From Brachypterus glaber (taxonomy: Eukaryota > Arthropoda > Insecta > Coleoptera > Kateretidae), in assembly GCA_958510825.1 (NCBI GenBank), contig OY294047.1:5084001-5148000 (forward strand): a DNA stretch of 64,000 nucleotides. Direction: 5' to 3'. The translations under genes were made by a program, and so were the position numbers. Shown here one piece after another: positions 1 through 64,000 of this stretch. The notes beneath the pieces were generated by a model, which saw only the letters and a list, made by a program, of their open reading frames with translations, was not told the DNA's origin and ran no database searches. How positions within the stretch are numbered: position 1 is the first letter of the stretch; every line of letters starts with the position of its first letter.

Positions 1-140
1 AGGGAGTTTCCGCTTCACTGACGCCTTTCAGTTATTAATTAACTGAAAAAGCCAAATCGGCGCCGGTGAGAATCGAACTCAGGCTATTTGGGTAGTAAAC
101 TCGTCAAGTACGACGCGGTAGTCCACTACACTCCTCCCAT
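1..140 (-). mobile_element. tRNA-derived SINE, truncated by window edge
   Basis: Reading the minus strand, the segment near 60-140 carries a tRNA-like head: a box A-like stretch (tagtggactaccgcg) and a box B-like stretch (gagttcgattctcac), followed by the same body (ttaattaataactgaaagg) as the copies at 48.9-49.1 kb and 51.0-51.3 kb. The rest runs off the left edge of the window. It is a SINE rather than a working tRNA gene because it shares its non-tRNA body with those copies. Confidence 0.7.
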
Positions 141-276
141 AAATCAATTCAATTCAATTCAATCAATTCAATTCAATTTATTTAATAATATAATATAATA
201 GATTATAATGTCTATTATTGTTTATTATGTGTTATTGTTGGTGGTTATACTTAGAATGTTTGGTTATTATACCAAG

Positions 277-639
277 AAGCTTTCTAACGGTGTATGATAA
301 AGCATTATTCGGCAAAGGGTTTATAAAAAAATGGGTGGCCACTTGAAAAAAAATTTGAATTGGTGGGTGCAAGGGGGTAAAAATTATGGTTTAAACCAAA
401 ATTTGCAAAATTAAAAATAAAAATCAACCTGTCTGAGCATTGTTTTCTTTGACTTGTAACTGGGAAGTTTAAAAAAATATAGGTCGATGTTTATTTTTAA
501 TTTTGCAAATTTTGGTTTGGTCCAAACCAAAATTTTCACCCCCTGCACCCACCCAATCCAATTTTTTTTGAAAATAGTCACCCATTTTTTTATAAGCCCT
601 TTGTCAAACAGGGCTTTATCATACACCGTTATAAAGCTT
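277..639. repeat. Foldback (inverted-repeat) element
   Basis: The two halves are inverted copies. Left arm aagctttctaacggtgtatg matches right arm catacaccgttataaagctt in reverse complement, and the similarity continues through the caaattttggttt and gcacccaccca motifs toward the centre. A third partial copy of the arm follows at about 648-780. This is a non-autonomous foldback or MITE structure with no coding potential; the open frame across it follows from the repeat. Confidence 0.75.
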
Positions 640-897
640 ATTAAATAACCTTTTTAACGATGTGTCACAAGGGGTAGGTAGCTATTTGAAAAAAAAGAGT
701 TGTGATGGGAGGGTGCAAGGCGGTGAAAATTTTGTTAATTTTTTTACACCAAAATTTGCAAAATTAAAAATAAAAATCGCGTTTTCTTAAGTTAATCGTG
801 TGATTCCAGACTTAATGTAGTGCATATAGTAAAAATAAAATGGTCACAAGCTATAATACATAGATATTTATTTTAAATAAATAACATGCATTTATAA

Positions 898-1148
898 CTA
901 ATTCTCTCTTATAACGGTAACTTTTTGTGATACAATAGTTTTATTAGGATCATTTGGTTGGTGCTCATGATTATGGGTTTTCTTTACTTGTATTATACTT
1001 CCTGATGAATACATATATGCCTTGCATCCTTTTGCAGCTAATGTGCACCGCCAACGTGTTCTATTGGACTCTCTTAAATGAAAATTGTACGTATAGTTAT
1101 CGACTACTAGTTTTGGATGTTTATGGCCAGGCAGGACATACACAGTAT
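898..1148 (-). CDS. mod(mdg4): Alternative terminal exon, FLYWCH zinc finger (1)
   Basis: Encodes an 83-residue isoform tail with one FLYWCH finger. The acceptor tttttag is followed by AT, which completes a GNN codon (probably GAT, Asp) begun in an upstream exon, then the frame reads TVYVLPGHKHPKLVV. The ligands are C35-x6-C42-x16-H59-x-H61, with TRW before the first Cys and HNHEH at the end. The tail closes with QKVTVIREN and TAG. A minus-strand AATAAA (867-872) lies about 25 nt past the stop, which fits a terminal exon. In the known family these fingers are isoform-specific C-termini of BTB chromatin proteins; attachment to mod(mdg4) is inferred because no BTB exon is in the window. No internal disruption is seen. 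Confidence 0.85.
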
Positions 1149-1159
1149 CTAAAAATTAC

Positions 1160-1690
1160 ATTACTCGTAATGAAAAACAATTTATTTTTAAAAAACAGAT
1201 AAACCTATAAAATCTATATAGAAAATAAAATTTGAAATTACATCCTTAATTTACCTCATCTTTAATCTCATTATTCTTGAATTCTACTTTTTGTTGCTAA
1301 TATACCTTTTCGCTCGACCACTCACAAATTCATTATTTGGACCTTTTTGTGCAAAATTAATTTGGAAAATTTCATCAATAAAAATAAATATTTACACGGT
1401 CAAATAGAGAATTTTAAGCCTTTTAAAATAACCTATCTCAAGACCTGAGGTGCCATTTAAAATAATGCAAATGATAGTTTTTGTTGTGTAATACACACAT
1501 TGCAAATTAGCAGTTTTTTTTATCTTAACCCTAAACTCTGAAAGAGAAATAAATATACCAATAACATCACCTGCTCATATAAATATGTCTTGCCGAAATT
1601 GTACAATTAACTAAAATTTTTATAAGCACTTTTTTACAAAATTACTAATTACTTTTGGTAATTTTTTTTAATAAAATGTCAATTTAAAAA
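1160..1690. other. No feature recognised
   Basis: AT-rich spacer between two FLYWCH exons. I see no acceptor-linked open frame and no clear repeat structure here on either strand. Confidence 0.4.
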
Positions 1691-1699
1691 ATAAACAAT

Positions 1700-2103
1700 A
1701 TTTTCTACTACCTGATTAAGTGCTAGCTTACATATTATCTGCCGTTGTCAAGGCTTGTTTACCTTGGCAACCAATAAAATCAGTGAACTCATTTATTATT
1801 GACCGTTGTTAAGCATTGTTTATTGACGAAGGTTAATAATGAAAATTTTTGGAGACAACTACTAACTTTTTTAACTTATTTGTCAAACTGACAGCTATGT
1901 CAAGATAATTTTTAAACTTTATTTTTAACTGATATTTGGAGTCACTAGCTTTAGGTAGTAGAAAAAATAGTATATGCACCACCTATGCGAACTGTCTTAA
2001 GTGTTCTCGACTGATTTTTTACCTCGACTCAGTCTCAGCAAAAAAACTTCAGTCTCGAACACTAAAGACTTAGTTCGCATACTAGGTGCATAATATACTA
2101 TTA
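1700..2103. repeat. Inverted-repeat element, uninterrupted copy
   Basis: Ends carry ttctactacct and aggtagtagaaaa, with a further inverted pair around gcgaactgtcttaagtgttc and ttcgcatactaggtgcata. The same sequence occurs in opposite orientation at 50425-51478, where it is interrupted by another transposon. This copy therefore shows the pre-insertion state of that site (near ctcatttattattgacc). Confidence 0.65.
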
Positions 2104-2216
2104 TTTTAAGGTTATATCAAAAATACCAGATCATTTGTGCTGCGCAATTTGCGCAAGGCTTGGAGCAAGGCCGATGCAACCTATAAAACATTGTCGTTTT
2201 ACATGTTGAATATCTA

Positions 2217-2606
2217 ATAACTAAGTAATGGTACCTCTAGTAATCTATTATATGATCTATGGGTTGTATAATCTGTGGTTGAATATGATGGACCAATGAT
2301 TTTCACTTTTCGAAGTGTTTTTTATAAAACATGTTTTTTAGGTACTAATTTAGTTAATATTTTTTAATTTATCATGCAATAAATAAATCTGGTGCCTAAA
2401 GACACTTGTAAATAGCAATGTGATTTAATAATTATGTGAAACGTCAGATGCCAAAACAGCTGAATAAAAATTCATTATTAACCAAGGTGCAATTTCATTA
2501 ATTTTGGAACCTCTGACGTTATAGGTAGAGAAATAATATTTCTACCAATGAAAAGAACAGTAATGAAGATGTGCTTTTAGGCTGGTGGTGAAAAAAATAT
2601 ATTACT
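2217..2606. repeat. Dispersed repeat, family C copy
   Basis: About 390 bp shared with 49797-50190 (same orientation) and 40690-41090 (opposite). Landmarks are ggaccaatgattttcac, ttatcatgcaataaataaat, gtgaaacgtcagatgcc and aagatgtgcttttaggctgg. No coding potential. It ends about 25 nt from the stop of the next exon, so it may supply that exon's downstream flank. Confidence 0.65.
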
Positions 2607-2629
2607 ATTTTGAACATTTTGGTTAATAT

Positions 2630-2880
2630 TTATTTCCTTATAAGTAAAACTTTTTGTGGTATTAAATCTTTCCGGGCCTTTGGAGTAACATTTGGGTCGT
2701 GATTGTGATAATTTTTAACAACAACTGCATGTCCTGATGAAAATAGCGCAGCGGGACATTTCTTGCAAGCGTTAACGCAAAACCAGCGCGTCTTGTTAGC
2801 TTCTTCTCTATGAAAATTGTAAATATAATTGTCCACTACTAATCTTGGATGCTTTTTCCCAGGCAATACAAATATTGTTT
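2630..2880 (-). CDS. mod(mdg4): Alternative terminal exon, FLYWCH zinc finger (2)
   Basis: An 83-residue tail starting after the acceptor aattttag; the first two bases AA complete a GAA (Glu) codon if the upstream exon ends in G. It reads TIFVLPGKKHPRLVVDNY, then C35-x6-C42-x16-H59-x-H61 with TRW just before C35. An extra Cys at position 39 lies between the two ligand cysteines. The basic tail ends PQKVLLIRK. The stop TAA is embedded in AATAAA (minus, 2629-2634), so termination and polyadenylation signals overlap. The ATG inside LPG is not a likely start, because homologous sequence continues upstream to the acceptor. Confidence 0.85.
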
Positions 2881-3059
2881 CTAAAATTTAAGATTTGTTG
2901 TATTAATAAAACAGGGGAACTAAAAAGAAAACCATTATGTGGGCCTTACAAAGTTAATATCATACTTTTCATAATATAAATATATATATTTTTTATATAA
3001 ATACATTTTATTTTCTTGAAATTAAATTTACAAAAGAAATCTTAAACTATACAAGTAGG

Positions 3060-3730
3060 TACGTTTATTTTTTTTTATATTTCTTTCATGAATAGAAAAT
3101 TAAGTTTTAATTCACACAAATATAAAATTTATTATATTTAACAAAAAAGACATTCTAATTACTAACTAATTGTGTTTAACACAACAAAATCTAGGCGTTA
3201 AAACAGAAAAAGAACTTTTAGCAAAAAATCTGATCTCTGGTGGACTCATTTTTCTCACTATCTCACCGATCCAGTCAGATACTGCCCCAAATTATATGAC
3301 CTATTTATGATATAAAGACTATCAAATAAATACTAAACTAAAGTTTATTTTTTTAATGTATAGTTATTTTAAATTTGCCGCTAAATACTCCACACAAAGT
3401 CCGAATTACACTGAAGCATGTGGCTTGTTTTGAATGTCAACATAACCAAAATTTATAATTTTTGTTTACTTACTTTGTTTTTATGATGTTTTGATGCAAA
3501 AAAAAGAGAATTGATAAAGCTGTTGCTAAAAACGCTTTTGTATTCCTGTAGAGACAAAATTTGCTCATATAATCGCTTTTATTCCAATAATTTAGAGGAA
3601 TAAACCATTGTTTTATTCTCGTTAATGGCACGTCAACGTTTTACGGTTGTGTAAATTGGGTCTAGACATTTCGCTTACAACGCATGCGTATCTTACGTTG
3701 CTATGGTAATTTTGAGACTGTTTACAAGCG
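3060..3730. other. No feature recognised
   Basis: Spacer between FLYWCH exons 2 and 3. AT-rich, no convincing coding frame or terminal inverted repeat seen. A short GC-richer patch lies around 3650-3720. Confidence 0.4.
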
Positions 3731-3767
3731 GGAAGGTTTAAAAAACTATACCTTAAAAAAATAAACT

Positions 3768-4021
3768 TTAGTATTCCCTTATTAGTGTTACTTTTTGAGG
3801 TAAAGTAGCTTTTTTATCCTTTTCGGTGAGTTGAGGTTCATGGTTATGAATATACTTTTGTTGAATCACATTTCCAGAGGAATAGAGAGTTGATTTGCAC
3901 TTTTTAAAAGCATTCTTGCAAAACCAGCGGGTTTTATTGGGATCCTTCATGTGAAAGTTGTAAACATAACCGTCCACTACCAGTCTTGGGTGCTTATTTC
4001 CAGGTAAAACATATATTGTAT
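3768..4021 (-). CDS. mod(mdg4): Alternative terminal exon, FLYWCH zinc finger (3)
   Basis: An 84-residue tail. The acceptor ttttttag is followed by AT, then TIYVLPGNKHPRLVVDGY. Ligands are C35-x6-C42-x16-H59-x-H61, with NKTRW before the first Cys and HNHEPQ after the second His. It ends PQKVTLIREY and TAA. The exon is longer than its longest ATG-initiated frame: the conserved block before MDGYVYNF is open back to the acceptor, so an ATG-based gene call would lose the first 16 residues. Closest in pattern to exons 2 and 4, so it belongs to subgroup 1. Confidence 0.85.
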
Positions 4022-4811
4022 CTAAAAAAATCTTTGTTAAAAACGCCTTGTAAACTATTATTTATATAAGTAATTGCATGCAAACTGTATAAAAACTTAC
4101 TAAGATATTTTTTCTGAAAATACAATTAGTTTACTAGTAGCGACCCCTACTGGGTATTAGAAATACTAGAAAATTTACAATACACAATAAATCTTATCTT
4201 ATGTTTATTTAGACCAACACAAAAACGTGTTGAAGAAACAAATAGATTTTTTAAATTTAAATTTTGACTTCGTCTTTAGTCTGTATCCCATAGTGCGTTT
4301 TTTTTAAATCATTTTTTACGATCGAAAATACACTAATAAAAATAACTTCTTGTTATAAATCCATTTGTAATATTAGATTAACAATTTCTTAATATAATCT
4401 TGAACAGAACATTTAATATTATATTTTTAAGATATTTTAATATATAAAATGGAAACCAAGAAATAACTTTTAGTTATTCGTGTAGGTTTGACTTAATAAA
4501 AATAAAATATTTTTTTATGTAAAAGTTTTAACTATAAACTATTGTTTATTAAAAATATTAGAGACCAGAAAAATTATTATTTGTTAAAGACACAAGTTTC
4601 ATATAATATGAACACTTACTACAAAAATTAAAAAATCAATTTTAAATGAACTGTCAATTTGACATAAAATTAATATTAAAGAAAAGAAGTATCACTTTAA
4701 TAATAAGTCGTACTTTGATACAGTAAGTAGTAGCAGTATTTAAATAATGGTTTTTCAGTATTATTTTTATTATTATTAAATTTGCAGTATTTAAAAGTTT
4801 GGAAAATGGTT

Positions 4812-5161
4812 TGTGTCGAGATGCGTATACTATTTCTCCTACGACCTAACACCTAAACATCAAAAAAATTTGTCTAAAAATTTCTCAATTTGAGGTTATG
4901 TGTTTGACTGACTTACTAGGTCGTGGAAAACATTTTTTTCTGCGACCTAGTTAGTAGATAGTGCTCATTTTCCACCCGTTGCCATGACAGCGGTCGGGAA
5001 GTGAAAATCAGTTGATTTTGCAAGTCTGCTGTCAAGAATGAGTAAACGTCGAACACATAACCTCAAATTGACAAATTATTTTGTAGTCAATTTTTGCGTT
5101 TTTGGATGCTTGGGTGTTAAGTCGTAGGAAAAATTTCGCGTACTTGGTGCGTAATATACTA
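4812..5161. repeat. Inverted-repeat element
   Basis: Outer arms pair gcgtatactatttctcctacgac with gtcgtaggaaaaatttcgcg imperfectly. An inner pair, aatttgaggttatgtg and cacataacctcaaatt, is nearly perfect. Looks like a MITE; no coding content. It lies just beyond the stop of FLYWCH exon 4. Confidence 0.6.
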
Positions 5162-5208
5162 TTTAAAGTGTGTCTTTCTGTAAGTTTTGGAAATTCAATT
5201 TTCAGCTG

Positions 5209-5465
5209 TTAATAATCCCTCATTATTCTGACTTTCCTCGACACAGGAGTTTTAATTATAGTTTTATTTGGAGATGGAGGTTCATGGTTATGCATTTTTT
5301 TAACACGGATGATATTCCCAGAGGAATACATAATAGATCTACATTTTTTCGGGAAATTCATGCATCTCCAACGGGTTCTGTTTTCGTCCTTCCAGTGATA
5401 ATTGTAAACGTAATTGTCCACCATCAATTTTGGATGTTTAATTCCAGATAAAACATATATTGTAT
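5209..5465 (-). CDS. mod(mdg4): Alternative terminal exon, FLYWCH zinc finger (4)
   Basis: An 85-residue tail. The acceptor is atatttcag (CAG rather than the TAG used by most neighbours), then AT and TIYVLSGIKHPKLMVDNY. Ligands C35-x6-C42-x16-H59-x-H61; ENRTRWRC precedes the second half and HNHEPPSP follows. The tail SRKVRIMRDY ends at TAA. Pro7 of the usual LPG is replaced by Ser. The open frame on the opposite strand over the same interval is a shadow. Confidence 0.85.
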
Positions 5466-5469
5466 CTGA

Positions 5470-5950
5470 AATATTGGGTAGGATTAATCTTTATTTAACA
5501 GTTACAAAACATGATTAAAAATATAAAAAAGGATACCTATAGAAGAGAAAAAGATGCAAGTCGCTTGTAAAATAAGTTTACACTACCATACTTCAAAAAC
5601 GCTTTGACTCAGTGACTTTTTTGAAACAAAGATTTTCTAAGTAGTAAAAAAAATTTGTTCCAAATTTCAAGTCTCTATGTCAAAGATTTCTTCAAATATC
5701 GTAGTGTAAAGTTGTTTTGCAAGCTACTATATACCTTACAGGCTGTATACAATGTATACTATACAGGTACGCTTTTATTGGCAAAATAAACTTTTACTTA
5801 TGGGGCAAAACGCATAAAATTTGCCACCTTTCTGCCTCGATGTCACCGATTTTGATATTTTTATATTTCAGATACACTAGGTAGACAAGTTTATTGTATT
5901 GTAATATTTCAAGTAGCGGCCCAGGTTGTATTAGGGGTGGCAGGATCACT
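5470..5950. other. No feature recognised
   Basis: Upstream flank (minus strand) of FLYWCH exon 4 and start of a 5 kb stretch with no coding exon. Nothing beyond AT-rich sequence was recognised here. Confidence 0.4.
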
Positions 5951-5955
5951 AACTG

Positions 5956-6254
5956 CAGAGCCGGCCTTTGCACGACGCCAAGTGAACCACCCGCTTCAGG
6001 GCGCCAGCTCAGAGGAGCACCGGAAAGGGCCTTTTTTTCAGTCATGAACATATCGTGAAGCCTTTTCCAAAGAGAATTATGTTTTCAGAGGTGATGCCCT
6101 TCTTTTTTAAAGCTTTTGTCAGAGGTGATTACTTTTTTTTTAGTCATCAAAATTTTTGCAGGGTACAAAGTTTGGAACTTCTCTCATCACCTCTAAATAG
6201 GGGCGCCAAACAAAACGCTTACTTCATGGCGCCGAAATGCAAAGACCGGCCCTG
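5956..6254. mobile_element. hAT-like MITE
   Basis: A 299-bp segment with ends cagagccggcc and (reverse complement) cagggccggtc, flanked by an 8-bp near-duplication, actaactg on the left and aataactg on the right (7 of 8 match). Eight-base target duplications and CAGGGCC-like ends are typical of the hAT superfamily. No transposase. It is GC-richer than its surroundings, consistent with insertion. Confidence 0.7.
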
Positions 6255-6616
6255 AATAACTGTAGGTATTTATTTATCTGCTTATATATCCTATAAATAT
6301 TAACAGATTAAAAAAAAATATGCTTTTTACTCGTACTTTTGCAACTTATATCACGATTTTAATTTTTTCTAACCTCAAAAAAATAGCTCAAATTTTTAAC
6401 AAAAATTAAAACTATTTTTATTTTTATTGTTTAATTTTAAATTTCTTAAAAAAAAATATTGTTATTTTTTATTATTTAATTTTAAATTTCTTTAAAACAA
6501 ATATCTTTTTACAACTTATTTTTAAGTTTTGCTAAATATTTACCTCTTCAGGGACGAATTTTTTGTTTAAATTAATTTATTAGCAAAAGTTAAAAATGTT
6601 TTTTATTGTAAAAACA

Positions 6617-6869
6617 CACTGATAAAACAGTTTATATCTGTGTACCAAATATTTGGTTGGATATGGCCAATTGAATTATTTGGTTGTGACAAATAAATTT
6701 TATTTCTGTCAAATAAACTATTTTGTTCCCATTAATAAATCATTTTGAGATTAAAATATTTATTTGCATGAACTAAATATTTATTTGACCCAAATAAAAT
6801 TTGTTACTCGCAACCAAATAATTTAATTGGCCATATCCAAATAAATCAAAATTATCTTTTTTATCAGTG
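6617..6869. mobile_element. MITE with CACTGATAAAA ends
   Basis: Short terminal inverted repeats (cactgataaaa and ttttatcagtg) enclose two inverted blocks containing caaccaaat and ggccatatcc. A related copy lies at 39988-40253 and shares ttggccatatccaa and the caaataaa-rich centre. Non-coding. Confidence 0.7.
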
Positions 6870-7212
6870 CAGGTAAACAACTAAAGATAAGCGATTCTTG
6901 GCCACTGAATGTCGCTTGTGATTGGAAACAAAGTAAATGGGAACAGCTATTATAGCTATTATAGCTATAATAGCCACTGAGCGTTAATGAATTCGGTGAA
7001 TTTCATTTAGAAAAATTTTTTTTTTTAACTGTACACATATGTCTATGCCTATGTCCCTGAAGAAGTTAAGGTTATATTTTTTTGAGGTGTCATAAAAAAT
7101 AAGTAAATCATGATAAAGATACGAGTAAAAAGCATAATTTATAGTTTTTTTTAAATCAGTTAACTTTTGTACAAGATACGAGCTGATTAACAAAGACTTT
7201 TAGACGGTGTTC

Positions 7213-7345
7213 CTTAATAGGGTTGTTGCTTTGTCTATTTAGTGTGTTTTGGTTGTTGGTCGGTTTGGGCTTTTTATAAGCGAAAATTTCCAGAAACCCT
7301 AACGGCTAACCACCAAAACCCTGGTCAAAATAATGACTATTCTAA
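7213..7345. repeat. Degenerate MITE related to 42817-42963
   Basis: Shares gttgttgctttgtct, ttagtgtgttttggt, ggtcggtttgggcttt and gctaaccaccaaaac with the well-bounded element at 42817-42963, but its terminal GTCACTCGATC sequence is decayed. Confidence 0.6.
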
Positions 7346-7399
7346 GTTTGGTCAAAATCATCATCATCAAGGCAGAAAGGTGGCAAGTTTCACTCGTTT

Positions 7400-8100
7400 T
7401 GCCCTGAACCATATAAAATAGTCTTTTATTAAAATTAATTTTATTAATATTTCTAATGTATACATTTATAATAATTATTATTAAACCTACACATAATTTT
7501 TATAATTAATTGCACCAGAACTAGTTATACAAAGCAGTAGGATAAATAATATTTTTAATTTCTTTTTTTTTAATAATCCTATATTTATTTTTTTTTTCAA
7601 GTGGGTTAAAAAATATAAAAAAAGTAAAGTAACTATCAAGCCTAAAAAAAATTATAGGCTATATTATAAAAAACTCGTTCTATTTGCCTATTTTTTGCAC
7701 CGCAAAATGTAAAATAGGGTCTAGGTACAACAGGTTCCCCTACACTAAGTGCCGAGACCATTTATAGGTCAAGGAAAAGTACCGTTTTCCGGGAGAATTA
7801 ATTTTTTTTTCTAAGTATTTGGGAAAATGCAACACCATTTACTTAAAAATGTATATAATGGAATGCGTATCATTACATATCTTCACGGCTTGTTTATTTG
7901 ATGCCGCAAATATCAGGTTACCTTGTGTAAAAATTCTAGTTGCGCCAACCAGAAAAATTATAGAACCAGAATTATGGCTTATAGCTAGTAAAACTATATA
8001 AAATACCATACATTACTTAATAAAATCTAGTAAACATAAGTAAATTTGACAAATATAAAGATAACTTAATATAACCACATATTGACAAACATAAAAATTG
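7400..8100. other. No feature recognised
   Basis: Low-complexity AT-rich sequence with T and A runs. No exon-like frame behind an acceptor and no clear repeat boundaries. Confidence 0.4.
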
Positions 8101-8134
8101 CGATTGTGACACAAGTAAAAGATCTGGAATTTTT

Positions 8135-8330
8135 ACGGAGGTTATGATGTATAGCATGAAACAAAGTCTCCCACGAAAGGGGGAGGAATCATGCGCGCTC
8201 TCTTCTTTCCGTCAAGAGCGGTATAAAGCTTGCGTGCCTGAAACCGGCCTCTCACTTGCACAAACATTCCAAACATATTTCCCGTAGCCACAGATCCGTG
8301 CGTCAAACTATATTGTGAGGTCAAAATACC
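8135..8330. other. GC-rich unassigned island
   Basis: A roughly 200-bp patch that is clearly GC-richer than its surroundings (for example ggggaggaatcatgcgcg and gtgcctgaaaccggcctctc). It holds a 60-codon minus-strand frame at 8142-8324 rich in Arg, Lys and Gly. I recognise no protein or RNA family. It could be an old insertion, a non-coding RNA or an exon fragment. No second copy was noticed in the window. Confidence 0.35.
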
Positions 8331-8634
8331 TTATCCAATCATTTTTGAAAAGAACTGCTCAAAAAACGTTATTTTCATTTACACAGTAAAAAATCCATTT
8401 AACTTTTCATTATTGACTACATAATGTAAAGTTACATGTAAAGTTACATGTAACGTAATAATGAAAAGTTACATGTTACTTAAAACATATATGAATGGTC
8501 GTCTATTTATTATTATACATGAATAATAATGTAAAAGTCTTTTGTAAAACACGTTTTGTGCTGTAACTTTTACACGACTTAACAAAGTCGGTTCGCTGCC
8601 AACGTTTAGTTGTTTATTTTTTTCTGTGTACTCG

Positions 8635-8974
8635 AAAAAAGAGTGTTTTGAGGTTATCTCTAAAACTAATAAGATGAGGTGCTATTTTGAGCTTAAATTC
8701 GGGTTCAGCGCCTCAAAATACGTAGGAATACAATGGTCTCCGAAAAAAATATTGACCTTTTTTTGTGTATTCCTACGTATTTTGAGGCGCTGAACCTGAA
8801 TTTAAGGTCAAAATAGCACCTCCTCCGGTAAAGTTTGGACATACTATCATATTTTGACCTCAGATTAGGATTCAGCGCCTCAAAAAACAAAGTACTACTG
8901 TTACGCTTCAAAATTCAGTTCGTGGACAATAGTTTCCGAAAAAATTCAGGACCTTTTTTTTGTGTGGCTGTGTC
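8635..8974. repeat. Fragment of the CACAGCCACACAAA MITE family
   Basis: Contains the family body motifs attcagcgcctcaaaa, caaaatagcacctc and the right end ttttttttgtgtggctgtgt, matching 53291-53875 and 19716-19958. The left terminus is not intact. Confidence 0.6.
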
Positions 8975-8999
8975 ACTTGATCTAGATTTAATTTATTAT

Positions 9000-9770
9000 T
9001 TGGTTCTTGGTCTATTTTGCTCTGGTTTGGTGTTTTTCAAAAGGAAAAAATTTAATTCCAAAAAAGCAAAAACATACAACTAAGACCCAAAAAATAAACT
9101 AAACCCATATGAAGTGTGAAGTTGTAATACACTGTTCTAAAAAAATAACATATTTTTCATAAAGTATAAATGTAAAAATAAATAAACTATTTGCAATTAG
9201 TTAAAATTAATTATACATCTACAAATTTTATAGTAAAAAATACAAGCAATATTATTATCTACTAATATTACTTAGTAGCAGAAAAAAGAATAAAAAAATA
9301 AAATAAAATAAAATAATATTCGTTTTTTTTTTCTTTAAAAATTACTTAAAGTTAAATATAACAGTTGCAAAATTACACATCAAGACGTCAGACAATGTTT
9401 TTGAATATTTATAAGTTCACTAAATAATAAATAATCTGATACTTATTTTTTTGTATAAATTATCGAAATCATAAAAGATCTAAATTTTATTTGTTTTAAT
9501 AAGACGTGTGTGTGTGCGTAACTCCGTTTTTGGTTTTGTGAAGCCCAAAGAAATTACGGTTGAATTCAATTCCAAAACTAGAATTCAACAGTGTAAAATA
9601 CTGCACAATGTCTAAGAAAAACTTTTTGGTAAAAAATATGTTTTAGGGCTTCCCACAACAATCAAAGGCGTAAAGACTAATTTTCAACATGAAAATTAAT
9701 TTTTGACCATTTTATTCTTATTATTTTCTCCTGGCTCTATTTAATATATAAGTACATTCAAATCAACCTA
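9000..9770. other. No feature recognised
   Basis: AT-rich, with a short taaaa-type simple repeat near 9295-9320. No coding frame or mobile element boundary seen. Confidence 0.4.
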
Positions 9771-9779
9771 TTTCCAAAT

Positions 9780-10150
9780 TGCTAGGCTCCAGATCAGGTT
9801 CCTTTGGATGCTAGAAGCTCCAAAAGCTGTGGCAATAAGCTATCAAAAAATCTTTTTTTAGCTTGCCTTGTCATATACATTATGTTTATTACATTTAAGC
9901 AATTTTCATCCCTATTGAAAATGACGGGTTTGTGCACCATTTATAGCCGCGCAGACCCGTAATTTTCAACAGGAATATTCATTTCATTTATTACATTCAG
10001 ATTAAACTATTTTCATAGTTGTACACAATAATTGTTTGACTAGGTAAGTTAGAAATATATTTTCCGGGGACCCCATTTCACCACCGTTTAAAGGCTTCTA
10101 GCACATAAAGGAACCCGATGCAGGACCTGGGGATTTGCAGATAGCATCTC
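9780..10150. repeat. Inverted-repeat element
   Basis: Arms caggttcctttggatgctag and (inverse) ggcttctagcacataaagga pair imperfectly. A nested inverted pair lies inside: tgaaaatgacgggtttg and cagacccgtaattttca. Confidence 0.5.
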
Positions 10151-10660
10151 GAGAGTTGGAAATGTCATTTTATTATATGGTTAGAACAGAATTTTATTCA
10201 CAAGCATAAATAAATAACACATTACCTCGTAAAATTCACCATTTTAAATGATCTTCTAAAGAGATTTTGCAGATTTCTAATGTCACTATAAATTTCAACT
10301 AAATGATAATTTAAATAAGTTGCTCGTTGTTATTTCCTATTATCAGTCTTGGTATGAACCATATAATACATAAATAAATATTATTTCTTATTATTTTTCG
10401 TAGAAATAAACAAAAATATTAGGTTATTTTATTCGCAAACTTCAACTGTTCACAGAGACAAGGCGATTGTTTCGCCATCTATGAGGCATAACCCAAAGGT
10501 AAAAAACAGGTTAGATATGAATTTATTTCTAACCTTGGTTAAAAATTTAAAGCTTTTTAAACTTTAAAAGAAGTAAACAAAAATTATAGATTTTGCAACT
10601 TTTTATAATGCATGTAAATGACGTTTTTCTGTATGCTTGTGAATAAAATATCTTTTAAGC
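10150..10660. repeat. Dispersed repeat shared with 41480-41775
   Basis: Blocks such as cacaagcataaataaataacac, aattcaccattttaaatgat and tgcaactttttataatgcat reappear in opposite orientation at 41480-41775. Non-coding; probably an old transposon remnant. Confidence 0.5.
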
Positions 10661-10746
10661 TTTTTAGCTTGGTTTAAAAACCAAGAATTAATTTTAAGAA
10701 CTTATTATCCTAACTTTTGTTACATAGGTAGGTATTTTTTTAAGTT

Positions 10747-10959
10747 TTATTTCTCCACAGATACCCTTTCTTTTTTAGGTATAATTAAATTTAGGCTAAT
10801 ATCGTCTTCGTCCAAATCTATCGGATATTCTATGGGTATTCTTGGATAATCTTCTTTGATAACATCCCTAAATATGGTGACTTTTTTTGGATAACAATGC
10901 TTTCCAAAAGTCGGATGTTCATCGTGGTTATGTGGCAGTTTAACGTGGATATAATTTCC
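10747..10959 (-). CDS. mod(mdg4): FLYWCH module 5, second (terminal) exon
   Basis: Second half of a FLYWCH tail that is split by an intron; it pairs with the exon at 11269-11414. Minus-strand acceptor ctttttttaag, then GGA AAT TAT ATC in phase 0, encoding GNYIHVKLPHNHDEHP. Joined to the first exon this restores C-x16-H-x-H exactly as in the 17 unsplit modules. It encodes 70 residues, longer than other tails: after PKKVTIFRD there is an acidic extension (IDLDEDD) and a basic end. The stop TAA overlaps AATAAA (minus, 10746-10751). It has no ATG-initiated long frame, so an ORF-based call would miss it. Confidence 0.8.
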   Translation of the reverse strand, partial: GNYIHVKLPHNHDEHPTFGKHCYPKKVTIFRDVIKEDYPRIPIEYPIDLDEDDISLNLIIPKKERVSVEK

Positions 10960-11268
10960 CTTAAAAAAAGTTTTTTATAATAGTATATTATAATAAAGAA
11001 CAAGTAATGACCGAAATTTTTAATTTTAAACTAAATTATAAAAATATTGACTTTATGTGCTAAAGGAATATGGTCATTAGATTGATGTAGACTTGTGCGC
11101 CATCTATTGCTAGATGTAGACAACTACTCATACCTCTCATAGTCTGGAGACTTTGAATGGTAGCAAGTTGAAGACTTGTGTCAACAAATTCGTATTCAGC
11201 ATCAAATAGTACATCGAAAATGATATATCAGACAAAATGGAATAATTATAATACTAAAAAATACATAC

Positions 11269-11414
11269 CTTTGAATACATAATAGATCTACATTGTTTTG
11301 GAGCATTTTTGCATCGCCAACGTGTTTTATTTTTCACGGTGAAGTGAAAGTGGTAAATGTAGTTATCCAGCATTATTGTCGGGTGTTTTATTCCAGGAAA
11401 TACGTAAATTAGAT
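11269..11414 (-). CDS. mod(mdg4): FLYWCH module 5, first exon (Cys half)
   Basis: Starts after acceptor atttttag-type sequence (ttttag) with AT, then LIYVFPGIKHPTIMLDNY; C35-x6-C42 are present, then SIMYSK, where the donor AAG|GTATGT follows (intron 11268-10960, 309 nt). All other FLYWCH modules in the window are single exons, so this intron sits inside the zinc-binding unit, between the Cys pair and the His pair. Read through without splicing, the protein ends three codons plus one residue later (VCIF, stop) and lacks both histidines. The joined module would be 119 residues. The reading depends on the splice, which I infer from sites and spacing. Confidence 0.8.
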
Positions 11415-11496
11415 CTAAAATAAAATGTATTAGTTTCTTTTTAACACTTTCAATCAAATTAAAATTATAATAGTTATTTATACATAATTTATACCA

Positions 11497-12200
11497 AGGG
11501 ACTAAACTGTCTCTTTTAGTCCCGCTGCATGAGTGTTTCCCGAGCGAGCATAGCGAGCGAGTGAAACAAAATGCAAGGGACTAAAACAGCCACGTTTAGT
11601 CCTGAGGTATATACACTATTTTTTGCACGACCAAGCATAATTTAGGTACTATTTTAGTATTTAGTATTTTATTTATACTCGTTTAGGGACCTTTTCTAAG
11701 GTATTTTACACCACAGAGTGTTAAATTATACACATAATTTATAGAATAGAGCTCCAGCTTCATAATATTGATAAAATTAAAATTAAAAACCATGCGTCTA
11801 AAATCTGGTGTTTTATTTTCGTAATTTAATCAGTGCCTGAATTGAGAAAAGTTAGTTTCACGGCTATAGCGATTTCAATTGTTTTTTTAATATGGTTGAC
11901 ACAAACGTCAGTTCGAGAAAATGGACGAAGACGATAAATTTTAAGTAATTTAAGCAATGTTATTTTTAAAGGTTTTTTTTTTATGTTAAAATCAAATAAA
12001 TTCGTTTGTTTATTACAAAACATCACCAAACCTAATTTTTGTACCAGTAAAGCTCATAGTAATGTTTAATATTTCAATATTATGATAATTTATCAAGGTT
12101 GCCGTGACTTTTTCCCCTAGGAAGAAAAACGGCAAGTTTAGTCCCGAAAATAAAAGCGTGAAACTAGGTTTTAGTCTTGGTCATGCAAAAAAAATGATTT
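11497..12200. repeat. Repeat region with gggactaaa arms
   Basis: Several inverted and direct copies of the motif gggactaaa (for example ccaagggactaaactg and agtttagtcccg), plus ttttttgcacgaccaag paired with tggtcatgcaaaaaaa. Probably a decayed foldback element; boundaries are approximate. Confidence 0.4.
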
Positions 12201-12440
12201 ACTTACCTACTACAAATATAATAAGCAAAATATACCAGGTGGCTTTTTTAAAAAGTCCACATTGAATATCTCGAGAACAAAAATATTAGCTGTAAAATCT
12301 AAATTACTTAAAAGCAACGTGTGGACTCCTGTCGGACACATAGGTCAAACATGGATGCTTGACGTATGGGTCAAATGCCATGCTTGACTAACAACATTTT
12401 ACAGTATATACATATAATATTATTCGGCATACGTACATTG

Positions 12441-13250
12441 GTGGCATTAAATATCGGGACAAACAATTTTGGGGTCTTGTGTCATCTTTTAGAAAACGTC
12501 AAAATATGTCAGATGTTTGTTTATTTTTTTGCTGTTATATGAGTAGTTTGTAAAAAAAGTGTTTTTTATATTTATTTTAATTTAAAATGAGTTTACTTAT
12601 CGTGGAAAAAAGTGAGAAAAAATGATCAGTCGTCCTTAGTATTAGGAGATATGGATGAGGTTGAATTTTATTGAAAACAGTTCAAGAAATAGATCTGTTT
12701 CTTAAGAAATGTTTTATTGAGAAAACATTAGGTTCTTATATCAAACCGAAAAAGGATCATCGGTGGTCAAAAGCTACAATGGATGGTGAAGCAATTTTTA
12801 ATTATATAAGAAAACCCGTATACTAGGATTTTTTTTCGCTTACCTCAGTGCGGCTCTTCAGTAATGAACTCTTAAACTCAAATCAATTTGCAGTAGAAAA
12901 TCCATGTAAGTTTTTAGCTGTACTAAAGAGTAAAATTAGGTGTGTGTTTTTTTAATAAATATTAAACACATATTCTTTATCCATATAGTACAATTTTGAT
13001 CCAAAGATTATCAATTTTATTATTATTTAAATAATTACAACATTTGTGTAAAATTTAATGAATATATATTTATCAATAAACATTAATTTATTAATTTAAT
13101 ATTTTTTGACAATAAACTTCAACTAAATAATTCAGTTATGTCAAAACGAAGTAACCTAGTTTTAAATTTTTAAAATAATCCCATGATAATATGAAAAAAT
13201 ATAAAAAATGACACGAATGTTTTTGAGGTTGTCCCGATATTTAATGCCAC
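12441..13250. mobile_element. DNA transposon remnant with 19-bp-class TIRs
   Basis: Ends are gtggcattaaatatcgggac and the inverse gtcccgatatttaatgccac, essentially perfect inverted repeats. The interior (about 12590-12830) holds broken plus-strand frames with a hydrophilic stretch and several stops, possibly a decayed transposase, but I cannot assign the family. Confidence 0.65.
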
Positions 13251-13439
13251 AACTGTATGTTTTAAAGAAACTCACGAAAATTTAAATTAAATTAATTAAA
13301 ATTTAAAATTCTTGTTGTCCGACCCTGTTATTGTAATGAAAAGTATCCACTCTGATTATTACAGTTAATACTACTGAAAGATTGACGAACTTTAGAGTGC
13401 TACAGGAAAAGAGCTGAGATTTTACTAAACCGAGTAATA

Positions 13440-14050
13440 CCCAGATAGCATGACTTAAAGAGATCTTAAAGATGTCGTAGCTCGTCATTCAAGACGTTTT
13501 AAGAACGTCGGTTTTTGCCGTATATGCATCTTAAAGACGTCTTAACGACGTCGTATGTTACAAAAGGTAACGTCTTTAAGACATCTTTTTTAAGACGCCT
13601 TACTGACGCCTTGCACAGGCGATTTTACAACATAACGACCCCTGTTGTCAAAAAAAGATCTTAAAAAAAATTGGTTTTTTAATTTTTTTTTTCCTTTTTT
13701 GAAATTTTCTTTTTTGATTTTTTTTTGATTTTTTTGTTTTTCGTAAAAAGAAAATTAAAAAAAAAATGAAATTTTTTTTTTTAATTTTTTGTTTTTCAAA
13801 AAAAAGATCTTTAAAAAAATATTAATTTTTTTTAAAAGTTGATTGTGGTTAATTTTTTTTTGGCGATGAGTATCGAAGTTAAGACGTCTTGTAGCGATAC
13901 TTAAAAGACATCTTATAGACATCATAATCTTTTATATCTTTTAAACATCCCTAAAAAGAAGTCCATAAGATATCCTTTTTATGTCTTTAGGCGTCCAGAC
14001 ATAATTAAGATCTAAAAAAGACGTCTTTAAAATATCATGTGCTGTCTGGG
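13440..14050. mobile_element. TIR element with internal aagacgtctt-type repeats
   Basis: Bounded by cccagatagcatga and its inverse (tcatgtgctgtctggg). Inside are many variants of the palindrome-like words agacgtctt, aacgtcttta and agatcttaa on both strands, around a T- and A-rich core. No transposase frame. Likely a non-autonomous DNA transposon. Confidence 0.65.
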
Positions 14051-14284
14051 TATTGAGGTTAATTTTAATAAATATTGTAAATTCACGTTCTGACATGGTG
14101 AATTTGCTTTAATTATTATAGTTAATACTACTGAAAGATTGACGGACAAATTTTATTTTTATTTAGAGTGTACGTTTTTACTAGTACATATTTTAATTTT
14201 TCCATGTAGTTCAAAATTCAAACTTAAATTCAAATGTATTTTTTTTTTCAATTTATTAATTAGATTTTGTATAACAACTTCTGT

Positions 14285-14538
14285 TCAAAACATAAAATCT
14301 CTTATTACGGTCACTTTTTGAGCCATAAGATGTTTTCCAGTCATATCGTGGGTACCGTGATTGTGAGGCCTTTTCACTTGTACTGTTTTTCCAAACGAAT
14401 ATGAAACCGATTTGCAACCTTTCATTTCATTGCTACAACGCCATCTAGATTTGTTGTTATTTACATAATGGAAATTAAATAAATAGTTATCTACCAGTAG
14501 TTGCGGATGTTTTTGTCCAGGGACTATGTATATTACAT
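14285..14538 (-). CDS. mod(mdg4): Alternative terminal exon, FLYWCH zinc finger (6)
   Basis: First (lowest-coordinate) of five tandem subgroup 2 exons. After acceptor atttttag it reads AT, then VIYIVPGQKHPQLLVDNY; C35-x6-C42-x16-H59-x-H61, with KSRW instead of the usual KTRW. After HNHGTHDMTGKH the tail is AQKVTVIRDFMF and TGA. An AATAAA (minus, 14252-14257) follows 28 nt after the stop. It has no usable ATG near its start, which is why an ATG-based scan misses it, but the 84-codon frame is open from the acceptor. Its 5' two thirds and upstream intron are nearly identical to exon 9. Confidence 0.82.
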
Positions 14539-14921
14539 CTAAAAATTTAAAAGAGTAAGTACCTGGAGTTGCTTTTCGTTCGCGAAACGAGCAACAAGTC
14601 TGCAGCGGTGTTTAATTCGTTTAATTCGCGTTAGGTTCCAGCCATGGCTTGTGAATCTTAAAATATGTTTGTTATGGAAGTATAGATGTTATATATTGAT
14701 TTTAATTGTCCTAAAAAGTAATTACTAGCAAAAAACACCTGTGAGGTATTGAGGTAAAAGTTTTACTAAATACAGAATTTATTTTTTCACTACGTAGCTC
14801 AAGGTTCAAACTCATGCCATTTTTTATAAACTTTATTTATTCGATTTTAAATAACAACGTCTATTTATTACGTAAAACCTCTTTTTATTGTTGCTTTTTG
14901 CGGTATGGTAGTTTTTCCAGC
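14360..14921. repeat. Recent segmental duplicate of 18734-19295
   Basis: About 560 bp covering most of FLYWCH exon 6, its upstream intron and the 3' end of exon 7 reappears at 18734-19295 (offset 4374) with almost no differences; one is aaagttttactaaatac versus aaagttttacttaatac. Identity drops at both edges, for example gtaccgtgattgtg versus atgtcatgattgtg on the left. The pattern fits gene conversion or a young duplication. Confidence 0.8.
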
Positions 14922-15118
14922 CAAGTCTTGGGTGTTGTGATTGTGAGGCCTTTTCACATGTACTATTTTTCCGTAAGAATATGCAACTGATCTGCAACCA
15001 TTGTTTTGGCTGCAACAACGCCATCTAGTTTTGTTATTATTCACATAATGGAAACTAAATAAATAGTTATCTACCAATAGTTGAGGATGTTTTTGTCCAG
15101 GGACTATGTATATTACAT
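14868..15118 (-). CDS. mod(mdg4): Alternative terminal exon, FLYWCH zinc finger (7)
   Basis: An 83-residue subgroup 2 tail. Acceptor atttttag, AT, then VIYIVPGQKHPQLLVDNYLF. C35-x6-C42-x16-H59-x-H61; here WRCCSQNNGC adds a Cys next to C35. HNHNTQDLAGKT precedes PQKATIKRGFT and a double stop, TAATAA, whose second half forms AATAAA (14864-14869). A longer frame starting MSSSV upstream is intron read-through, because it crosses the acceptor that all siblings share. Exon 6 lies only about 330 nt downstream. Confidence 0.85.
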
Positions 15119-15544
15119 CTAAAAATTTAAAAAGGTAAGTTACAGAGGAAGACAATTTTTATAACAAGGTCTTTTATAGCAACATTGCTAACATGAAAAA
15201 ACAATTGGTTTTATCCCAAGGCTGTCGCCTCGCAGGTTAATTTTCTCATGGGCAATATCTTACTTTACCCACTAGTACCATAAATAACTATTTTACTAAA
15301 TATTTCTCATAGAAGAAATAATTTGGCAAAGAATAACCTCACGAAGATATTGTAACGTAAAATTTATATTATTCGTCAGTTGGATAGGATATTTAAAAGA
15401 TTTTATACTAGAGGTCAGTGGAGAGGGTGATAATTTAAGAAATTACCCAATTGAGAAGCAATAAATTTTATCACCTGTTAAAAAGTTAATGCCCTGAAAA
15501 GTAAATGCTTGCTCTGCGAGGTGTTGGGGTAAAAATTCTACTTA

Positions 15545-16163
15545 GATCATTCTGGTTTATAATTTTCTAAAAATCGATCGTTTTCTTTTATATTTTTCGA
15601 AAGTATATGTAGACATTTTAATAATTTTTCATTAAAATAAACTTAAAACACGTTTTTCTCAAAAAACGTTTTTTCGGTCGGCGGAGGTGATTTTTCCGGA
15701 ACCACTTGACCTGGACCTTATGAAAATTTAACCACATATTCTAAACATGAATAGCTTCAGCGTATTCTACAACCGTATTAAAATTTTAATTTTTAGTTTA
15801 GTTTTTTTTTGTCAAAAACATTTTTTTTTATCTCCGCCATTTTATTATTTATCAATGAATATTAATATCCATAGAATACGCGAGAGCCATAGTCATACTG
15901 AATCTAAATTATTGATTTTTTCTTTTTAGATGAGCCGTTATCAAGACATCGACGCCGCCAGCGTCATAGTTACTTTTCGGGGAGTTACGTTTGTCTGTTA
16001 TTTTTTGTATAAAAATTGTTTAAAATAAAAAAAAAACTGTTTTATGTATTTCGAGAGTGTATTAATTAAGAACAAAAAATTTTATATCAATATCTATAAT
16101 GAACATTCTTAAAAAATTAACAAAAACAGCCCTTTTTTTGGAGCATCTAAACCAGAATGATCT
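15545..16163. mobile_element. TIR element inserted in the subgroup 2 spacer
   Basis: Inverted ends gatcattctggttta and taaaccagaatgatc. It interrupts the spacer that follows each subgroup 2 exon: elsewhere the spacer reads ttttacttaatacagaattt, here the halves lie on either side with ctt or ctta duplicated. This is internal evidence for a mobile insertion after the exon array had duplicated. Confidence 0.75.
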
Positions 16164-16262
16164 CTTAATACAGAATTTATTTTTTCACCAACTAGCTCAA
16201 GGTTCAAACTCATGCCATTTTTTATAACATTTATTAATTCCATTTTGGATAAAAACGACTTT

Positions 16263-16516
16263 TTATAACATAAAATCTCTTATTATGGTCACTTTTTGTG
16301 GCATTGTAGGTTTTCCATTCATATCTTGTGGATTGTGATTGTGCGGCTTTTTCACTTGAACTGTTTTTCCAAAAGAATATGAAATTGATCTGCAGCCATT
16401 TTTTTCATTGCTACAACGCCATCTAGTTTTGTTGTTTATCACATAATGAAAATTAAATAAATAGTTATCTACCAATAGCTGGGGATGTTTTTGTCCAGGG
16501 ACTATGTATATTACAT
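16263..16516 (-). CDS. mod(mdg4): Alternative terminal exon, FLYWCH zinc finger (8)
   Basis: An 84-residue subgroup 2 tail. After acceptor atttttag: AT, VIYIVPGQKHPQLLVDNYLF, then VINNKTRW, C35-x6-C42-x16-H59-x-H61. The end, PQKVTIIRDFML and TAA, resembles exon 6 rather than exons 7, 9 and 10, which end in RGF. An AATAAA (minus, 16230-16235) lies 28 nt past the stop. The downstream spacer (16164-16262) is homologous to the spacers of exons 6, 7, 9 and 10. Confidence 0.85.
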
Positions 16517-16939
16517 CTAAAAATATAAAGAGGTAAATTCAGTTCACCGTCTTCATCCAATGAAGACGGCAAGTTAACGTTTAATTTAAGTAATTTAGTT
16601 TTTAAGTGAGTGTTTGTTGCGATCACATTACTATCACAGTGCTTTCACATTTTTATCACAGACTTTTGCGTAATATTAGTACTTAATGCTAATAAAATTT
16701 AATTTGAAAAAATGAACATAGTGTAATATGCACACAAAAGCATAGAGTAAAAAAACTTTAAATTGGTAACATAAAAACTGAATAATATCGCAAAAAATGA
16801 TGAATTTAATTTGAAATGTACAACGTGGAAGATAAGTTTTTGTTAAGTTTAAAGATAACAAGTTAACGTTTGCGCAAAGATCATTACACAGTGAGAAGTT
16901 TTTTGCGAGTCAAGATAGAAAAACAAACAAAATAACCCA

Positions 16940-17105
16940 GAAATTTGGACTTGGGGGATGGGAATCCCCAGACCACTTCGCTGTGACCCGAATTCCTAGA
17001 TTACAGGAAGAAAAAATAGGGTACAAATACATATTTGTATCGAGCTGGCCAAATTCCAAAGTAAAAGGCCACGATTCTTTGAAGAAGAAGAAGAAGAAAG
17101 AGGTA
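16940..17105 (+). mobile_element. SINE-like sequence with (gaa)n tail
   Basis: A compact GC-richer segment (gggggatgggaatccccag, gtgacccgaattcctag) ending in ttgaagaagaagaagaaag. The layout, a short unique head plus simple triplet tail, suggests a SINE or short retroposon. A (ttc)n-tailed segment in the other orientation lies at 53950-54065. Classification is tentative. Confidence 0.4.
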
Positions 17106-17429
17106 AATTACTATACTGCCCTCCTAAAGAGAAACGCGGCATGTATACCTGACACATACGGTTTTCGAGGTTAGCATTATTTTACTACGGAGAATAACGG
17201 TAAGTACCAATCCTAAGGAAATCTGCGGTAAGTGTACCGAAGAAGTTACTTGCAACATTTTAAGAAATTTTTACTGAATAACATTATAAGGGTGAGAGCG
17301 TGATAATTTAAATCATTACCTTAATTGAGGATCACTAAATCTTAACTAGGGGCACCAATGCCTCCATTTCATACCTTATTTTACCTCCTGTTTCAAACTA
17401 AATGGTATAAAAGATAAGATAAGAGGTAA

Positions 17430-17525
17430 AAGAGGTACAATTTTTACTTAATACAGAATTTAATTTTTCACCTTGGTTCAAACTTGAAACGGTCGAATTC
17501 AATATTTTCTTATTTTAGTTAAATT
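17430..17525 (-). repeat. Orphan subgroup 2 spacer, relic of a lost exon
   Basis: The stretch ttacttaatacagaattt...ttcacc...ggttcaaact matches the spacer found just past the stop codons of exons 7, 8 and 10, but no FLYWCH frame lies above it. It probably marks a tandem copy whose exon decayed or was deleted. Confidence 0.5.
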
Positions 17526-17872
17526 ACAACAGATGGCTATATAAGTACTAAATCAATATTTTATCCATTAAAAACGTCATCCGCTTTGCCGCAAATAAAA
17601 CTATCCTATTTTTCGCGACCTCCACGTTTTGGAAGTTCACATGCCGTGTGAGTTAACCAAGATCAACTATAGCCGTTTGTTTACACTATATTACTGTGCA
17701 TCATATTGTATAATAATTTGTGGTAAATGGGATATTTGTTTTAGGTAAGTCATTGTCTAGTTTCTGAACGAATGTGGTTTTTTTTTGGTGTGGCGTTATT
17801 GCCTTATTACTTAAAATGCAGTCATATCCTTTAAATACTCTTCCCTAATAATACCTATATTAATTTGCTATC

Positions 17873-18412
17873 AAAGAACTTTTACCTCAAGAAGTAATTT
17901 CAGACCAATGTTTATGAATGTGTCATCTTTTTGTTTGTTTATTTACTACCAGAAACGCGATCAGCTTTGTGGTGTAAAATGTAGATGTCGCTAGTCGACT
18001 TTCAGGCTACCTATTAGCGATGTTGCGTAGTTTCCGCCTTATCATGAATTCAAATCATTATACTTAAATTAAAAATGTAAAAAACTTTATTGTGTATACT
18101 ATAATTATGTTTAATAATATAGTATATTTAAATCCATTAAAATTAAACTACTAGTTCATATAAAACTCATACAGAACTAATGTTTCTTAAAATTTACAAT
18201 AAAATATCCAAAGTATATGTTTCCAATCGGCAACACTGTACCCCTGTCAGTCATTTTACGACATTAGACTGTGAGTTTACACATTCTTTCTCTCTCTTTA
18301 CGCGTACTAAGTGTAAACAATAGTCACTCCCCACCAGCCCCTCACCATAGTTGGTTCACGCTTCAAACAAAGCATACGGTAGATTTCATCATGTTCCTTC
18401 TTGAGGTAAAAG
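17873..18412. repeat. Dispersed direct repeat (copy at 26113-26650)
   Basis: About 540 bp present twice in the same orientation, with landmarks caaagaacttttacctcaag, aatgtagatgtcgctagtcg, cggcaacactgtacccctgt and cccaccagcccctcaccatag. Similarity is high with small indels. No open frame; probably a transposon-derived repeat. Confidence 0.7.
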
Positions 18413-18661
18413 TTCTTTGTTTGCTATATTTGTTTTAGTTCACATTCACATAATAAACAGTCTGATTAAATAGATTCTGGTTTGTTTTATTCAAAAACGC
18501 TCACGGACCGACCACACCCCGAGATTGAGCTAACGGCGCCCAATTTACTAAAATCTTACCCGGAAAATCATATATCTTATAATTTTCCGCAGTTCTGCTT
18601 TAAACTCATGCCATTTTTTATCAGATTGATTTATTCAGTTTTGAATAACAATGTCTATTTG

Positions 18662-18912
18662 CTACATAAAACCTCTTATTATTGTTGCTTTTTTCGCTAT
18701 GGTAGTTTTTCCAGTCATATCTTGGATGTCATGATTGTGAGGCCTTTTCACTTGTACTGTTTTTCCAAACGAATATGAAACCGATTTGCAACCTTTCATT
18801 TCATTGCTACAACGCCATCTAGATTTGTTGTTATTTACATAATGGAAATTAAATAAATAGTTATCTACCAGTAGTTGCGGATGTTTTTGTCCAGGGACTA
18901 TGTATATTACAT
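18662..18912 (-). CDS. mod(mdg4): Alternative terminal exon, FLYWCH zinc finger (9), chimeric
   Basis: An 83-residue subgroup 2 tail, open from acceptor atttttag (AT, then VIYIVPGQKHPQLLVDNYLF) to TAG; missed by ATG-based calling. Its first two thirds, through KRPHNH, are essentially the same as exon 6 at the DNA level (including KSRW and GCKSVSYSFG), whereas the end, DIQDMTGKTTIAKKATII, resembles exon 10. That switch marks a recombination or conversion junction near 18740. Ligands C35-x6-C42-x16-H59-x-H61 are intact. In the conserved PQKAT motif the first two residues are changed to AK. AATAAA lies at 18630-18635 (minus). Confidence 0.82.
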
Positions 18913-19241
18913 CTAAAAATTTAAAAGAGTAAGTACCTGGAGTTGCTTTTCGTTCGCGAAACGAGCAACAAGTCTGCAGCGGTGTTTAATTCGTTTAATT
19001 CGCGTTAGGTTCCAGCCATGGCTTGTGAATCTTAAAATATGTTTGTTATGGAAGTATAGATGTTATATATTGATTTTAATTGTCCTAAAAAGTAATTACT
19101 AGCAAAAAACACCTGTGAGGTATTGAGGTAAAAGTTTTACTTAATACAGAATTTATTTTTTCACTACGTAGCTCAAGGTTCAAACTCATGCCATTTTTTA
19201 TAAACTTTATTTATTCGATTTTAAATAACAACGTCTATTTA

Positions 19242-19492
19242 TTACGTAAAACCTCTTTTTATTGTTGCTTTTTGCGGTATGGTAGTTTTTCCAGTCATAT
19301 CTTGGATGTCATGATTGTGAGGCCTTTTCACTTGTACTATTTTTCCATATGAATATGAAACTGATCTGCAACCTCTGATTTCACTGCTACAACGCCATCT
19401 AGTTTTGTTATTTTTTACATAATGAAAATTGAATAAATAGTTATCTACCAATAGTTGCGGATGTTTATGTCCAGGAACTATGTATATTACAT
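19242..19492 (-). CDS. mod(mdg4): Alternative terminal exon, FLYWCH zinc finger (10)
   Basis: An 83-residue subgroup 2 tail, the most upstream of the five-copy cluster in transcript order. Acceptor atttttag, AT, VIYIVPGHKHPQLLVDNYLF, then KNNKTRW, C35-x6-C42-x16-H59-x-H61 and HNHDIQDMTGKT. It ends PQKATIKRGFT with TAATAA; AATAAA overlaps the stop (minus, 19238-19243). Only about 330 nt separate it from exon 9, the same spacing as exons 6 and 7, which supports duplication of a two-exon unit. Confidence 0.85.
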
Positions 19493-19715
19493 CTAAAAAT
19501 TTAAAGAGGTATAAATCACAGAGGAATACAACTTTTATTGCAAGGTCTGTTGTAGCAATACAAGGTTATTTAAAAATTAAAATTTTTAGGGAGCTTGACT
19601 TTAAACGCTGAAAATCTTCTAAAATTATTCAAGGCTCTCTAGCTTTTTTTAGATTAAACGATACAGCGCAAAAGATCTATAGAAGGGATTTTTGAATAAT
19701 TTGAGAGTGCTGATT

Positions 19716-19958
19716 ACACAGCCACACAAAAAAGGTCAAGAAACTTTTAGGAGACTATAGTTACAAACCAGTACAGTATTAAAATTGTTACAATACAGTA
19801 TTCCCATGTATTTTTAGGCGCTGAATTCGAATTTAAGGTATAAATGGCACCTTATCCCATTAAATTTCGCTCAAATTCGGATTCAGATTCTCAAAATACA
19901 TAGGAATACAATGGACTCCGAAATAATTCATGACCTTTTTTTTTGTTGTGTGGCTGTG
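19716..19958. mobile_element. MITE, CACAGCCACACAAA family
   Basis: Begins attacacagccacacaaaaaa and ends ttgtgtggctgtg, a terminal inverted repeat shared with 53291-53875. The interior has two inverted copies of a segment with gcgctgaattcgaat and attcagattctcaaaa. Confidence 0.7.
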
Positions 19959-20101
19959 CTTATAATTTCGTTATTAATTTGGCGAAGAATAACCTCACAA
20001 AGTTACTGTAAAATAAAGTTCAGCATCAGCATCAGCTGGATAGAAAATTTTAATGAATTCTCACTGGGGGCATTATCATCTTAACTGGAGGCACCAATAT
20101 A

Positions 20102-20828
20102 CAGTGCCGTCCAAAAGTCACCCCCCCCCCCTTTTTAACTTTAGAACCAGTTGAGATATCGACTTCAAATTTAGAACTCTTAAATAAGACAACTTAAACT
20201 ATCTTTTAGCATATATTTGATATTTTCAGCTCTTAAAATGTGGGCAGGGGGGCATGGGGGGACATTTTTTTAAATGGAAAAGGGGGTCGTGTGATACATC
20301 ATTTTAAAGCTTATAAAATTCTCTATTTAAACTAACATTTTTAAATTTTTAAAAATGTTTTTTAAGGTTTTGATTTTTCAATTTTTTGTGCTAAAATATT
20401 CGATTTTTTAAGTTTTTTTTTATAAATTTTTATTTATGTCAACTAAAATTAGTTTAAAACTATAATTATCATTTTTTTATGATGAAATTGGGCATTTTAA
20501 AAAAATTATTTGTTTTTTTAGAGGAATTTTGACATTAATACCCATTTTCAACCCCATTTTAAACCCAAAAAAAAAAAATATTTTAAATTTAAAAATTTGT
20601 ATTTAAATAGAGAATTTTATAAGCTTTAAAATGATGTATTACACGACCCCTCTTTCTATTTAAAAAATGTGCCCCCATACCCCCCTGTCCATATTTTAAG
20701 AGCTGAAAGTATTAAATATATGCTAAAAGATAGTTTAAGTTGTCTTATTTAAAAGTTCAAAATTTGAAGTCGATATCTCAACTGGTTCAAAAGTTAAGAG
20801 GGGGGGGGATGACTTTTGGACCGCTCTG
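20102..20828. mobile_element. Foldback MITE, cagtgccgtccaaaagtca family, copy 1
   Basis: Nearly the whole 727 bp is palindromic. Arms start cagtgccgtccaaaagtcac and end (inverse) gacttttggaccgctctg, flanked by TA on both sides, as expected for Tc1/mariner-type targets. Runs of C or G (10-13) sit just inside each end. A sister copy is at 27169-27881. Confidence 0.8.
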
Positions 20829-21587
20829 TATAATATTTTATTCCCTAAAAGGTAAATATTTGCAAAAGAAATCTACCAGGTATTGAGGTAAAAGTTTTAC
20901 TTTATCATTATCATCAGCAGAACACCCAGATCAACTGATACATTATGTACCCGCGTTAAAATCATTTGATGCAAAAACAAATGCCAAATCGTCACACTTT
21001 TGTATGTAGGACTAACATACAAACATATATGTTATATACTATGCATAGTATGCATGTATTTCAAATAGTATGATTAAAGAACAATATCCTGTTAAAAAAA
21101 ACAAATATATGAGCTTCCAATAATACTAGGCATATTAAAGTAATAGTTTCGTAACACCCGTTTTTAGCGCACGAGTACAAGGTTAGAAAACAAGCCGCTT
21201 GCGACGAGTTTTATAAAGTACTAGTGCTCTATAAAAGTGTTATGAAACCAGTGCTTTATATTATTTTTTCTATTTTGCTCTAAAATTAAAAAAAATATAT
21301 ATTTAAATTGATGACCGATTTAGGGATTTTTGTTTTGGGTTACAATTTTCGCTATGTTTGAAATTCATAGAAGAAAAAATATTTTGATACCTTTTATTGT
21401 CAGCTCTTCTCTTTTTCACTGCAAGTAACCAAGCCACAATTTTAACACTGTAAAAATTAACCTTAAACACAGTTTCGTAGAAAACTAAACTTAAAAGCGG
21501 GGTTGATTGTCTTTTGTCCTGTATTGCCGACCCAAAAGAAAAAAAAAAGTCGAAACCTCTTATAGGCCTTTAAGAATGCGTGATTAA

Positions 21588-21722
21588 GGGCCACTTGCAC
21601 CAAATTTTGGTCTGGGATTATCTCAGCTAAACCGAGTTTAACTTAAAAATGCTGCGTTCTGATTGGTCGGCCGTCAATTTAATCCAAGTTTAAAGTTAAA
21701 CCATCATTGGTGCAAGTGGCCC
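21588..21722. mobile_element. Short MITE, gggccacttgcaccaa family, copy 1
   Basis: A 135-bp element with ends gggccacttgcacca and its inverse, flanked by TAA on both sides. A second complete copy is at 47007-47141 and a fragment at 50295-50345. A three-base TAA duplication fits the PIF/Harbinger type. Confidence 0.8.
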
Positions 21723-22335
21723 TAAGAGCTTATAAGAGTCGCAGGACTAAACAGCCCACTATTGACAAGAGTGTTGTCCTGAACTAAATTAAAAAGTTTT
21801 TGTTTTGTTGACTGCTGGTGGGTGCAGATCTTTTTATGTTTTTATTTTCATTTTCAGTCATTTCTTACACATTAGTTTTTGGATATTAATTATAAAAATT
21901 ATTCAAACCACAGAAACTTGTTTACAAATAATAAAAATAATGATAGCCCGCGCACGCAAACTCGTGTCGCATAATCTGATTGGTTAAAAAAAATGGCATT
22001 TTTTAACTTTGGGGAACTTTGATATGATGTGATCAGTCTCCTTCCTACGAAAATTGTACACGTTCTCTCGAACCCGAGAATAGATACCCAGGTAGGACTA
22101 AATAAGATTAAAAAAAGATCTATTTTGTAAGCAGTCATACAATCGGCATTCGCAGAATCCGTAACATAAATAAACGTCGTTATAATATCTGCTCTTAAAG
22201 AAAAATAGTTCGAAAATAAAAAAAAGTAATATATGCCAAGAGTTTATTTTTGTTTCATAATTTTCAGTTCCTTTTTAACTCAATGGGATTTCAATTTTTT
22301 TATAAAAGAACATATAAATGCAGGTTAAATATATG

Positions 22336-22529
22336 TTATAGTTTTAAGTTATGAAACTTGTTTTTATGTTTCTGTTTGATATGCCGTTTCAAGTTGAAAG
22401 TTGTGTTTGATGCAAAGGGACACATATTGCAGTGATGTTTTGCTTCCTTTCCGCAGTACAGTAATCGGTGATTGTACAAAGATCCTCTTTTTGAATAAAC
22501 TTTATTACATTTGTTGCACGGATAGACTC
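22336..22529 (-). CDS. Alternative terminal exon, Lola-type C2H2 finger pair
   Basis: After acceptor atttttcag the exon starts GA, completing a GGN codon, then VYPCNKCNKVYSKRGSLYNH. Counting from this Val: finger 1 is C4-x2-C7-x12-H20-x4-C25 (CCHC), finger 2 is C33-x2-C36-x12-H49-x4-H54, linked by GKEAKHH. A CCHC finger followed by a CCHH finger with an intervening CGKE is the pattern of Lola isoform tails. The tail ends KFHNLKL and TAA: 63 full codons plus the split one. Its splice phase equals that of the FLYWCH exons on either side, so it can serve as another ending of the same transcript. The frame has no ATG near its start. It could instead belong to a lola locus, or be trans-spliced elsewhere. 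Confidence 0.8.
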
Positions 22530-22570
22530 CTGAAAAATATTAAATTAGTTCTTTATTTTACTTTACTTTT

Positions 22571-24071
22571 AGTCCAGTTAAATGCATACGGGATGCTATT
22601 TTAAAGGGTAGTATTGGATGGTAATAGAACACTCCTGTTAGTTTTTCACCGGGTGATTTGCGTAAGTGTTGTCCGCTATCTTGAATTTTAGGGCTGAGTG
22701 CGGTTATCTCGCTAAATATGCATCTTACGATAAAAATGCATATAACAAATTTTGTTAAGGAGGAAATTTCCTAAAATTTTTGTTGGGATAATTTTTTTGA
22801 TATATTAATGAAGATCGAGTTATAAATATTCAAAAATGGCCATGTTGTGGGTGAAATTGGTTATTTTGATTTTTTAGCCAAACTATTCATCGGAGGATAA
22901 AAGTGTTATGAGCAAATTGTACCTCTTAAAATTCTCTATTGGTTTCATGTATTAAGAATTTTCATTAAAGTATTTTGGTACGGTTAAAGAGGGCGAGTTT
23001 CACCCTCTGTAACCGTACCAAAATATGTACCTTTGAAAATTCATAATATATGAAACTTATAGTGAATTTCAAGTGCAACAAGTTTATTCATAAACACTTT
23101 TATCCTCTGATGAATAATTTGGCTAAAAAATCGAAAAAAAAAAACGATTTTACTTCCAAAATGACTATTTTTGAATATAACTCGATTGTTATTATTATAA
23201 TGAAAAAATTATTTTAATAAAAATTGTTGGAAATTTTCTCTTTAGCAAAATTGGTTATATGCATTTTTATCCTAAGATACATATTTAGGGAGATAACCGC
23301 ACTCGCCCCTAAAACTTAAGATAGCGGACACCTCACAGTTCTCTTTAAGGAACTATAGAATTTAAAGTCGTGACACCAAAAGCGCAAATGAATAATCATA
23401 AAGGTTGGTCTCAGTTTTAGAAAACTATATTTAGTAAAATCCTATTCAATCAAATAAGAAAATAAGAGAAAAATTAGATAAATAATAGTTTGTTTTGCGA
23501 TTATTAATGTCTTTTTTTGGCCCTTTTGACAAGCTTTTGATATTTTAAAAAAGCAGTGGCTTTCAAACGTAATTGTTAATTAACACAGGCTTGCTTAAAA
23601 CTTTTGAGATCACTGAATTTGAAAACACCTCCAACCTCCAAAAAAAAGCGGAAATATGAATAATACTTTTAATTTTAAAAAAATTGTGATTTTTTTATAA
23701 AACACGTAATAAAATATAAACTTTTAAGATTGAATTGAGTTAAACATTAAAAATATTGCTGAAAACATACATTTGTCGATTTAAATGGTGCTGTTTGTAA
23801 ATTATATACCAATTGTAAAAGAACTTTTCCGACTTGTTTTCGACTACGATCGGATCCAATTTAAATAAAAGTGGTTTTATAATACCTATATCACCCTCTT
23901 TTGATATCAATAATCCGCATTTGGTATCACGACTTTAAATCCTATAACTTCTTAGAGAGAACTGTGCTCTTACGAAATACTAACATGAGTTTTCTCTTAC
24001 CATCCACTACTATCCTTTAAATTATCAGCCCGTATGTATTTATAACAATTTAAATTTATTATTTGACTGGA
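22571..24071. mobile_element. Foldback element with nested insertion, copy 1
   Basis: Outer arms start agtccagttaaatgcatacg and end cgtatg...atttgactgg; both contain the inverted word pairs gggtagtattggatggtaa and ttaccatccactactatcc. The sister copy at 52126-52996 has the same arms and inner motifs (gcatcttacgat, aaaatgcatataac) but lacks the inner segment 23334-23964, so that segment is a later insertion. No transposase. Confidence 0.75.
23334..23964. mobile_element. TIR element nested in the foldback element
   Basis: Inverted ends cacagttctctttaaggaac and (inverse of the right end) cacagttctctctaagaag, continuing through tttaaagtcgtgacacc. It interrupts one arm of the 22571-24071 element and is absent from the sister copy at 52126-52996. 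Non-coding. Confidence 0.65.
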
Positions 24072-24414
24072 CTGGGGGGTTAACCGCTACCAGGAAAGTC
24101 TACAAAACAGGTCCCCTAATGCATGAATTCCCCTGAATTCCTCATGAGTTCCCCTGAATTCCTCTTGACTTCCCCTGAATTCCTTATGACTTCCCCTGAA
24201 TTCCTTGTGACTTCCTCTGAATTCCTTGTGACTTCCCCTGAATACCTTGTGACTTCTCCTGAATTTCTTGTGACTTCCCCTGAATTCCTTGTGAATTCCT
24301 CGTGAACTCCTCTTAAATTCCCCATGAATTCTCCTGAATTCCCCATGAATTCTCCTGAATTCCTACTGTTCCCGAAGGGTGAACAAAAGATTTCCCCGGC
24401 GGTTAACCCCCCAG
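24072..24414. mobile_element. TIR-bounded minisatellite cassette
   Basis: A perfect 16-bp inverted repeat, ctggggggttaaccgc at 24072-24087 and its reverse complement at 24399-24414, encloses about eleven copies of a 21-bp unit (consensus cttcccctgaattccttgtga) at about 24118-24360. The cassette is flanked by the direct repeat actgga (24066-24071 and 24415-24420), a plausible target duplication. Because 21 is a multiple of three, both strands show open frames with a repeating heptapeptide; I regard these as artefacts. Confidence 0.75.
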
Positions 24415-24419
24415 ACTGG

Positions 24420-25000
24420 ACGATTTATTTAACTTTACCCTAAGATGTCATACAGATAAAAACAAAAAAAAACTACTAAAACTACTAAAAAACACAAACT
24501 ATTAAACATATTAAATTTATTAAAATAGGTACGAGTGATTTAAGTGATATTACCCACCCAAAAATACAAGAAGAATTATCTCGAGATAATACTCGATAAT
24601 TCTCGAGATCTCGTAAATATCCCAATAAAAAAAATGTCAAAATCGGATTCATAAAAAAGTTTAATATCTTAATTTATTGTTATAAAAAAAATGAACAAAT
24701 TTATTATAATTTTAGGGAAAAACACACCCTTTTGGTTGGTTTACCCATAATAATTAACACTAAACTAACTAAGAATTTAAACAAGTGTGACAAATAAATC
24801 TGGTATTTCATTGGTCAAATTCTCAGATAGTTTGGTTAATTGGTAAACCAACCTTTAAAAATTTATTTTACACTATTTTTCACACTACTTAATTCAGTGA
24901 TGGCTAACATATGAAGAATGCAACTAACATAAGGTCCTAACCCTCATTTTTTTTCAAAATACGGTTTTGCTTGAAACTGGTACTACTTAACGTACTTTAT
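24420..25000. other. No gene; palindrome at 24575
   Basis: AT-rich sequence. The only structure seen is the perfect 16-nt palindrome attatctcgagataat (24575-24590), followed closely by further ctcgaga words. Confidence 0.4.
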
Positions 25001-25059
25001 CACTCTATGGTGCACAAACCGTACTTGAGCGGGTGAATTTCATCCGCTCAAGTACGCAC

Positions 25060-25572
25060 CAGGGGTGTGCGAAACGGGGGGGGGGGGCTTATCAGTTTTT
25101 TGTCCCAAAGTTTTTTCTGTGTAACTTTTTTACTATTTTATTTTTGAAATATGATTCCCCAGATCAAAATACATAAAAAAGGTACTCTTGTTGTAATACT
25201 GTAGGATTAATCGTTTTCGAGAAAAATTCATTTGAAGGTAAAATTCCACGGTTCGAGGACGAAAAATTAAATACTAAAATGTTGAAAACCAGAATTTTCG
25301 CACACCCCTGGTTTAAATAAGTACGTGAAAATTACATACAAAGATGGGCCTTATTAGGATTAATTCACGTGCAAAACCTCGTTAATATATCTCAAAGGGT
25401 TCCTGAGTTATTAAATAAAAACCGATTTTTTTAGCCAATTTCAAAGGGGCGTAGCTCCCTTATGACGCATTTTTAGACATATGTTTATAGGAACTTTTTG
25501 TCAAATTTTATCATGTAAAATCACCTGTTAAAATTTCCGACCCTATTTCAAATACACCCTGTATATACCCGC
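25060..25572. repeat. Copy of the 31-33 kb repeat family
   Basis: Shares aggggtgtgcgaaacggggg, aatgattcccc-type and caaaatacataaaa blocks, gtaatactgtaggattaatcg, and aaggggcgtagctcccttatg with the units at 31054-32914. It ends at the common border word acaccctgtatat. Confidence 0.65.
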
Positions 25573-25878
25573 CCAGACCCGTCATTTTCAACAGGGTTTA
25601 TATAAAAAACAATATTATAATAAAAGTGTGGGTAAAGCTTTTTACCTATTTAAGACTAGCAAAAATGATTTTATGCCTAAACAACCTTATCAGAAATGTG
25701 TGGGTTAGGCCCTTTTGATAACTAAGAGTATTTCAAGTTTTTTTTTTGTTGAAATCTACATAAAACGATGTAAACAATCAAACACTATTAAAATATAATT
25801 TATATTAAGTATAAATATTATTGGAAAAAAATTAATCACATTTTTGCTTCCCCTGTAAAATAATAATTTTGTGGGTTA

Positions 25879-26022
25879 AGGCATATCCAGAAGCTTGCAT
25901 TAGAACATAAAACATAAGAATGCGATGCCGTAATTGGCTTACAAGATACATGGCGGCCCATCAAAGCAATCATAGCATCGTATTTTTATGTTTTATGTTC
26001 TTATGCGAGCTTGTGAATAGGC
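25879..26022. mobile_element. Short MITE, ggcctatccagaggctcgc family, copy 1
   Basis: Imperfect palindrome with ends ggcatatccagaagcttgca and (inverse) gcctattcacaagctcgcat. Related copies at 38206-38323 and 44268-44410 share ataagaatgcgatgcc and the terminal words. No coding content. Confidence 0.65.
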
Positions 26023-26112
26023 ACTTAAGCCCTTATGTTGGCTGCATGCACTCTTCATATGATGAACCGTTGTCAACGCATGTTTACACTGACAACTTAT
26101 AAAATAATAAAC

Positions 26113-26650
26113 TAATTTCAAAGAACTTTTACCTCAAGAAGTTATTTCAGACCAATGTTTATGAAGGTGTCATCTTTTGTTTGTTTATTTACTAACAGAA
26201 ACGCGATACAGCTTTGTGGTGTAAAATGTAGATGTCGCTAGTCGACTTTCAGGCTACCTAGTTGCGTAGTTTCCACCTTATCATGAATTCGAATCATTAT
26301 ACTTAAATTAAAAATGTAAAAAACTTTATTATGTATACTATAATTATCTTTAATAATATAATATATTTAAATCTATTAAAATTAAACTACTAGTTCATAT
26401 AAAACTCATACAGAACTAATGTTTTTTAAAATTTACAATAAAATAACCAAAGTATATGTTTCCATTCGGCAACACTGTACCCCTGTCAGTCATTTTTCGA
26501 CATTAGACTGTGAGTTTACACATGCTTTCTCTCTCTTTGATTGTTTCAAAATGTAAACAATAAACACTTCCCACTAGCCTCTCACCATAGTTGATCCACG
26601 CTTCAAACAAAGCCTATAGCAAATTTCATAATTTCTGTTCTTGAGATGTA
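26113..26650. repeat. Dispersed direct repeat (copy of 17873-18412)
   Basis: Same landmarks and orientation as the copy at 17873-18412, with scattered substitutions and a roughly 15-bp deletion after ttcaggctacct. Its left end lies about 90 bp beyond the MITE at 25879-26022. Confidence 0.7.
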
Positions 26651-26849
26651 AGTTCTTTGACTAATTTAGTAATAATCGTTGTTAAGCATTGTTTAATTAC
26701 GATGGTCAATGATAAAAAAAAGAAGATAACTATTAAGACTTTTTGACTAAGAACATATTCATTTTATTTTCTGTTTTAGATTTTTATTAATATAAATAAT
26801 CACTGAGGCAAAATGGCTCAAATTAATAATAATATAAATATATACGGGA

Positions 26850-27168
26850 TGTCCAGTAAATGATATCATTAATTTTAAGGGAAAATATGAAAAAAAGTTC
26901 CTGTAAACATATGTCTAAAAAGGCGTCGTAAGGGAGCTAAGCCCATTTGAAAGTGGCTAAAAAATTCGGTTTTTATTTAATAACTCATTAACGCTTTGAG
27001 GTACAGGAACGAGGTTTTGAATGTAAACGAACCTTAATAAGGTCCATCTTCGTATGTTATTTTCATGAACTTACTTTAACCAGGGCCTTATTAGTTTTTT
27101 GTCCCAAACTGTTTTCTGTATAACTATTTTGTAACTTTATTTCTGGAATATGATATGATAATAATATA
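26850..27168. repeat. Partial copy of the 31-33 kb repeat family
   Basis: Contains the gggatgtccagtaaatgat end, aaaaagttcctgtaaacata, gtaagggagctaagccc and aataactcattaacgcttt blocks of the family. It is cut off on the right by the foldback MITE starting at 27169. Confidence 0.5.
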
Positions 27169-27881
27169 CAGAGCGGTCCAAAAGTCACCCCCCCTCTTAA
27201 CTTTTGAACCAGTTGAGATATCGACTTCAAATTTGGAACTTTTAAGTAAGACAACTTAAACTGTCTTTTAGCATATATTTAATACTTTCAGCTCTTAAAA
27301 TGTGGGCAGGGGGGCATGGGGGCACATTTTTTTAAATGGAAAGGGGGGTCGTGTAATGCATCATTTTAAAGCTTATAAAATTCTCCATTTAACTCCATAT
27401 TTTTAAATTAAAAAAAAAATTGGATTTAAAATGGGGTTGAAAATGGGTATTAATGTCAAAATTCCTCAAAAAAAAAACAAATAATTTTTAAAAAATGCCT
27501 AATTTCATCATAAAAAATGTTAATTATACTTTTAAACTAATTTTAGTTGACATAAATAAAAATTTATAAAAAAAACTTAAAAAATCGAATGTTTTAGCAC
27601 AAAAAATTGAAAAATCAAGACCTTAAAAAACATTTTTAAAAAAATTAAAAATGTTAGTTCAAATAGAGAATTTTATAAGCTTTAAAATGATGTATCACAC
27701 GACCCCCCTTTCCCTTTAAAAAAATGTCCCCCATGCCCCCCTGCCCAAATTTTAAGAGCTGAAAATGTCAAATATATGCTAAAAGATAGTTTAAGTTGTC
27801 TTATTTAAGAGTTCTAAATTTGAAGTCGATATCTCAACTTTTTCAAAAGTTAAAAGGGGGGGTGACTTTTAGACCGCACTG
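27169..27881. mobile_element. Foldback MITE, cagtgccgtccaaaagtca family, copy 2
   Basis: Ends cagagcggtccaaaagtcac and (inverse) tgacttttagaccgcactg, flanked by TA on both sides. Arms match 20102-20828 through cagttgagatatcgacttca, gcatatatttaa and gtcgtgtaatgcatc. Confidence 0.8.
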
Positions 27882-28342
27882 TATTAGAAGGCGGCAATTA
27901 TGCAGAATAATTAACAAAATATTCAGTATGTTAGGTAAATCATTAGTCTAGATCCTCCTATTAATAATAAAGTATTAATTAAAAAATAAAAGTTAAGGTT
28001 AATACCCACTTTTCATCGAAAAAAATGAACTTTCTTCACTACAACTTACACGTGGGCAACACGGTCCGCCATAATACTTTAAACAATACTACTAACTAAA
28101 TATCACTAGAATTTGCACTAATGCGCCAATACTAATAAACAAACTTGATAAAATACAGGTGGACCAGTTAACCCTGTGGCCCAGTTAACCCCGACTTCCC
28201 CTGCATGAAGATAGCATACGAAGATGGACCTTATTAAGTTTAGTTTACATTCAAACCCTCGTTGCTGTACCTCAAAGCGTTCCTGAGTTTTGGACTCTAT
28301 TTCAAATACACCGTGTATACGTGAACAAATTAAACTTAAAAT

Positions 28343-28608
28343 TTAATATTGTCTTAGTATTGTAACTCTTTGTGACACAGTAGCGTCCATTAACGTTTCT
28401 CTAGTAGCCTGTGGTTCATGGTTATGATATTCCTTCATTTGTATCAGACTTCCAGCAGAATAAACGACCGACTTGCACTTTTTCGGAGCATTCATGCAAC
28501 GCCATCTTGTTTTATTGTCTTGAATCCAGTGGAAATTGTATATGTAATCGTCTACTACTAATTTTGGATGTTTATTTCTATCGCCTACTGGTAGTACAAA
28601 CACCGTAT
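28343..28608 (-). CDS. mod(mdg4): Alternative terminal exon, FLYWCH zinc finger (11)
   Basis: An 88-residue subgroup 1 tail. Acceptor tattttag, AT, then TVFVLPVGDRNKHPKLVV. Three extra residues (the usual PGxKHP is PVGDRNKHP) shift the ligands to C38-x6-C45-x16-H62-x-H64. QDNKTRW precedes the first Cys and HNHEPQ follows. The tail SQRVTILRQY ends at TAA. The insertion is in frame and sits in the loop before the conserved HPKLVV strand, so the finger should be unaffected. Confidence 0.85.
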
Positions 28609-29285
28609 CTAAAATATTAACACGTTAGCTAAAGTTTTATTTTTATTTTTAGATAATTAAGTACGGCACACTTTCATGTTTAAAAAATAGACTCAGATTT
28701 GCTTCTAAATCAACGAACTAATAACTCTTCTCTCTAGAATGGGCATTTAATTCGTTAAAACTGACAAAAACGTCGGCAACATAAACATTTGTCTGTCTTA
28801 CTCGCACATCTTTGTTCTAACAGAGACAACAATACCAGTTACTGGTAATGGACAGCAGTCCAATACGTTAGGCAACATAAATTTAGGTGTTCAATACCAA
28901 CCCAAAAAGAAAATTCCCTAATAATATTATATTTGGATTTTATCACAGTGCAACAAAAAATGTGCATTATATGCAAAATTATTAAAGAATACATAAAACA
29001 GCTTATTAAACACAAAAACAAGTACAAAATCTTCATACAACGGGGTATTTATTATCAAATAAAATCATAACATATTTTAATATAGGATCATTTTTCCCGC
29101 TTCCAGGAATCATTTTACCCCACCTGAGTGGTAATAACGATCCTTTGGTAAGGGTTTGCAAAAAACACGAAAACTCGGATTAGACAAATATTTTAAAACT
29201 TCACGTCTTTCCCTGTACCCTCCATATATTTATAAATAATTATAATTAGGGATTATACAAAAGAATGTATTTTGTTAGTACTAGA

Positions 29286-29542
29286 CTAACATTTTTCCCT
29301 TATAATCGTAACTTTTCGTCTATTAATTGATTCGTTCGGTATAGAAACAGGTTTTGGTTCATGATTATGGTCATATAACATGCGAACTTGGTTCCCTGAG
29401 GAATATAATGTTGCTCTACATTTTTTCGTGTAGTTTCGGCAACGCCAACGAGTTTTGTGAAGTTCCTTCCAATGCAAGCTATAAATGTAATTGTCCACTA
29501 ATAATTTTGGATGTTTTGGTCCTGGCAAAATGTATATAAAAC
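29286..29542 (-). CDS. mod(mdg4): Alternative terminal exon, FLYWCH zinc finger (12)
   Basis: An 85-residue subgroup 1 tail. Acceptor attttag is followed by GT (a Gly codon if preceded by G), then FIYILPGPKHPKLLVDNY. C35-x6-C42-x16-H59-x-H61, with HKTRW and HNHEPKP. The tail RRKVTIIREKC carries a terminal Cys and stops at TAG. The first residue being Gly rather than Asp still fits the GNN rule seen for every ending in the window. Confidence 0.85.
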
Positions 29543-29559
29543 CTAAAATAATTCTTATT

Positions 29560-30550
29560 TTAGATTCTATTTCTAGCTAGTTAAATCTATACTAACTTAT
29601 ATAATTAGTTAACACCTACCTACTAGTTATAATTGTATCTTTTTATTTTTTAAATGTGTTATATCAAATCTATAAATATTTATGAATAAAACTGAACCAC
29701 ACAACGTAAAATCAATAACAAGTCAACAATAATTAACACCAAATTAACTAAAGGTCGATTCAGGCATAATTATCACTAACTTCACTAAACTGAATTAAGA
29801 AATTTAGATTAAGGAACATAAACTCAAATTCTATAATAATTTTTTCGTAGTATGCAACAATTAAGATAAACGATAAAATATACCATAAAATAATGATACA
29901 ATCTTAAAATAAACCATAGAAAAAGAAGAAACTACACTAACTTTTGTGCAAAATGTTATAAACAAACGTTATCCAAGTATCAAAATAAAAATGAAGATGG
30001 CGACACCTTTGTGATAATTTTATGAACTTTAAAATGATGTATCACATGACCCCACGATAAAACATTTAGATAAAAATAATTGCCTTTATTTTAAATTAAT
30101 ATATTTTGTTAAATTTTGCAAGGCTGTGACATAATACTCGGCGCTTAAATGGCAACGCCTGAATAAAATCTTAGTCAAGGTCATCGCATCTGTGGCATCA
30201 CTATGGTATAACTTACCTCGCACTTGAAACCTACTAAATTTGCTATTTCGTCAGTGTTTGCTAGAAAACCGATCGATACGCCATCTTTGTTTAAATTTAA
30301 AGCTTATCAAAATATTCTACTTCACCAGTTTTTGTTTCATTGTTAGCCGTAGAAGGCTAGTTACTGCTCCTTAGTACCGTGGAATTTGTTGCGAAATATA
30401 CTATGAAAGTAAAAATAGTAAAAGAAGCAAAAATTAAAAAAAAGTTTTATATACGTACAGCCTTTCTTATAAACAATTTTAATATATATTTTTTCATATA
30501 TTTTTTTATAGAATTAACTCTAAAAGTTTGGACCCTTTTTTCGTATCACC
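29560..30550. other. No gene; fragment of foldback family near 30010
   Basis: AT-rich spacer between FLYWCH exons 12 and 13. A short piece near 30015-30060 (ttaaaatgatgtatcacatg) matches the interior of the foldback MITEs at 20.1 and 27.2 kb. Nothing else recognised. Confidence 0.45.
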
Positions 30551-30558
30551 CAGTGTAT

Positions 30559-30806
30559 CTATTCTCGTACAATAATAACTCTTTTCGACGCTTTAATAGA
30601 ACAATCTTGTTTTGTAGGTGGCTCATGATTATGAGCGTGCTTCATACAAATTTTACTTCCGGAGGAATATAACGTAGATCTGCACTTCTTTGAAGCATGC
30701 GTACATCTCCAACGCGTTCTATTTTCTTCTTTCCAATGAAAATTGTAGATATAGCTATCGACCATCAGTCTTGGGTGCTTAATCCCAGCCAAAATGTGTA
30801 CTATAT
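30559..30806 (-). CDS. mod(mdg4): Alternative terminal exon, FLYWCH zinc finger (13)
   Basis: An 82-residue subgroup 1 tail, the shortest FLYWCH ending here. Acceptor attttag, AT, then IVHILAGIKHPRLMVDSY. C35-x6-C42-x16-H59-x-H61, with ENRTRW and HNHEPPT. Pro7 of the LPG motif is Ala, and an extra Cys occurs in SKICMKHA. The end, SKRVIIVRE, runs to TAG. Closest in feel to exon 4 (shared NFHWKEENRTRWRC-like core). Confidence 0.85.
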
Positions 30807-31053
30807 CTAAAATAAAAACTGTTTTACATTTATTATAACTACACCGACATTAATTTTCAGTAAAAGTTAACTTTGAAATACAGAAAATAAAAAACTGTGA
30901 CACTAAAGTATTTTTTATTTTACACAACAATAAAATTTACTCGCAAACTAAAAATCATTGATCAGGAATTTCTAGTAATTAGTGAAATTAACTAAAAAGT
31001 TTACCCAGTATGAATAACACTTTACACAAACTTATTATTATTATTATTATAAG

Positions 31054-32914
31054 CCATAGAAAAAATTGTTATCTCTCCAAAATACACGGTGTATTTGAAA
31101 TAGGGTCGGAAATTTTAACAGATGGTTTTACATCATAAAAAATGCGTCATAAGGGAGCTACGCCCCTTTGAAAGTGGCTAAAAAAATCGGTTTTTATTTA
31201 ATAACTCAGGAACCCTTTTAGATATATTAACGAGGTTTTGCACGTGAATTAATCCTAATAAGGCCCATCTTTGTATGTAATTTTCACGTACTTATTTAAA
31301 CCAGGGGTGTGCGAAACGGGGGGGGGGGGGGCTTATCAGTTTTTTGTCCCAAACTTTTTTCTGTGTAACTTTTTTGCAATTTTATTTTTGAAATATGATT
31401 CCCCAGATCAAAATACATAAAAAAAGGTACTCTTGTTGTAATACTGTAGGATTAATCGTTTTCGAGAAAAATTCATTTGAAGGTAAAATTCCACGGTTCG
31501 AGGACGAAAAATTAAATACTAAAATGTTGAAAACCAAAATTTTAATGATGCAGGGCGAATGTACATTAAAAACTAAGAAAAAAACCTCATATACAGGTAC
31601 TTCCAAAAATGAATCCTAATGGAGCTATGGTCTCGTAAATATGCACCATTTTTAAAGGGCTATGGTAGCTTTAAAAGCGTTTTTTCGACCTACAAACGAA
31701 AAAATTGTTATCTCTCCAAAATACACGGTGTATTTGAAATAGGGTCGGAAATTTTAACAGATGGTTTTACATCATAAAAAATGCGTCATAAGGGAGCTAC
31801 GCCCCTTTGAAAGTGGCTAAAAAAATCGGTTTTTATTTAATAACTCAGGAACCCTTTTAGATATATTAACGAGGTTTTGCACGTGAATTAATCCTAATAA
31901 GGCCCATCTTTGTATGTAATTTTCACGTACTTATTTAAACCAGGGGTGTGCGAAACGGGGGGGGGGGGCTTATCAGTTTTTTGTCCCAAACTTTTTTCTG
32001 TGTAACTTTTTTGCAATTTTATTTTTGAAATATGATTCCCCAGATCAAAATACATAAAAAAAGGTACTCTTGTTGTAATACTGTAGGATTAATCGTTTTC
32101 GAGAAAAATTCATTTGAAGGTAAAATTCCACGGTTCGAGGACGAAAAATTAAATACTAAAATGTTGAAAACCAAAATTTTAATGATGCAGGGCGAATGTA
32201 CATTAAAAACTAAGAAAAAAACCTCATATACAGGTACTTCCAAAAATGAATCCTAATGGAGCTATGGTCTCGTAAATATGCACCATTTTTAAAGGGCTAT
32301 GGTAGCTTTAAAAGCGTTTTTTCGACCTACATGTATGGAAACTTTTTTTCTTAGCTTTTGATGTAGAATAACATTGCATCATTAAAATTTTGGTTTTCGA
32401 CAGTTTAGTATTTAATTTTTCGTCCTCGAACAGTGAAATTTCACCTTCAAATTAACTTTTCTCGAAAACGGTTAATCCTACAGTATTACAACAAGAGTAC
32501 CTTTTTTATGTATTTTGACCTGAGGAATCATATTTTAAAAATAAAATTGCAAAAAAGTTACACAGAAAAAAGTTTGGGACAAAAAACTGATAAGGACCCC
32601 CCTTTTCGCACACCCCTGGTTTAAATAAGTACGTGAAAATTACATACAAAGATGGGCCTTATTAGGATTAATTCACGTGCAAAACCTCGTTAATATATCT
32701 CAAAGGGTTCCTGAGTTATTAAATAAAAACCGATTTTTTTAGCCAATTCAAAGGGGCGTAGCTCCCCTATGACGCATTTTTAGACATATGTTTATAGGAA
32801 CTTTTTGTCAAATTTTATCATGTAGAATCACCTGTTAAAATTTCCGACCCTATTTCAAATACACCCTGTATATGTATAAATTATATTTTGGAGAGATAAC
32901 AATTTTTTCTATGG
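31054..32914. repeat. Composite repeat: two direct copies plus one inverted
   Basis: Bounded by ccatagaaaaaattgttatc and its inverse. Two direct units of about 637 bp (from about 31062 and 31701) are virtually identical, differing visibly only in a G-run near 31318 and 31958 (about two bases). A third unit (about 32345-32890) is inverted. Each contains gtgtgcgaaacggggg and gtcataagggagctacgccc. The identical open frames in the two direct units are by-products. Confidence 0.75.
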
Positions 32915-33430
32915 TTTATTTAAATCAACTCCAATATGAGTAAGGATCAAGAATTTCTTAATTTTATTATTATTATATTATTCACAGCGCCTGCGCTAGA
33001 AACATATTATACGGTAGTTTCGAATTTCCCAAAATCGCCAAAAAACGTCCCAGACAAAAAAGTCTTGGATACAAATGTGTTTCATGAAAAAATAAGAAAC
33101 TTTGAAAATGTCCGTCTGTCAGTCTGTCCGTCTGTCTTATATGGCAGCATAACCACAGAAATCTAATTTAATAAGCAAACTCGAGTTTGAATTTATTAAG
33201 GAATAGGCAACCTATTAAACAGCTATGTATTGTATTAAATATATATTTCTTACATTCGTGGGGTTTCCTCACTCGCCTGACGGCTCGTTCGTAAACCTTC
33301 CCACTCACGTGAAATATGTCACTTTCCACACTAGTTATGTAATATACTATTTATTCTTTGGTGCTATACATTTTATTCTTTGGTACCTCTCAGTCGGTGT
33401 ATTGCTGTAATACTATTACATATGAATATA

Positions 33431-34162
33431 CAGGGTGATCCATAACTGGCATGCCAAAATTTAAGAGGTGATTCTAGATCCAAAAATATAAAAAAAGTTC
33501 TTATAAAGGTTGGTCCGGAGATGAGCCCTAAGGGATCTAGGGCCCTTTAAAATTGTAATAAAAATAAGGTTTTTAATTAATAACTCGGGTACCGTTTAAG
33601 CTAGAGCGGCGAGCTTTTGCATGTATACTAGTATTAATAAGGGCAATAAGTTTATGTTAATTTATTTTTTTAATTTATCCAGAGGCGTGCCCAGACGGAC
33701 AAAATATATGAGGCTTAAAACATTTTTGCCCCAAACTTTTCTATGTGTATGTTTTTTGGATTTGTTGTAAAAAATATAGATTTCTAGAGTAAAAATACAT
33801 ATAAAATATCATATAGTGTAACACTGTAGGAGCAACCGTTATCAAAAAAAAATGCAATTAAGAGGAAGTAACATTTTGTGCCACCAAAAACGTTACTTTT
33901 TAAAAGGCTATTACTCCTTTAATATTAAATTTAGGTGTTTTGGTGTATAATACTTTTTTGCTCAGTTTTAAATGAAGAATCACCCTGCAGCATTAAAATT
34001 TTATTGGTGCTTTTTTTTGTTCCCCATTCAATACGTCATCTTCGAAGGGCCGTAGCTCCCTTAGGGCTCATTTCCGGACCAACCTTTATAGAAACTTTTT
34101 TTCATATTTTTGGATGTAGAATCACCTCTTAAATTTCGGTACGCGAGTTCTGGAACAGGCTG
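33431..34162. mobile_element. Foldback MITE, cagggtgatccataactgg family
   Basis: Arms cagggtgatccataactggc and the decayed inverse end (gttctggaacaggctg), with inverted inner blocks ataaaggttggtccggagat and atttccggaccaacctttat. Related by its ends and by tccaaaaatatgaaaaaagt to 57676-59689 and, more distantly, to the 31-33 kb family. Confidence 0.7.
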
Positions 34163-34258
34163 TATATGAATATTCAAATTAAAAATTCATTTTTATGGCT
34201 GTTCCTACTCGTTTTTAGTAACTATTTCTCTATGAACACCACTGACTTCTATATAATT

Positions 34259-34524
34259 TTAAAATTTTTCTATGTTAACAATTTTGCTCGTTAGAATATC
34301 CGCTTCAGGATATTTTTCTTTAAAGTGTTCCTCGTGATTATGCATCGCCCGTATTTGTATAACGTTTCCAAAGGAAACCAAATATGCTTTGCATTTGGTT
34401 TTAATATGGTTCTTGCAGCGCCATCTTGTTTTGGATCCGGACTGCTCCTTTGAGTGGACGTTATATTCAAAACTATTCAGGATTAGTTTTGGATGCTTCA
34501 GTCCTCGTATTATGTAAACGATTC
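34259..34524 (-). CDS. mod(mdg4): Alternative terminal exon, FLYWCH zinc finger (14)
   Basis: First subgroup 3 ending; 88 residues, open from acceptor attttag to TAA but lacking an upstream ATG. GA completes a Gly codon, then IVYIIRGLKHPKLILNSF. The ligands are C37-x7-C45-x16-H62-x-H64: subgroup 3 has one more residue between the cysteines, and this exon has two extra residues (EQSGSKTRW) before them. HNHEEHFKEKYPE leads to TSKIVNIEKF, the subgroup 3 form of the basic end. Arg replaces Pro in the LPG motif. Confidence 0.82.
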
Positions 34525-34673
34525 CTAAAATAATAGGTTATTACTAAAACATGAAACATATAGACTTTATTTACAAATAATTTTACATCTTCACTTGTGT
34601 TTTTCATAATTATTTCATAAACTTTATTTTATTTTTAAAAATATATTAGCCTAATTAGGTTACCTAACCACTA

Positions 34674-35213
34674 AAGCTTCGGTTTCCTCCAAAAGTCGCA
34701 GTAGCTGAAGACTGCCACCGGGTAGCCGCGACCAGGTCGTCACGACCCTACCTGTTTTCCTCGGTCTCGCCATTCTGTTAGCTGGCCATTTTATAAACAG
34801 CTGTTTTTTGTTTTTGCGAGTTTATGCCTTTCAATCAGTATGAAAATCTCTAAAATGTAGAAGAGGAGAATTTCCTGTTAATTAACATTAAATCATGAAG
34901 AAAAAAGGGTAAAAGTTGATAAGATGTTTTGGCTGAGAGAGGTGGAGAGATTTCAAGCAATTCTAATTGAGTGAAACAGTGAAAGATACTTGTCACAGCG
35001 CAAAGCCACCTGTTACACCGTCAAATTCGTGACGAAATAGTCGTGCGTCTGCTCCCGGAGCGGTCAAGCAACCGGCGACCTAACGAACGGCGACTCGGCA
35101 GCAGCTAGGAAAACAGGGACATTTAAAATGCATTGTAGATGTCTCAACAACTCGGTAGCGGGTAACCGGTCGCAGTCGTCAGCGACTACGACTTTTTGAG
35201 GAAACCGAAGCTT
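34674..35213. mobile_element. TIR element, aagcttcggtttcctc family
   Basis: Perfect terminal inverted repeats (aagcttcggtttcctc and gaggaaaccgaagctt), then imperfectly paired GC-rich arms (gtcgcagtagctgaagactg and cagtcgtcagcgactacgac). Non-coding DNA transposon derivative. Confidence 0.75.
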
Positions 35214-35248
35214 ATGTCCAATATCTCTTTTGGTAACAAATATTTAAG

Positions 35249-35945
35249 GCGTATACTACAAGAGTGGTATGTTTTTTTTGGAATTTTATTATCGATGTAA
35301 TAAGGACAATTATATTTTTCATTACATCAGTACATACCACAGTGGTATTACCACCCCCATAATAGAGGGTTGTCTACTTGGCACGGTACAAGCATTTAAA
35401 GCATTATTTTATAATTAAAATTATGACTTTTATTAGTGACATGGTGACCCACAGTAAATCAAAAATCAAAAAATAGGTCACTCCTGCACTATACGCCTCA
35501 TTAATCCAAACAATGTTTTGGGCATAGTGTCTCATGGTGGCCCACAGACCGGACCAACATGGTGGTGCACTGCACCATGAGCGTAAATGTAAACAAAAAC
35601 ATATATTTGTTTAAAACTACTGTATCCAAGTTTTCTTTTTTATTATAATTTTAAAATTAATTAATACAAAAATTTTTAGCGTAGAATATTTATTTATTTG
35701 TTAGTGTATTATTAATTTTGGTGTATGTATTAAATTATGTTTAAATCAAAAATATAAAGCTTTTGATATAGGAGTAAATTTCACACCTAATGAAAACAAT
35801 AATATATTAAAATCTACTGAAAATATAAAAACCAAATAAAATTTTCGTAACACCTATTATTTTAATAATATATAATTATATTACCTAATAGAGGAATAAA
35901 AATTAAAATTATGTTTTACTTTTAGTAATATATCCAATATACGCC
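35249..35945. repeat. Possible TIR element, ggcgtata ends
   Basis: Short inverted ends ggcgtata and tatacgcc enclose an AT-rich body with an inner inverted pair (gtggtatg and cataccac). It abuts the next element at 35947. Weak support. Confidence 0.35.
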
Positions 35946-35946
35946 T

Positions 35947-36797
35947 CACTATGGGCCAGGAGAGCTGCGTTTTTGGCAAAAAGTAGACAAAATTGACTTT
36001 TGAATTTCAAAAAAGTAAGTAAGTAAGAGCAAACGAATAAGGAATAGTTAGAGCCATTTTTCGCAAAATTTTATTACATTATATTAAAGCGTTTTTTTCT
36101 ACAAGGGTTTAGAATCCAATATGCCAAATTAGATTTTATTGGATATTGATGAAAATTGGTATTCTGGGGTTTTTGAGGGATGCTTAAACAGAATCTGTTT
36201 TTAAAAATTCAAAATTCAAAATGGCGGATCCAATAGGGCGGCAAAATGAGTTAAATTTTATTGAATTCGGATGAAAATATGTATTTAAGGATTTTTGAAG
36301 ATCCTGAAATTGATAACTAAAATAATGTAGTTTGATAGGAAAATCATTTTAAAAACAAATTATATTTTAGCATCCTCAAAAACCCCCGAACAGTAATTTT
36401 CATTTAAGAGATTTAATTATTTAAAACAGATTCAGTTTCAGAATCCTCGAAACCCCTTGAATACCAATTTTCATCAGAATCCAATGAAATTTTAGAGATT
36501 TTGCCGCCATATTGGATCCCCCATTTTAAATTGTAAATTTTTAAAAAGATATTCGGTTTCAGCCTCCTCGAAAACCTCTTGTTACTAATTTTTATGATAA
36601 GTCCAAACCAATTTTCATCAGAATCCAATAACATCTAACAGATTTGGCCTCCATATTGGATCCGCCATTTTGAATTTTGAATATTTATAAACAGATTCGG
36701 TTTCAGCATCCTCGAAAACCCCTTGTTACTAATTTTTATGATATTACGGCCAAAAGCCGAGATTTCGCCAAAAACGGATGTCTTCTGGCCCATAGTG
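35947..36797. mobile_element. TIR element, cactatgggccag family
   Basis: Ends cactatgggccaggag and (inverse) cactatgggccagaag. The interior repeats the words gatgaaaattggtatt, aaaatggcggatcc and tcagcatcctcgaaaaccc in direct and inverted copies. Frames in it are by-products of these repeats. Confidence 0.7.
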
Positions 36798-37027
36798 CGC
36801 CGGAACGATCTCCACAAATAGAAAAAAAATAGAATTATAAAATTCATAATCAGGGGGGTTCTATCATGCGTAGTTTGACTTTAAAACATACAATAACATA
36901 TTCTTTTTTTTTTGGGAGGGGGAGTACTCTCTTAGGGTGTTTTCCCGGAGACTCTTTTTATCTGAATTTTACAATAATCGAAAAAAAGTAAAAAAATTGA
37001 TTAATATAAATTGTCTATTTTATATAA

Positions 37028-37582
37028 TAGCCAATTTTTTGTTGGGTCACCGGAACTAACCAGGTTACTGAAACTCGTTTTAGTGAGAATCGGTTACATA
37101 CGGTAAGTGAGGGGAAGCGATGACGTCACTAACCGGCAGTAACCGCGTCTAACACAGGTTCGGAGGTGACTTAGATACGGTTTACAGTAAAAACTTAACC
37201 TATAAATTGTTTATTTACACCATAATTCACAAGCCTTTGGGAATTTTTCTCGATTTGCATGCAAAATGTAAAAAATAGAGTAGGTAAGTTATTTCAACTT
37301 TTATTTAAAGTTCTAAGTGTTTGCTTATGTGGTTTAAAATTAAATTCTTATATAAAAAACTATTTAAACTTATCATTGTTGTTTATTACCTTCCCCTTGA
37401 GCAAAAAAAAACTTAAAAATGTAGTTTAAGTGCTTTTTCATCATATCTTATCCAAACAAAATATAAAAAATATATACCTTATCAGTTTTTTGGGAGAAGT
37501 TAGGTTAGGTACTTGTTATACGAATTTAGTGGTGGGGATAAAAACCGTACGGTTAACCGGTGTTTCCACAAAAAATTGGCTA
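37028..37582. mobile_element. TIR element, tagccaatttttt family
   Basis: Ends tagccaattttttgt and acaaaaaattggcta, with a further inverted region around ggtcaccggaactaacc and ggttaaccggtgtttcc. No coding frame of note. Confidence 0.65.
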
Positions 37583-37679
37583 ATACCTACTATTAATATT
37601 TAGTTTACACTTGACATTTTAATCAATGAATGTGACGTTTTAATCAACCACACAAAACTTATTCTTTAATTTTTACAAA

Positions 37680-37939
37680 CTATTTATTTATAATACCAAC
37701 TCGAAAAATTTTTGAAGATAGAGCCTTTTCAGGCACTCCTGTAAAATGGGCTCCATGGTTGTGGATGGGTCTTAATTGTATTAAACTCCCAGAAGAATAT
37801 AGGTAGGCCTTGCATTTTAACTTCTTATGGTCTTTGCAATGCCATCTGGTTTTATTGGGCTCCTTTGTGTGAATGCTGTATTGATAGTTGTCTAAGCAAA
37901 GCTGCGGGTGCTTGATACCCGGCAGGATGTAGACTAAAG
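37680..37939 (-). CDS. mod(mdg4): Alternative terminal exon, FLYWCH zinc finger (15)
   Basis: An 86-residue subgroup 3 tail without an upstream ATG. Acceptor tttttttag is followed by CT (an Ala codon if preceded by G), then LVYILPGIKHPQLCLDNY; C35-x7-C43-x16-H60-x-H62 with NKTRW. HNHGAHFTGVPEKA leads to SSKIFRV. The sequence AATAAA directly precedes the stop TAG (AAT AAA TAG), so the polyadenylation hexamer is itself coding. It sits about 90 nt beyond a TIR element. Confidence 0.82.
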
Positions 37940-38205
37940 CTAAAAAAATATATATAAGTAAATGCGAAAAAGCTATTAGTAATAAATACCTACTTTATTA
38001 GAAAACTGTATTGAGATAATATTGTTTCTATTTTCGTTTTATAATAAATTCAGTAAATCATGCATATAAGGGCTTTTTACTATACTCTGACCAGTTATGC
38101 AAGATAGTAAGGGACGAGTCCCGTTTTACACCACAGAGCGCATAAATACCATAATTATGCATATGTATCAAAAATTTAACAGATGTCGGTACTGTTTTCC
38201 TGGAA

Positions 38206-38323
38206 AGGGCCTATCCAAAGACTCGCATAACAAGCATAGTACATAAGAATGCGATGCCAGGATTGGCTTGATGTGTCGTCATGTATCTTGTAATGATTGT
38301 TATGCGAGCCTCTGGATAGGCCT
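38206..38323. mobile_element. Short MITE, ggcctatccagaggctcgc family, copy 2
   Basis: Ends agggcctatccaaagactcg and (inverse) aaggcctatccagaggctcg; shares ataagaatgcgatgcc with the copies at 25879 and 44268. Confidence 0.65.
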
Positions 38324-38329
38324 TAGGTT

Positions 38330-39440
38330 GTAATTGTAATCTAAAAATTTGACGTTTTCCTTGTGTTCAATATAATTTACGTTTGTACAATATGTGGAAT
38401 ATGCTAATTTAGTGTGAGTGTATAAAGTTCATACCAAAATGGTATAGAAAATGTAATTTTTCCGAATTTAGGGCAAACTTCAAGGCCTTGTTGGCACCGG
38501 TTTGATCAGTCTAAGATTTTACAGGCTTATTTTTATACTCAAAAAGAAAAAATATAGATATCAAGGTTTTTAAATTTTATAATAATAATTACAAACACTA
38601 GGCCTGGTTCTATACGAATTTTATCGATATTTGCATGATTTTATGGTTTTTAGGGCTCTAAAATACCCCTTAGCGTTGTCTCTGGACCACCCCAATGTAG
38701 CATTTAGCATATTTTATAACATAAAAGGACAACAAAAACTTTAAAATATTTTTGATCAACTTCAAGTGTCAAATACCCCAGTGTGGGCTCCGGGTTTGGG
38801 GAACGCTCTGAAAGTACTGAAAATTAGAACCATTCTGGAGTGGAGCTCCAGCCGATAACGTTTTTGGATGGAGTAAGTGTTTAGATTGTGAAGTTAACTG
38901 ATTTACTACAAGATTGTTTCACTAAATAATAGAACTTTGTTTAATTTTTATTTAATTTTTATTTTATTTTTATTTAAATCAAAATTACAAATTAGAAGGA
39001 TACTAAAGTTCAGTACCAAACTATACACTAGAGTTTTATATGTAAGGCAGGGCTCTGCAGACCCGCTACAAACGGTAACGTAGTAAGCGAATGTTTAGGA
39101 CCTTATACCGTAAGTTTTCAGCAGAGCCTTACAGGACCTGCTCAAGACTGTATCGAAATAAGCGGTTGCTTAGGGTCTCAGACCGTAAGTAAGTAAGCTT
39201 TGGACCGTTAGTTTCTAGCAGGGTCCTACAGGGTCTGCTATATATAGGTTCCTCACTTATTTATTGAGGCCCCAAGAGAGCTAAGGGACCTTGGTTTCTC
39301 GCAAATAAGGATAAAAATCTGCTATTACAACTTTGTTTTCTACCAAGAAATACCTAATTTTATAATAAATAATTATGGCCGATTTATATTTTTAACCATC
39401 GTTTTACTAAAAACTTAGAGTACCTGTATTTTTGTTTATC
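38330..39440. other. No gene; degenerate repeats near 39050-39250
   Basis: No exon-like frame. Around 39050-39250 the words gggctctgcagacc, cagagccttacaggacctgc and cagggtcctacagggtctgc recur, suggesting an old tandem or inverted repeat. Confidence 0.4.
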
Positions 39441-39454
39441 ATACTTTATGGTTA

Positions 39455-39677
39455 CACTGAAAAACCTGGTAGGGACAACCAGATCAATACGGACAAATTT
39501 TTCTGTTTGTTCAACCAGATATTTGGAAAAGGCAAAAACACAATTTGTTGTGTTTACCAAACCAAAACTTAGATTTTAAGGATCCGGTAAGCCCAACAAT
39601 TTGTTTTTTTGTTATATTACAACTAGAAAAATAGTTCTTCAGTGATCTGCCCAACCAGATCTTTTTTTTTTTCAGTG
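39455..39677. mobile_element. MITE with cactgaaaaa ends
   Basis: Ends cactgaaaaa and (inverse) cactgaaaaaa, with inner inverted words aaccagatc and gatctggtt. Similar in style to the CACTGATAAAA elements but not clearly the same family. Confidence 0.6.
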
Positions 39678-39877
39678 TACAATTTATAAGTCTCGTGGTA
39701 AAATACTTATAATAAGTTCTTTTAAGTATAAATTAAACTTAATTATTTAAAAAATACTAAAAAACAGTGTTTTTTGTTTGTTTTTAGTTCTTTCCAGTAA
39801 ACACAAATGCCTATTTTTCGTTAAAATGTCCGCTTATTAAACGTTTATTATATCCAGGGCTTCATAACATAGGGGTG

Positions 39878-39983
39878 TATGTGACATTTTTTTTGATTTT
39901 GAGATTTTGATAATTTTAGGTCTGGTTTATCAAGCCAAACTTAAAAATCAAAATCTCAAAATAAAAAAAAAAAAAATGTCACA
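39878..39983. repeat. A/T-run hairpin
   Basis: tgtgacattttttttgattt and the following gagattttga pair with tcaaaatctc and the A-run ending aatgtcaca, forming an inverted repeat of about 105 bp with a central loop around ggtctggtttatcaagcc. Confidence 0.6.
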
Positions 39984-39987
39984 TTTG

Positions 39988-40253
39988 GACTGATACAAAA
40001 GATAATTTAAATTTATTTGGATATGGGCCATATCATATATCAATTAAATTATTTGGTTGTGAGTAACAAATTTTATTTAAGTCAAATAAATATTTAGTTC
40101 ATGTAAATAAATATTTTAATTTAAAAATTATTTATTAGTGGGAACAAAATTGTTTATTTAACAGAAATAAAAATTATTTGTGACAACCAAATAAATTAAT
40201 TGGCCATATCCAACCAAATATGTTGTACACACAAATAAACTGTTTTATCAGTG
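39988..40253. mobile_element. MITE with CACTGATAAAA ends, copy 2
   Basis: Related to 6617-6869: shares aattatttggttgtga, ttatttcatgtaaa-type centre words and the right end ttttatcagtg; the left end is degenerate (gactgatacaaaa). Confidence 0.65.
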
Positions 40254-40351
40254 TATAACAAACGTTTATTAAGCGGACAATTAAACAGAAGAAAAAGGAC
40301 CTTTGTATTTACTAGGTCCTTAAGAATATTTTAATACTGTTGAACTAAATT

Positions 40352-40620
40352 TTAAACTTTAGTGTTTCCTTTTCTATGAATTTGTACAATTTTTGAGGAA
40401 ATTGAATTTTCCGGTTTTCCTCCAATATGTGCAGGATGGTTATGTGAATGGTAAACCTCGATTGCATTACCGTACGAGTTCAAATAAGCTCTACATTTAA
40501 ACTTAAGATGGTCTTTACAGCACCATCTTGTCCTGTGAAACTCTTTGATATGAACAATGTATTCGAATTGTTCCAATACCAGTTTAGGATTCTTGGTGCC
40601 CCGTAGAATATAGATTATGC
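40352..40620 (-). CDS. mod(mdg4): Alternative terminal exon, FLYWCH zinc finger (16)
   Basis: An 89-residue subgroup 3 tail. Acceptor attttag, GC (Gly codon), then IIYILRGTKNPKLVLEQF; C35-x7-C43-x16-H60-x-H62, with HRTRWCC adding a Cys directly before C35. The KHP motif is KNP, as in exon 17. HNHPAHIGGKPE leads to SSKIVQIHRKG and TAA. The PAH spacing after the last His is shared with the other subgroup 3 members. Confidence 0.85.
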
Positions 40621-40689
40621 CTAAAATAAAAATTATTAATAAATGAAACGTGAATATGCAAAAAAAATTAAAAAAACTACTATACAGAA

Positions 40690-41475
40690 AATAACTTTTT
40701 TCACCACCAGCCTAAAAGCACATCTTTATTACTGTTCTTTTCATTGGTAGAAATTTTATTTCTCTATGACGTCAGAGGTTCTAAAAATAATAAAATTGCA
40801 CCATGGTTAATAATGCATTTTTATTCAGCTGTTTTGGAATCTGACGTTTCACATAATTATTAAATTACATTGCTATTTACAAGTGTCTTTAGGCACCAAA
40901 TTTATTTATTGCATGATAAATTAAAAAATATTAACTAAATTAGTACCTATAAAACATGTTTTACAAAAAACACTTCGAAAAGTGAAAATCATTGGTCCAT
41001 CATATTCAACCAAAGATTATACAACCCATATATTACCGTAAGGATCATAGACTATATTGATTTTTGAGGCAATAGATTCTCCCTCACAGTTTTCGCCTGT
41101 CCCCTTATTTCTGGGGGAGTACCATTTTACTTTCCATTTTTATATATTTTATCACACTTAACACGGAAACACTTTCTAACTTAATAATTTTAGCAGATCA
41201 CCAGAAAATTTCTGCCAGAAATGTCAAGTTATTCATTTGTTTTTTTAATGGGCGCGAACGGCCAGCGTGATGTTTTAAATTTATAAGCTTTTTCATTAAA
41301 TTTTAGTAAAATAAATAAATAGCTAATTAATTGTACTGGTAGTGAAAAAAATACTATATTTTCCACGTAAGTGAAGATTTAACATTTAGGCCGCGTCTTG
41401 CGGGCTTCGCGCTAGCGCGCTCATCCCGCAATTTGACGCAGGTCAAACATGTTAAACTTCTCTCACTTGGTAAAT
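40690..41475. repeat. Inverted partner of 49357-50190
   Basis: About 790 bp repeated in opposite orientation at 49357-50190, including the GC-rich hairpin gcgggcttcgcgctagcgcg, actcccccagaaat-type words, and the family C block also found at 2217-2606. The two arms enclose FLYWCH exons 17 and 18 and the first recombinase C-terminal exon. Confidence 0.7.
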
Positions 41476-41479
41476 AACA

Positions 41480-41775
41480 TGCTATTATTCGCAAGCATAC
41501 AGAAAAAGGTCCTTTATATGCATTGTAAAAAGTTGCAAAATCTATCATTTTTATTAACTTATTTTAATGTTTAAAAAGCTTTTTATTTTTAACCAAGGTT
41601 AGAAATGAGTTTATATCTAACCTGTTTTTTAGCTTTTGGTTAGAAATCTTCAAAATTTCTGTAGAAGATCATTTAAAATGGTGAATTTTACGAGGTAATG
41701 TGTTATTTATTTATGCTTGTGAATAAAATTCTGTTCTAAACACATAAGAAAATTAAACATTTCCAACTCGAGAGA
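41480..41775. repeat. Dispersed repeat shared with 10150-10660
   Basis: Opposite orientation to 10150-10660; shares tatgcattgtaaaaagttgc, aaccaaggttagaaatgag and aaatggtgaattttacgagg. Confidence 0.5.
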
Positions 41776-41858
41776 TACTATTGGGCCGTGGCGCAGCCTA
41801 GGCCAAATTAGCATCTCTAGAAATATAGTATATACATACCTACATACTCTTTTTTGTT

Positions 41859-41907
41859 GCATCATCAGGGCGAGCCTTGTCAGGGAACAGGTCCGCCCTG
41901 ATGATGC
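41859..41907. repeat. Perfect 14-bp hairpin
   Basis: gcatcatcagggcg (41859-41872) and its exact reverse complement (41894-41907) enclose a 21-nt loop. GC-richer than its flanks. Function unknown; may be the core of a small MITE or part of an RNA. Confidence 0.55.
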
Positions 41908-42495
41908 TTCGCAAGGCAGAAATGAAAGCGCTTGGCTGATTTTTGTCTTTATTTATCATACCGAAATACAAAATCTACACTTTTTTATTAATAGTAAAAA
42001 TAGTAAATTATTACAAATATATTTTCTACATTTTTAAAAATGTACCAAATTTTTCAATTAATTAATTCTGATACCACAGTAAAGGTAATCTCTAGCGCTT
42101 AGGATTCAATTGGCGGCAAATGTCCACCGTGGCATAAAATGCTGCCCCCTATTGACTGTGTGCAAGAGATTCTTGAGATCTTAGATTGCTACCTTTTTTG
42201 GAAATTCGTTAGGTTTTATCCAGTCTTTGCTTTTAGCAGCAGATGTCGCTAGCTGTTATTACTGTTCCTTACAATTATTTTTCTACTCCATACAGCATAT
42301 GGAACACGTTTGATTTTTACAGTTGTCCTTATACTAAAGAGTGCTAAAAGTCACGAAATCGATCCGTCAGTTCGGTTTGGACAACTGTGTTAAACAAAAC
42401 AAAAGTAGTTTTAAGGAATAATAAAAACAGTAAATTATTACAAATATATTTTTAAAAATGTATCAAATTTTTCACTTAATTAATATAGAGTTAGT

Positions 42496-42749
42496 TTAGA
42501 TTCGTTGAATTCTAAAAGCTTTTGAAGAAAGTGTATGGGATGGAATTGTCGAATGATGGATTGGATGATTATGGGATTGGTGTAGTTGGATCAGATCACT
42601 AGATGAGTACATATAGGCTTTACATTTAAATTTTGCATGGTCCTTGCAATACCATCGGGTTCTGTGTAGGTCTTTTCTATGGCACAAAAATACGAAGTTT
42701 TCAAATAACAATTTGGGGTTCTTGTTTCCTGGTAAAATGTAAACTATAC
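42496..42749 (-). CDS. mod(mdg4): Alternative terminal exon, FLYWCH zinc finger (17)
   Basis: An 84-residue subgroup 3 tail. Acceptor tttttag, GT (Gly codon), then IVYILPGNKNPKLLFENF; C35-x7-C43-x16-H60-x-H62, with HRTRWYC and HNHPIHHS. The conserved SSG turn is SSSD here. The tail LSSKAFRIQRI ends at TAG. Closest to exon 16 by the KNP motif and KDHxKFKC core. Confidence 0.85.
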
Positions 42750-42816
42750 CTAAAAATATATTAAATTAGGAAAAACTAATAAAATATATTGTTATACATT
42801 ACCCTTTAACATTAGG

Positions 42817-42963
42817 GTCACTCGATCAGTTGTTGCTTTGTCTTGTTTCAGTGTTAGTGTGTTTTGGTGGTCGGTCAGTTTGGGCTTTTATAGGCGAAAA
42901 CTACCAGAAATCCAAACAGCTAACCACCAAAACACTAAACAAAGTACCAACCGATCGAGTGAC
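42817..42963. mobile_element. MITE with gtcactcgatc ends
   Basis: A 147-bp palindromic element: left end gtcactcgatcagttg and right end (inverse) gtcactcgatcggttg, with inner arms ttggtggtcggtcag and gctaaccaccaaaac. A degenerate relative lies at 7213-7345. Confidence 0.75.
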
Positions 42964-42992
42964 ACCATTTAACATAATATGTTACAATATGT

Positions 42993-43065
42993 ACAAATTA
43001 AGTGTAATTGGTTCAAACTTTTGATATATTATATCAAAAGTTTGAACCAAATGAACTTAATTTGT
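42993..43065. repeat. 73-nt near-perfect hairpin
   Basis: acaaattaag...ttggttcaaacttttgatat pairs with atatcaaaagtttgaaccaa...cttaatttgt around a very small loop. The arms differ only by a few unpaired bases near agtgtaa and atgaa. It could be a tiny foldback element or a precursor-like RNA hairpin; the sequence alone does not decide. Confidence 0.6.
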
Positions 43066-43522
43066 AAATAATTCTTAGATATATTAAAGGTACTGATTTG
43101 CGAATAATTATAAAGAATATCAAAAAGAAGTTTTAGGCTAAATGACAAAAAATATATTTGTTAAAAAAATGCAAATTGATGAAAAGAAATAATGAAAAAC
43201 TGATTTCTATGTTTTATTGAACAAATATATTAACAAAAATTCGTCAAAAAACATTATATTATCGCAAATTTCGCAACAGCGCATCACTCACCACACGCAA
43301 TTGTTAGACTAAGAGCTGGCTGCCGCGAGGTACTATGATATTACCCCTAGCTGGAATTTTGTGAGGTAGTTGGGGGGACCATCAGGAAGTGTCATCTGCA
43401 AGGATTTTGCTCAAAACCCCTGCAAAGGACACGTCACACGACTCAAACATGCAGAAAAATTCTGCTAAAAAAATATTCGTACCTCCGGCTGAAAATTTGC
43501 TGGTTACCTGTTTGAAGGTCCC

Positions 43523-44150
43523 AGATGATGTACGTAAACGGCTAGGTCACTGCTAAAGAGGTGTCAGACGCCCTCAAATTTGTAATTTTATTGTCGACAT
43601 TTTTTTTGTTATTTAAAAGTTAAAAAAGTCTGCTTTTTTGCATGGGGCCAATTTTTGCACCGGTGATTACGAAAAAAATAGTGAAAAATAAAAAAAAATG
43701 CGAAATTAGGGTGATTCAAATTGTTTTCAAAAGTCCGATTTAGCTGAAATTTGATACTAAGGCTGCCTTTAGCAATCTAAATACGGGTCAATACCCAAAA
43801 AGTCCAAACGATTAAAAATGGCTGAATAAATATAGCCGATTTATTTTTTAAATGTTGTCAAAATTAACGAAAATATGGCACAAAACAAACAAAAATTTAA
43901 AGGAAAATTCCCCATAACAGAATGGGTTGAATTCTTCAATTTTTGTTTGTTTTGTGCCATATTTTCCTTAATTTTTACAAAATTTAAAAAATAAATAGTC
44001 CATATTTATTCCGCCATGGCCTCTGAGGTAATATGTTAAAAGGCCAGACGGAGGTAACAAAAAAAAATTGAACAAAAAATTACAAATTTAAGGGCATCTG
44101 ACACCCCTTTAACAGTGACCTAGCCGTCTGACGATTTACATACATCATTG
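43523..44150. mobile_element. TIR element, ggctaggtcactg arms
   Basis: Arms agatgatgtacgtaaacggctaggtcactg (imperfect) and its inverse at 44090-44150, both containing gtcactg and ggtgtcaga. Inner inverted words aaaatatggcacaaaacaaac and tttgttttgtgccatatttt are also clear. No transposase. Confidence 0.7.
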
Positions 44151-44267
44151 CCAAATCGTGTATTTAAAAATAGGTAGTAAATCGCGTAAAACAGTGTTAC
44201 TTACAAATAAACATTTGTATATTTCGGCTATTTCAAAAGATGAAAAATTAATGATTGAATTTTCTTC

Positions 44268-44410
44268 CTATCCAGAAGCTTGCACAAGAACGTAAAACAT
44301 AAGAATACGATGCCGTGATTTGCTTACAAGATACATGGCTGCACATCAAGCCAATCACGGCATCACCTTGCTATGTACTATGTTGTTATGCGAGCCTGTG
44401 GATATGCCCT
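44268..44410. mobile_element. Short MITE, ggcctatccagaggctcgc family, copy 3
   Basis: Ends ctatccagaagcttgc and (inverse) agggcatatccacaggctcg; shares cataagaatacgatgccg with the other copies and an inner inverted pair around tggcttgatgtgcagcc. Confidence 0.65.
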
Positions 44411-44788
44411 TACGCGCCGTGGATATGCTTCAAACCCTCTAGAAACATAAACTTATTTGTGGTTATTACTTTTTGGCCATTTTTACACTATTTTTAAACA
44501 AATTATTATTTTTACTTCAAAAAGTAGGTTATCTATTGACATCTACGACGAATTTGTAAAAAATCAAATTCAAACCGGCACGACTTGTTCAATGTCAACT
44601 TGTTGATGAGCAGTAAACTCTGTAAAAAAAACTTGTCATGTCAAATAATGCGCAGATGTTCGTTTACGTTTTCCGTTGTGCCTTGCCATGCTAATTTAAG
44701 ACCCATATCTAGTTTCCCTTATCTCTACTCGAGCAATTCATCAATAGCAAGAAGCAAAAAAAGAATTATGTACTCAAAAAAAAAATAT

Positions 44789-45051
44789 TTATTTTAAATA
44801 ATTTCTTTCAATATTAAAAATTTTAGTGGAAACAGTATTTCGTGGTTTAACTGTATGATGTTCTGGATGATTATGATAGTCATAAACACTTATTAAACAC
44901 CCTGAGGAGTACAAATATGCTTTACATTTATATTTTTTGTGATGTTTGCAGTACCAGCGAGTTTTCAATTTTTCTTGTCTGTGGAGAACGTATTCAAAAT
45001 TTTCCAATATAAGCTTTGGGTGTTTTGGTCCTTGTAGAATGTAAACTTCAG
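44789..45051 (-). CDS. mod(mdg4): Alternative terminal exon, FLYWCH zinc finger (18)
   Basis: An 87-residue subgroup 3 tail and the most upstream FLYWCH exon in transcript order. Acceptor acttttag, CT (Ala codon), then EVYILQGPKHPKLILENF; C35-x7-C43-x16-H60-x-H62, with LKTRWYC and HNHPEHHTVKP. The tail STKIFNIERNYLK ends at TAA, which overlaps AATAAA (minus, 44788-44793). Gln replaces Pro in the LPG motif. Beyond it toward higher coordinates the endings switch to the recombinase type. Confidence 0.85.
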
Positions 45052-45379
45052 CTAAAAGTAGAATATTTTAAAATTTTCTTTATTATTTTAATTTAAATAA
45101 TAGACTACTTTTTTTTATAAAAACCACTAAGGTGGACCATAAGTCACTTTTAAAAATTTAAAAATTAAATAACTTTTTTGTTTGTCTATTTTTTTTTATT
45201 TATGTCTTTTACAATATAGAATACAAGAAATGGAAATTTTTCTGAACTATGTACAAAATATCATGTCTTTTAAATGACGTCCATTTTCCGCTTTGCAAGC
45301 ACGGGCTCTTTCACGACATTTTCCATGACGTCTCTTAACATGTTTGGCTCCAGCTAGGGTCATGCATCAACGTGAATTG

Positions 45380-45860
45380 AACCCCCTTAAGGTCACGGTT
45401 TGGTACGGTGTAACATTCCAAATGGGCCTTACTTCTGCTAGGAAAATGGCAATACAGTTACGGTGAACGCGCAATGCTGGAAAATTTTGTGTGCCCTGCA
45501 GTGGAGGACATATCAGAGACATGGTAGTAGCAATATGGGGCAACTGCCCATGCGGCCAGTGCCACAATGCAGCTTTTAAGACAGATTTTCGAAGAGCGAA
45601 TAATTTCGGGTAATTCGGATTTTTATTTTCCTTCACGATCGCCCGATTTGACAGCACCGAACTTTTTTCTTTAGGGCTGCCTGAAAGATCGGGTGTATGT
45701 CAACAAGCCCAGGACAATTTAACAGCTTAAGCCAGACATGTTAGGAGCCGTCATGGAAAATGTCGTGAAAAGAGCCCGTGCTTGCAAAGTAGAAAATAGA
45801 CGTCATTTTTCATACATAGTTCAAAAAAATTGCCCTATTTATAAAGCTCTGGTTATCTAA
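45380..45860 (+). pseudogene. Tc1/mariner-type transposase relic
   Basis: Plus-strand remains of an IS630-Tc1-mariner transposase read across several frames. Recognisable pieces are VTVWYGVT, then MLENFVCPAVEDISETW followed by two stops and QYGATAHAA, then FYFPSRSPDLTAPNFFL, a stop, and GCLKDRVYVNKPRTI, then a basic C-terminal segment (MENVVKRARACKVENRRHFS). The catalytic Asp of the usual QDGATAH motif is Tyr, and a Trp codon is TAG, so it is dead. The C-terminal segment is repeated in inverse at 45276-45331 (about 55 bp), making the relic a foldback. The long minus-strand frame over it is a shadow. Confidence 0.8.
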
Positions 45861-45929
45861 ACTATTATATAAATACTATCTATGCATGTATACATGTATA
45901 TACACAAACTATACTGGGTGTTTTTCAAA

Positions 45930-46660
45930 GGGGCTTGCCCCTATAACATTTTTATTCCTGCAGGTTAAAGACCATATTTTGAGTTATATCACCTAAAGTA
46001 TTTTTTTTTTTCACTTTTGGTTTCACCGGAAATGACCCCAACTTTTGAATTTTAAATGGAACTCCCCATATATTTTTATATATTTGGGTTCTCCATTAAA
46101 ATCAGTTTTAAATTTTTACAGCTTTTGTCATTTTTTAAATAAAATTTTGTTTTGGATTTTTTTATCTGGAAAGTCTATTTATTTTGGATCAAATATCGGT
46201 AGAAAAAAACGAATTATTAAAAAAATTGTTTACTTTTAATTTTACACGAAAACTGAACTTGGAAAAAACACATTTTTTGCTTTTGCTCGAATTTTTGCTT
46301 AATTACGTTTATGGCTCAATATTACTAAAAATATAATTTTTTCCCTTTACCAAAGACTTTATTTTTATTAGCGAAGCGAGCAGTGGGTATCCTAGTATTA
46401 TTTTAAAAAGATTATGAAAAAAATATTAACTTTTTGGTACCATTGCAAAGAGAAAAAATAATCTGTCTAGTGATATCGATGAGCCAGAGACGTAACAATG
46501 CAAAAATGTGAGTAAAAGCAAAACATATTTTTTCCAAGTTTAGTTTTTGGTGTAAAATATAAAGTAAACAGTTTTTTAATAAATTGTTTATTTCTACCAA
46601 TATGATCCAAAATATATAGATTTAGTGACTTTCCAGATAAAAAAATCTAAAAAACAAATA
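45930..46660. repeat. Foldback element
   Basis: Inverted blocks ttttttatctggaaagtc and gactttccagataaaaaa, with flanking ggatcaaatatcggtagaaa and tttctaccaatatgatcc, indicate a palindromic element. The left border is near the word actgggtgtttttcaaa. Approximate limits. Confidence 0.5.
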
Positions 46661-46861
46661 ATTTAAAAAATGCAAGTTGTCAAAATTTGATATTTTCATA
46701 TTTATAAAAAAATTTAATTTAAATCAATAAAATCAAGTCCGATGGCAGAGTATTTTTTTGTTATTTCTTTCTGCTGGCAAACGTGGATTTCTAAGTACTC
46801 TTTATTGGTTAATACACATTGATAAAAACGAACGTATGGATCCAAAGTGTGGTTATATTAT

Positions 46862-47797
46862 AATAATAAAACGAATAAGGTCCTTTACCCCATATATTTA
46901 TCAAAAACACCGACCGGTTTCGAGCCCTACTAATATACTATACTATAAATATTAAAATTCAAATTTCCCGCCCCGAGTGTATACAAATTATTTTATATTG
47001 GTATAAGGGCCACTTGCACCAACTCTTAAACTGGGATTATCTCGGTTAAACTGAGTTTAAGTTAAAAATGCGGCGTTCTGATTGGCTGAGCGTCAATTTA
47101 ATCCAGGTTTAAAGCTAAACCATCGTTGGTGCAAGTGGCCCTAACTTGTACCGTACAAGTATATGTCACATAGGTAGAGAATATATAGAGGAAATAAACG
47201 TTTGCGCAGGGTTCTGCGCTGCGTAATAACAATAGATATAAAATTGACATCTAAACGGTAAAAATGGCGGTTCTACGTTGCCAACAATATTTCAACTGCA
47301 TAATTTTTAATTATAAAAACCAATAAATTTCCAATATTTTGCTACAAATTTTAATAAGAACACTCAAAGACAGCATAAATTTACATTCAAACCGTTTAAA
47401 TGCAAGCAAACGTAAATTTACATGGGTAGGAGGTCCGACAACGCTGCACTGACGTTTAAAAGGTAAAAATGTCGGACTAAATTTTACACACCTAATGTGT
47501 TTTTGTCTTTATCTAATACCCACTATAGCTTCTCTACCTATGTGGTATCTGTCAATATCACGTATTTTTTTTTAACTATGTTTTTCATTATTGACGAGAT
47601 ATCTCGTTTTTTATTATCTTAAATGTGTTTTGTATTTTACTTAGTATGTAATTTTTTGTACTTAATAAGTCATAATATGACTGTTTTCTTGTAGTTAAGT
47701 ACCACCTTGAAAATGAGCTCAGTTTGATAAGGGCTTGAAACCGGTCGGTGGTTTTGATAAATATATGGGGTAAAGGACCGTATTCGTTTTATTATTA
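46862..47797. mobile_element. TIR element with ccgaccggtttcgagccc arms
   Basis: Arms run aaaacgaataaggtccttta to ccgaccggtttcgagccct on the left and the inverse (agggcttgaaaccggtcggt to ggaccgtattcgtttt) on the right. A separate small MITE (47007-47141) is nested inside. Confidence 0.7.
47007..47141. mobile_element. Short MITE, gggccacttgcaccaa family, copy 2
   Basis: 135 bp, flanked by TAA on both sides; ends gggccacttgcacca and its inverse. Same length as the copy at 21588-21722, with scattered substitutions (for example gattggctgagcgtc versus gattggtcggccgtc). Confidence 0.8.
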
Positions 47798-47891
47798 CAT
47801 TGATAAAATATTGATAGAGATGCAGATCTGGACGTCGAGGAAAAAATCCTATTCCCGTATTTTATACAACTCTATAATTTTTGTTTAAAGT

Positions 47892-48299
47892 TTAAAGAAC
47901 CTTATAATTTATAGATTTTTGTAAATAACGCAGTGAAGCTGAAGTTTGTTTCAAACAATGCCCTGTGTACTCCTTCCAATTGGGCAAATTCAAATAGCAC
48001 GCAACCTCTCTGGGTATGCAACCAATTTTATGGATTCCCATTACCGATCGATGGCATTTTCCATTGTTATATTTCAGAAAAAAACGTCGATCCTTCATAT
48101 CATCTGGTCGAACAGAAACATATTTTCTGCAAAGCGTAATAAAATTATCGCCCTCAATTGTAAACGACCTTGTCGTATTTGTTCTACTGTCACGGATTTT
48201 TATGTGGATTAAAGTTCCTAAGTCTTCTACATCGTCGATACTCATTTTTACCATTTCGTCGCATCGACATGCTCCAGATATTCCAATTATTAAAACAAC
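47892..48299 (-). CDS. Recombinase module 1, C-terminal exon
   Basis: Terminal exon of a Crypton-like tyrosine recombinase (phage-integrase fold) ending; 135 residues. Acceptor attttatttag, then in phase 0 VVLIIGISGACRCDEMV. GACRCDE holds the box I catalytic Arg (residue 12 of this exon). IDDVEDLGTL, the RRFFLKYNNGKCHRS stretch, and YTGHCLKQTSASL (box II, His at 114) follow. In active relatives box II is H-x-x-R; here the Arg is Lys. The protein stops 18 residues later, before the block that normally carries the nucleophilic Tyr. It joins to 51603-52045 through a 3303-nt intron. About 81% identical to the sister exon at 60862-61269 by eye. Probably a domesticated DNA-binding or interaction module, catalytically inactive (inference). 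Confidence 0.85.
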   Translation of the reverse strand, partial: VVLIIGISGACRCDEMVKMSIDDVEDLGTLIHIKIRDSRTNTTRSFTIEGDNFITLCRKYVSVRPDDMKDRRFFLKYNNGKCHRSVMGIHKIGCIPREVACYLNLPNWKEYTGHCLKQTSASLRYLQKSINYKVL

Positions 48300-48341
48300 C
48301 TAAATAAAATATGAAATATTAAAATTTTACTACATCCATCA

Positions 48342-49240
48342 TTAGGGTGGACCTATACATTTTTATAATCTTAAAATTATTATTTCTGTGTAACTAGAAC
48401 ATTCTAAAAATGTGAGAGTGATCAAACTACTCTAAGAGTCCTAATTGGACCACTAAAATTCGTAAATTACCATTAAATTAGTTAAAAATACGTGAAAATT
48501 GTCTGTAATTTTTGTATAAGTGAAAAATTTAAAGAACTTAAAATTCTATATTTTTCCTTTTGAGAATACAAAATTATGTGCCAAATTTCAAAATCATCAA
48601 ATGATTCTAACCCATTCCGAAGAGTCCAAACCCCTAACGCAACGTGCTAAGCGCCAAATAAGAACTCATGAACATTGGCGCTTAGCTCTTTTTGTTTTAG
48701 TTAAATCATTTTAATATAATGAATAGTTATTAGAATTCATTAAATAAAAATAAATTCAGTCCAGTTTAATACATTTTTAAAATGTTTGTTTACCGTTTGA
48801 CTCACACTTATGCTATAAATTCGTAAATTTTAGTGTTAGGGGCAACTTTGGCGGATTTTCGGCCAGGGTTAGAATTACATGCATTACATGTTCGTTTAAC
48901 CTGGTACTATTCTACTTAATTAAGCATCCCCTAAGTCCAGAACTTGTGTGGGCTAGTAGTAGAGGGAACCACCGGCTTATACCGACTTTCGAACCAGTTT
49001 ATAGGGAGTGTCCGTTTCACTTATCTCCTCCAAATTTTAATTATTAATTAACTGAAAAATTCAAATCGGCGCCAGTGAGAATTGAACTCACGCTAGTCGT
49101 CTTGCTATGTAAACGCGCTAGCCACTACACTATGCCTCCCCACCCTTAGAGAAGTTTGATCACTCTCATATTTTCAGAATTTTCTAATTAAACCTATGAA
49201 AATTAATTAAAGATAATAAAAAATATAAGGTCCACCCTAA
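48342..49240. mobile_element. TIR element, ttagggtggacct ends, with nested SINE
   Basis: Ends ttagggtggacct and aggtccaccctaa; inner inverted words gtgagagtgatcaaac and gtttgatcactctcat. The SINE at about 48899-49146 lies inside. Located in the intron of recombinase module 1. Confidence 0.65.
48899..49146 (-). mobile_element. tRNA-derived SINE
   Basis: On the minus strand: ggaggcatagtgtagtggct (box A region), tgagttcaattctcactggc (box B region), then a body with taattaataattaaaatttg and aagtgaaacggacactccc, ending near ccaggttaaacgaacat. It matches the SINE at 51040-51300 over its whole length. Confidence 0.8.
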
Positions 49241-49356
49241 TACATCATGGTAGTTATTATTAGATTTATAGAAGTTTAGCTTTGGGGACTTACTGGATTT
49301 ATAACAGTAGATATTTTAAATTTGCATACAAAATAAGAATTGTTAAATAGTATATT

Positions 49357-50190
49357 ATTTACCAAGTGAGAGAAGTTTAACATTTTTGACCTGCTTCAAA
49401 TTGCGGGATGAGCGCGTTAGCGCGAAGCCCGCAAGACGCGGTCTAAAATGTTAAATCTTCACTCACGTGGAAAATATAGTATTTTTTTCACTTCCAGTAC
49501 AATTAATTAGCTATTTATTTATTTTACTAAAATTTAATGAAAAAGCTTATAAATTTAAAATATCACGCTGGCCGTTCGCGGCCATTAAAAAAACAAATGA
49601 ATAACTTGACATTTCTGGCAGAAATTTTCTGGTGATCTGCTGAAATTATTAAGTTTGAAAGTGTTTCCGTGTTGAGTGTAATAAAATATATAAAAATGGA
49701 AAGTGAAATGCAAAGTGATGATTCTGGTACTCCCCCAGAAATAAGGGGACAGGCGAAAACTGTGAGGGAGAATCTATTTCCTCAAAAATCAATATATGGG
49801 GGTTGTACCTCTAGTAATCTATGATCCTTACGGTAATATATGGGTTGTATAATCTATGGATGAATATGATGGACCAACGATTTTCACTTTCCAAAGTGTT
49901 TTTTTGTAAAACATGTTTTTAGGTACTAATTTAGTTAATATTTTTTAATTTATCATGCAATAAATAAATTTGGTGCCTAAAGACACTAGCACTAGTAAAT
50001 AGCAATGTGATTAATTAATTAAGTGAAACGTCAGATGCCAAAACAGCTGAATAAAAATTCATTATTAACCATGGTGCAATTTCATTATTTTTAGAACCTC
50101 TGACGTCATAGGTAGAGAAATAATATTTCTACCAATGAAAAGAACAGTAATAAAGATGTGCTTTTAGGCTGGTAGTAAAAAAAATACATT
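49357..50190. repeat. Inverted partner of 40690-41475
   Basis: See the landmarks agcgcgttagcgcgaagccc, ttgacatttctggcagaaat and ggtactcccccagaaataag. The right part (49797-50190) is the family C repeat. It lies inside the intron of recombinase module 1. Confidence 0.7.
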
Positions 50191-50691
50191 AAAAAATTGT
50201 TTATTATAGGTACACATTAAACATAGAAACTTTTCAATACTAAGGGTTTAGGTGAAGATTGTCATAACAGAAAAGATTTGGAATTAATTTTTTAAGAGCC
50301 ACTTGCACCAACGGTGATTTTACTTTAAACTTAGATGAAATTGATAGTGAACCAATTATAACAAGATATCTTGGTACAAGTTATGGTAAGTATAACTAGC
50401 AATCTTAACAAGCAGTAATATTAATAGTATATTATGCAAAAGTTTTTTGCTGAGACGGAGTCGAGGCAAAAAATCAGTCGAGAACACTTAAGACAGTTCG
50501 CATACGTGGTGTATATACCATTTTTTCTACTACCTAAAAGTAGTAACTCCAAATATTAGTTACTAATGTAGTTTAAAAACTATTTTGACATAGCTGTCAG
50601 TCTGACAAGTAAGTTGAAAAAAGTTAGCAGCTGTCTTAATTTTTTTCATTATTGACCGTCGTCAATAAACAATGCTTAACAACGGTCAATA

Positions 50692-51379
50692 ACACAGGTT
50701 TACAAAAAAAAAGTCAGGACTATTTGACCGGACCATGGTATTCCTAGGTATTTTGGCGCCCTGAATCAGATCCCGGGGTCAGTTTTGCCCCATCACGTCA
50801 GGCAAACGAGATTTCAAGGTCATTTGGAGGTCAAAATGGTGATTTTTTGGGAGCGGCCCCGGGACAACATCTCAACGTTCAGAAAGTATTCAAGACCTAC
50901 ACAGTTACCCTTGAAGTTAACAGGTCGCTTGAGATATTGTTCCGGGGCCGCTCCCAAAAAATCACCATTTTGACCTCAAATGACCTGAAATCTCGTTTTC
51001 CTGACGTGATGGGGCAAAACTGACCCCAGGATCTGATTCAGGGAGGCATAGCGTAGTGGCTAGCGCGTATGTATAGCAAGTCTACTATCGTGAGTTCGAT
51101 TCTCACTGGCGCCGATTTGCCTTTTTCAGTTAATTAATAATTGTAATTTGGCGAAAGCGATAAGTGAAACGGACAATCCCTAGAAACTGGTTCGAAAGTC
51201 AGTATAAGCCGGTGGTTCCCTCTACTACTAGCCCACACAAGTCCTGGACTTAGGGGATGCTTAATTAAGTAGAATAGTACGAGGTTAAACAAATAAATAA
51301 AAAAAAATAAATAAAATACCTAGGAATACCATGGTCCGGTCAAATAGTCCTGACTTTTTTTTTTTTTGTAAACCTGTGT
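50692..51379. mobile_element. Harbinger-like MITE carrying a SINE
   Basis: Ends cacaggtttacaaaaaaa and its inverse, flanked by TAA. Comparison with the uninterrupted copy at 1700-2103 shows the empty site as ...gtcaataataaatgag..., which fits a 3-bp TAA duplication, typical of PIF/Harbinger. GC-rich arms (gggagcggccccgggac and gttccggggccgctccc) form a long inverted repeat. A SINE interrupts the right arm. Confidence 0.75.
51040..51300 (+). mobile_element. tRNA-derived SINE nested in a MITE
   Basis: Starts ggaggcatagcgtagtggct (box A region), with gagttcgattctcactggcg as box B. The body has ttaattaataattgtaattt, aagtgaaacggacaatccc and ccggtggttccctctactac, and the tail is a (taaa)n run. It sits in the right arm of the 50692-51379 element and is therefore younger than it. 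Confidence 0.85.
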
Positions 51380-51602
51380 AATAAATGAGTTTACTAATTT
51401 TATTGGTTGTCAACGTAAACAAGCCTTGACAACGGTAAATAATATGTAAGCTAGCACTTAATTAGGTAGTAGAAAAAATATCTAATATCATACATTTTGA
51501 TCTATAAATTTTAATCATTAATTTTAGGGAGACTAAAAAGAGTTTGAGGTTTGGACTTTTTCAAAAAGTTCCACTTATGTTTAATAATAAAGTTCAACTT
51601 GC

Positions 51603-52045
51603 CTTCATTCCTAAATACTTTTCATCAGAAGCGTCGCATATAAATTTTTCAAACTGCTCTCTTGTAAATACTCTTGATTTTTTAGGAACATAACCTTTAT
51701 TCTGCTTCTTTAGATATTCACGCACTCTTGAGTATTTACTTATATCTAGACCATTATTGCTACTCAGTACAGATTTTATCATTGAATATTGAGACCACAT
51801 CGTCGAGCTTTTTACATTCATTTTAGCCTGTTCAAAGAAGTATCTAAGGAAAGCATTTTCGGTATAATCGGTTATACCATTTCCTTCGCACCATTTTATG
51901 AATTTTTTATATGCAGCTTGATAGACACTGCTTGATTTGGTTGGCACTATATCTGCGTCTTTAGTGCCTTCTTCAGTGGATTCTTCAGTGTCTTTTTCAG
52001 CCTTAGGTAACATGTAAATAAATTCTGGTTCACACGTAAGAAAAT
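51603..52045 (-). CDS. Recombinase module 1, N-terminal exon
   Basis: Acceptor tttttttag, then AT completing a GNN codon, the phase used by all endings here; the frame reads FLTCEPEFIYMLPKAEKD. After an acidic, Glu- and Thr-rich linker comes the SAM-like N-terminal (core DNA-binding) domain of Crypton-type tyrosine recombinases: VYQAAYKKFIKWCE, SSTMWSQYSMIKSVL, DISKYSRVREYLKKQNKGY, VPKKSRVFTREQFEKF, then KYLGMK. The donor is AAG|GCAAGT, a GC donor. Splicing there to 48299 gives YLGMK-VVLIIG in frame, as in intact relatives; reading through adds only AS before a stop. It encodes 148 residues including the split codon; with the C-terminal exon the ending is 283. The internal ATG is not a likely start because CEPEF upstream is conserved in the sister copy. 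Confidence 0.85.
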
Positions 52046-52125
52046 CTAAAAAAACAACAATTTTAGTATTTTAGTAATTATTTAAAATCATAAGTACATA
52101 CCTATTTTATAATTTATTTTATTAG

Positions 52126-52996
52126 TCCAGCCAAATAGTAAATGTAAATTGCAATAAATGTACACGGGCTGATATTTTAAAGGGTAGTAGTGGATGGTAA
52201 CAGAACGCTCCTGTTAGTTTTTTACCGGGTGATTTGCTTAAGGGATGTCCGCTGTCTTGAATTTTAGGAGTGAGTTTCTTAATATGCATCTTACGATTAA
52301 AATGCATATAACCAATTTTGTTAAGAATAAAATTTAATACAATTCTTGTTTGGATCATTTTTTTAATATAATAATAACAATCTTGTTAATTTAAAAATAG
52401 CCATGTTGGAGATGAAATTGTTTTTTTTCCATTTTTCAGTCAAATTATTCGATAAAAGTGGTTATGTGCAAACTTGTTGCTCTTAAAATTCTCTATAAGT
52501 TTCATATATTATAAATTTTCAAAGGTACTTTCGTACGGTTACAGAGGGCGCAACTCGACTTTCAGCGCCGACTGTAACCGTAACAAAATACTTATGAAAA
52601 TGCATAATGCATAAAAATTATAGAAAATTTCAAGAGAGACAAGTTTGCTCATAACCACTTTTAACTTCCGATGAATAATTTGGCTGAAAATCGAAAAAAC
52701 CAACTTCGCCCCCAACATGGTAATTTTTGAATATCTATAACTCGATTGTTATTAATATATTAAAAAAAAATATTTAAACAAAAATTGTTGGAAATTTTCT
52801 CCCTAACAAAATTGGTTATATGCATTTTTATCGTAAGATGCATATTTAGCGAAATAACCACACTCACCCCTAAAATTCAAGATAGCGGTGAAAAATCAAC
52901 AGGAGTGTTCTGTTACCATACACTACTACCCTTTAAAATATCAGCCCGTGTACATTTAATGCAATATAACATAGGAATTTTTCGTTATTTGACTGG
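52126..52996. mobile_element. Foldback element, copy 2 (without nested insert)
   Basis: Sister of 22571-24071: arms ccagccaaata and tatttgactgg, then gggtagtagtggatggtaac and gttaccatacactactaccc in inverted orientation. It lacks the 23334-23964 segment. Frames inside arise from the palindrome. Confidence 0.75.
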
Positions 52997-53290
52997 AGTA
53001 TCTGCCTTTGGATTTACATGATGCTCAATAAGCATTGCTTAATAATATCCACTTATTTTATTAACCTTATACATAATAGAAGTATGGTTTCAGTAGACTC
53101 TTAAATGACAAAAAAGTTTACCCAGCACCTTGGCGCTGCCTAGCCATTAGTAAAATCAGCTGTCAGGAAAAGCGTTTTTTTTTTTAACCACACTTAAATA
53201 ATAATAATAATAAATCTTTAAAACTTCAGCCTGTTTTGCTTCCAAACAAAACTTTCAACTTTGGTTTTCATTAATTTAATTAATGCAATA

Positions 53291-53875
53291 ACACAGCCAC
53301 ACAAAAAGAAAAAAGGTCGTGCATTGTGGTCCTATTTATTTTGAGGCGCTGAATCCGAATTTTAGGACAAAATAGCACCTCATACGATTATTTTTGGAGA
53401 TAACCACAAAAAAACTTATTTTCGAGTATGAAAATAAGGTTTTTTTAGGTTATCTCCAAAACTAATGGGGCAAGGTGTTATTTTGACCTCAAATTCAGAT
53501 TCAGCGCCTCAAAATACATAGGAATACAATGTTTTCTGAGACAATTCTTGACCTTTTTTTTTTCTTTTTGTTGCCATGTAGTCACACAAAAAAAGGTCAA
53601 GACTTGTTTCTGAGACCATTGTATTTCTATGTATTTTGTGGCGCTGAATTCAAATTTGAGGTCAAAATAGTACCTCATCCAATTAGTTTTGAAAATAACC
53701 TCAAAAAACGTTATTTTCGAGTAAATTAATGGTAAGTTTTTCGATGTTATCTCCAAAACTAATGAAATAAGGTGCCATTTTGACCTTAAATTTGGATTCA
53801 GCGCCTCAAAATATATACAAATACAGTGGTCTCCAAAAAAATTCCGGACCTTTTTTTCTTTTTGTGTGGCTGTGT
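53291..53875. mobile_element. MITE, CACAGCCACACAAA family
   Basis: Ends cacagccacacaaaaagaa and its inverse, flanked by TAA. The interior alternates inverted copies of tgaggcgctgaatccgaatt, and a second internal gtagtcacacaaaaaaagg marks a fused second unit. Three-base TAA duplication fits PIF/Harbinger. Confidence 0.75.
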
Positions 53876-53949
53876 AATTATTTTCATACTTTTTATACAC
53901 ATAGAATCGTTTCATAAAGTGTATCTAATTATAATTTTAGTAATATTTA

Positions 53950-54065
53950 ATCTCTTCTTCTTCTTCTTCTTTAAAGTGTCCTTTTGGACACTAAATTACA
54001 TGACCCAAAAGGACTTAATGGTCTTGAACTCTCGTTCTTTTTGACCAGATACAAGTATTAGAGAC
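53950..54065 (-). mobile_element. SINE-like sequence with (ttc)n tail
   Basis: Starts with (ttc)n followed by gtgtccttttggacac, a perfect 16-nt hairpin-forming palindrome-like word, and cttgaactctcgttcttt. Orientation is minus if the (gaa)n run is the tail. Tentative. Confidence 0.35.
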
Positions 54066-54099
54066 TTGAAGCGAGTCTCTCCAATCGTTTCAACTAAAT

Positions 54100-54950
54100 A
54101 TAATTTCTTATTAACATAACCTCAAAAAAAAAGTGGTTAACCCACAAAAGTACATCACAAACATCAAATATTCAATTTAAATATGGAGGATGGTTTCGCA
54201 ATATTAATATTTCCACTACAAACACATTTTAACATAAAATAGTCTGGCTGTGACTAAACACCGTTAAATGAATTACAAAATCGCGCCGTAGACTTCTTGC
54301 CGGTTCCGCGTAAGGAAAGCAACTCCAATATTTAATCTCAATGTCTATTCGAAAATTTTATTGTTTTTTAATTGCATTACTTACATTACAATTTATTTTA
54401 TTAAAATTCGTTAAATATTATAAAAATAAAAGTAACTTGAAATTCTTAAATTAAAACTTATTTCTAAATTAAAAAAAAAGAAGAACAGTTGAATTGAAAA
54501 TAAATAATACAAACGTAAGAGTTCTTTACTTTAATGTTTTTAAAAGGAGTTTAGGGTAACTGACATTAAATGAAAATTTTTCAAAAGCATAAACTTAAAA
54601 AAAAAGTTATAAAATTCAGTTATTTAAATTTCGATTATTTTGGATCCAACTGTAAATACAATATTTATGGTACGAGAGAGGAAAGTAAGATTTTACCCAA
54701 AAGAAAATTAACCTACGAGGCTAAAGGCGGAGTGGGTTAATTTAGAGAGGGCAATATTAGTTTACTCATTAGTGACATACAATGTTTTATCCAATAAATA
54801 GCTTAGAAATTTAAATTTTTGTTAAACAACTTGATGACATTTACAAGAAAATTATTGATCAAGACTTGTGACAATTGAGTGGTAAAATAAATAATTGTTC
54901 AATCTGTAAAGTAAAAACCACGTGCGGGTTCTTATTTTCTTTATTTAAAA
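54100..54950. other. No feature recognised
   Basis: AT-rich spacer between the two recombinase modules. No exon-like frame behind an acceptor and no clear repeat borders. Confidence 0.4.
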
Positions 54951-54959
54951 TATGGCTAG

Positions 54960-57290
54960 TAGGAGGAAATACCCATGAATGGGACATATTATTGAATGGG
55001 ACAGTACCTGTTCCTAAGCTACGCTTCGTAATTTTTGGTTTTGCCCTAGATGCGCAGTTAAAAAATCACACAAAACTGCAAAGTTTAGGCAGCTGGGTTT
55101 TTGACAAATTTAAGTTTTACCAAGTAAAAAGTAGATTTTTTTAATAATTTTAAATTATGGTTTATTGACGAAAGGCAAAAGGAAACTGTTTGAATTTGGT
55201 TTATGTAATAGTCTAGATCAACACAAAATATATGCCAAATAATCGAATATTATAGATAAAGGTAAATATTTTTAGCCTATTTTTTTTGATAATATTGTTA
55301 GTATTATTGAATGGGACAATTTGCATATTTCATTCCTATCCATCTCTTTTAGATAAGAAATTATTCTAAAAGGGCAGAAAGTGTCTAGGGTACAATTTGA
55401 AACAGTTAGAACTCAAAATAAACTAATAATCTATTTTTTTTGTTATGATATGACATTATAGGTTTATTTTTATTAGTTATAGTGATAATAATAGTTATTT
55501 TTATGATTTAATAGAAATTTCGTAGTAGAGGAAAGTCGCCTAATTTCGGATACCATTTACAATGTATTCAATATTTAATACTCTGTATTACTTTTTGATA
55601 TTTTTTTTATATAACCAGATACAACTTATTATAGCGAACCATGATTTATTATAAAAGCAATTTTATTACAGTTTATTTTTTCCAAAAAACACGGTTAAAA
55701 AAAATCAGCGCATTTTTGTGCATTTGAAAAAGGGCTCCTAATTTCGGACATATCCGAAAATATTTTTTCAAGAGTAGATCTGGATCCCATTGCTTATGTT
55801 TCTTGTTATTCCTTCACATTCAAGACGTAATTTAATCATTAAGCGATTTTCTACGAAATACTATAGGAACTATAATTTTAGATTCCCAATTTCGAATATC
55901 TTAGTATCTTAGGTAATTTTCGTTTTTTCAAAATTGTTTATCTTAGTTTGTTGTATCATTATAAAAAAAATAATTAATGGTTGGTTATCCTGAATATTAG
56001 TTACCTTGCGGATATCCGAAATTGGGAATCAAATGCACAAAAATGGTCTATCCGAAATTAGGCAACTTTCTGCTTTTTAGATTAGAAATTTGTAGAATGT
56101 TTACGTTTTCAAATTGCTTAATTATGAATAGTGGATCAACTTAACTAACATCATAACTTACCCAAGACAGAATCACGAACTTTTATAACGATTATTTATA
56201 AAATAAACAAGCATGATAATGCAACTGAGCACAAAACTGCCATTTGCAATATAAACGATCTGTGCTGCCATTTAAAGGGGAGAAGCTCTACCGTTATCAT
56301 ATTACAGGACTGATTTAGTTTGACTTTTGGCTTCACATAAAAGTAGGTTATCTTAAATACACTACTATCCGAAATTTGGAAACCATCCGAAATTAGGCGC
56401 ATTTCCTCTACCGTGTTCATGAATGGGACAAGTTACGTTTTTTTTTTTGAAATGGTTGTAGTTTTGGTAAAATTAAATATTATTCAGGTTTAACACTTGG
56501 ACTGTGTTCTTTTATTTCCAGATGTAACTAAAAAAAATACATATGAAATATTAAAAATAAAATTTTTCAGCTGTTTTAAAAAAAGTGTCCCATTCATGGG
56601 TATTTCCCCTAATTCTCTTAATATCTGTATTTATTGGATAAAATATGTTATAATATAATATATTATATTTATTATTCAAAAAAATAGTAGGGTAGATTAA
56701 CACATTACGCAACTCCACGGAGCTCCGCAGATAGTATAATAAAGGTGGTAAAATGGGACAATTTGCATATTTCATTCCTATCCATCTTTTTTAGATGAGA
56801 AATTACTCTAAAAGGGCAGAAAGTGTCTAGGGTACAATTTGAAACAGTTAGAACTCAAAATAAACTAATAATCTATTTTTTTTGTTATGATATGACATTA
56901 TAGGTTTATTTTTATTAGTTATAGTGATAATAATAGTAGTACCGTGTTCATGAATGGGACAAGTTACGTTTTTTTTTTTGAAGTGGTTGTAGTTTTGGTA
57001 AAATTAAATATTATTCAGGTTTAACACTTGGACTGTGTTCTTTTATTTCCAGATGTAACTAAAAAAAATACATATGAAATATTAAAAATAAAATTTTTCA
57101 GCTGTTTAAAAAAAAAGTGTCCCATTCATGGGTATTTCCCCTAATTCTCTTAATATCTGTATTTATTGGATAAAATATGTTATAATATAATATATTATAT
57201 TTATTATTCAAAAAAATAGTAGGGTAGATTAACACTTTACGCAACTCCGCGGAGCTCCGCAGATAGTATAATAAAGGTGGTAAAAATAGA
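54960..57290. repeat. Repeat cluster with cccatgaatgggac palindromes
   Basis: TIR-like ends ggaaatacccatgaatgggac (54963) and the inverse at 56581-56611 and again at 57113-57143. A unit of about 530 bp is duplicated: 56413-56740 recurs at 56943-57270 almost unchanged, and 55318-55504 recurs at 56756-56936. The first unit carries the 55528-56408 insertion and the second does not. No gene recognised. Confidence 0.65.
55528..56408. mobile_element. TIR element, gaggaaagtcgcctaatttc family, copy 1
   Basis: Ends gaggaaagtcgcctaatttc and (inverse) gaggaaatgcgcctaatttc, flanked by TA. The duplicate unit at about 56940 (gtagtaccgtgttc) is the empty site and confirms the TA duplication, typical of Tc1/mariner-like elements. 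About 880 bp, mostly without long frames, with inner inverted words around tgcacaaaaatg. Confidence 0.8.
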
Positions 57291-57675
57291 CAACCACCTG
57301 AATATTGAAATGTATATTTAACAAGAGTTTTGAAAAGGAATCTATCGAGTTTTAAGTATCACCCCCAAAGGAAGTCTGTAGTCTCGAAAAAGATAGCGGT
57401 CACTTAATTTTTTGTATTCAAATTTAAGAAAAAATCTCTTATTTAATGTAATCAGCTCAGACAGAAGGTCCAAAGGGTCAAATAATCTTTTGTTTTTAAT
57501 TTTATTAGTACCTAATAAAAAAAATCTTAAAGCTGTCTTACCATGGGCAAGTTTCATGACAAGAAATTATAAGAAATCAACCAATACTAGTCTTCTAAAT
57601 TTAAATTCGGAAGATTATTTTGGCTGATTTTTTCTTGTATAGGATGAAACTTGCCTAATGTAAAACTGCTAATAT

Positions 57676-59689
57676 ACAGGGTGATCAATAACTGGCATGC
57701 CAAAATTTAAGAGGTGACTAATATTCACTGACTATACATCCAAAAATATGAAAAAAGTTCTCATAAAGGTTAGTCGGAAAATGAGCTCTAGCTCCCACGG
57801 CGTTTAAAAAAGAGTTTTTATTTAATATCTCTGAAATCTTGTTAACCACAATAAAGAATTTTTGCACATGCCCTAACATTAATAAAGGTTATCATTTTAT
57901 TTAGTTTTTGTTTGGTAATTTTAAATAGGACGTGCAAACACCAAACTTTTTTGCCTCTAGGTTTTTTAAACATATTATACCATGATTCCTTGGTTAAAAA
58001 TACATAAATAAGGTACTCTTAGTGTAACACCGTAGAACCAACCGTTTTCGAGAAAATTAAAAACTAAAGAGATAATTTCACGTTCCGAAAATCAAAAATA
58101 GGAATTAAAAATTGCTCCAATAAAATTTTTAATAATAGAGGAAATGCGCCTAATTTCGGATGGTTTCCAAATTTCGGATAGTAGTGTATTTAAGATACTG
58201 TGTGCAAAGGTAAACAGAAACCTACTTTTATGTGAAGCCAAAAGTCAAACTAAATCCGTCCTGTAATATGATAACGGTAGAGCTTCTCTCCTTTAAATGA
58301 CAGCACAAATCGTTTATATTGCAAATTGCAGTTTTGTGCTCAGTTGCATTATTATGCTTGTTTATTTTATAAATAATCGTTATAAAAGTTCGTGATTCTG
58401 TCTTGGGTAAGTTATGATGTTAGTTAAGTTGATCCACTATTCATAATTAAGCAATTTGAAAACGTAAACATTCTACAAATTTCTAATCTAAAAAGCAGAA
58501 AGTTGCCTAATTTCGGATAGACCATTTTTGTGCATTTGATTCCCAATTTCGGATATCCTCAAGGTAATTATTATTCAGGATAACCAACCATTAATTATTT
58601 TTTTTATAATGATACAACAAACTAAGATAAACAATTTTGAAAAAACGAAAATTACCTAAGATACTAAGATATTCGAAATTGGGAATCTAAAATTATAGTT
58701 CCTATAGTATTTCGTAGAAAATCGCTTAATGATTAAATTACGTCTTAAATGTGAAGGAATAACAAGAAACATAAGCAATGGGATCCAGATCTACTCTTGA
58801 AAAAAATTTTTCGGATATGTCCGAAATTAGGAGCCCTTTTTCAAATGCACAAAAATGTGCTGATTTTTTTTAACCGTGTTTTTTGGAAAAAATAAACTGT
58901 AATAAAATTGCTTTTATAATAAATCATGGTTCGCTATGATAAGTTGTATCTGGTTATATAAAAAAAATATCAAAAAGTAATACCGTGTATTAAATATTGA
59001 ATACATTGTAAATGGTATCCGAAATTAGGCGACTTTCCTCTACAGGAAGATTCTAAAACTATAAAACAAGTTCCTATGTACCTGGGTCCGAATTTCAGTT
59101 TTAAGAGTACTACTAACGTGTCTTGAAAAGTAAAACTTCCTATTTTGTTTGTGGTCATTTGTATATCGAAACTTAATTTTAGTGTTTTTAATGTATAATC
59201 ACCTAAATATTTTATTTGCGCATTTTTTAGTTTATATTTTTGATGCACAGAACTGAAATTATGCATTTAACTTTAGTTTCGTCGAAAACGGTGCTTTCAC
59301 GGTATACCCGAGAGTGTACTTTATTTATATAGTCTTAACCAAGGAATCATAATATGTTAATAAAATGTTGAAACAAACTAGAGGCGAAAAAGTATGGGAC
59401 AAAAAACTGACAAACGCCCTTCCATTTTGCAAGCACCTGTTTAAAGTTTCCAAACAAAAATTACATAGGATGATAGCCTTTATCAATGCCATTGCATGTA
59501 CACAAATTCTTAACTGTGGTGTAAAAGATTCCAGAGATATAATAAAAACTATTTTTTAGGCTCACCCTTAGGAGAGCCGTAGCTCTCTCAGAGCTCATCC
59601 CCAGGCCAACTTTTATAGAACCTTTTTTTTTTATTTTTGGATATACAATTATCCCTTAAATTTTGGCATGCCAGCTATCGATCACCCTG
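57676..59689. mobile_element. Foldback element, cagggtgatc family, with nested insert
   Basis: Arms cagggtgatcaataactggc and (inverse) cagggtgatcgatagctggc, both flanked by ta-rich sequence. Inner arms pair ataaaggttagtcggaaaat with the decayed tccccaggccaacttttat. The 58138-59040 element is inserted in it. Related to 33431-34162. Confidence 0.7.
58138..59040. mobile_element. TIR element, gaggaaagtcgcctaatttc family, copy 2
   Basis: Inverted relative to copy 1 at 55528-56408 and very similar throughout (for example ggagcccttttt, gggatccagatctactcttg). Flanked by TA on both sides. Inserted inside the 57676-59689 foldback element. Confidence 0.8.
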
Positions 59690-60404
59690 TATGTGTTGCT
59701 ACAATGAAAGTAAAATTCAGGGACTATTTCACAAACAATATATAGGCCAATCAAAACCTTGCATTTTTAGTTTCTTGAACAATCAGTTCAAAATGAATCT
59801 GATAATTTTTGCACATGTGCAATTATCACTTGGTTACTATGGAAACAAGAAACTGACAGTTACTGACATCTTAATAAATGTTATATTTTTGCAAAATGTG
59901 TTTGAAATTTGTGAAGCTTATCTTTAGTTGATTTATTTTTATTGATAAGCAATATAAATGCTTATTTTATTACCAAAACATCCTAGGTATAAACCCTAAT
60001 TAATTTCAGATAATGTATTATATTTTATGCACTTTTCATCTTAAAAGCTTTAAATTACTGATATTCATAAATTTTAATTTATTTAATCGAATCTTGGTAT
60101 TCAAAACAGGCTACTCAAAACTAATTTAAACACTTAATTATTAAAATTATATTTACAGTAAAGAAGTAAATAATTTACTTCTTTTAAATGACGGAACCCA
60201 AAACACCAAACCGATCCCAAATTGTTTTTTTACGGGTGGAAACAACCGTTATTTTATTTCTTTTCAGTTGAAAACTAAACTTTTTAAACAAAAACAGCAA
60301 TGATTTTTATTTAAATGCTAAAATATATGATAACAACTATTTGATTGGAATAGTCTCAAGCATAAAATATCCCTCAAGCAAAGTTTAGATTTGCCAACAT
60401 TCGC

Positions 60405-60545
60405 GAACAAGTGAACATCGTGGTTATAAAAAGCGCGGCAAATTTTTGATTTGAATTGAAACAAGTGAACATCGTGGTTATAAAACAAGTGAAAAAGTGA
60501 ACATCGTGGTTATAAAAAGCGCGGCAAATTTGAGATTTGAATTGA
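60405..60545. repeat. Short tandem repeat
   Basis: The unit caagtgaacatcgtggttat plus aaaaagcgcggcaaattt is present twice, with a shorter copy between, followed each time by gatttgaattga. Origin unknown. Confidence 0.6.
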
Positions 60546-60687
60546 TATTTTAATTATAGTTGTAAAGTAATATTGTTGTTTAGTTCTTAAATTTTTAATT
60601 TAAATATGAAACAACATTAGACATGGTAAAATACTTCCTTATTTTGTTTGTGAAATAGTCTTTCAAAATACTATTCGTGCATGTTGA

Positions 60688-60802
60688 ATTATACATAATT
60701 TTTTTACTGTATATAAAAAAACATTTTGCTTAAGGAAATTGAAATTGCCAAGCAATATATTTTTTTAATACAGTAAAAAAATTATCGATAATTCAACATG
60801 CA
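60688..60802. repeat. Hairpin-forming inverted repeat
   Basis: gcatgttgaattatacataa and attatcgataattcaacatgc, then ttttttactgtat and atacagtaaaaaaa, pair to give a hairpin of about 115 nt with a loop containing ttgaaattgccaagc. Probably a small MITE lying about 60 nt past the stop of recombinase module 2. Confidence 0.6.
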
Positions 60803-60861
60803 CTTATGATATTACTACTGAGTAAATCTTAGTATCTACCGCAGTGACCAAATTGGCAAGT

Positions 60862-61269
60862 TTAAAATACTTTAAAATTGACAGATTTTTGTAAAAACCG
60901 CAGTGAAGCTGAAGTCTGTCTCAAACAATGTCCCGTATATTCTCTCCAATTGGACAAATTCAAATAGCACGCAACCTCCCTGGGTATGCAACCAATTTTA
61001 TTAATTCCCATCACCGATCTATGGCATTTTCCATTATTATATTTCAAGAAAAATCGCTTTTCCACCATACCATCTGGACGCACAGAAGCATATTTCCTGC
61101 AAAGGCTGATTAAATGCTCGCCCTCAATTGTAAACGATCGTGTCATGTTTGTTTTGCTGTCAGGGATTTTTACGTGAAGGAGAGTTCCTAAGTCTTCTAT
61201 ATCGTCAATACTCATTTTAACCATTTCTTCGCATCGACAAGCTCCACATATTCCAATTATTAAAACAAC
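60862..61269 (-). CDS. Recombinase module 2, C-terminal exon
   Basis: Acceptor tttttcag, then VVLIIGICGACRCEEMV in phase 0 with the box I Arg at residue 12. LSNWREYTGHCLRQTSASL keeps box II H-x-x-R (His 114, Arg 117), unlike copy 1. The exon is the same length as copy 1 (135 residues) and again stops 18 residues after box II. The remaining end, RFLQKSVNFKVF, contains no Tyr, so the nucleophile is missing rather than displaced. About 97 of the 120 residues following the RCDE/RCEE motif match copy 1 by eye, while flanking introns differ, which suggests selection on the protein. Joins to 63482-63894 across 2212 nt. Confidence 0.85.
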   Translation of the reverse strand, partial: VVLIIGICGACRCEEMVKMSIDDIEDLGTLLHVKIPDSKTNMTRSFTIEGEHLISLCRKYASVRPDGMVEKRFFLKYNNGKCHRSVMGINKIGCIPREVACYLNLSNWREYTGHCLRQTSASLRFLQKSVNFKVF

Positions 61270-61328
61270 CTGAAAAAATATGACTTGAAATTATTTTTAT
61301 TTTTAATTTGAAAATCAACGTGGTTCTT

Positions 61329-62011
61329 ACAGTTGATTTCAACAAAACTGGAAAAGTAGGGTTAAGTAAAATTTCATGTTTTCCATAAAATTTAGTTGTG
61401 TGAATGTGGATTATTTAAATGGGGTTATGCTTGTTTGAAAAATAAGGTTAGTTTAACCATGTCAAAAATCATATGTTATTCTATGCATTTGTGTTTAGTA
61501 AATACTATTTGGATTTTGAAGCGTATCTCTATTGTTAATTACTGTATTTCTGCTCTAAAATATCTCTATTCTCAAATGTCTATTATTAAATCCCCTTGTC
61601 AATATATTTTGTATCTAATAAACTTGTTTTAAATACCTTTATTTTTAAAAAACACTACTAGTATATTGGTCTCCTACAACTAGGTATTCCTCATAGTTCC
61701 ATAATTTGAAAATTATAATTATGGGTTTTACACCAGTATTCTTCGAGTATTCTTGTTTTTCTGCTCTATCTCTCCCAATTTTAAAAAAATACACCAACAT
61801 TTTTTGACTTTGACATTGATGTGGCAATAACAATATTGACACTAAATTTATTAACAAGTAAAGAAATATTTGTCAAATGAAAGATAGTTCACAATGTAAT
61901 TTTTTTTTATAAACTGTCTATTATGATATAAACTACCTATTAGTAGTTGAATGAATAAATAAATGAATAAATGAATAACCCCACTTTTCCAGTTTTGTTG
62001 AAATTAACTGT
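61329..62011. mobile_element. TIR element in the intron of recombinase module 2
   Basis: Ends acagttgatttcaacaaaac and its inverse, extending through tggaaaagtagggtta. The ~36-bp terminal repeat encloses about 610 bp without a recognisable transposase. Confidence 0.75.
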
Positions 62012-62313
62012 ACAAGATTGCTGTAGTTTTACTACATAAATATTTGTATTTTTACGTGTATTTGGGACCTGTTAAAATTTGTAAAACAAAACAAATAGCA
62101 AAAGTAAATATAAGAATATGAATTTGGAAAGTTGTAATGGAACTAAAGAAACAATAAGAAAACAAGTTCTTAAGAAATCAAAGCAGATGGTTCTGGGGCT
62201 GTGTAAGCCCAAAAGATAAAATAGTTTAAAAAATATATGAACCATTGGAGAATAGACACATAGCGTCCAGAGGAAAAAAGAATCCATTATAATGAATTTA
62301 TATATTATTGATA

Positions 62314-63114
62314 ACACAGGCCCACAAAAGAAAAAAGTGGGCTGTGCTGGGGTTGAGACCTAACTATTCTTATGTATTTTGGGATGCTGAATACGAATCT
62401 GTCATAAAAAAGGCCGTCTGCTTATTTTGTTTCTACACTGAAAAAACTGTCACAAAAAAAGTGGTCTGTGCTGTGGTTAAGACCCACGGATTCTTATGTA
62501 TTTTGGGATGCTGAACACGAATCTGCCATAAAAAAAGCCACTTTATGGGCTTATTTTCTATCTAACACTGAAAAAACTGTCTGGGCCCACAAAAAAAAGT
62601 GGTCTGTGCTGGGGTTGAGATTCGCTTATTCTAATGTATTTTGGCATGCTGAACAGGAATCTGTCATAAAAAAGGCACTTCATCGGCTCATTTTTTTTCT
62701 ACACTGAAAAAATATTATGGACCCACCTATTCTTATGTATTTTGGGATGCTGAACACAAATCTGTCATAAAAAAGGCACTTCATAGGCTAATTTTTTTTC
62801 TACACTGGAAAAACTGTCTGGGGCCACAAAAAAAGAGTGGTCTGTGCTGGGGTTTAGACCCACCTATTCTTATGTATTTTGAGATGGTGAACAAGAATCT
62901 GTCATAAAAAATACTTCAATGGCTCATTTTTTTGTTACACTGAAATAATATGAGATTTTTACCATTTTAGACAGTGTTTTCAGTGTAGCAAAGGAATGAG
63001 CTGATGAAGTGCCTTTTTTTTATGACAGATTCGTGTTCAGCATCCCAAAATACATAAGAGTAGGTGGGTCTCAACCCCAGCATAGACCACTTTTTTTATT
63101 TTGTGGGCCTGTGT
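62314..63114. mobile_element. Harbinger-like MITE with internal tandem units
   Basis: Ends cacaggcccacaaaag and (inverse) cacaggcccacaaaataa, flanked by TAA. The interior has about five direct copies of a unit with gtggtctgtgctggggtt, tattttgggatgctgaacac and tctgtcataaaaaaggc, and the last unit is inverted. Belongs with 50692-51379 and 53291-53875 by its ends. Lies in the intron of recombinase module 2. Confidence 0.75.
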
Positions 63115-63481
63115 AATCAATAAAGATATTATCATCGTAGAGATTTCACGTTTAATTTGGTGGCCTCGAAAACATTGTGATCAGTAAAAGACAAAATAAA
63201 AAGCAAGGAAAAAAGAACCAGAGCAGAACCAATAGATTTTACCAGATCTGCAGAATAGAGAACTTAAAGAGAACTTAAACTTGAATAGAACATGCTGGCA
63301 GGCAATACCTGAACCATTTTTGCAATGTTCTGTCAATCAAGGACAAAAAAGAGAAGCCTTGGCAACACAACATTCAAAATGGTTGGGCCAAATAAGAAAA
63401 AATTCTGGAATACTCTTGTACCAGGGTAAATTTACATTTAATGCTTATTATTTCAGCATATGATTATAAGATAAAACTTGC

Positions 63482-63894
63482 CTTCATTCCTAAATATTTT
63501 TCATCAGAAGCTTCATACAGGAATTTTTCAAATTGCTCTCTTGTAAACACTCTTGATTTTTTAGGGATGTGACCTTTATTTTGATTCTTTAAATATCCAC
63601 GTAATTCAGAATATTTGCTTATATCAATTCCATGATTGTGATTCAATAAAGATCTTATCATAGAATATTGTGACCACATTGTAGAGCTTTTCATGTTCAA
63701 TTTGGTGGCCTCGGAGAAATAAGCCAATAAGGTGTTTTCGGAATAATCAGTAAAATTGTTTTCCTCGCACCACCTTATGAATTTGTTATAAGAAGCTTGA
63801 TAATGTTTGAGTGATTTGGCTGGTACTTGATCGGCTTCTTTGGCGCCTTCTTCAGCCTCAGGCACGTAAAATTCTGGTTCGCACATGACAAAGT
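63482..63894 (-). CDS. Recombinase module 2, N-terminal exon
   Basis: Acceptor tttttttttag is followed by AC (a GAC Asp codon if the upstream exon ends in G), then FVMCEPEFYVPEAEEG, a shorter acidic linker than in copy 1. The SAM-like domain follows: HYQASYNKFIRWCEEN, SSTMWSQYSMIRSLL, DISKYSELRGYLKNQNKGH, IPKKSRVFTREQFEKF, KYLGMK. The donor is AAG|GCAAGT, the same GC donor as copy 1; read-through gives ASFIL and a stop. It encodes 138 residues including the split codon, giving a 273-residue ending with the C-terminal exon. The first Met is internal to the conserved CEPEF block, so an ATG start is unlikely. Nothing 5' to it is in the window except about 100 nt of intron. Confidence 0.85.
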
Positions 63895-64000
63895 CTAAAA
63901 AAAAAACACAATTTTAATAAGAAATATATACGCTATTTTAAATTTTAGTGAGACTTTATTTATTCGTTAAAGAATAATGATAAATTACAACAAAAAAAAT

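What the first reader, a model, noticed from the sequence alone, without database searches (positions are those of the whole stretch)
47892..63894. Crypton-like tyrosine recombinase captured as two alternative endings of a BTB/FLYWCH-type gene
Two complete modules (N-terminal SAM-like exon plus integrase-fold exon) sit in line with the FLYWCH exons, on the same strand and in the same entry phase. Cryptons are tyrosine-recombinase transposons with known domestications (for example in ZMYM-type genes), but I do not recall them as alternative 3' exons of mod(mdg4) or lola. The two copies keep identical exon length and intron position with mostly conservative changes, suggesting selection. A BTB-recombinase fusion protein would be a new chromatin-factor architecture.
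Basis: partly seen in the sequence, partly recalled or inferred. Interest (0 to 1): 0.9.

Follow-up and report, generated by a model that had tools for sequence, protein, structure and literature searches.

The report
Dead recombinase endings on insulator gene
In a beetle-like genome, pieces of a jumping-gene recombinase that have lost their cutting end appear to be used as interchangeable tails of the chromatin gene mod(mdg4), and apparently of a second, lola-like gene, and trees of the tails suggest that such captures happened several times.

Summary
The window holds part of the alternative 3'-exon array of mod(mdg4), minus strand: 18 FLYWCH exons plus two intact two-exon tyrosine-recombinase (YR) modules, A and B. 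All 20 enter in phase 1. The BTB common exons lie outside the window, same contig and strand, about 600 kb upstream, and end in the matching phase. In two Euwallacea species and Dendroctonus, public gene models join this BTB region to YR tails. A and B group with six of these tails and one lone Euwallacea model apart from all sampled free elements (99/97). dN/dS between A and B is 0.19. The same genome has a third module in mod(mdg4) and a second array of such modules downstream of a lola-like BTB gene, phase 1 in the six checked. Trees and AU tests imply several independent captures. In all 21 tails compared the protein ends within 24 residues of the HxxR motif, before the catalytic tyrosine. 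The modules are therefore very probably catalytically dead and most likely serve as DNA-recognition ends, as in the phage repressor MrpR. Splicing in the window's species (cis or trans), DNA binding and targets are inferred, not shown. The literature searches made found no report of it.

The parts
63482..63894 (-). Module A exon 1 (N-terminal core-binding part of the YR); acceptor ttttttttag|AC, phase 1; an ATG 8 nt after the acceptor stands where free relatives start; donor AAG|GCAAGT
61270..63481 (-). Module A intron, 2212 nt, GC-AG, phase 0
60862..61269 (-). Module A exon 2 (catalytic-domain part up to HxxR, then 18 residues and stop)
51603..52045 (-). Module B exon 1; acceptor tttttttag|AT, phase 1; ACG at the place of the ATG of module A; donor AAG|GCAAGT
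48300..51602 (-). Module B intron, 3303 nt, GC-AG, phase 0; holds repeats and a Crypton-like remnant on the other strand
47892..48299 (-). Module B exon 2 (catalytic-domain part up to HxxK, then 18 residues and stop)
44789..45067 (-). FLYWCH alternative 3' exon (limits of the open frame; the exon starts at the ag inside)
42496..42765 (-). FLYWCH alternative 3' exon (open frame limits)
40352..40711 (-). FLYWCH alternative 3' exon (open frame limits)
37680..37994 (-). FLYWCH alternative 3' exon (open frame limits)
34259..34537 (-). FLYWCH alternative 3' exon (open frame limits)
30559..30849 (-). FLYWCH alternative 3' exon (open frame limits)
29286..29576 (-). FLYWCH alternative 3' exon (open frame limits)
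28343..28624 (-). FLYWCH alternative 3' exon (open frame limits)
14285..19565 (-). Five similar FLYWCH alternative 3' exons (frames 14285-14611, 14868-15158, 16263-16538, 18662-18985, 19242-19565)
11254..11580 (-). FLYWCH alternative 3' exon, first part of the domain only (open frame limits); a frame at 10747-10974 looks like the rest
898..5490 (-). Four FLYWCH alternative 3' exons (frames 898-1155, 2630-2887, 3768-4061, 5209-5490)

Best explanation
The two modules are alternative 3' endings of mod(mdg4). RNA from the BTB common exons, about 600 kb upstream, is joined in cis or in trans to one of many phase-1 acceptor exons; most encode FLYWCH zinc fingers, A and B encode a tyrosine-recombinase domain. 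The product has a BTB multimerisation domain, a long linker and a YR-fold tail without the catalytic tyrosine. The tail derives from insect Crypton-like elements whose coding sequence, intron included, was picked up through an acceptor just upstream of the element's start codon. Because the active site is cut away while the rest of the fold is kept under purifying selection, the tail most likely recognises DNA sequence, perhaps ends of Crypton-like elements or sites derived from them, and brings the BTB complex there. Shown by sequence: anatomy, phase, gene identity, selection, truncation, fused gene models in three other beetles. Inferred: splicing in this species, DNA binding, targets.
Against: No transcript of this species was available. 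The public isoforms look like computed gene models; their read support was not seen. No YR tail among the listed isoforms of Sitophilus (0 of 10), Rhynchophorus (0 of 32), Cylas (0 of 15), Anoplophora (0 of 32), Leptinotarsa (0 of 6), Hypothenemus, Exocentrus and Ceutorhynchus (0 of 1 each), so the distribution is patchy. DNA binding is untested; PMC3212892 (passages) says it is very difficult to propose specific functions for domesticated Crypton domains. Module A keeps an ATG near its start. The structure was predicted for a Euwallacea relative, not for A or B.
Confidence: 0.75

Rival explanations
1. A and B are degenerate or silent transposon copies that happen to lie in the array in the right phase.
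For: The genome holds many Crypton-like copies, groups of them with equal scores. A third module, C, is closest to such a copy (66%), and its dN/dS against it is also low (0.19), so a low ratio alone does not prove host use.
Against: No stop in 273 codons at 20% divergence, dN/dS 0.19, measured since a shared truncated ancestor. Apart from B no copy listed exceeds 53% to A over the catalytic exon (55% over one 68-residue piece). A and B align to each other only over exon-sized stretches (E<=1e-20 and over 120 bases). Related tails are joined to BTB in weevil models.
Confidence: 0.08
2. A and B are separate small genes with their own promoters, nested in the mod(mdg4) array.
For: A keeps an ATG 8 nt after the acceptor; one Euwallacea model (P0011, 278 aa) is given without BTB.
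Against: B has ACG at the same place. Both exons begin at a strong acceptor in the phase of the common exon. Eleven models in three species carry the BTB part.
Confidence: 0.1
3. The YR tail works by protein contact (with other YR tails or chromatin proteins), not by DNA recognition.
For: The isoform Mod(mdg4)-67.2 is recruited to chromatin by the DNA-binding protein Su(Hw) and differs from other isoforms in its C-terminal domain (PMC5666082, start of abstract in a search listing).
Against: The part kept aligns with Cre residues 25 to 308-319, the DNA-embracing part (recalled); the part lost would hold the tyrosine. MrpR shows that a dead YR can be a DNA-binding repressor (PMC10516654, passages).
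Confidence: 0.3
4. The Euwallacea and Dendroctonus isoforms are annotation errors caused by nearby transposons, so the BTB link is unproven anywhere.
For: Names such as 'isoform X2' suggest predicted models; expression support not seen.
Against: Eleven models in three species, with tails of two separate groups, all joined at the same residue and with a G|NN codon.
Confidence: 0.07

Closest known systems
mod(mdg4) of Drosophila and other insects
   Same: BTB common part spliced (in flies and moths partly in trans) to one of many 3' exons, most with FLYWCH (PMC4667647, passages; PMC9723646, passages)
   Different: The word recombinase does not occur in the main text of PMC4667647; no YR ending in the passages read
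KCTD1 and other DUF3504 genes (domesticated Cryptons)
   Same: KCTD1 isoform b joins a BTB domain to a Crypton-derived YR domain that lost catalytic residues (PMC3212892, passages and section 8)
   Different: Jawed vertebrates, ancient, N-terminal domain; here C-terminal, alternative, repeated, in insects, from other Crypton-like groups
MrpR/YopR of prophage SPbeta
   Different: Bacterial phage protein, no BTB, keeps a tyrosine; analogy only, no descent implied
Host-transposase fusions by splice capture
   Same: A transposon protein domain joined to a host domain (general idea recalled; PMC12062965 seen as passages)
   [quoted passage not shown] crypton, FLYWCH and recombinase do not occur in its main text

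Membership tests
mod(mdg4) locus | BTB common N-terminal region of mod(mdg4) | tested here: met
   Common exons upstream; BTB exon 94-97% to four beetle models of the set whose Dendroctonus and Cylas members are named modifier of mdg4; PF00651 E 2.4e-26
mod(mdg4) locus | Array of FLYWCH 3' exons entered in one phase | tested here: met
   18 of 18 in the window; PF04500 over its cut-off for 3 of 4 tested, the fourth 23.4 against 23.6 bits
mod(mdg4) locus | Splicing (cis or trans) of common exons to the 3' exon | not testable with these tools
   No RNA data; compatible phases only
Tyrosine recombinase fold | Core-binding plus catalytic domain fold | tested here: met
Active tyrosine recombinase | Catalytic R-H-R-H/W-Y | tested here: not met
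   No homologous H/W or Y in A or B: the sequence ends first. First R and H kept in both; second R is K in B. 45 of 67 other relatives have all five
Crypton (CryptonI) elements as the source | Stand-alone YR protein without reverse transcriptase in insect genomes | tested here: inconclusive
   Relatives include 345-412 aa insect proteins, P0001 PF00589 E 4.9e-12; not compared with Repbase Crypton sequences, element ends not defined
DUF3504 domesticated Cryptons | Match to the DUF3504 family | tested here: inconclusive
   No family of that name among Pfam matches at E<=1 for A or B
lola (second array) | Lola BTB common region with C2H2 3' exons | tested here: inconclusive
   BTB exons at C2:46.0086-46.0096 Mb read MDDDQQFCLRWNNHQ, recognised as Lola from memory only; one C2H2 exon, phase 1, seen inside the array

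The most novel reading that the evidence does not exclude
mod(mdg4) and lola act as standing capture hubs for Crypton-like elements. Both end their common part with the same phase-1 CAAG|GT joint; elements that carry an acceptor 8 nt before their start codon fall into the arrays; each captured recombinase is then cut off before its catalytic helix. The resulting BTB-YR proteins bind the ends of the very elements they came from and silence or insulate them: an insect counterpart of captured-transposase repressors, renewed several times.
Probability: 0.25. Interest if true: 0.95.

Novelty: new variant of a known kind. Interest (0 to 1): 0.83.

Why it matters
mod(mdg4) is a textbook case of one BTB protein given dozens of targets by exchangeable tails. 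Here the tail repertoire includes a whole transposon-derived recombinase domain, apparently captured several times, in two different genes, and disarmed at nearly the same point each time. If the fusions bind DNA, they open a direct test of how insulator proteins gain new targets and of whether hosts turn recombinases against their own elements.

Tried and rejected
Viral contigs: 104 stretches matched a pattern, none confirmed as a relative. PDB sequences: no match to A at E<=1. A single origin of the tails: rejected, AU p 0.008 for the 14 first compared and 1.8e-6 for 21; the groups were named after a tree had been seen, which the test does not allow for. The idea that the shared truncation marks an element intron was dropped: four copies with a full C-terminus in the same genome read on through that point in one frame. 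The idea that all such elements carry an acceptor before their ATG is not supported: seen in L028, not in L030, L012/L018 or the remnant; a 93% relative of L028 (L036) does not align as far as that place. Species of the window: not resolved; beetle by BTB identity only. Literature, listings only (title and start of abstract): 19 of 19 listed; 20 of 197; 20 of 8,829; 10 of 894; 11 of 11; 2 of 2; 8 of 182. None of the listed entries reports YR endings of mod(mdg4) or lola; papers further down were not seen, and only the held open library was searched.
Full report
What is in the window. On the minus strand lie 18 FLYWCH exons between 898 and 45067 (one, at 11254, with the first part of the domain only) and, upstream of them, two modules of two exons each. 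Module A is 63894-63482 plus 61269-60862, module B 52045-51603 plus 48299-47892. Their products have 273 and 283 residues and are 75% identical. Each of the 20 entry exons follows an ag with two bases before the first whole codon, phase 1. The internal intron of both modules falls at the same codon and has a GC donor (AAG|GCAAGT). tblastn with 121 YR relatives and 11 fused proteins finds nothing else of this kind in the window but two short N-terminal remnants.

Selection. A and B differ at 161 of 819 aligned bases without a stop; random changes of that number gave a mean of 7.9 stops, and none of 2,000 trials was free of stops. dN is 0.141, dS 0.741 (ratio 0.19; other estimators 0.14-0.27). 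A low ratio could in principle date from life as a transposon. But A and B share 14 of the 18 residues after HxxR, a tail that free elements do not have, so they most likely split after the truncation. In the self-comparison of the window (E<=1e-20, over 120 bases) the pair appears only over exon-sized stretches.

The gene. A search for long relatives of module A returned three proteins; two were Euwallacea models with a BTB domain (PF00651) and the YR tail. A search with their N-terminal part returned 2,985 proteins, of which 120 were listed: mostly beetle isoforms, named 'modifier of mdg4', 'tramtrack' or not named, most with FLYWCH. Of those 120, 11 end in the YR domain: five of E. fornicatus, five of E. 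similis, one of Dendroctonus ponderosae; P0121, a THAP-YR fusion, is not among them. In 115 of 115 isoforms of eight species that I compared (5 of the 120 left out) the residue after the common part is G, E, D, A or V, as a common exon ending in a single G requires. No YR tail was found in the listed isoforms of Sitophilus (10), Rhynchophorus (32), Cylas (15), Anoplophora (32), Leptinotarsa (6), Hypothenemus, Exocentrus and Ceutorhynchus (1 each).

The window's own genome. The genome search answered five times; its lists are capped. The window is C10:5084001-5148000. The mod(mdg4) BTB exon is C10:5754099-5754455 minus, followed by 5750526-5750820 and 5749438-5749569; the joined 261 residues end in ...GEGQ and the last exon in CAAG|GTAGGT. 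The common part thus ends about 601.5 kb upstream of module A. Of 150 listed FLYWCH matches 87 lie at C10:5.02-5.66 Mb, all minus; only 7 of my 18 are among them, so the number is a lower bound. A third module, C, lies between: C10:5403552-5403128 and 5401907-5401485, phase 1, same intron position, 44% to A over 123 residues of exon 2. The distance, and the trans-splicing of mod(mdg4) in flies and moths (PMC4667647, passages, which calls the Tribolium gene cis-spliced), leave open how the joint is made.

Origin. The named relatives are mostly insect, chiefly beetle proteins (120 of 173 listed); 45 of 67 in the tree set have all five catalytic residues. Several read through the same intron position (P0078, P0079, P0084, P0089, P0098, P0110), and copies L030 and L031 of the own genome break there too, so the intron most simply came with the element...K-A-S... 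in three of them is compatible with the same GC donor. Module A has an ATG 8 nt after its acceptor, where free relatives start; B has ACG there; in C the acceptor is also 8 nt before the ATG. A copy close to C (L028, C2:44.912 Mb) has an acceptor 8 nt before its ATG as well; three others checked do not. L028 has a full C-terminus and a 93% relative elsewhere (L036), but its frame is broken and it lies inside the second array, so calling it free is my judgement. I call the elements Crypton-like (insects, YR alone); they were not compared with Repbase.

Tree. With 81 rows, A and B, six Euwallacea tails and P0011 are one group (99/97); the other five weevil tails form a second group (100/99) among other elements, and one origin for all 14 is rejected (AU p 0.008). 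Adding module C, own-genome copies and the second array gives 93 rows with 21 tails counted as captured (P0011, C and six lola-side modules without a fused model in hand); the label needs 7 changes, all forced by well supported branches, and one origin is rejected (AU p 1.8e-6). The bootstrap of that last tree had not settled, changes may include losses, and sampling of free elements is uneven, so 'several captures' is safer than 'seven'.

Second array. Other YR modules sit at C2:44.896-44.912, 45.909-45.910, 45.953-45.956 and 45.977 Mb, all minus. Upstream on the same strand, at C2:46.0086-46.0096 Mb, is a BTB gene in two exons whose product begins MDDDQQFCLRWNNHQ; its third exon ends CAAG|GTAAGT, phase 1. 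I recognise it as lola from memory. A C2H2 exon with phase-1 entry lies inside the array. The six modules whose first exon I checked enter in phase 1; with A, B and C that is 9 of 9. The acceptors are my reading, three of the nine are close tandem copies, and one further copy (44.8963 Mb) was seen with exon 2 only.

Mechanism. Mod(mdg4) variants N and T bind different sites, and N represses a telomeric retrotransposon (PMC9723646, passages). TTK-type BTB domains form hexamers (PMC11426971, passages), so one complex could hold several YR tails. MrpR shows that a YR fold without recombination activity can be a DNA-binding repressor (PMC10516654, passages). From these I infer a DNA-recognition tail. 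Binding, targets and effect are not shown.

Novelty. Domesticated Cryptons, including BTB-containing KCTD1, are known (PMC3212892, passages and section 8). I saw no report of YR tails in mod(mdg4) or lola in the listings named under Tried and rejected.

Noticed in passing
C2:44896341-45977773 with BTB gene at C2:46005557-46009670 (L002, L027, L028, L037, L051-L053): Second array of truncated two-exon YR modules, same strand and phase as a lola-like BTB gene upstream; three tandem copies 81-89% identical with dN/dS 0.28-0.31.
   Followed up: partly
C18:5251380-5254133 (L055): A similar truncated module with phase-1 entry on the plus strand; no BTB match close by, host gene unknown.
   Followed up: partly
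window about 63100-63180, minus strand: Inside the intron of module A the sequence shows a short degenerate stretch resembling part of module A exon 1; possibly a trace of a further copy.
   Followed up: no
window 40696-41486, 49346-50183, 2231-2604: Related repeats (about 90%); two hold a short YR N-terminal remnant, as a non-autonomous Crypton-like element would.
   Followed up: partly
P0121 (protein found): A THAP-YR fusion of 685 residues from short contigs is the nearest relative of A and B outside the mod(mdg4) group; its YR lacks the H/W motif.
   Followed up: partly
P0131, P0133, P0191, P0235: DUF4806 (PF16064) also occurs as an ending of weevil mod(mdg4) isoforms.
   Followed up: no
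window 49067-49139 and 51042-51114: tRNA-like matches inside two 91% identical repeats (48891-49140, 51041-51293), probably a tRNA-derived SINE.
   Followed up: no
C10:42735952-42754855: A second BTB gene (63% to the mod(mdg4) BTB exon of P0122) followed by FLYWCH matches on the plus strand.
   Followed up: no
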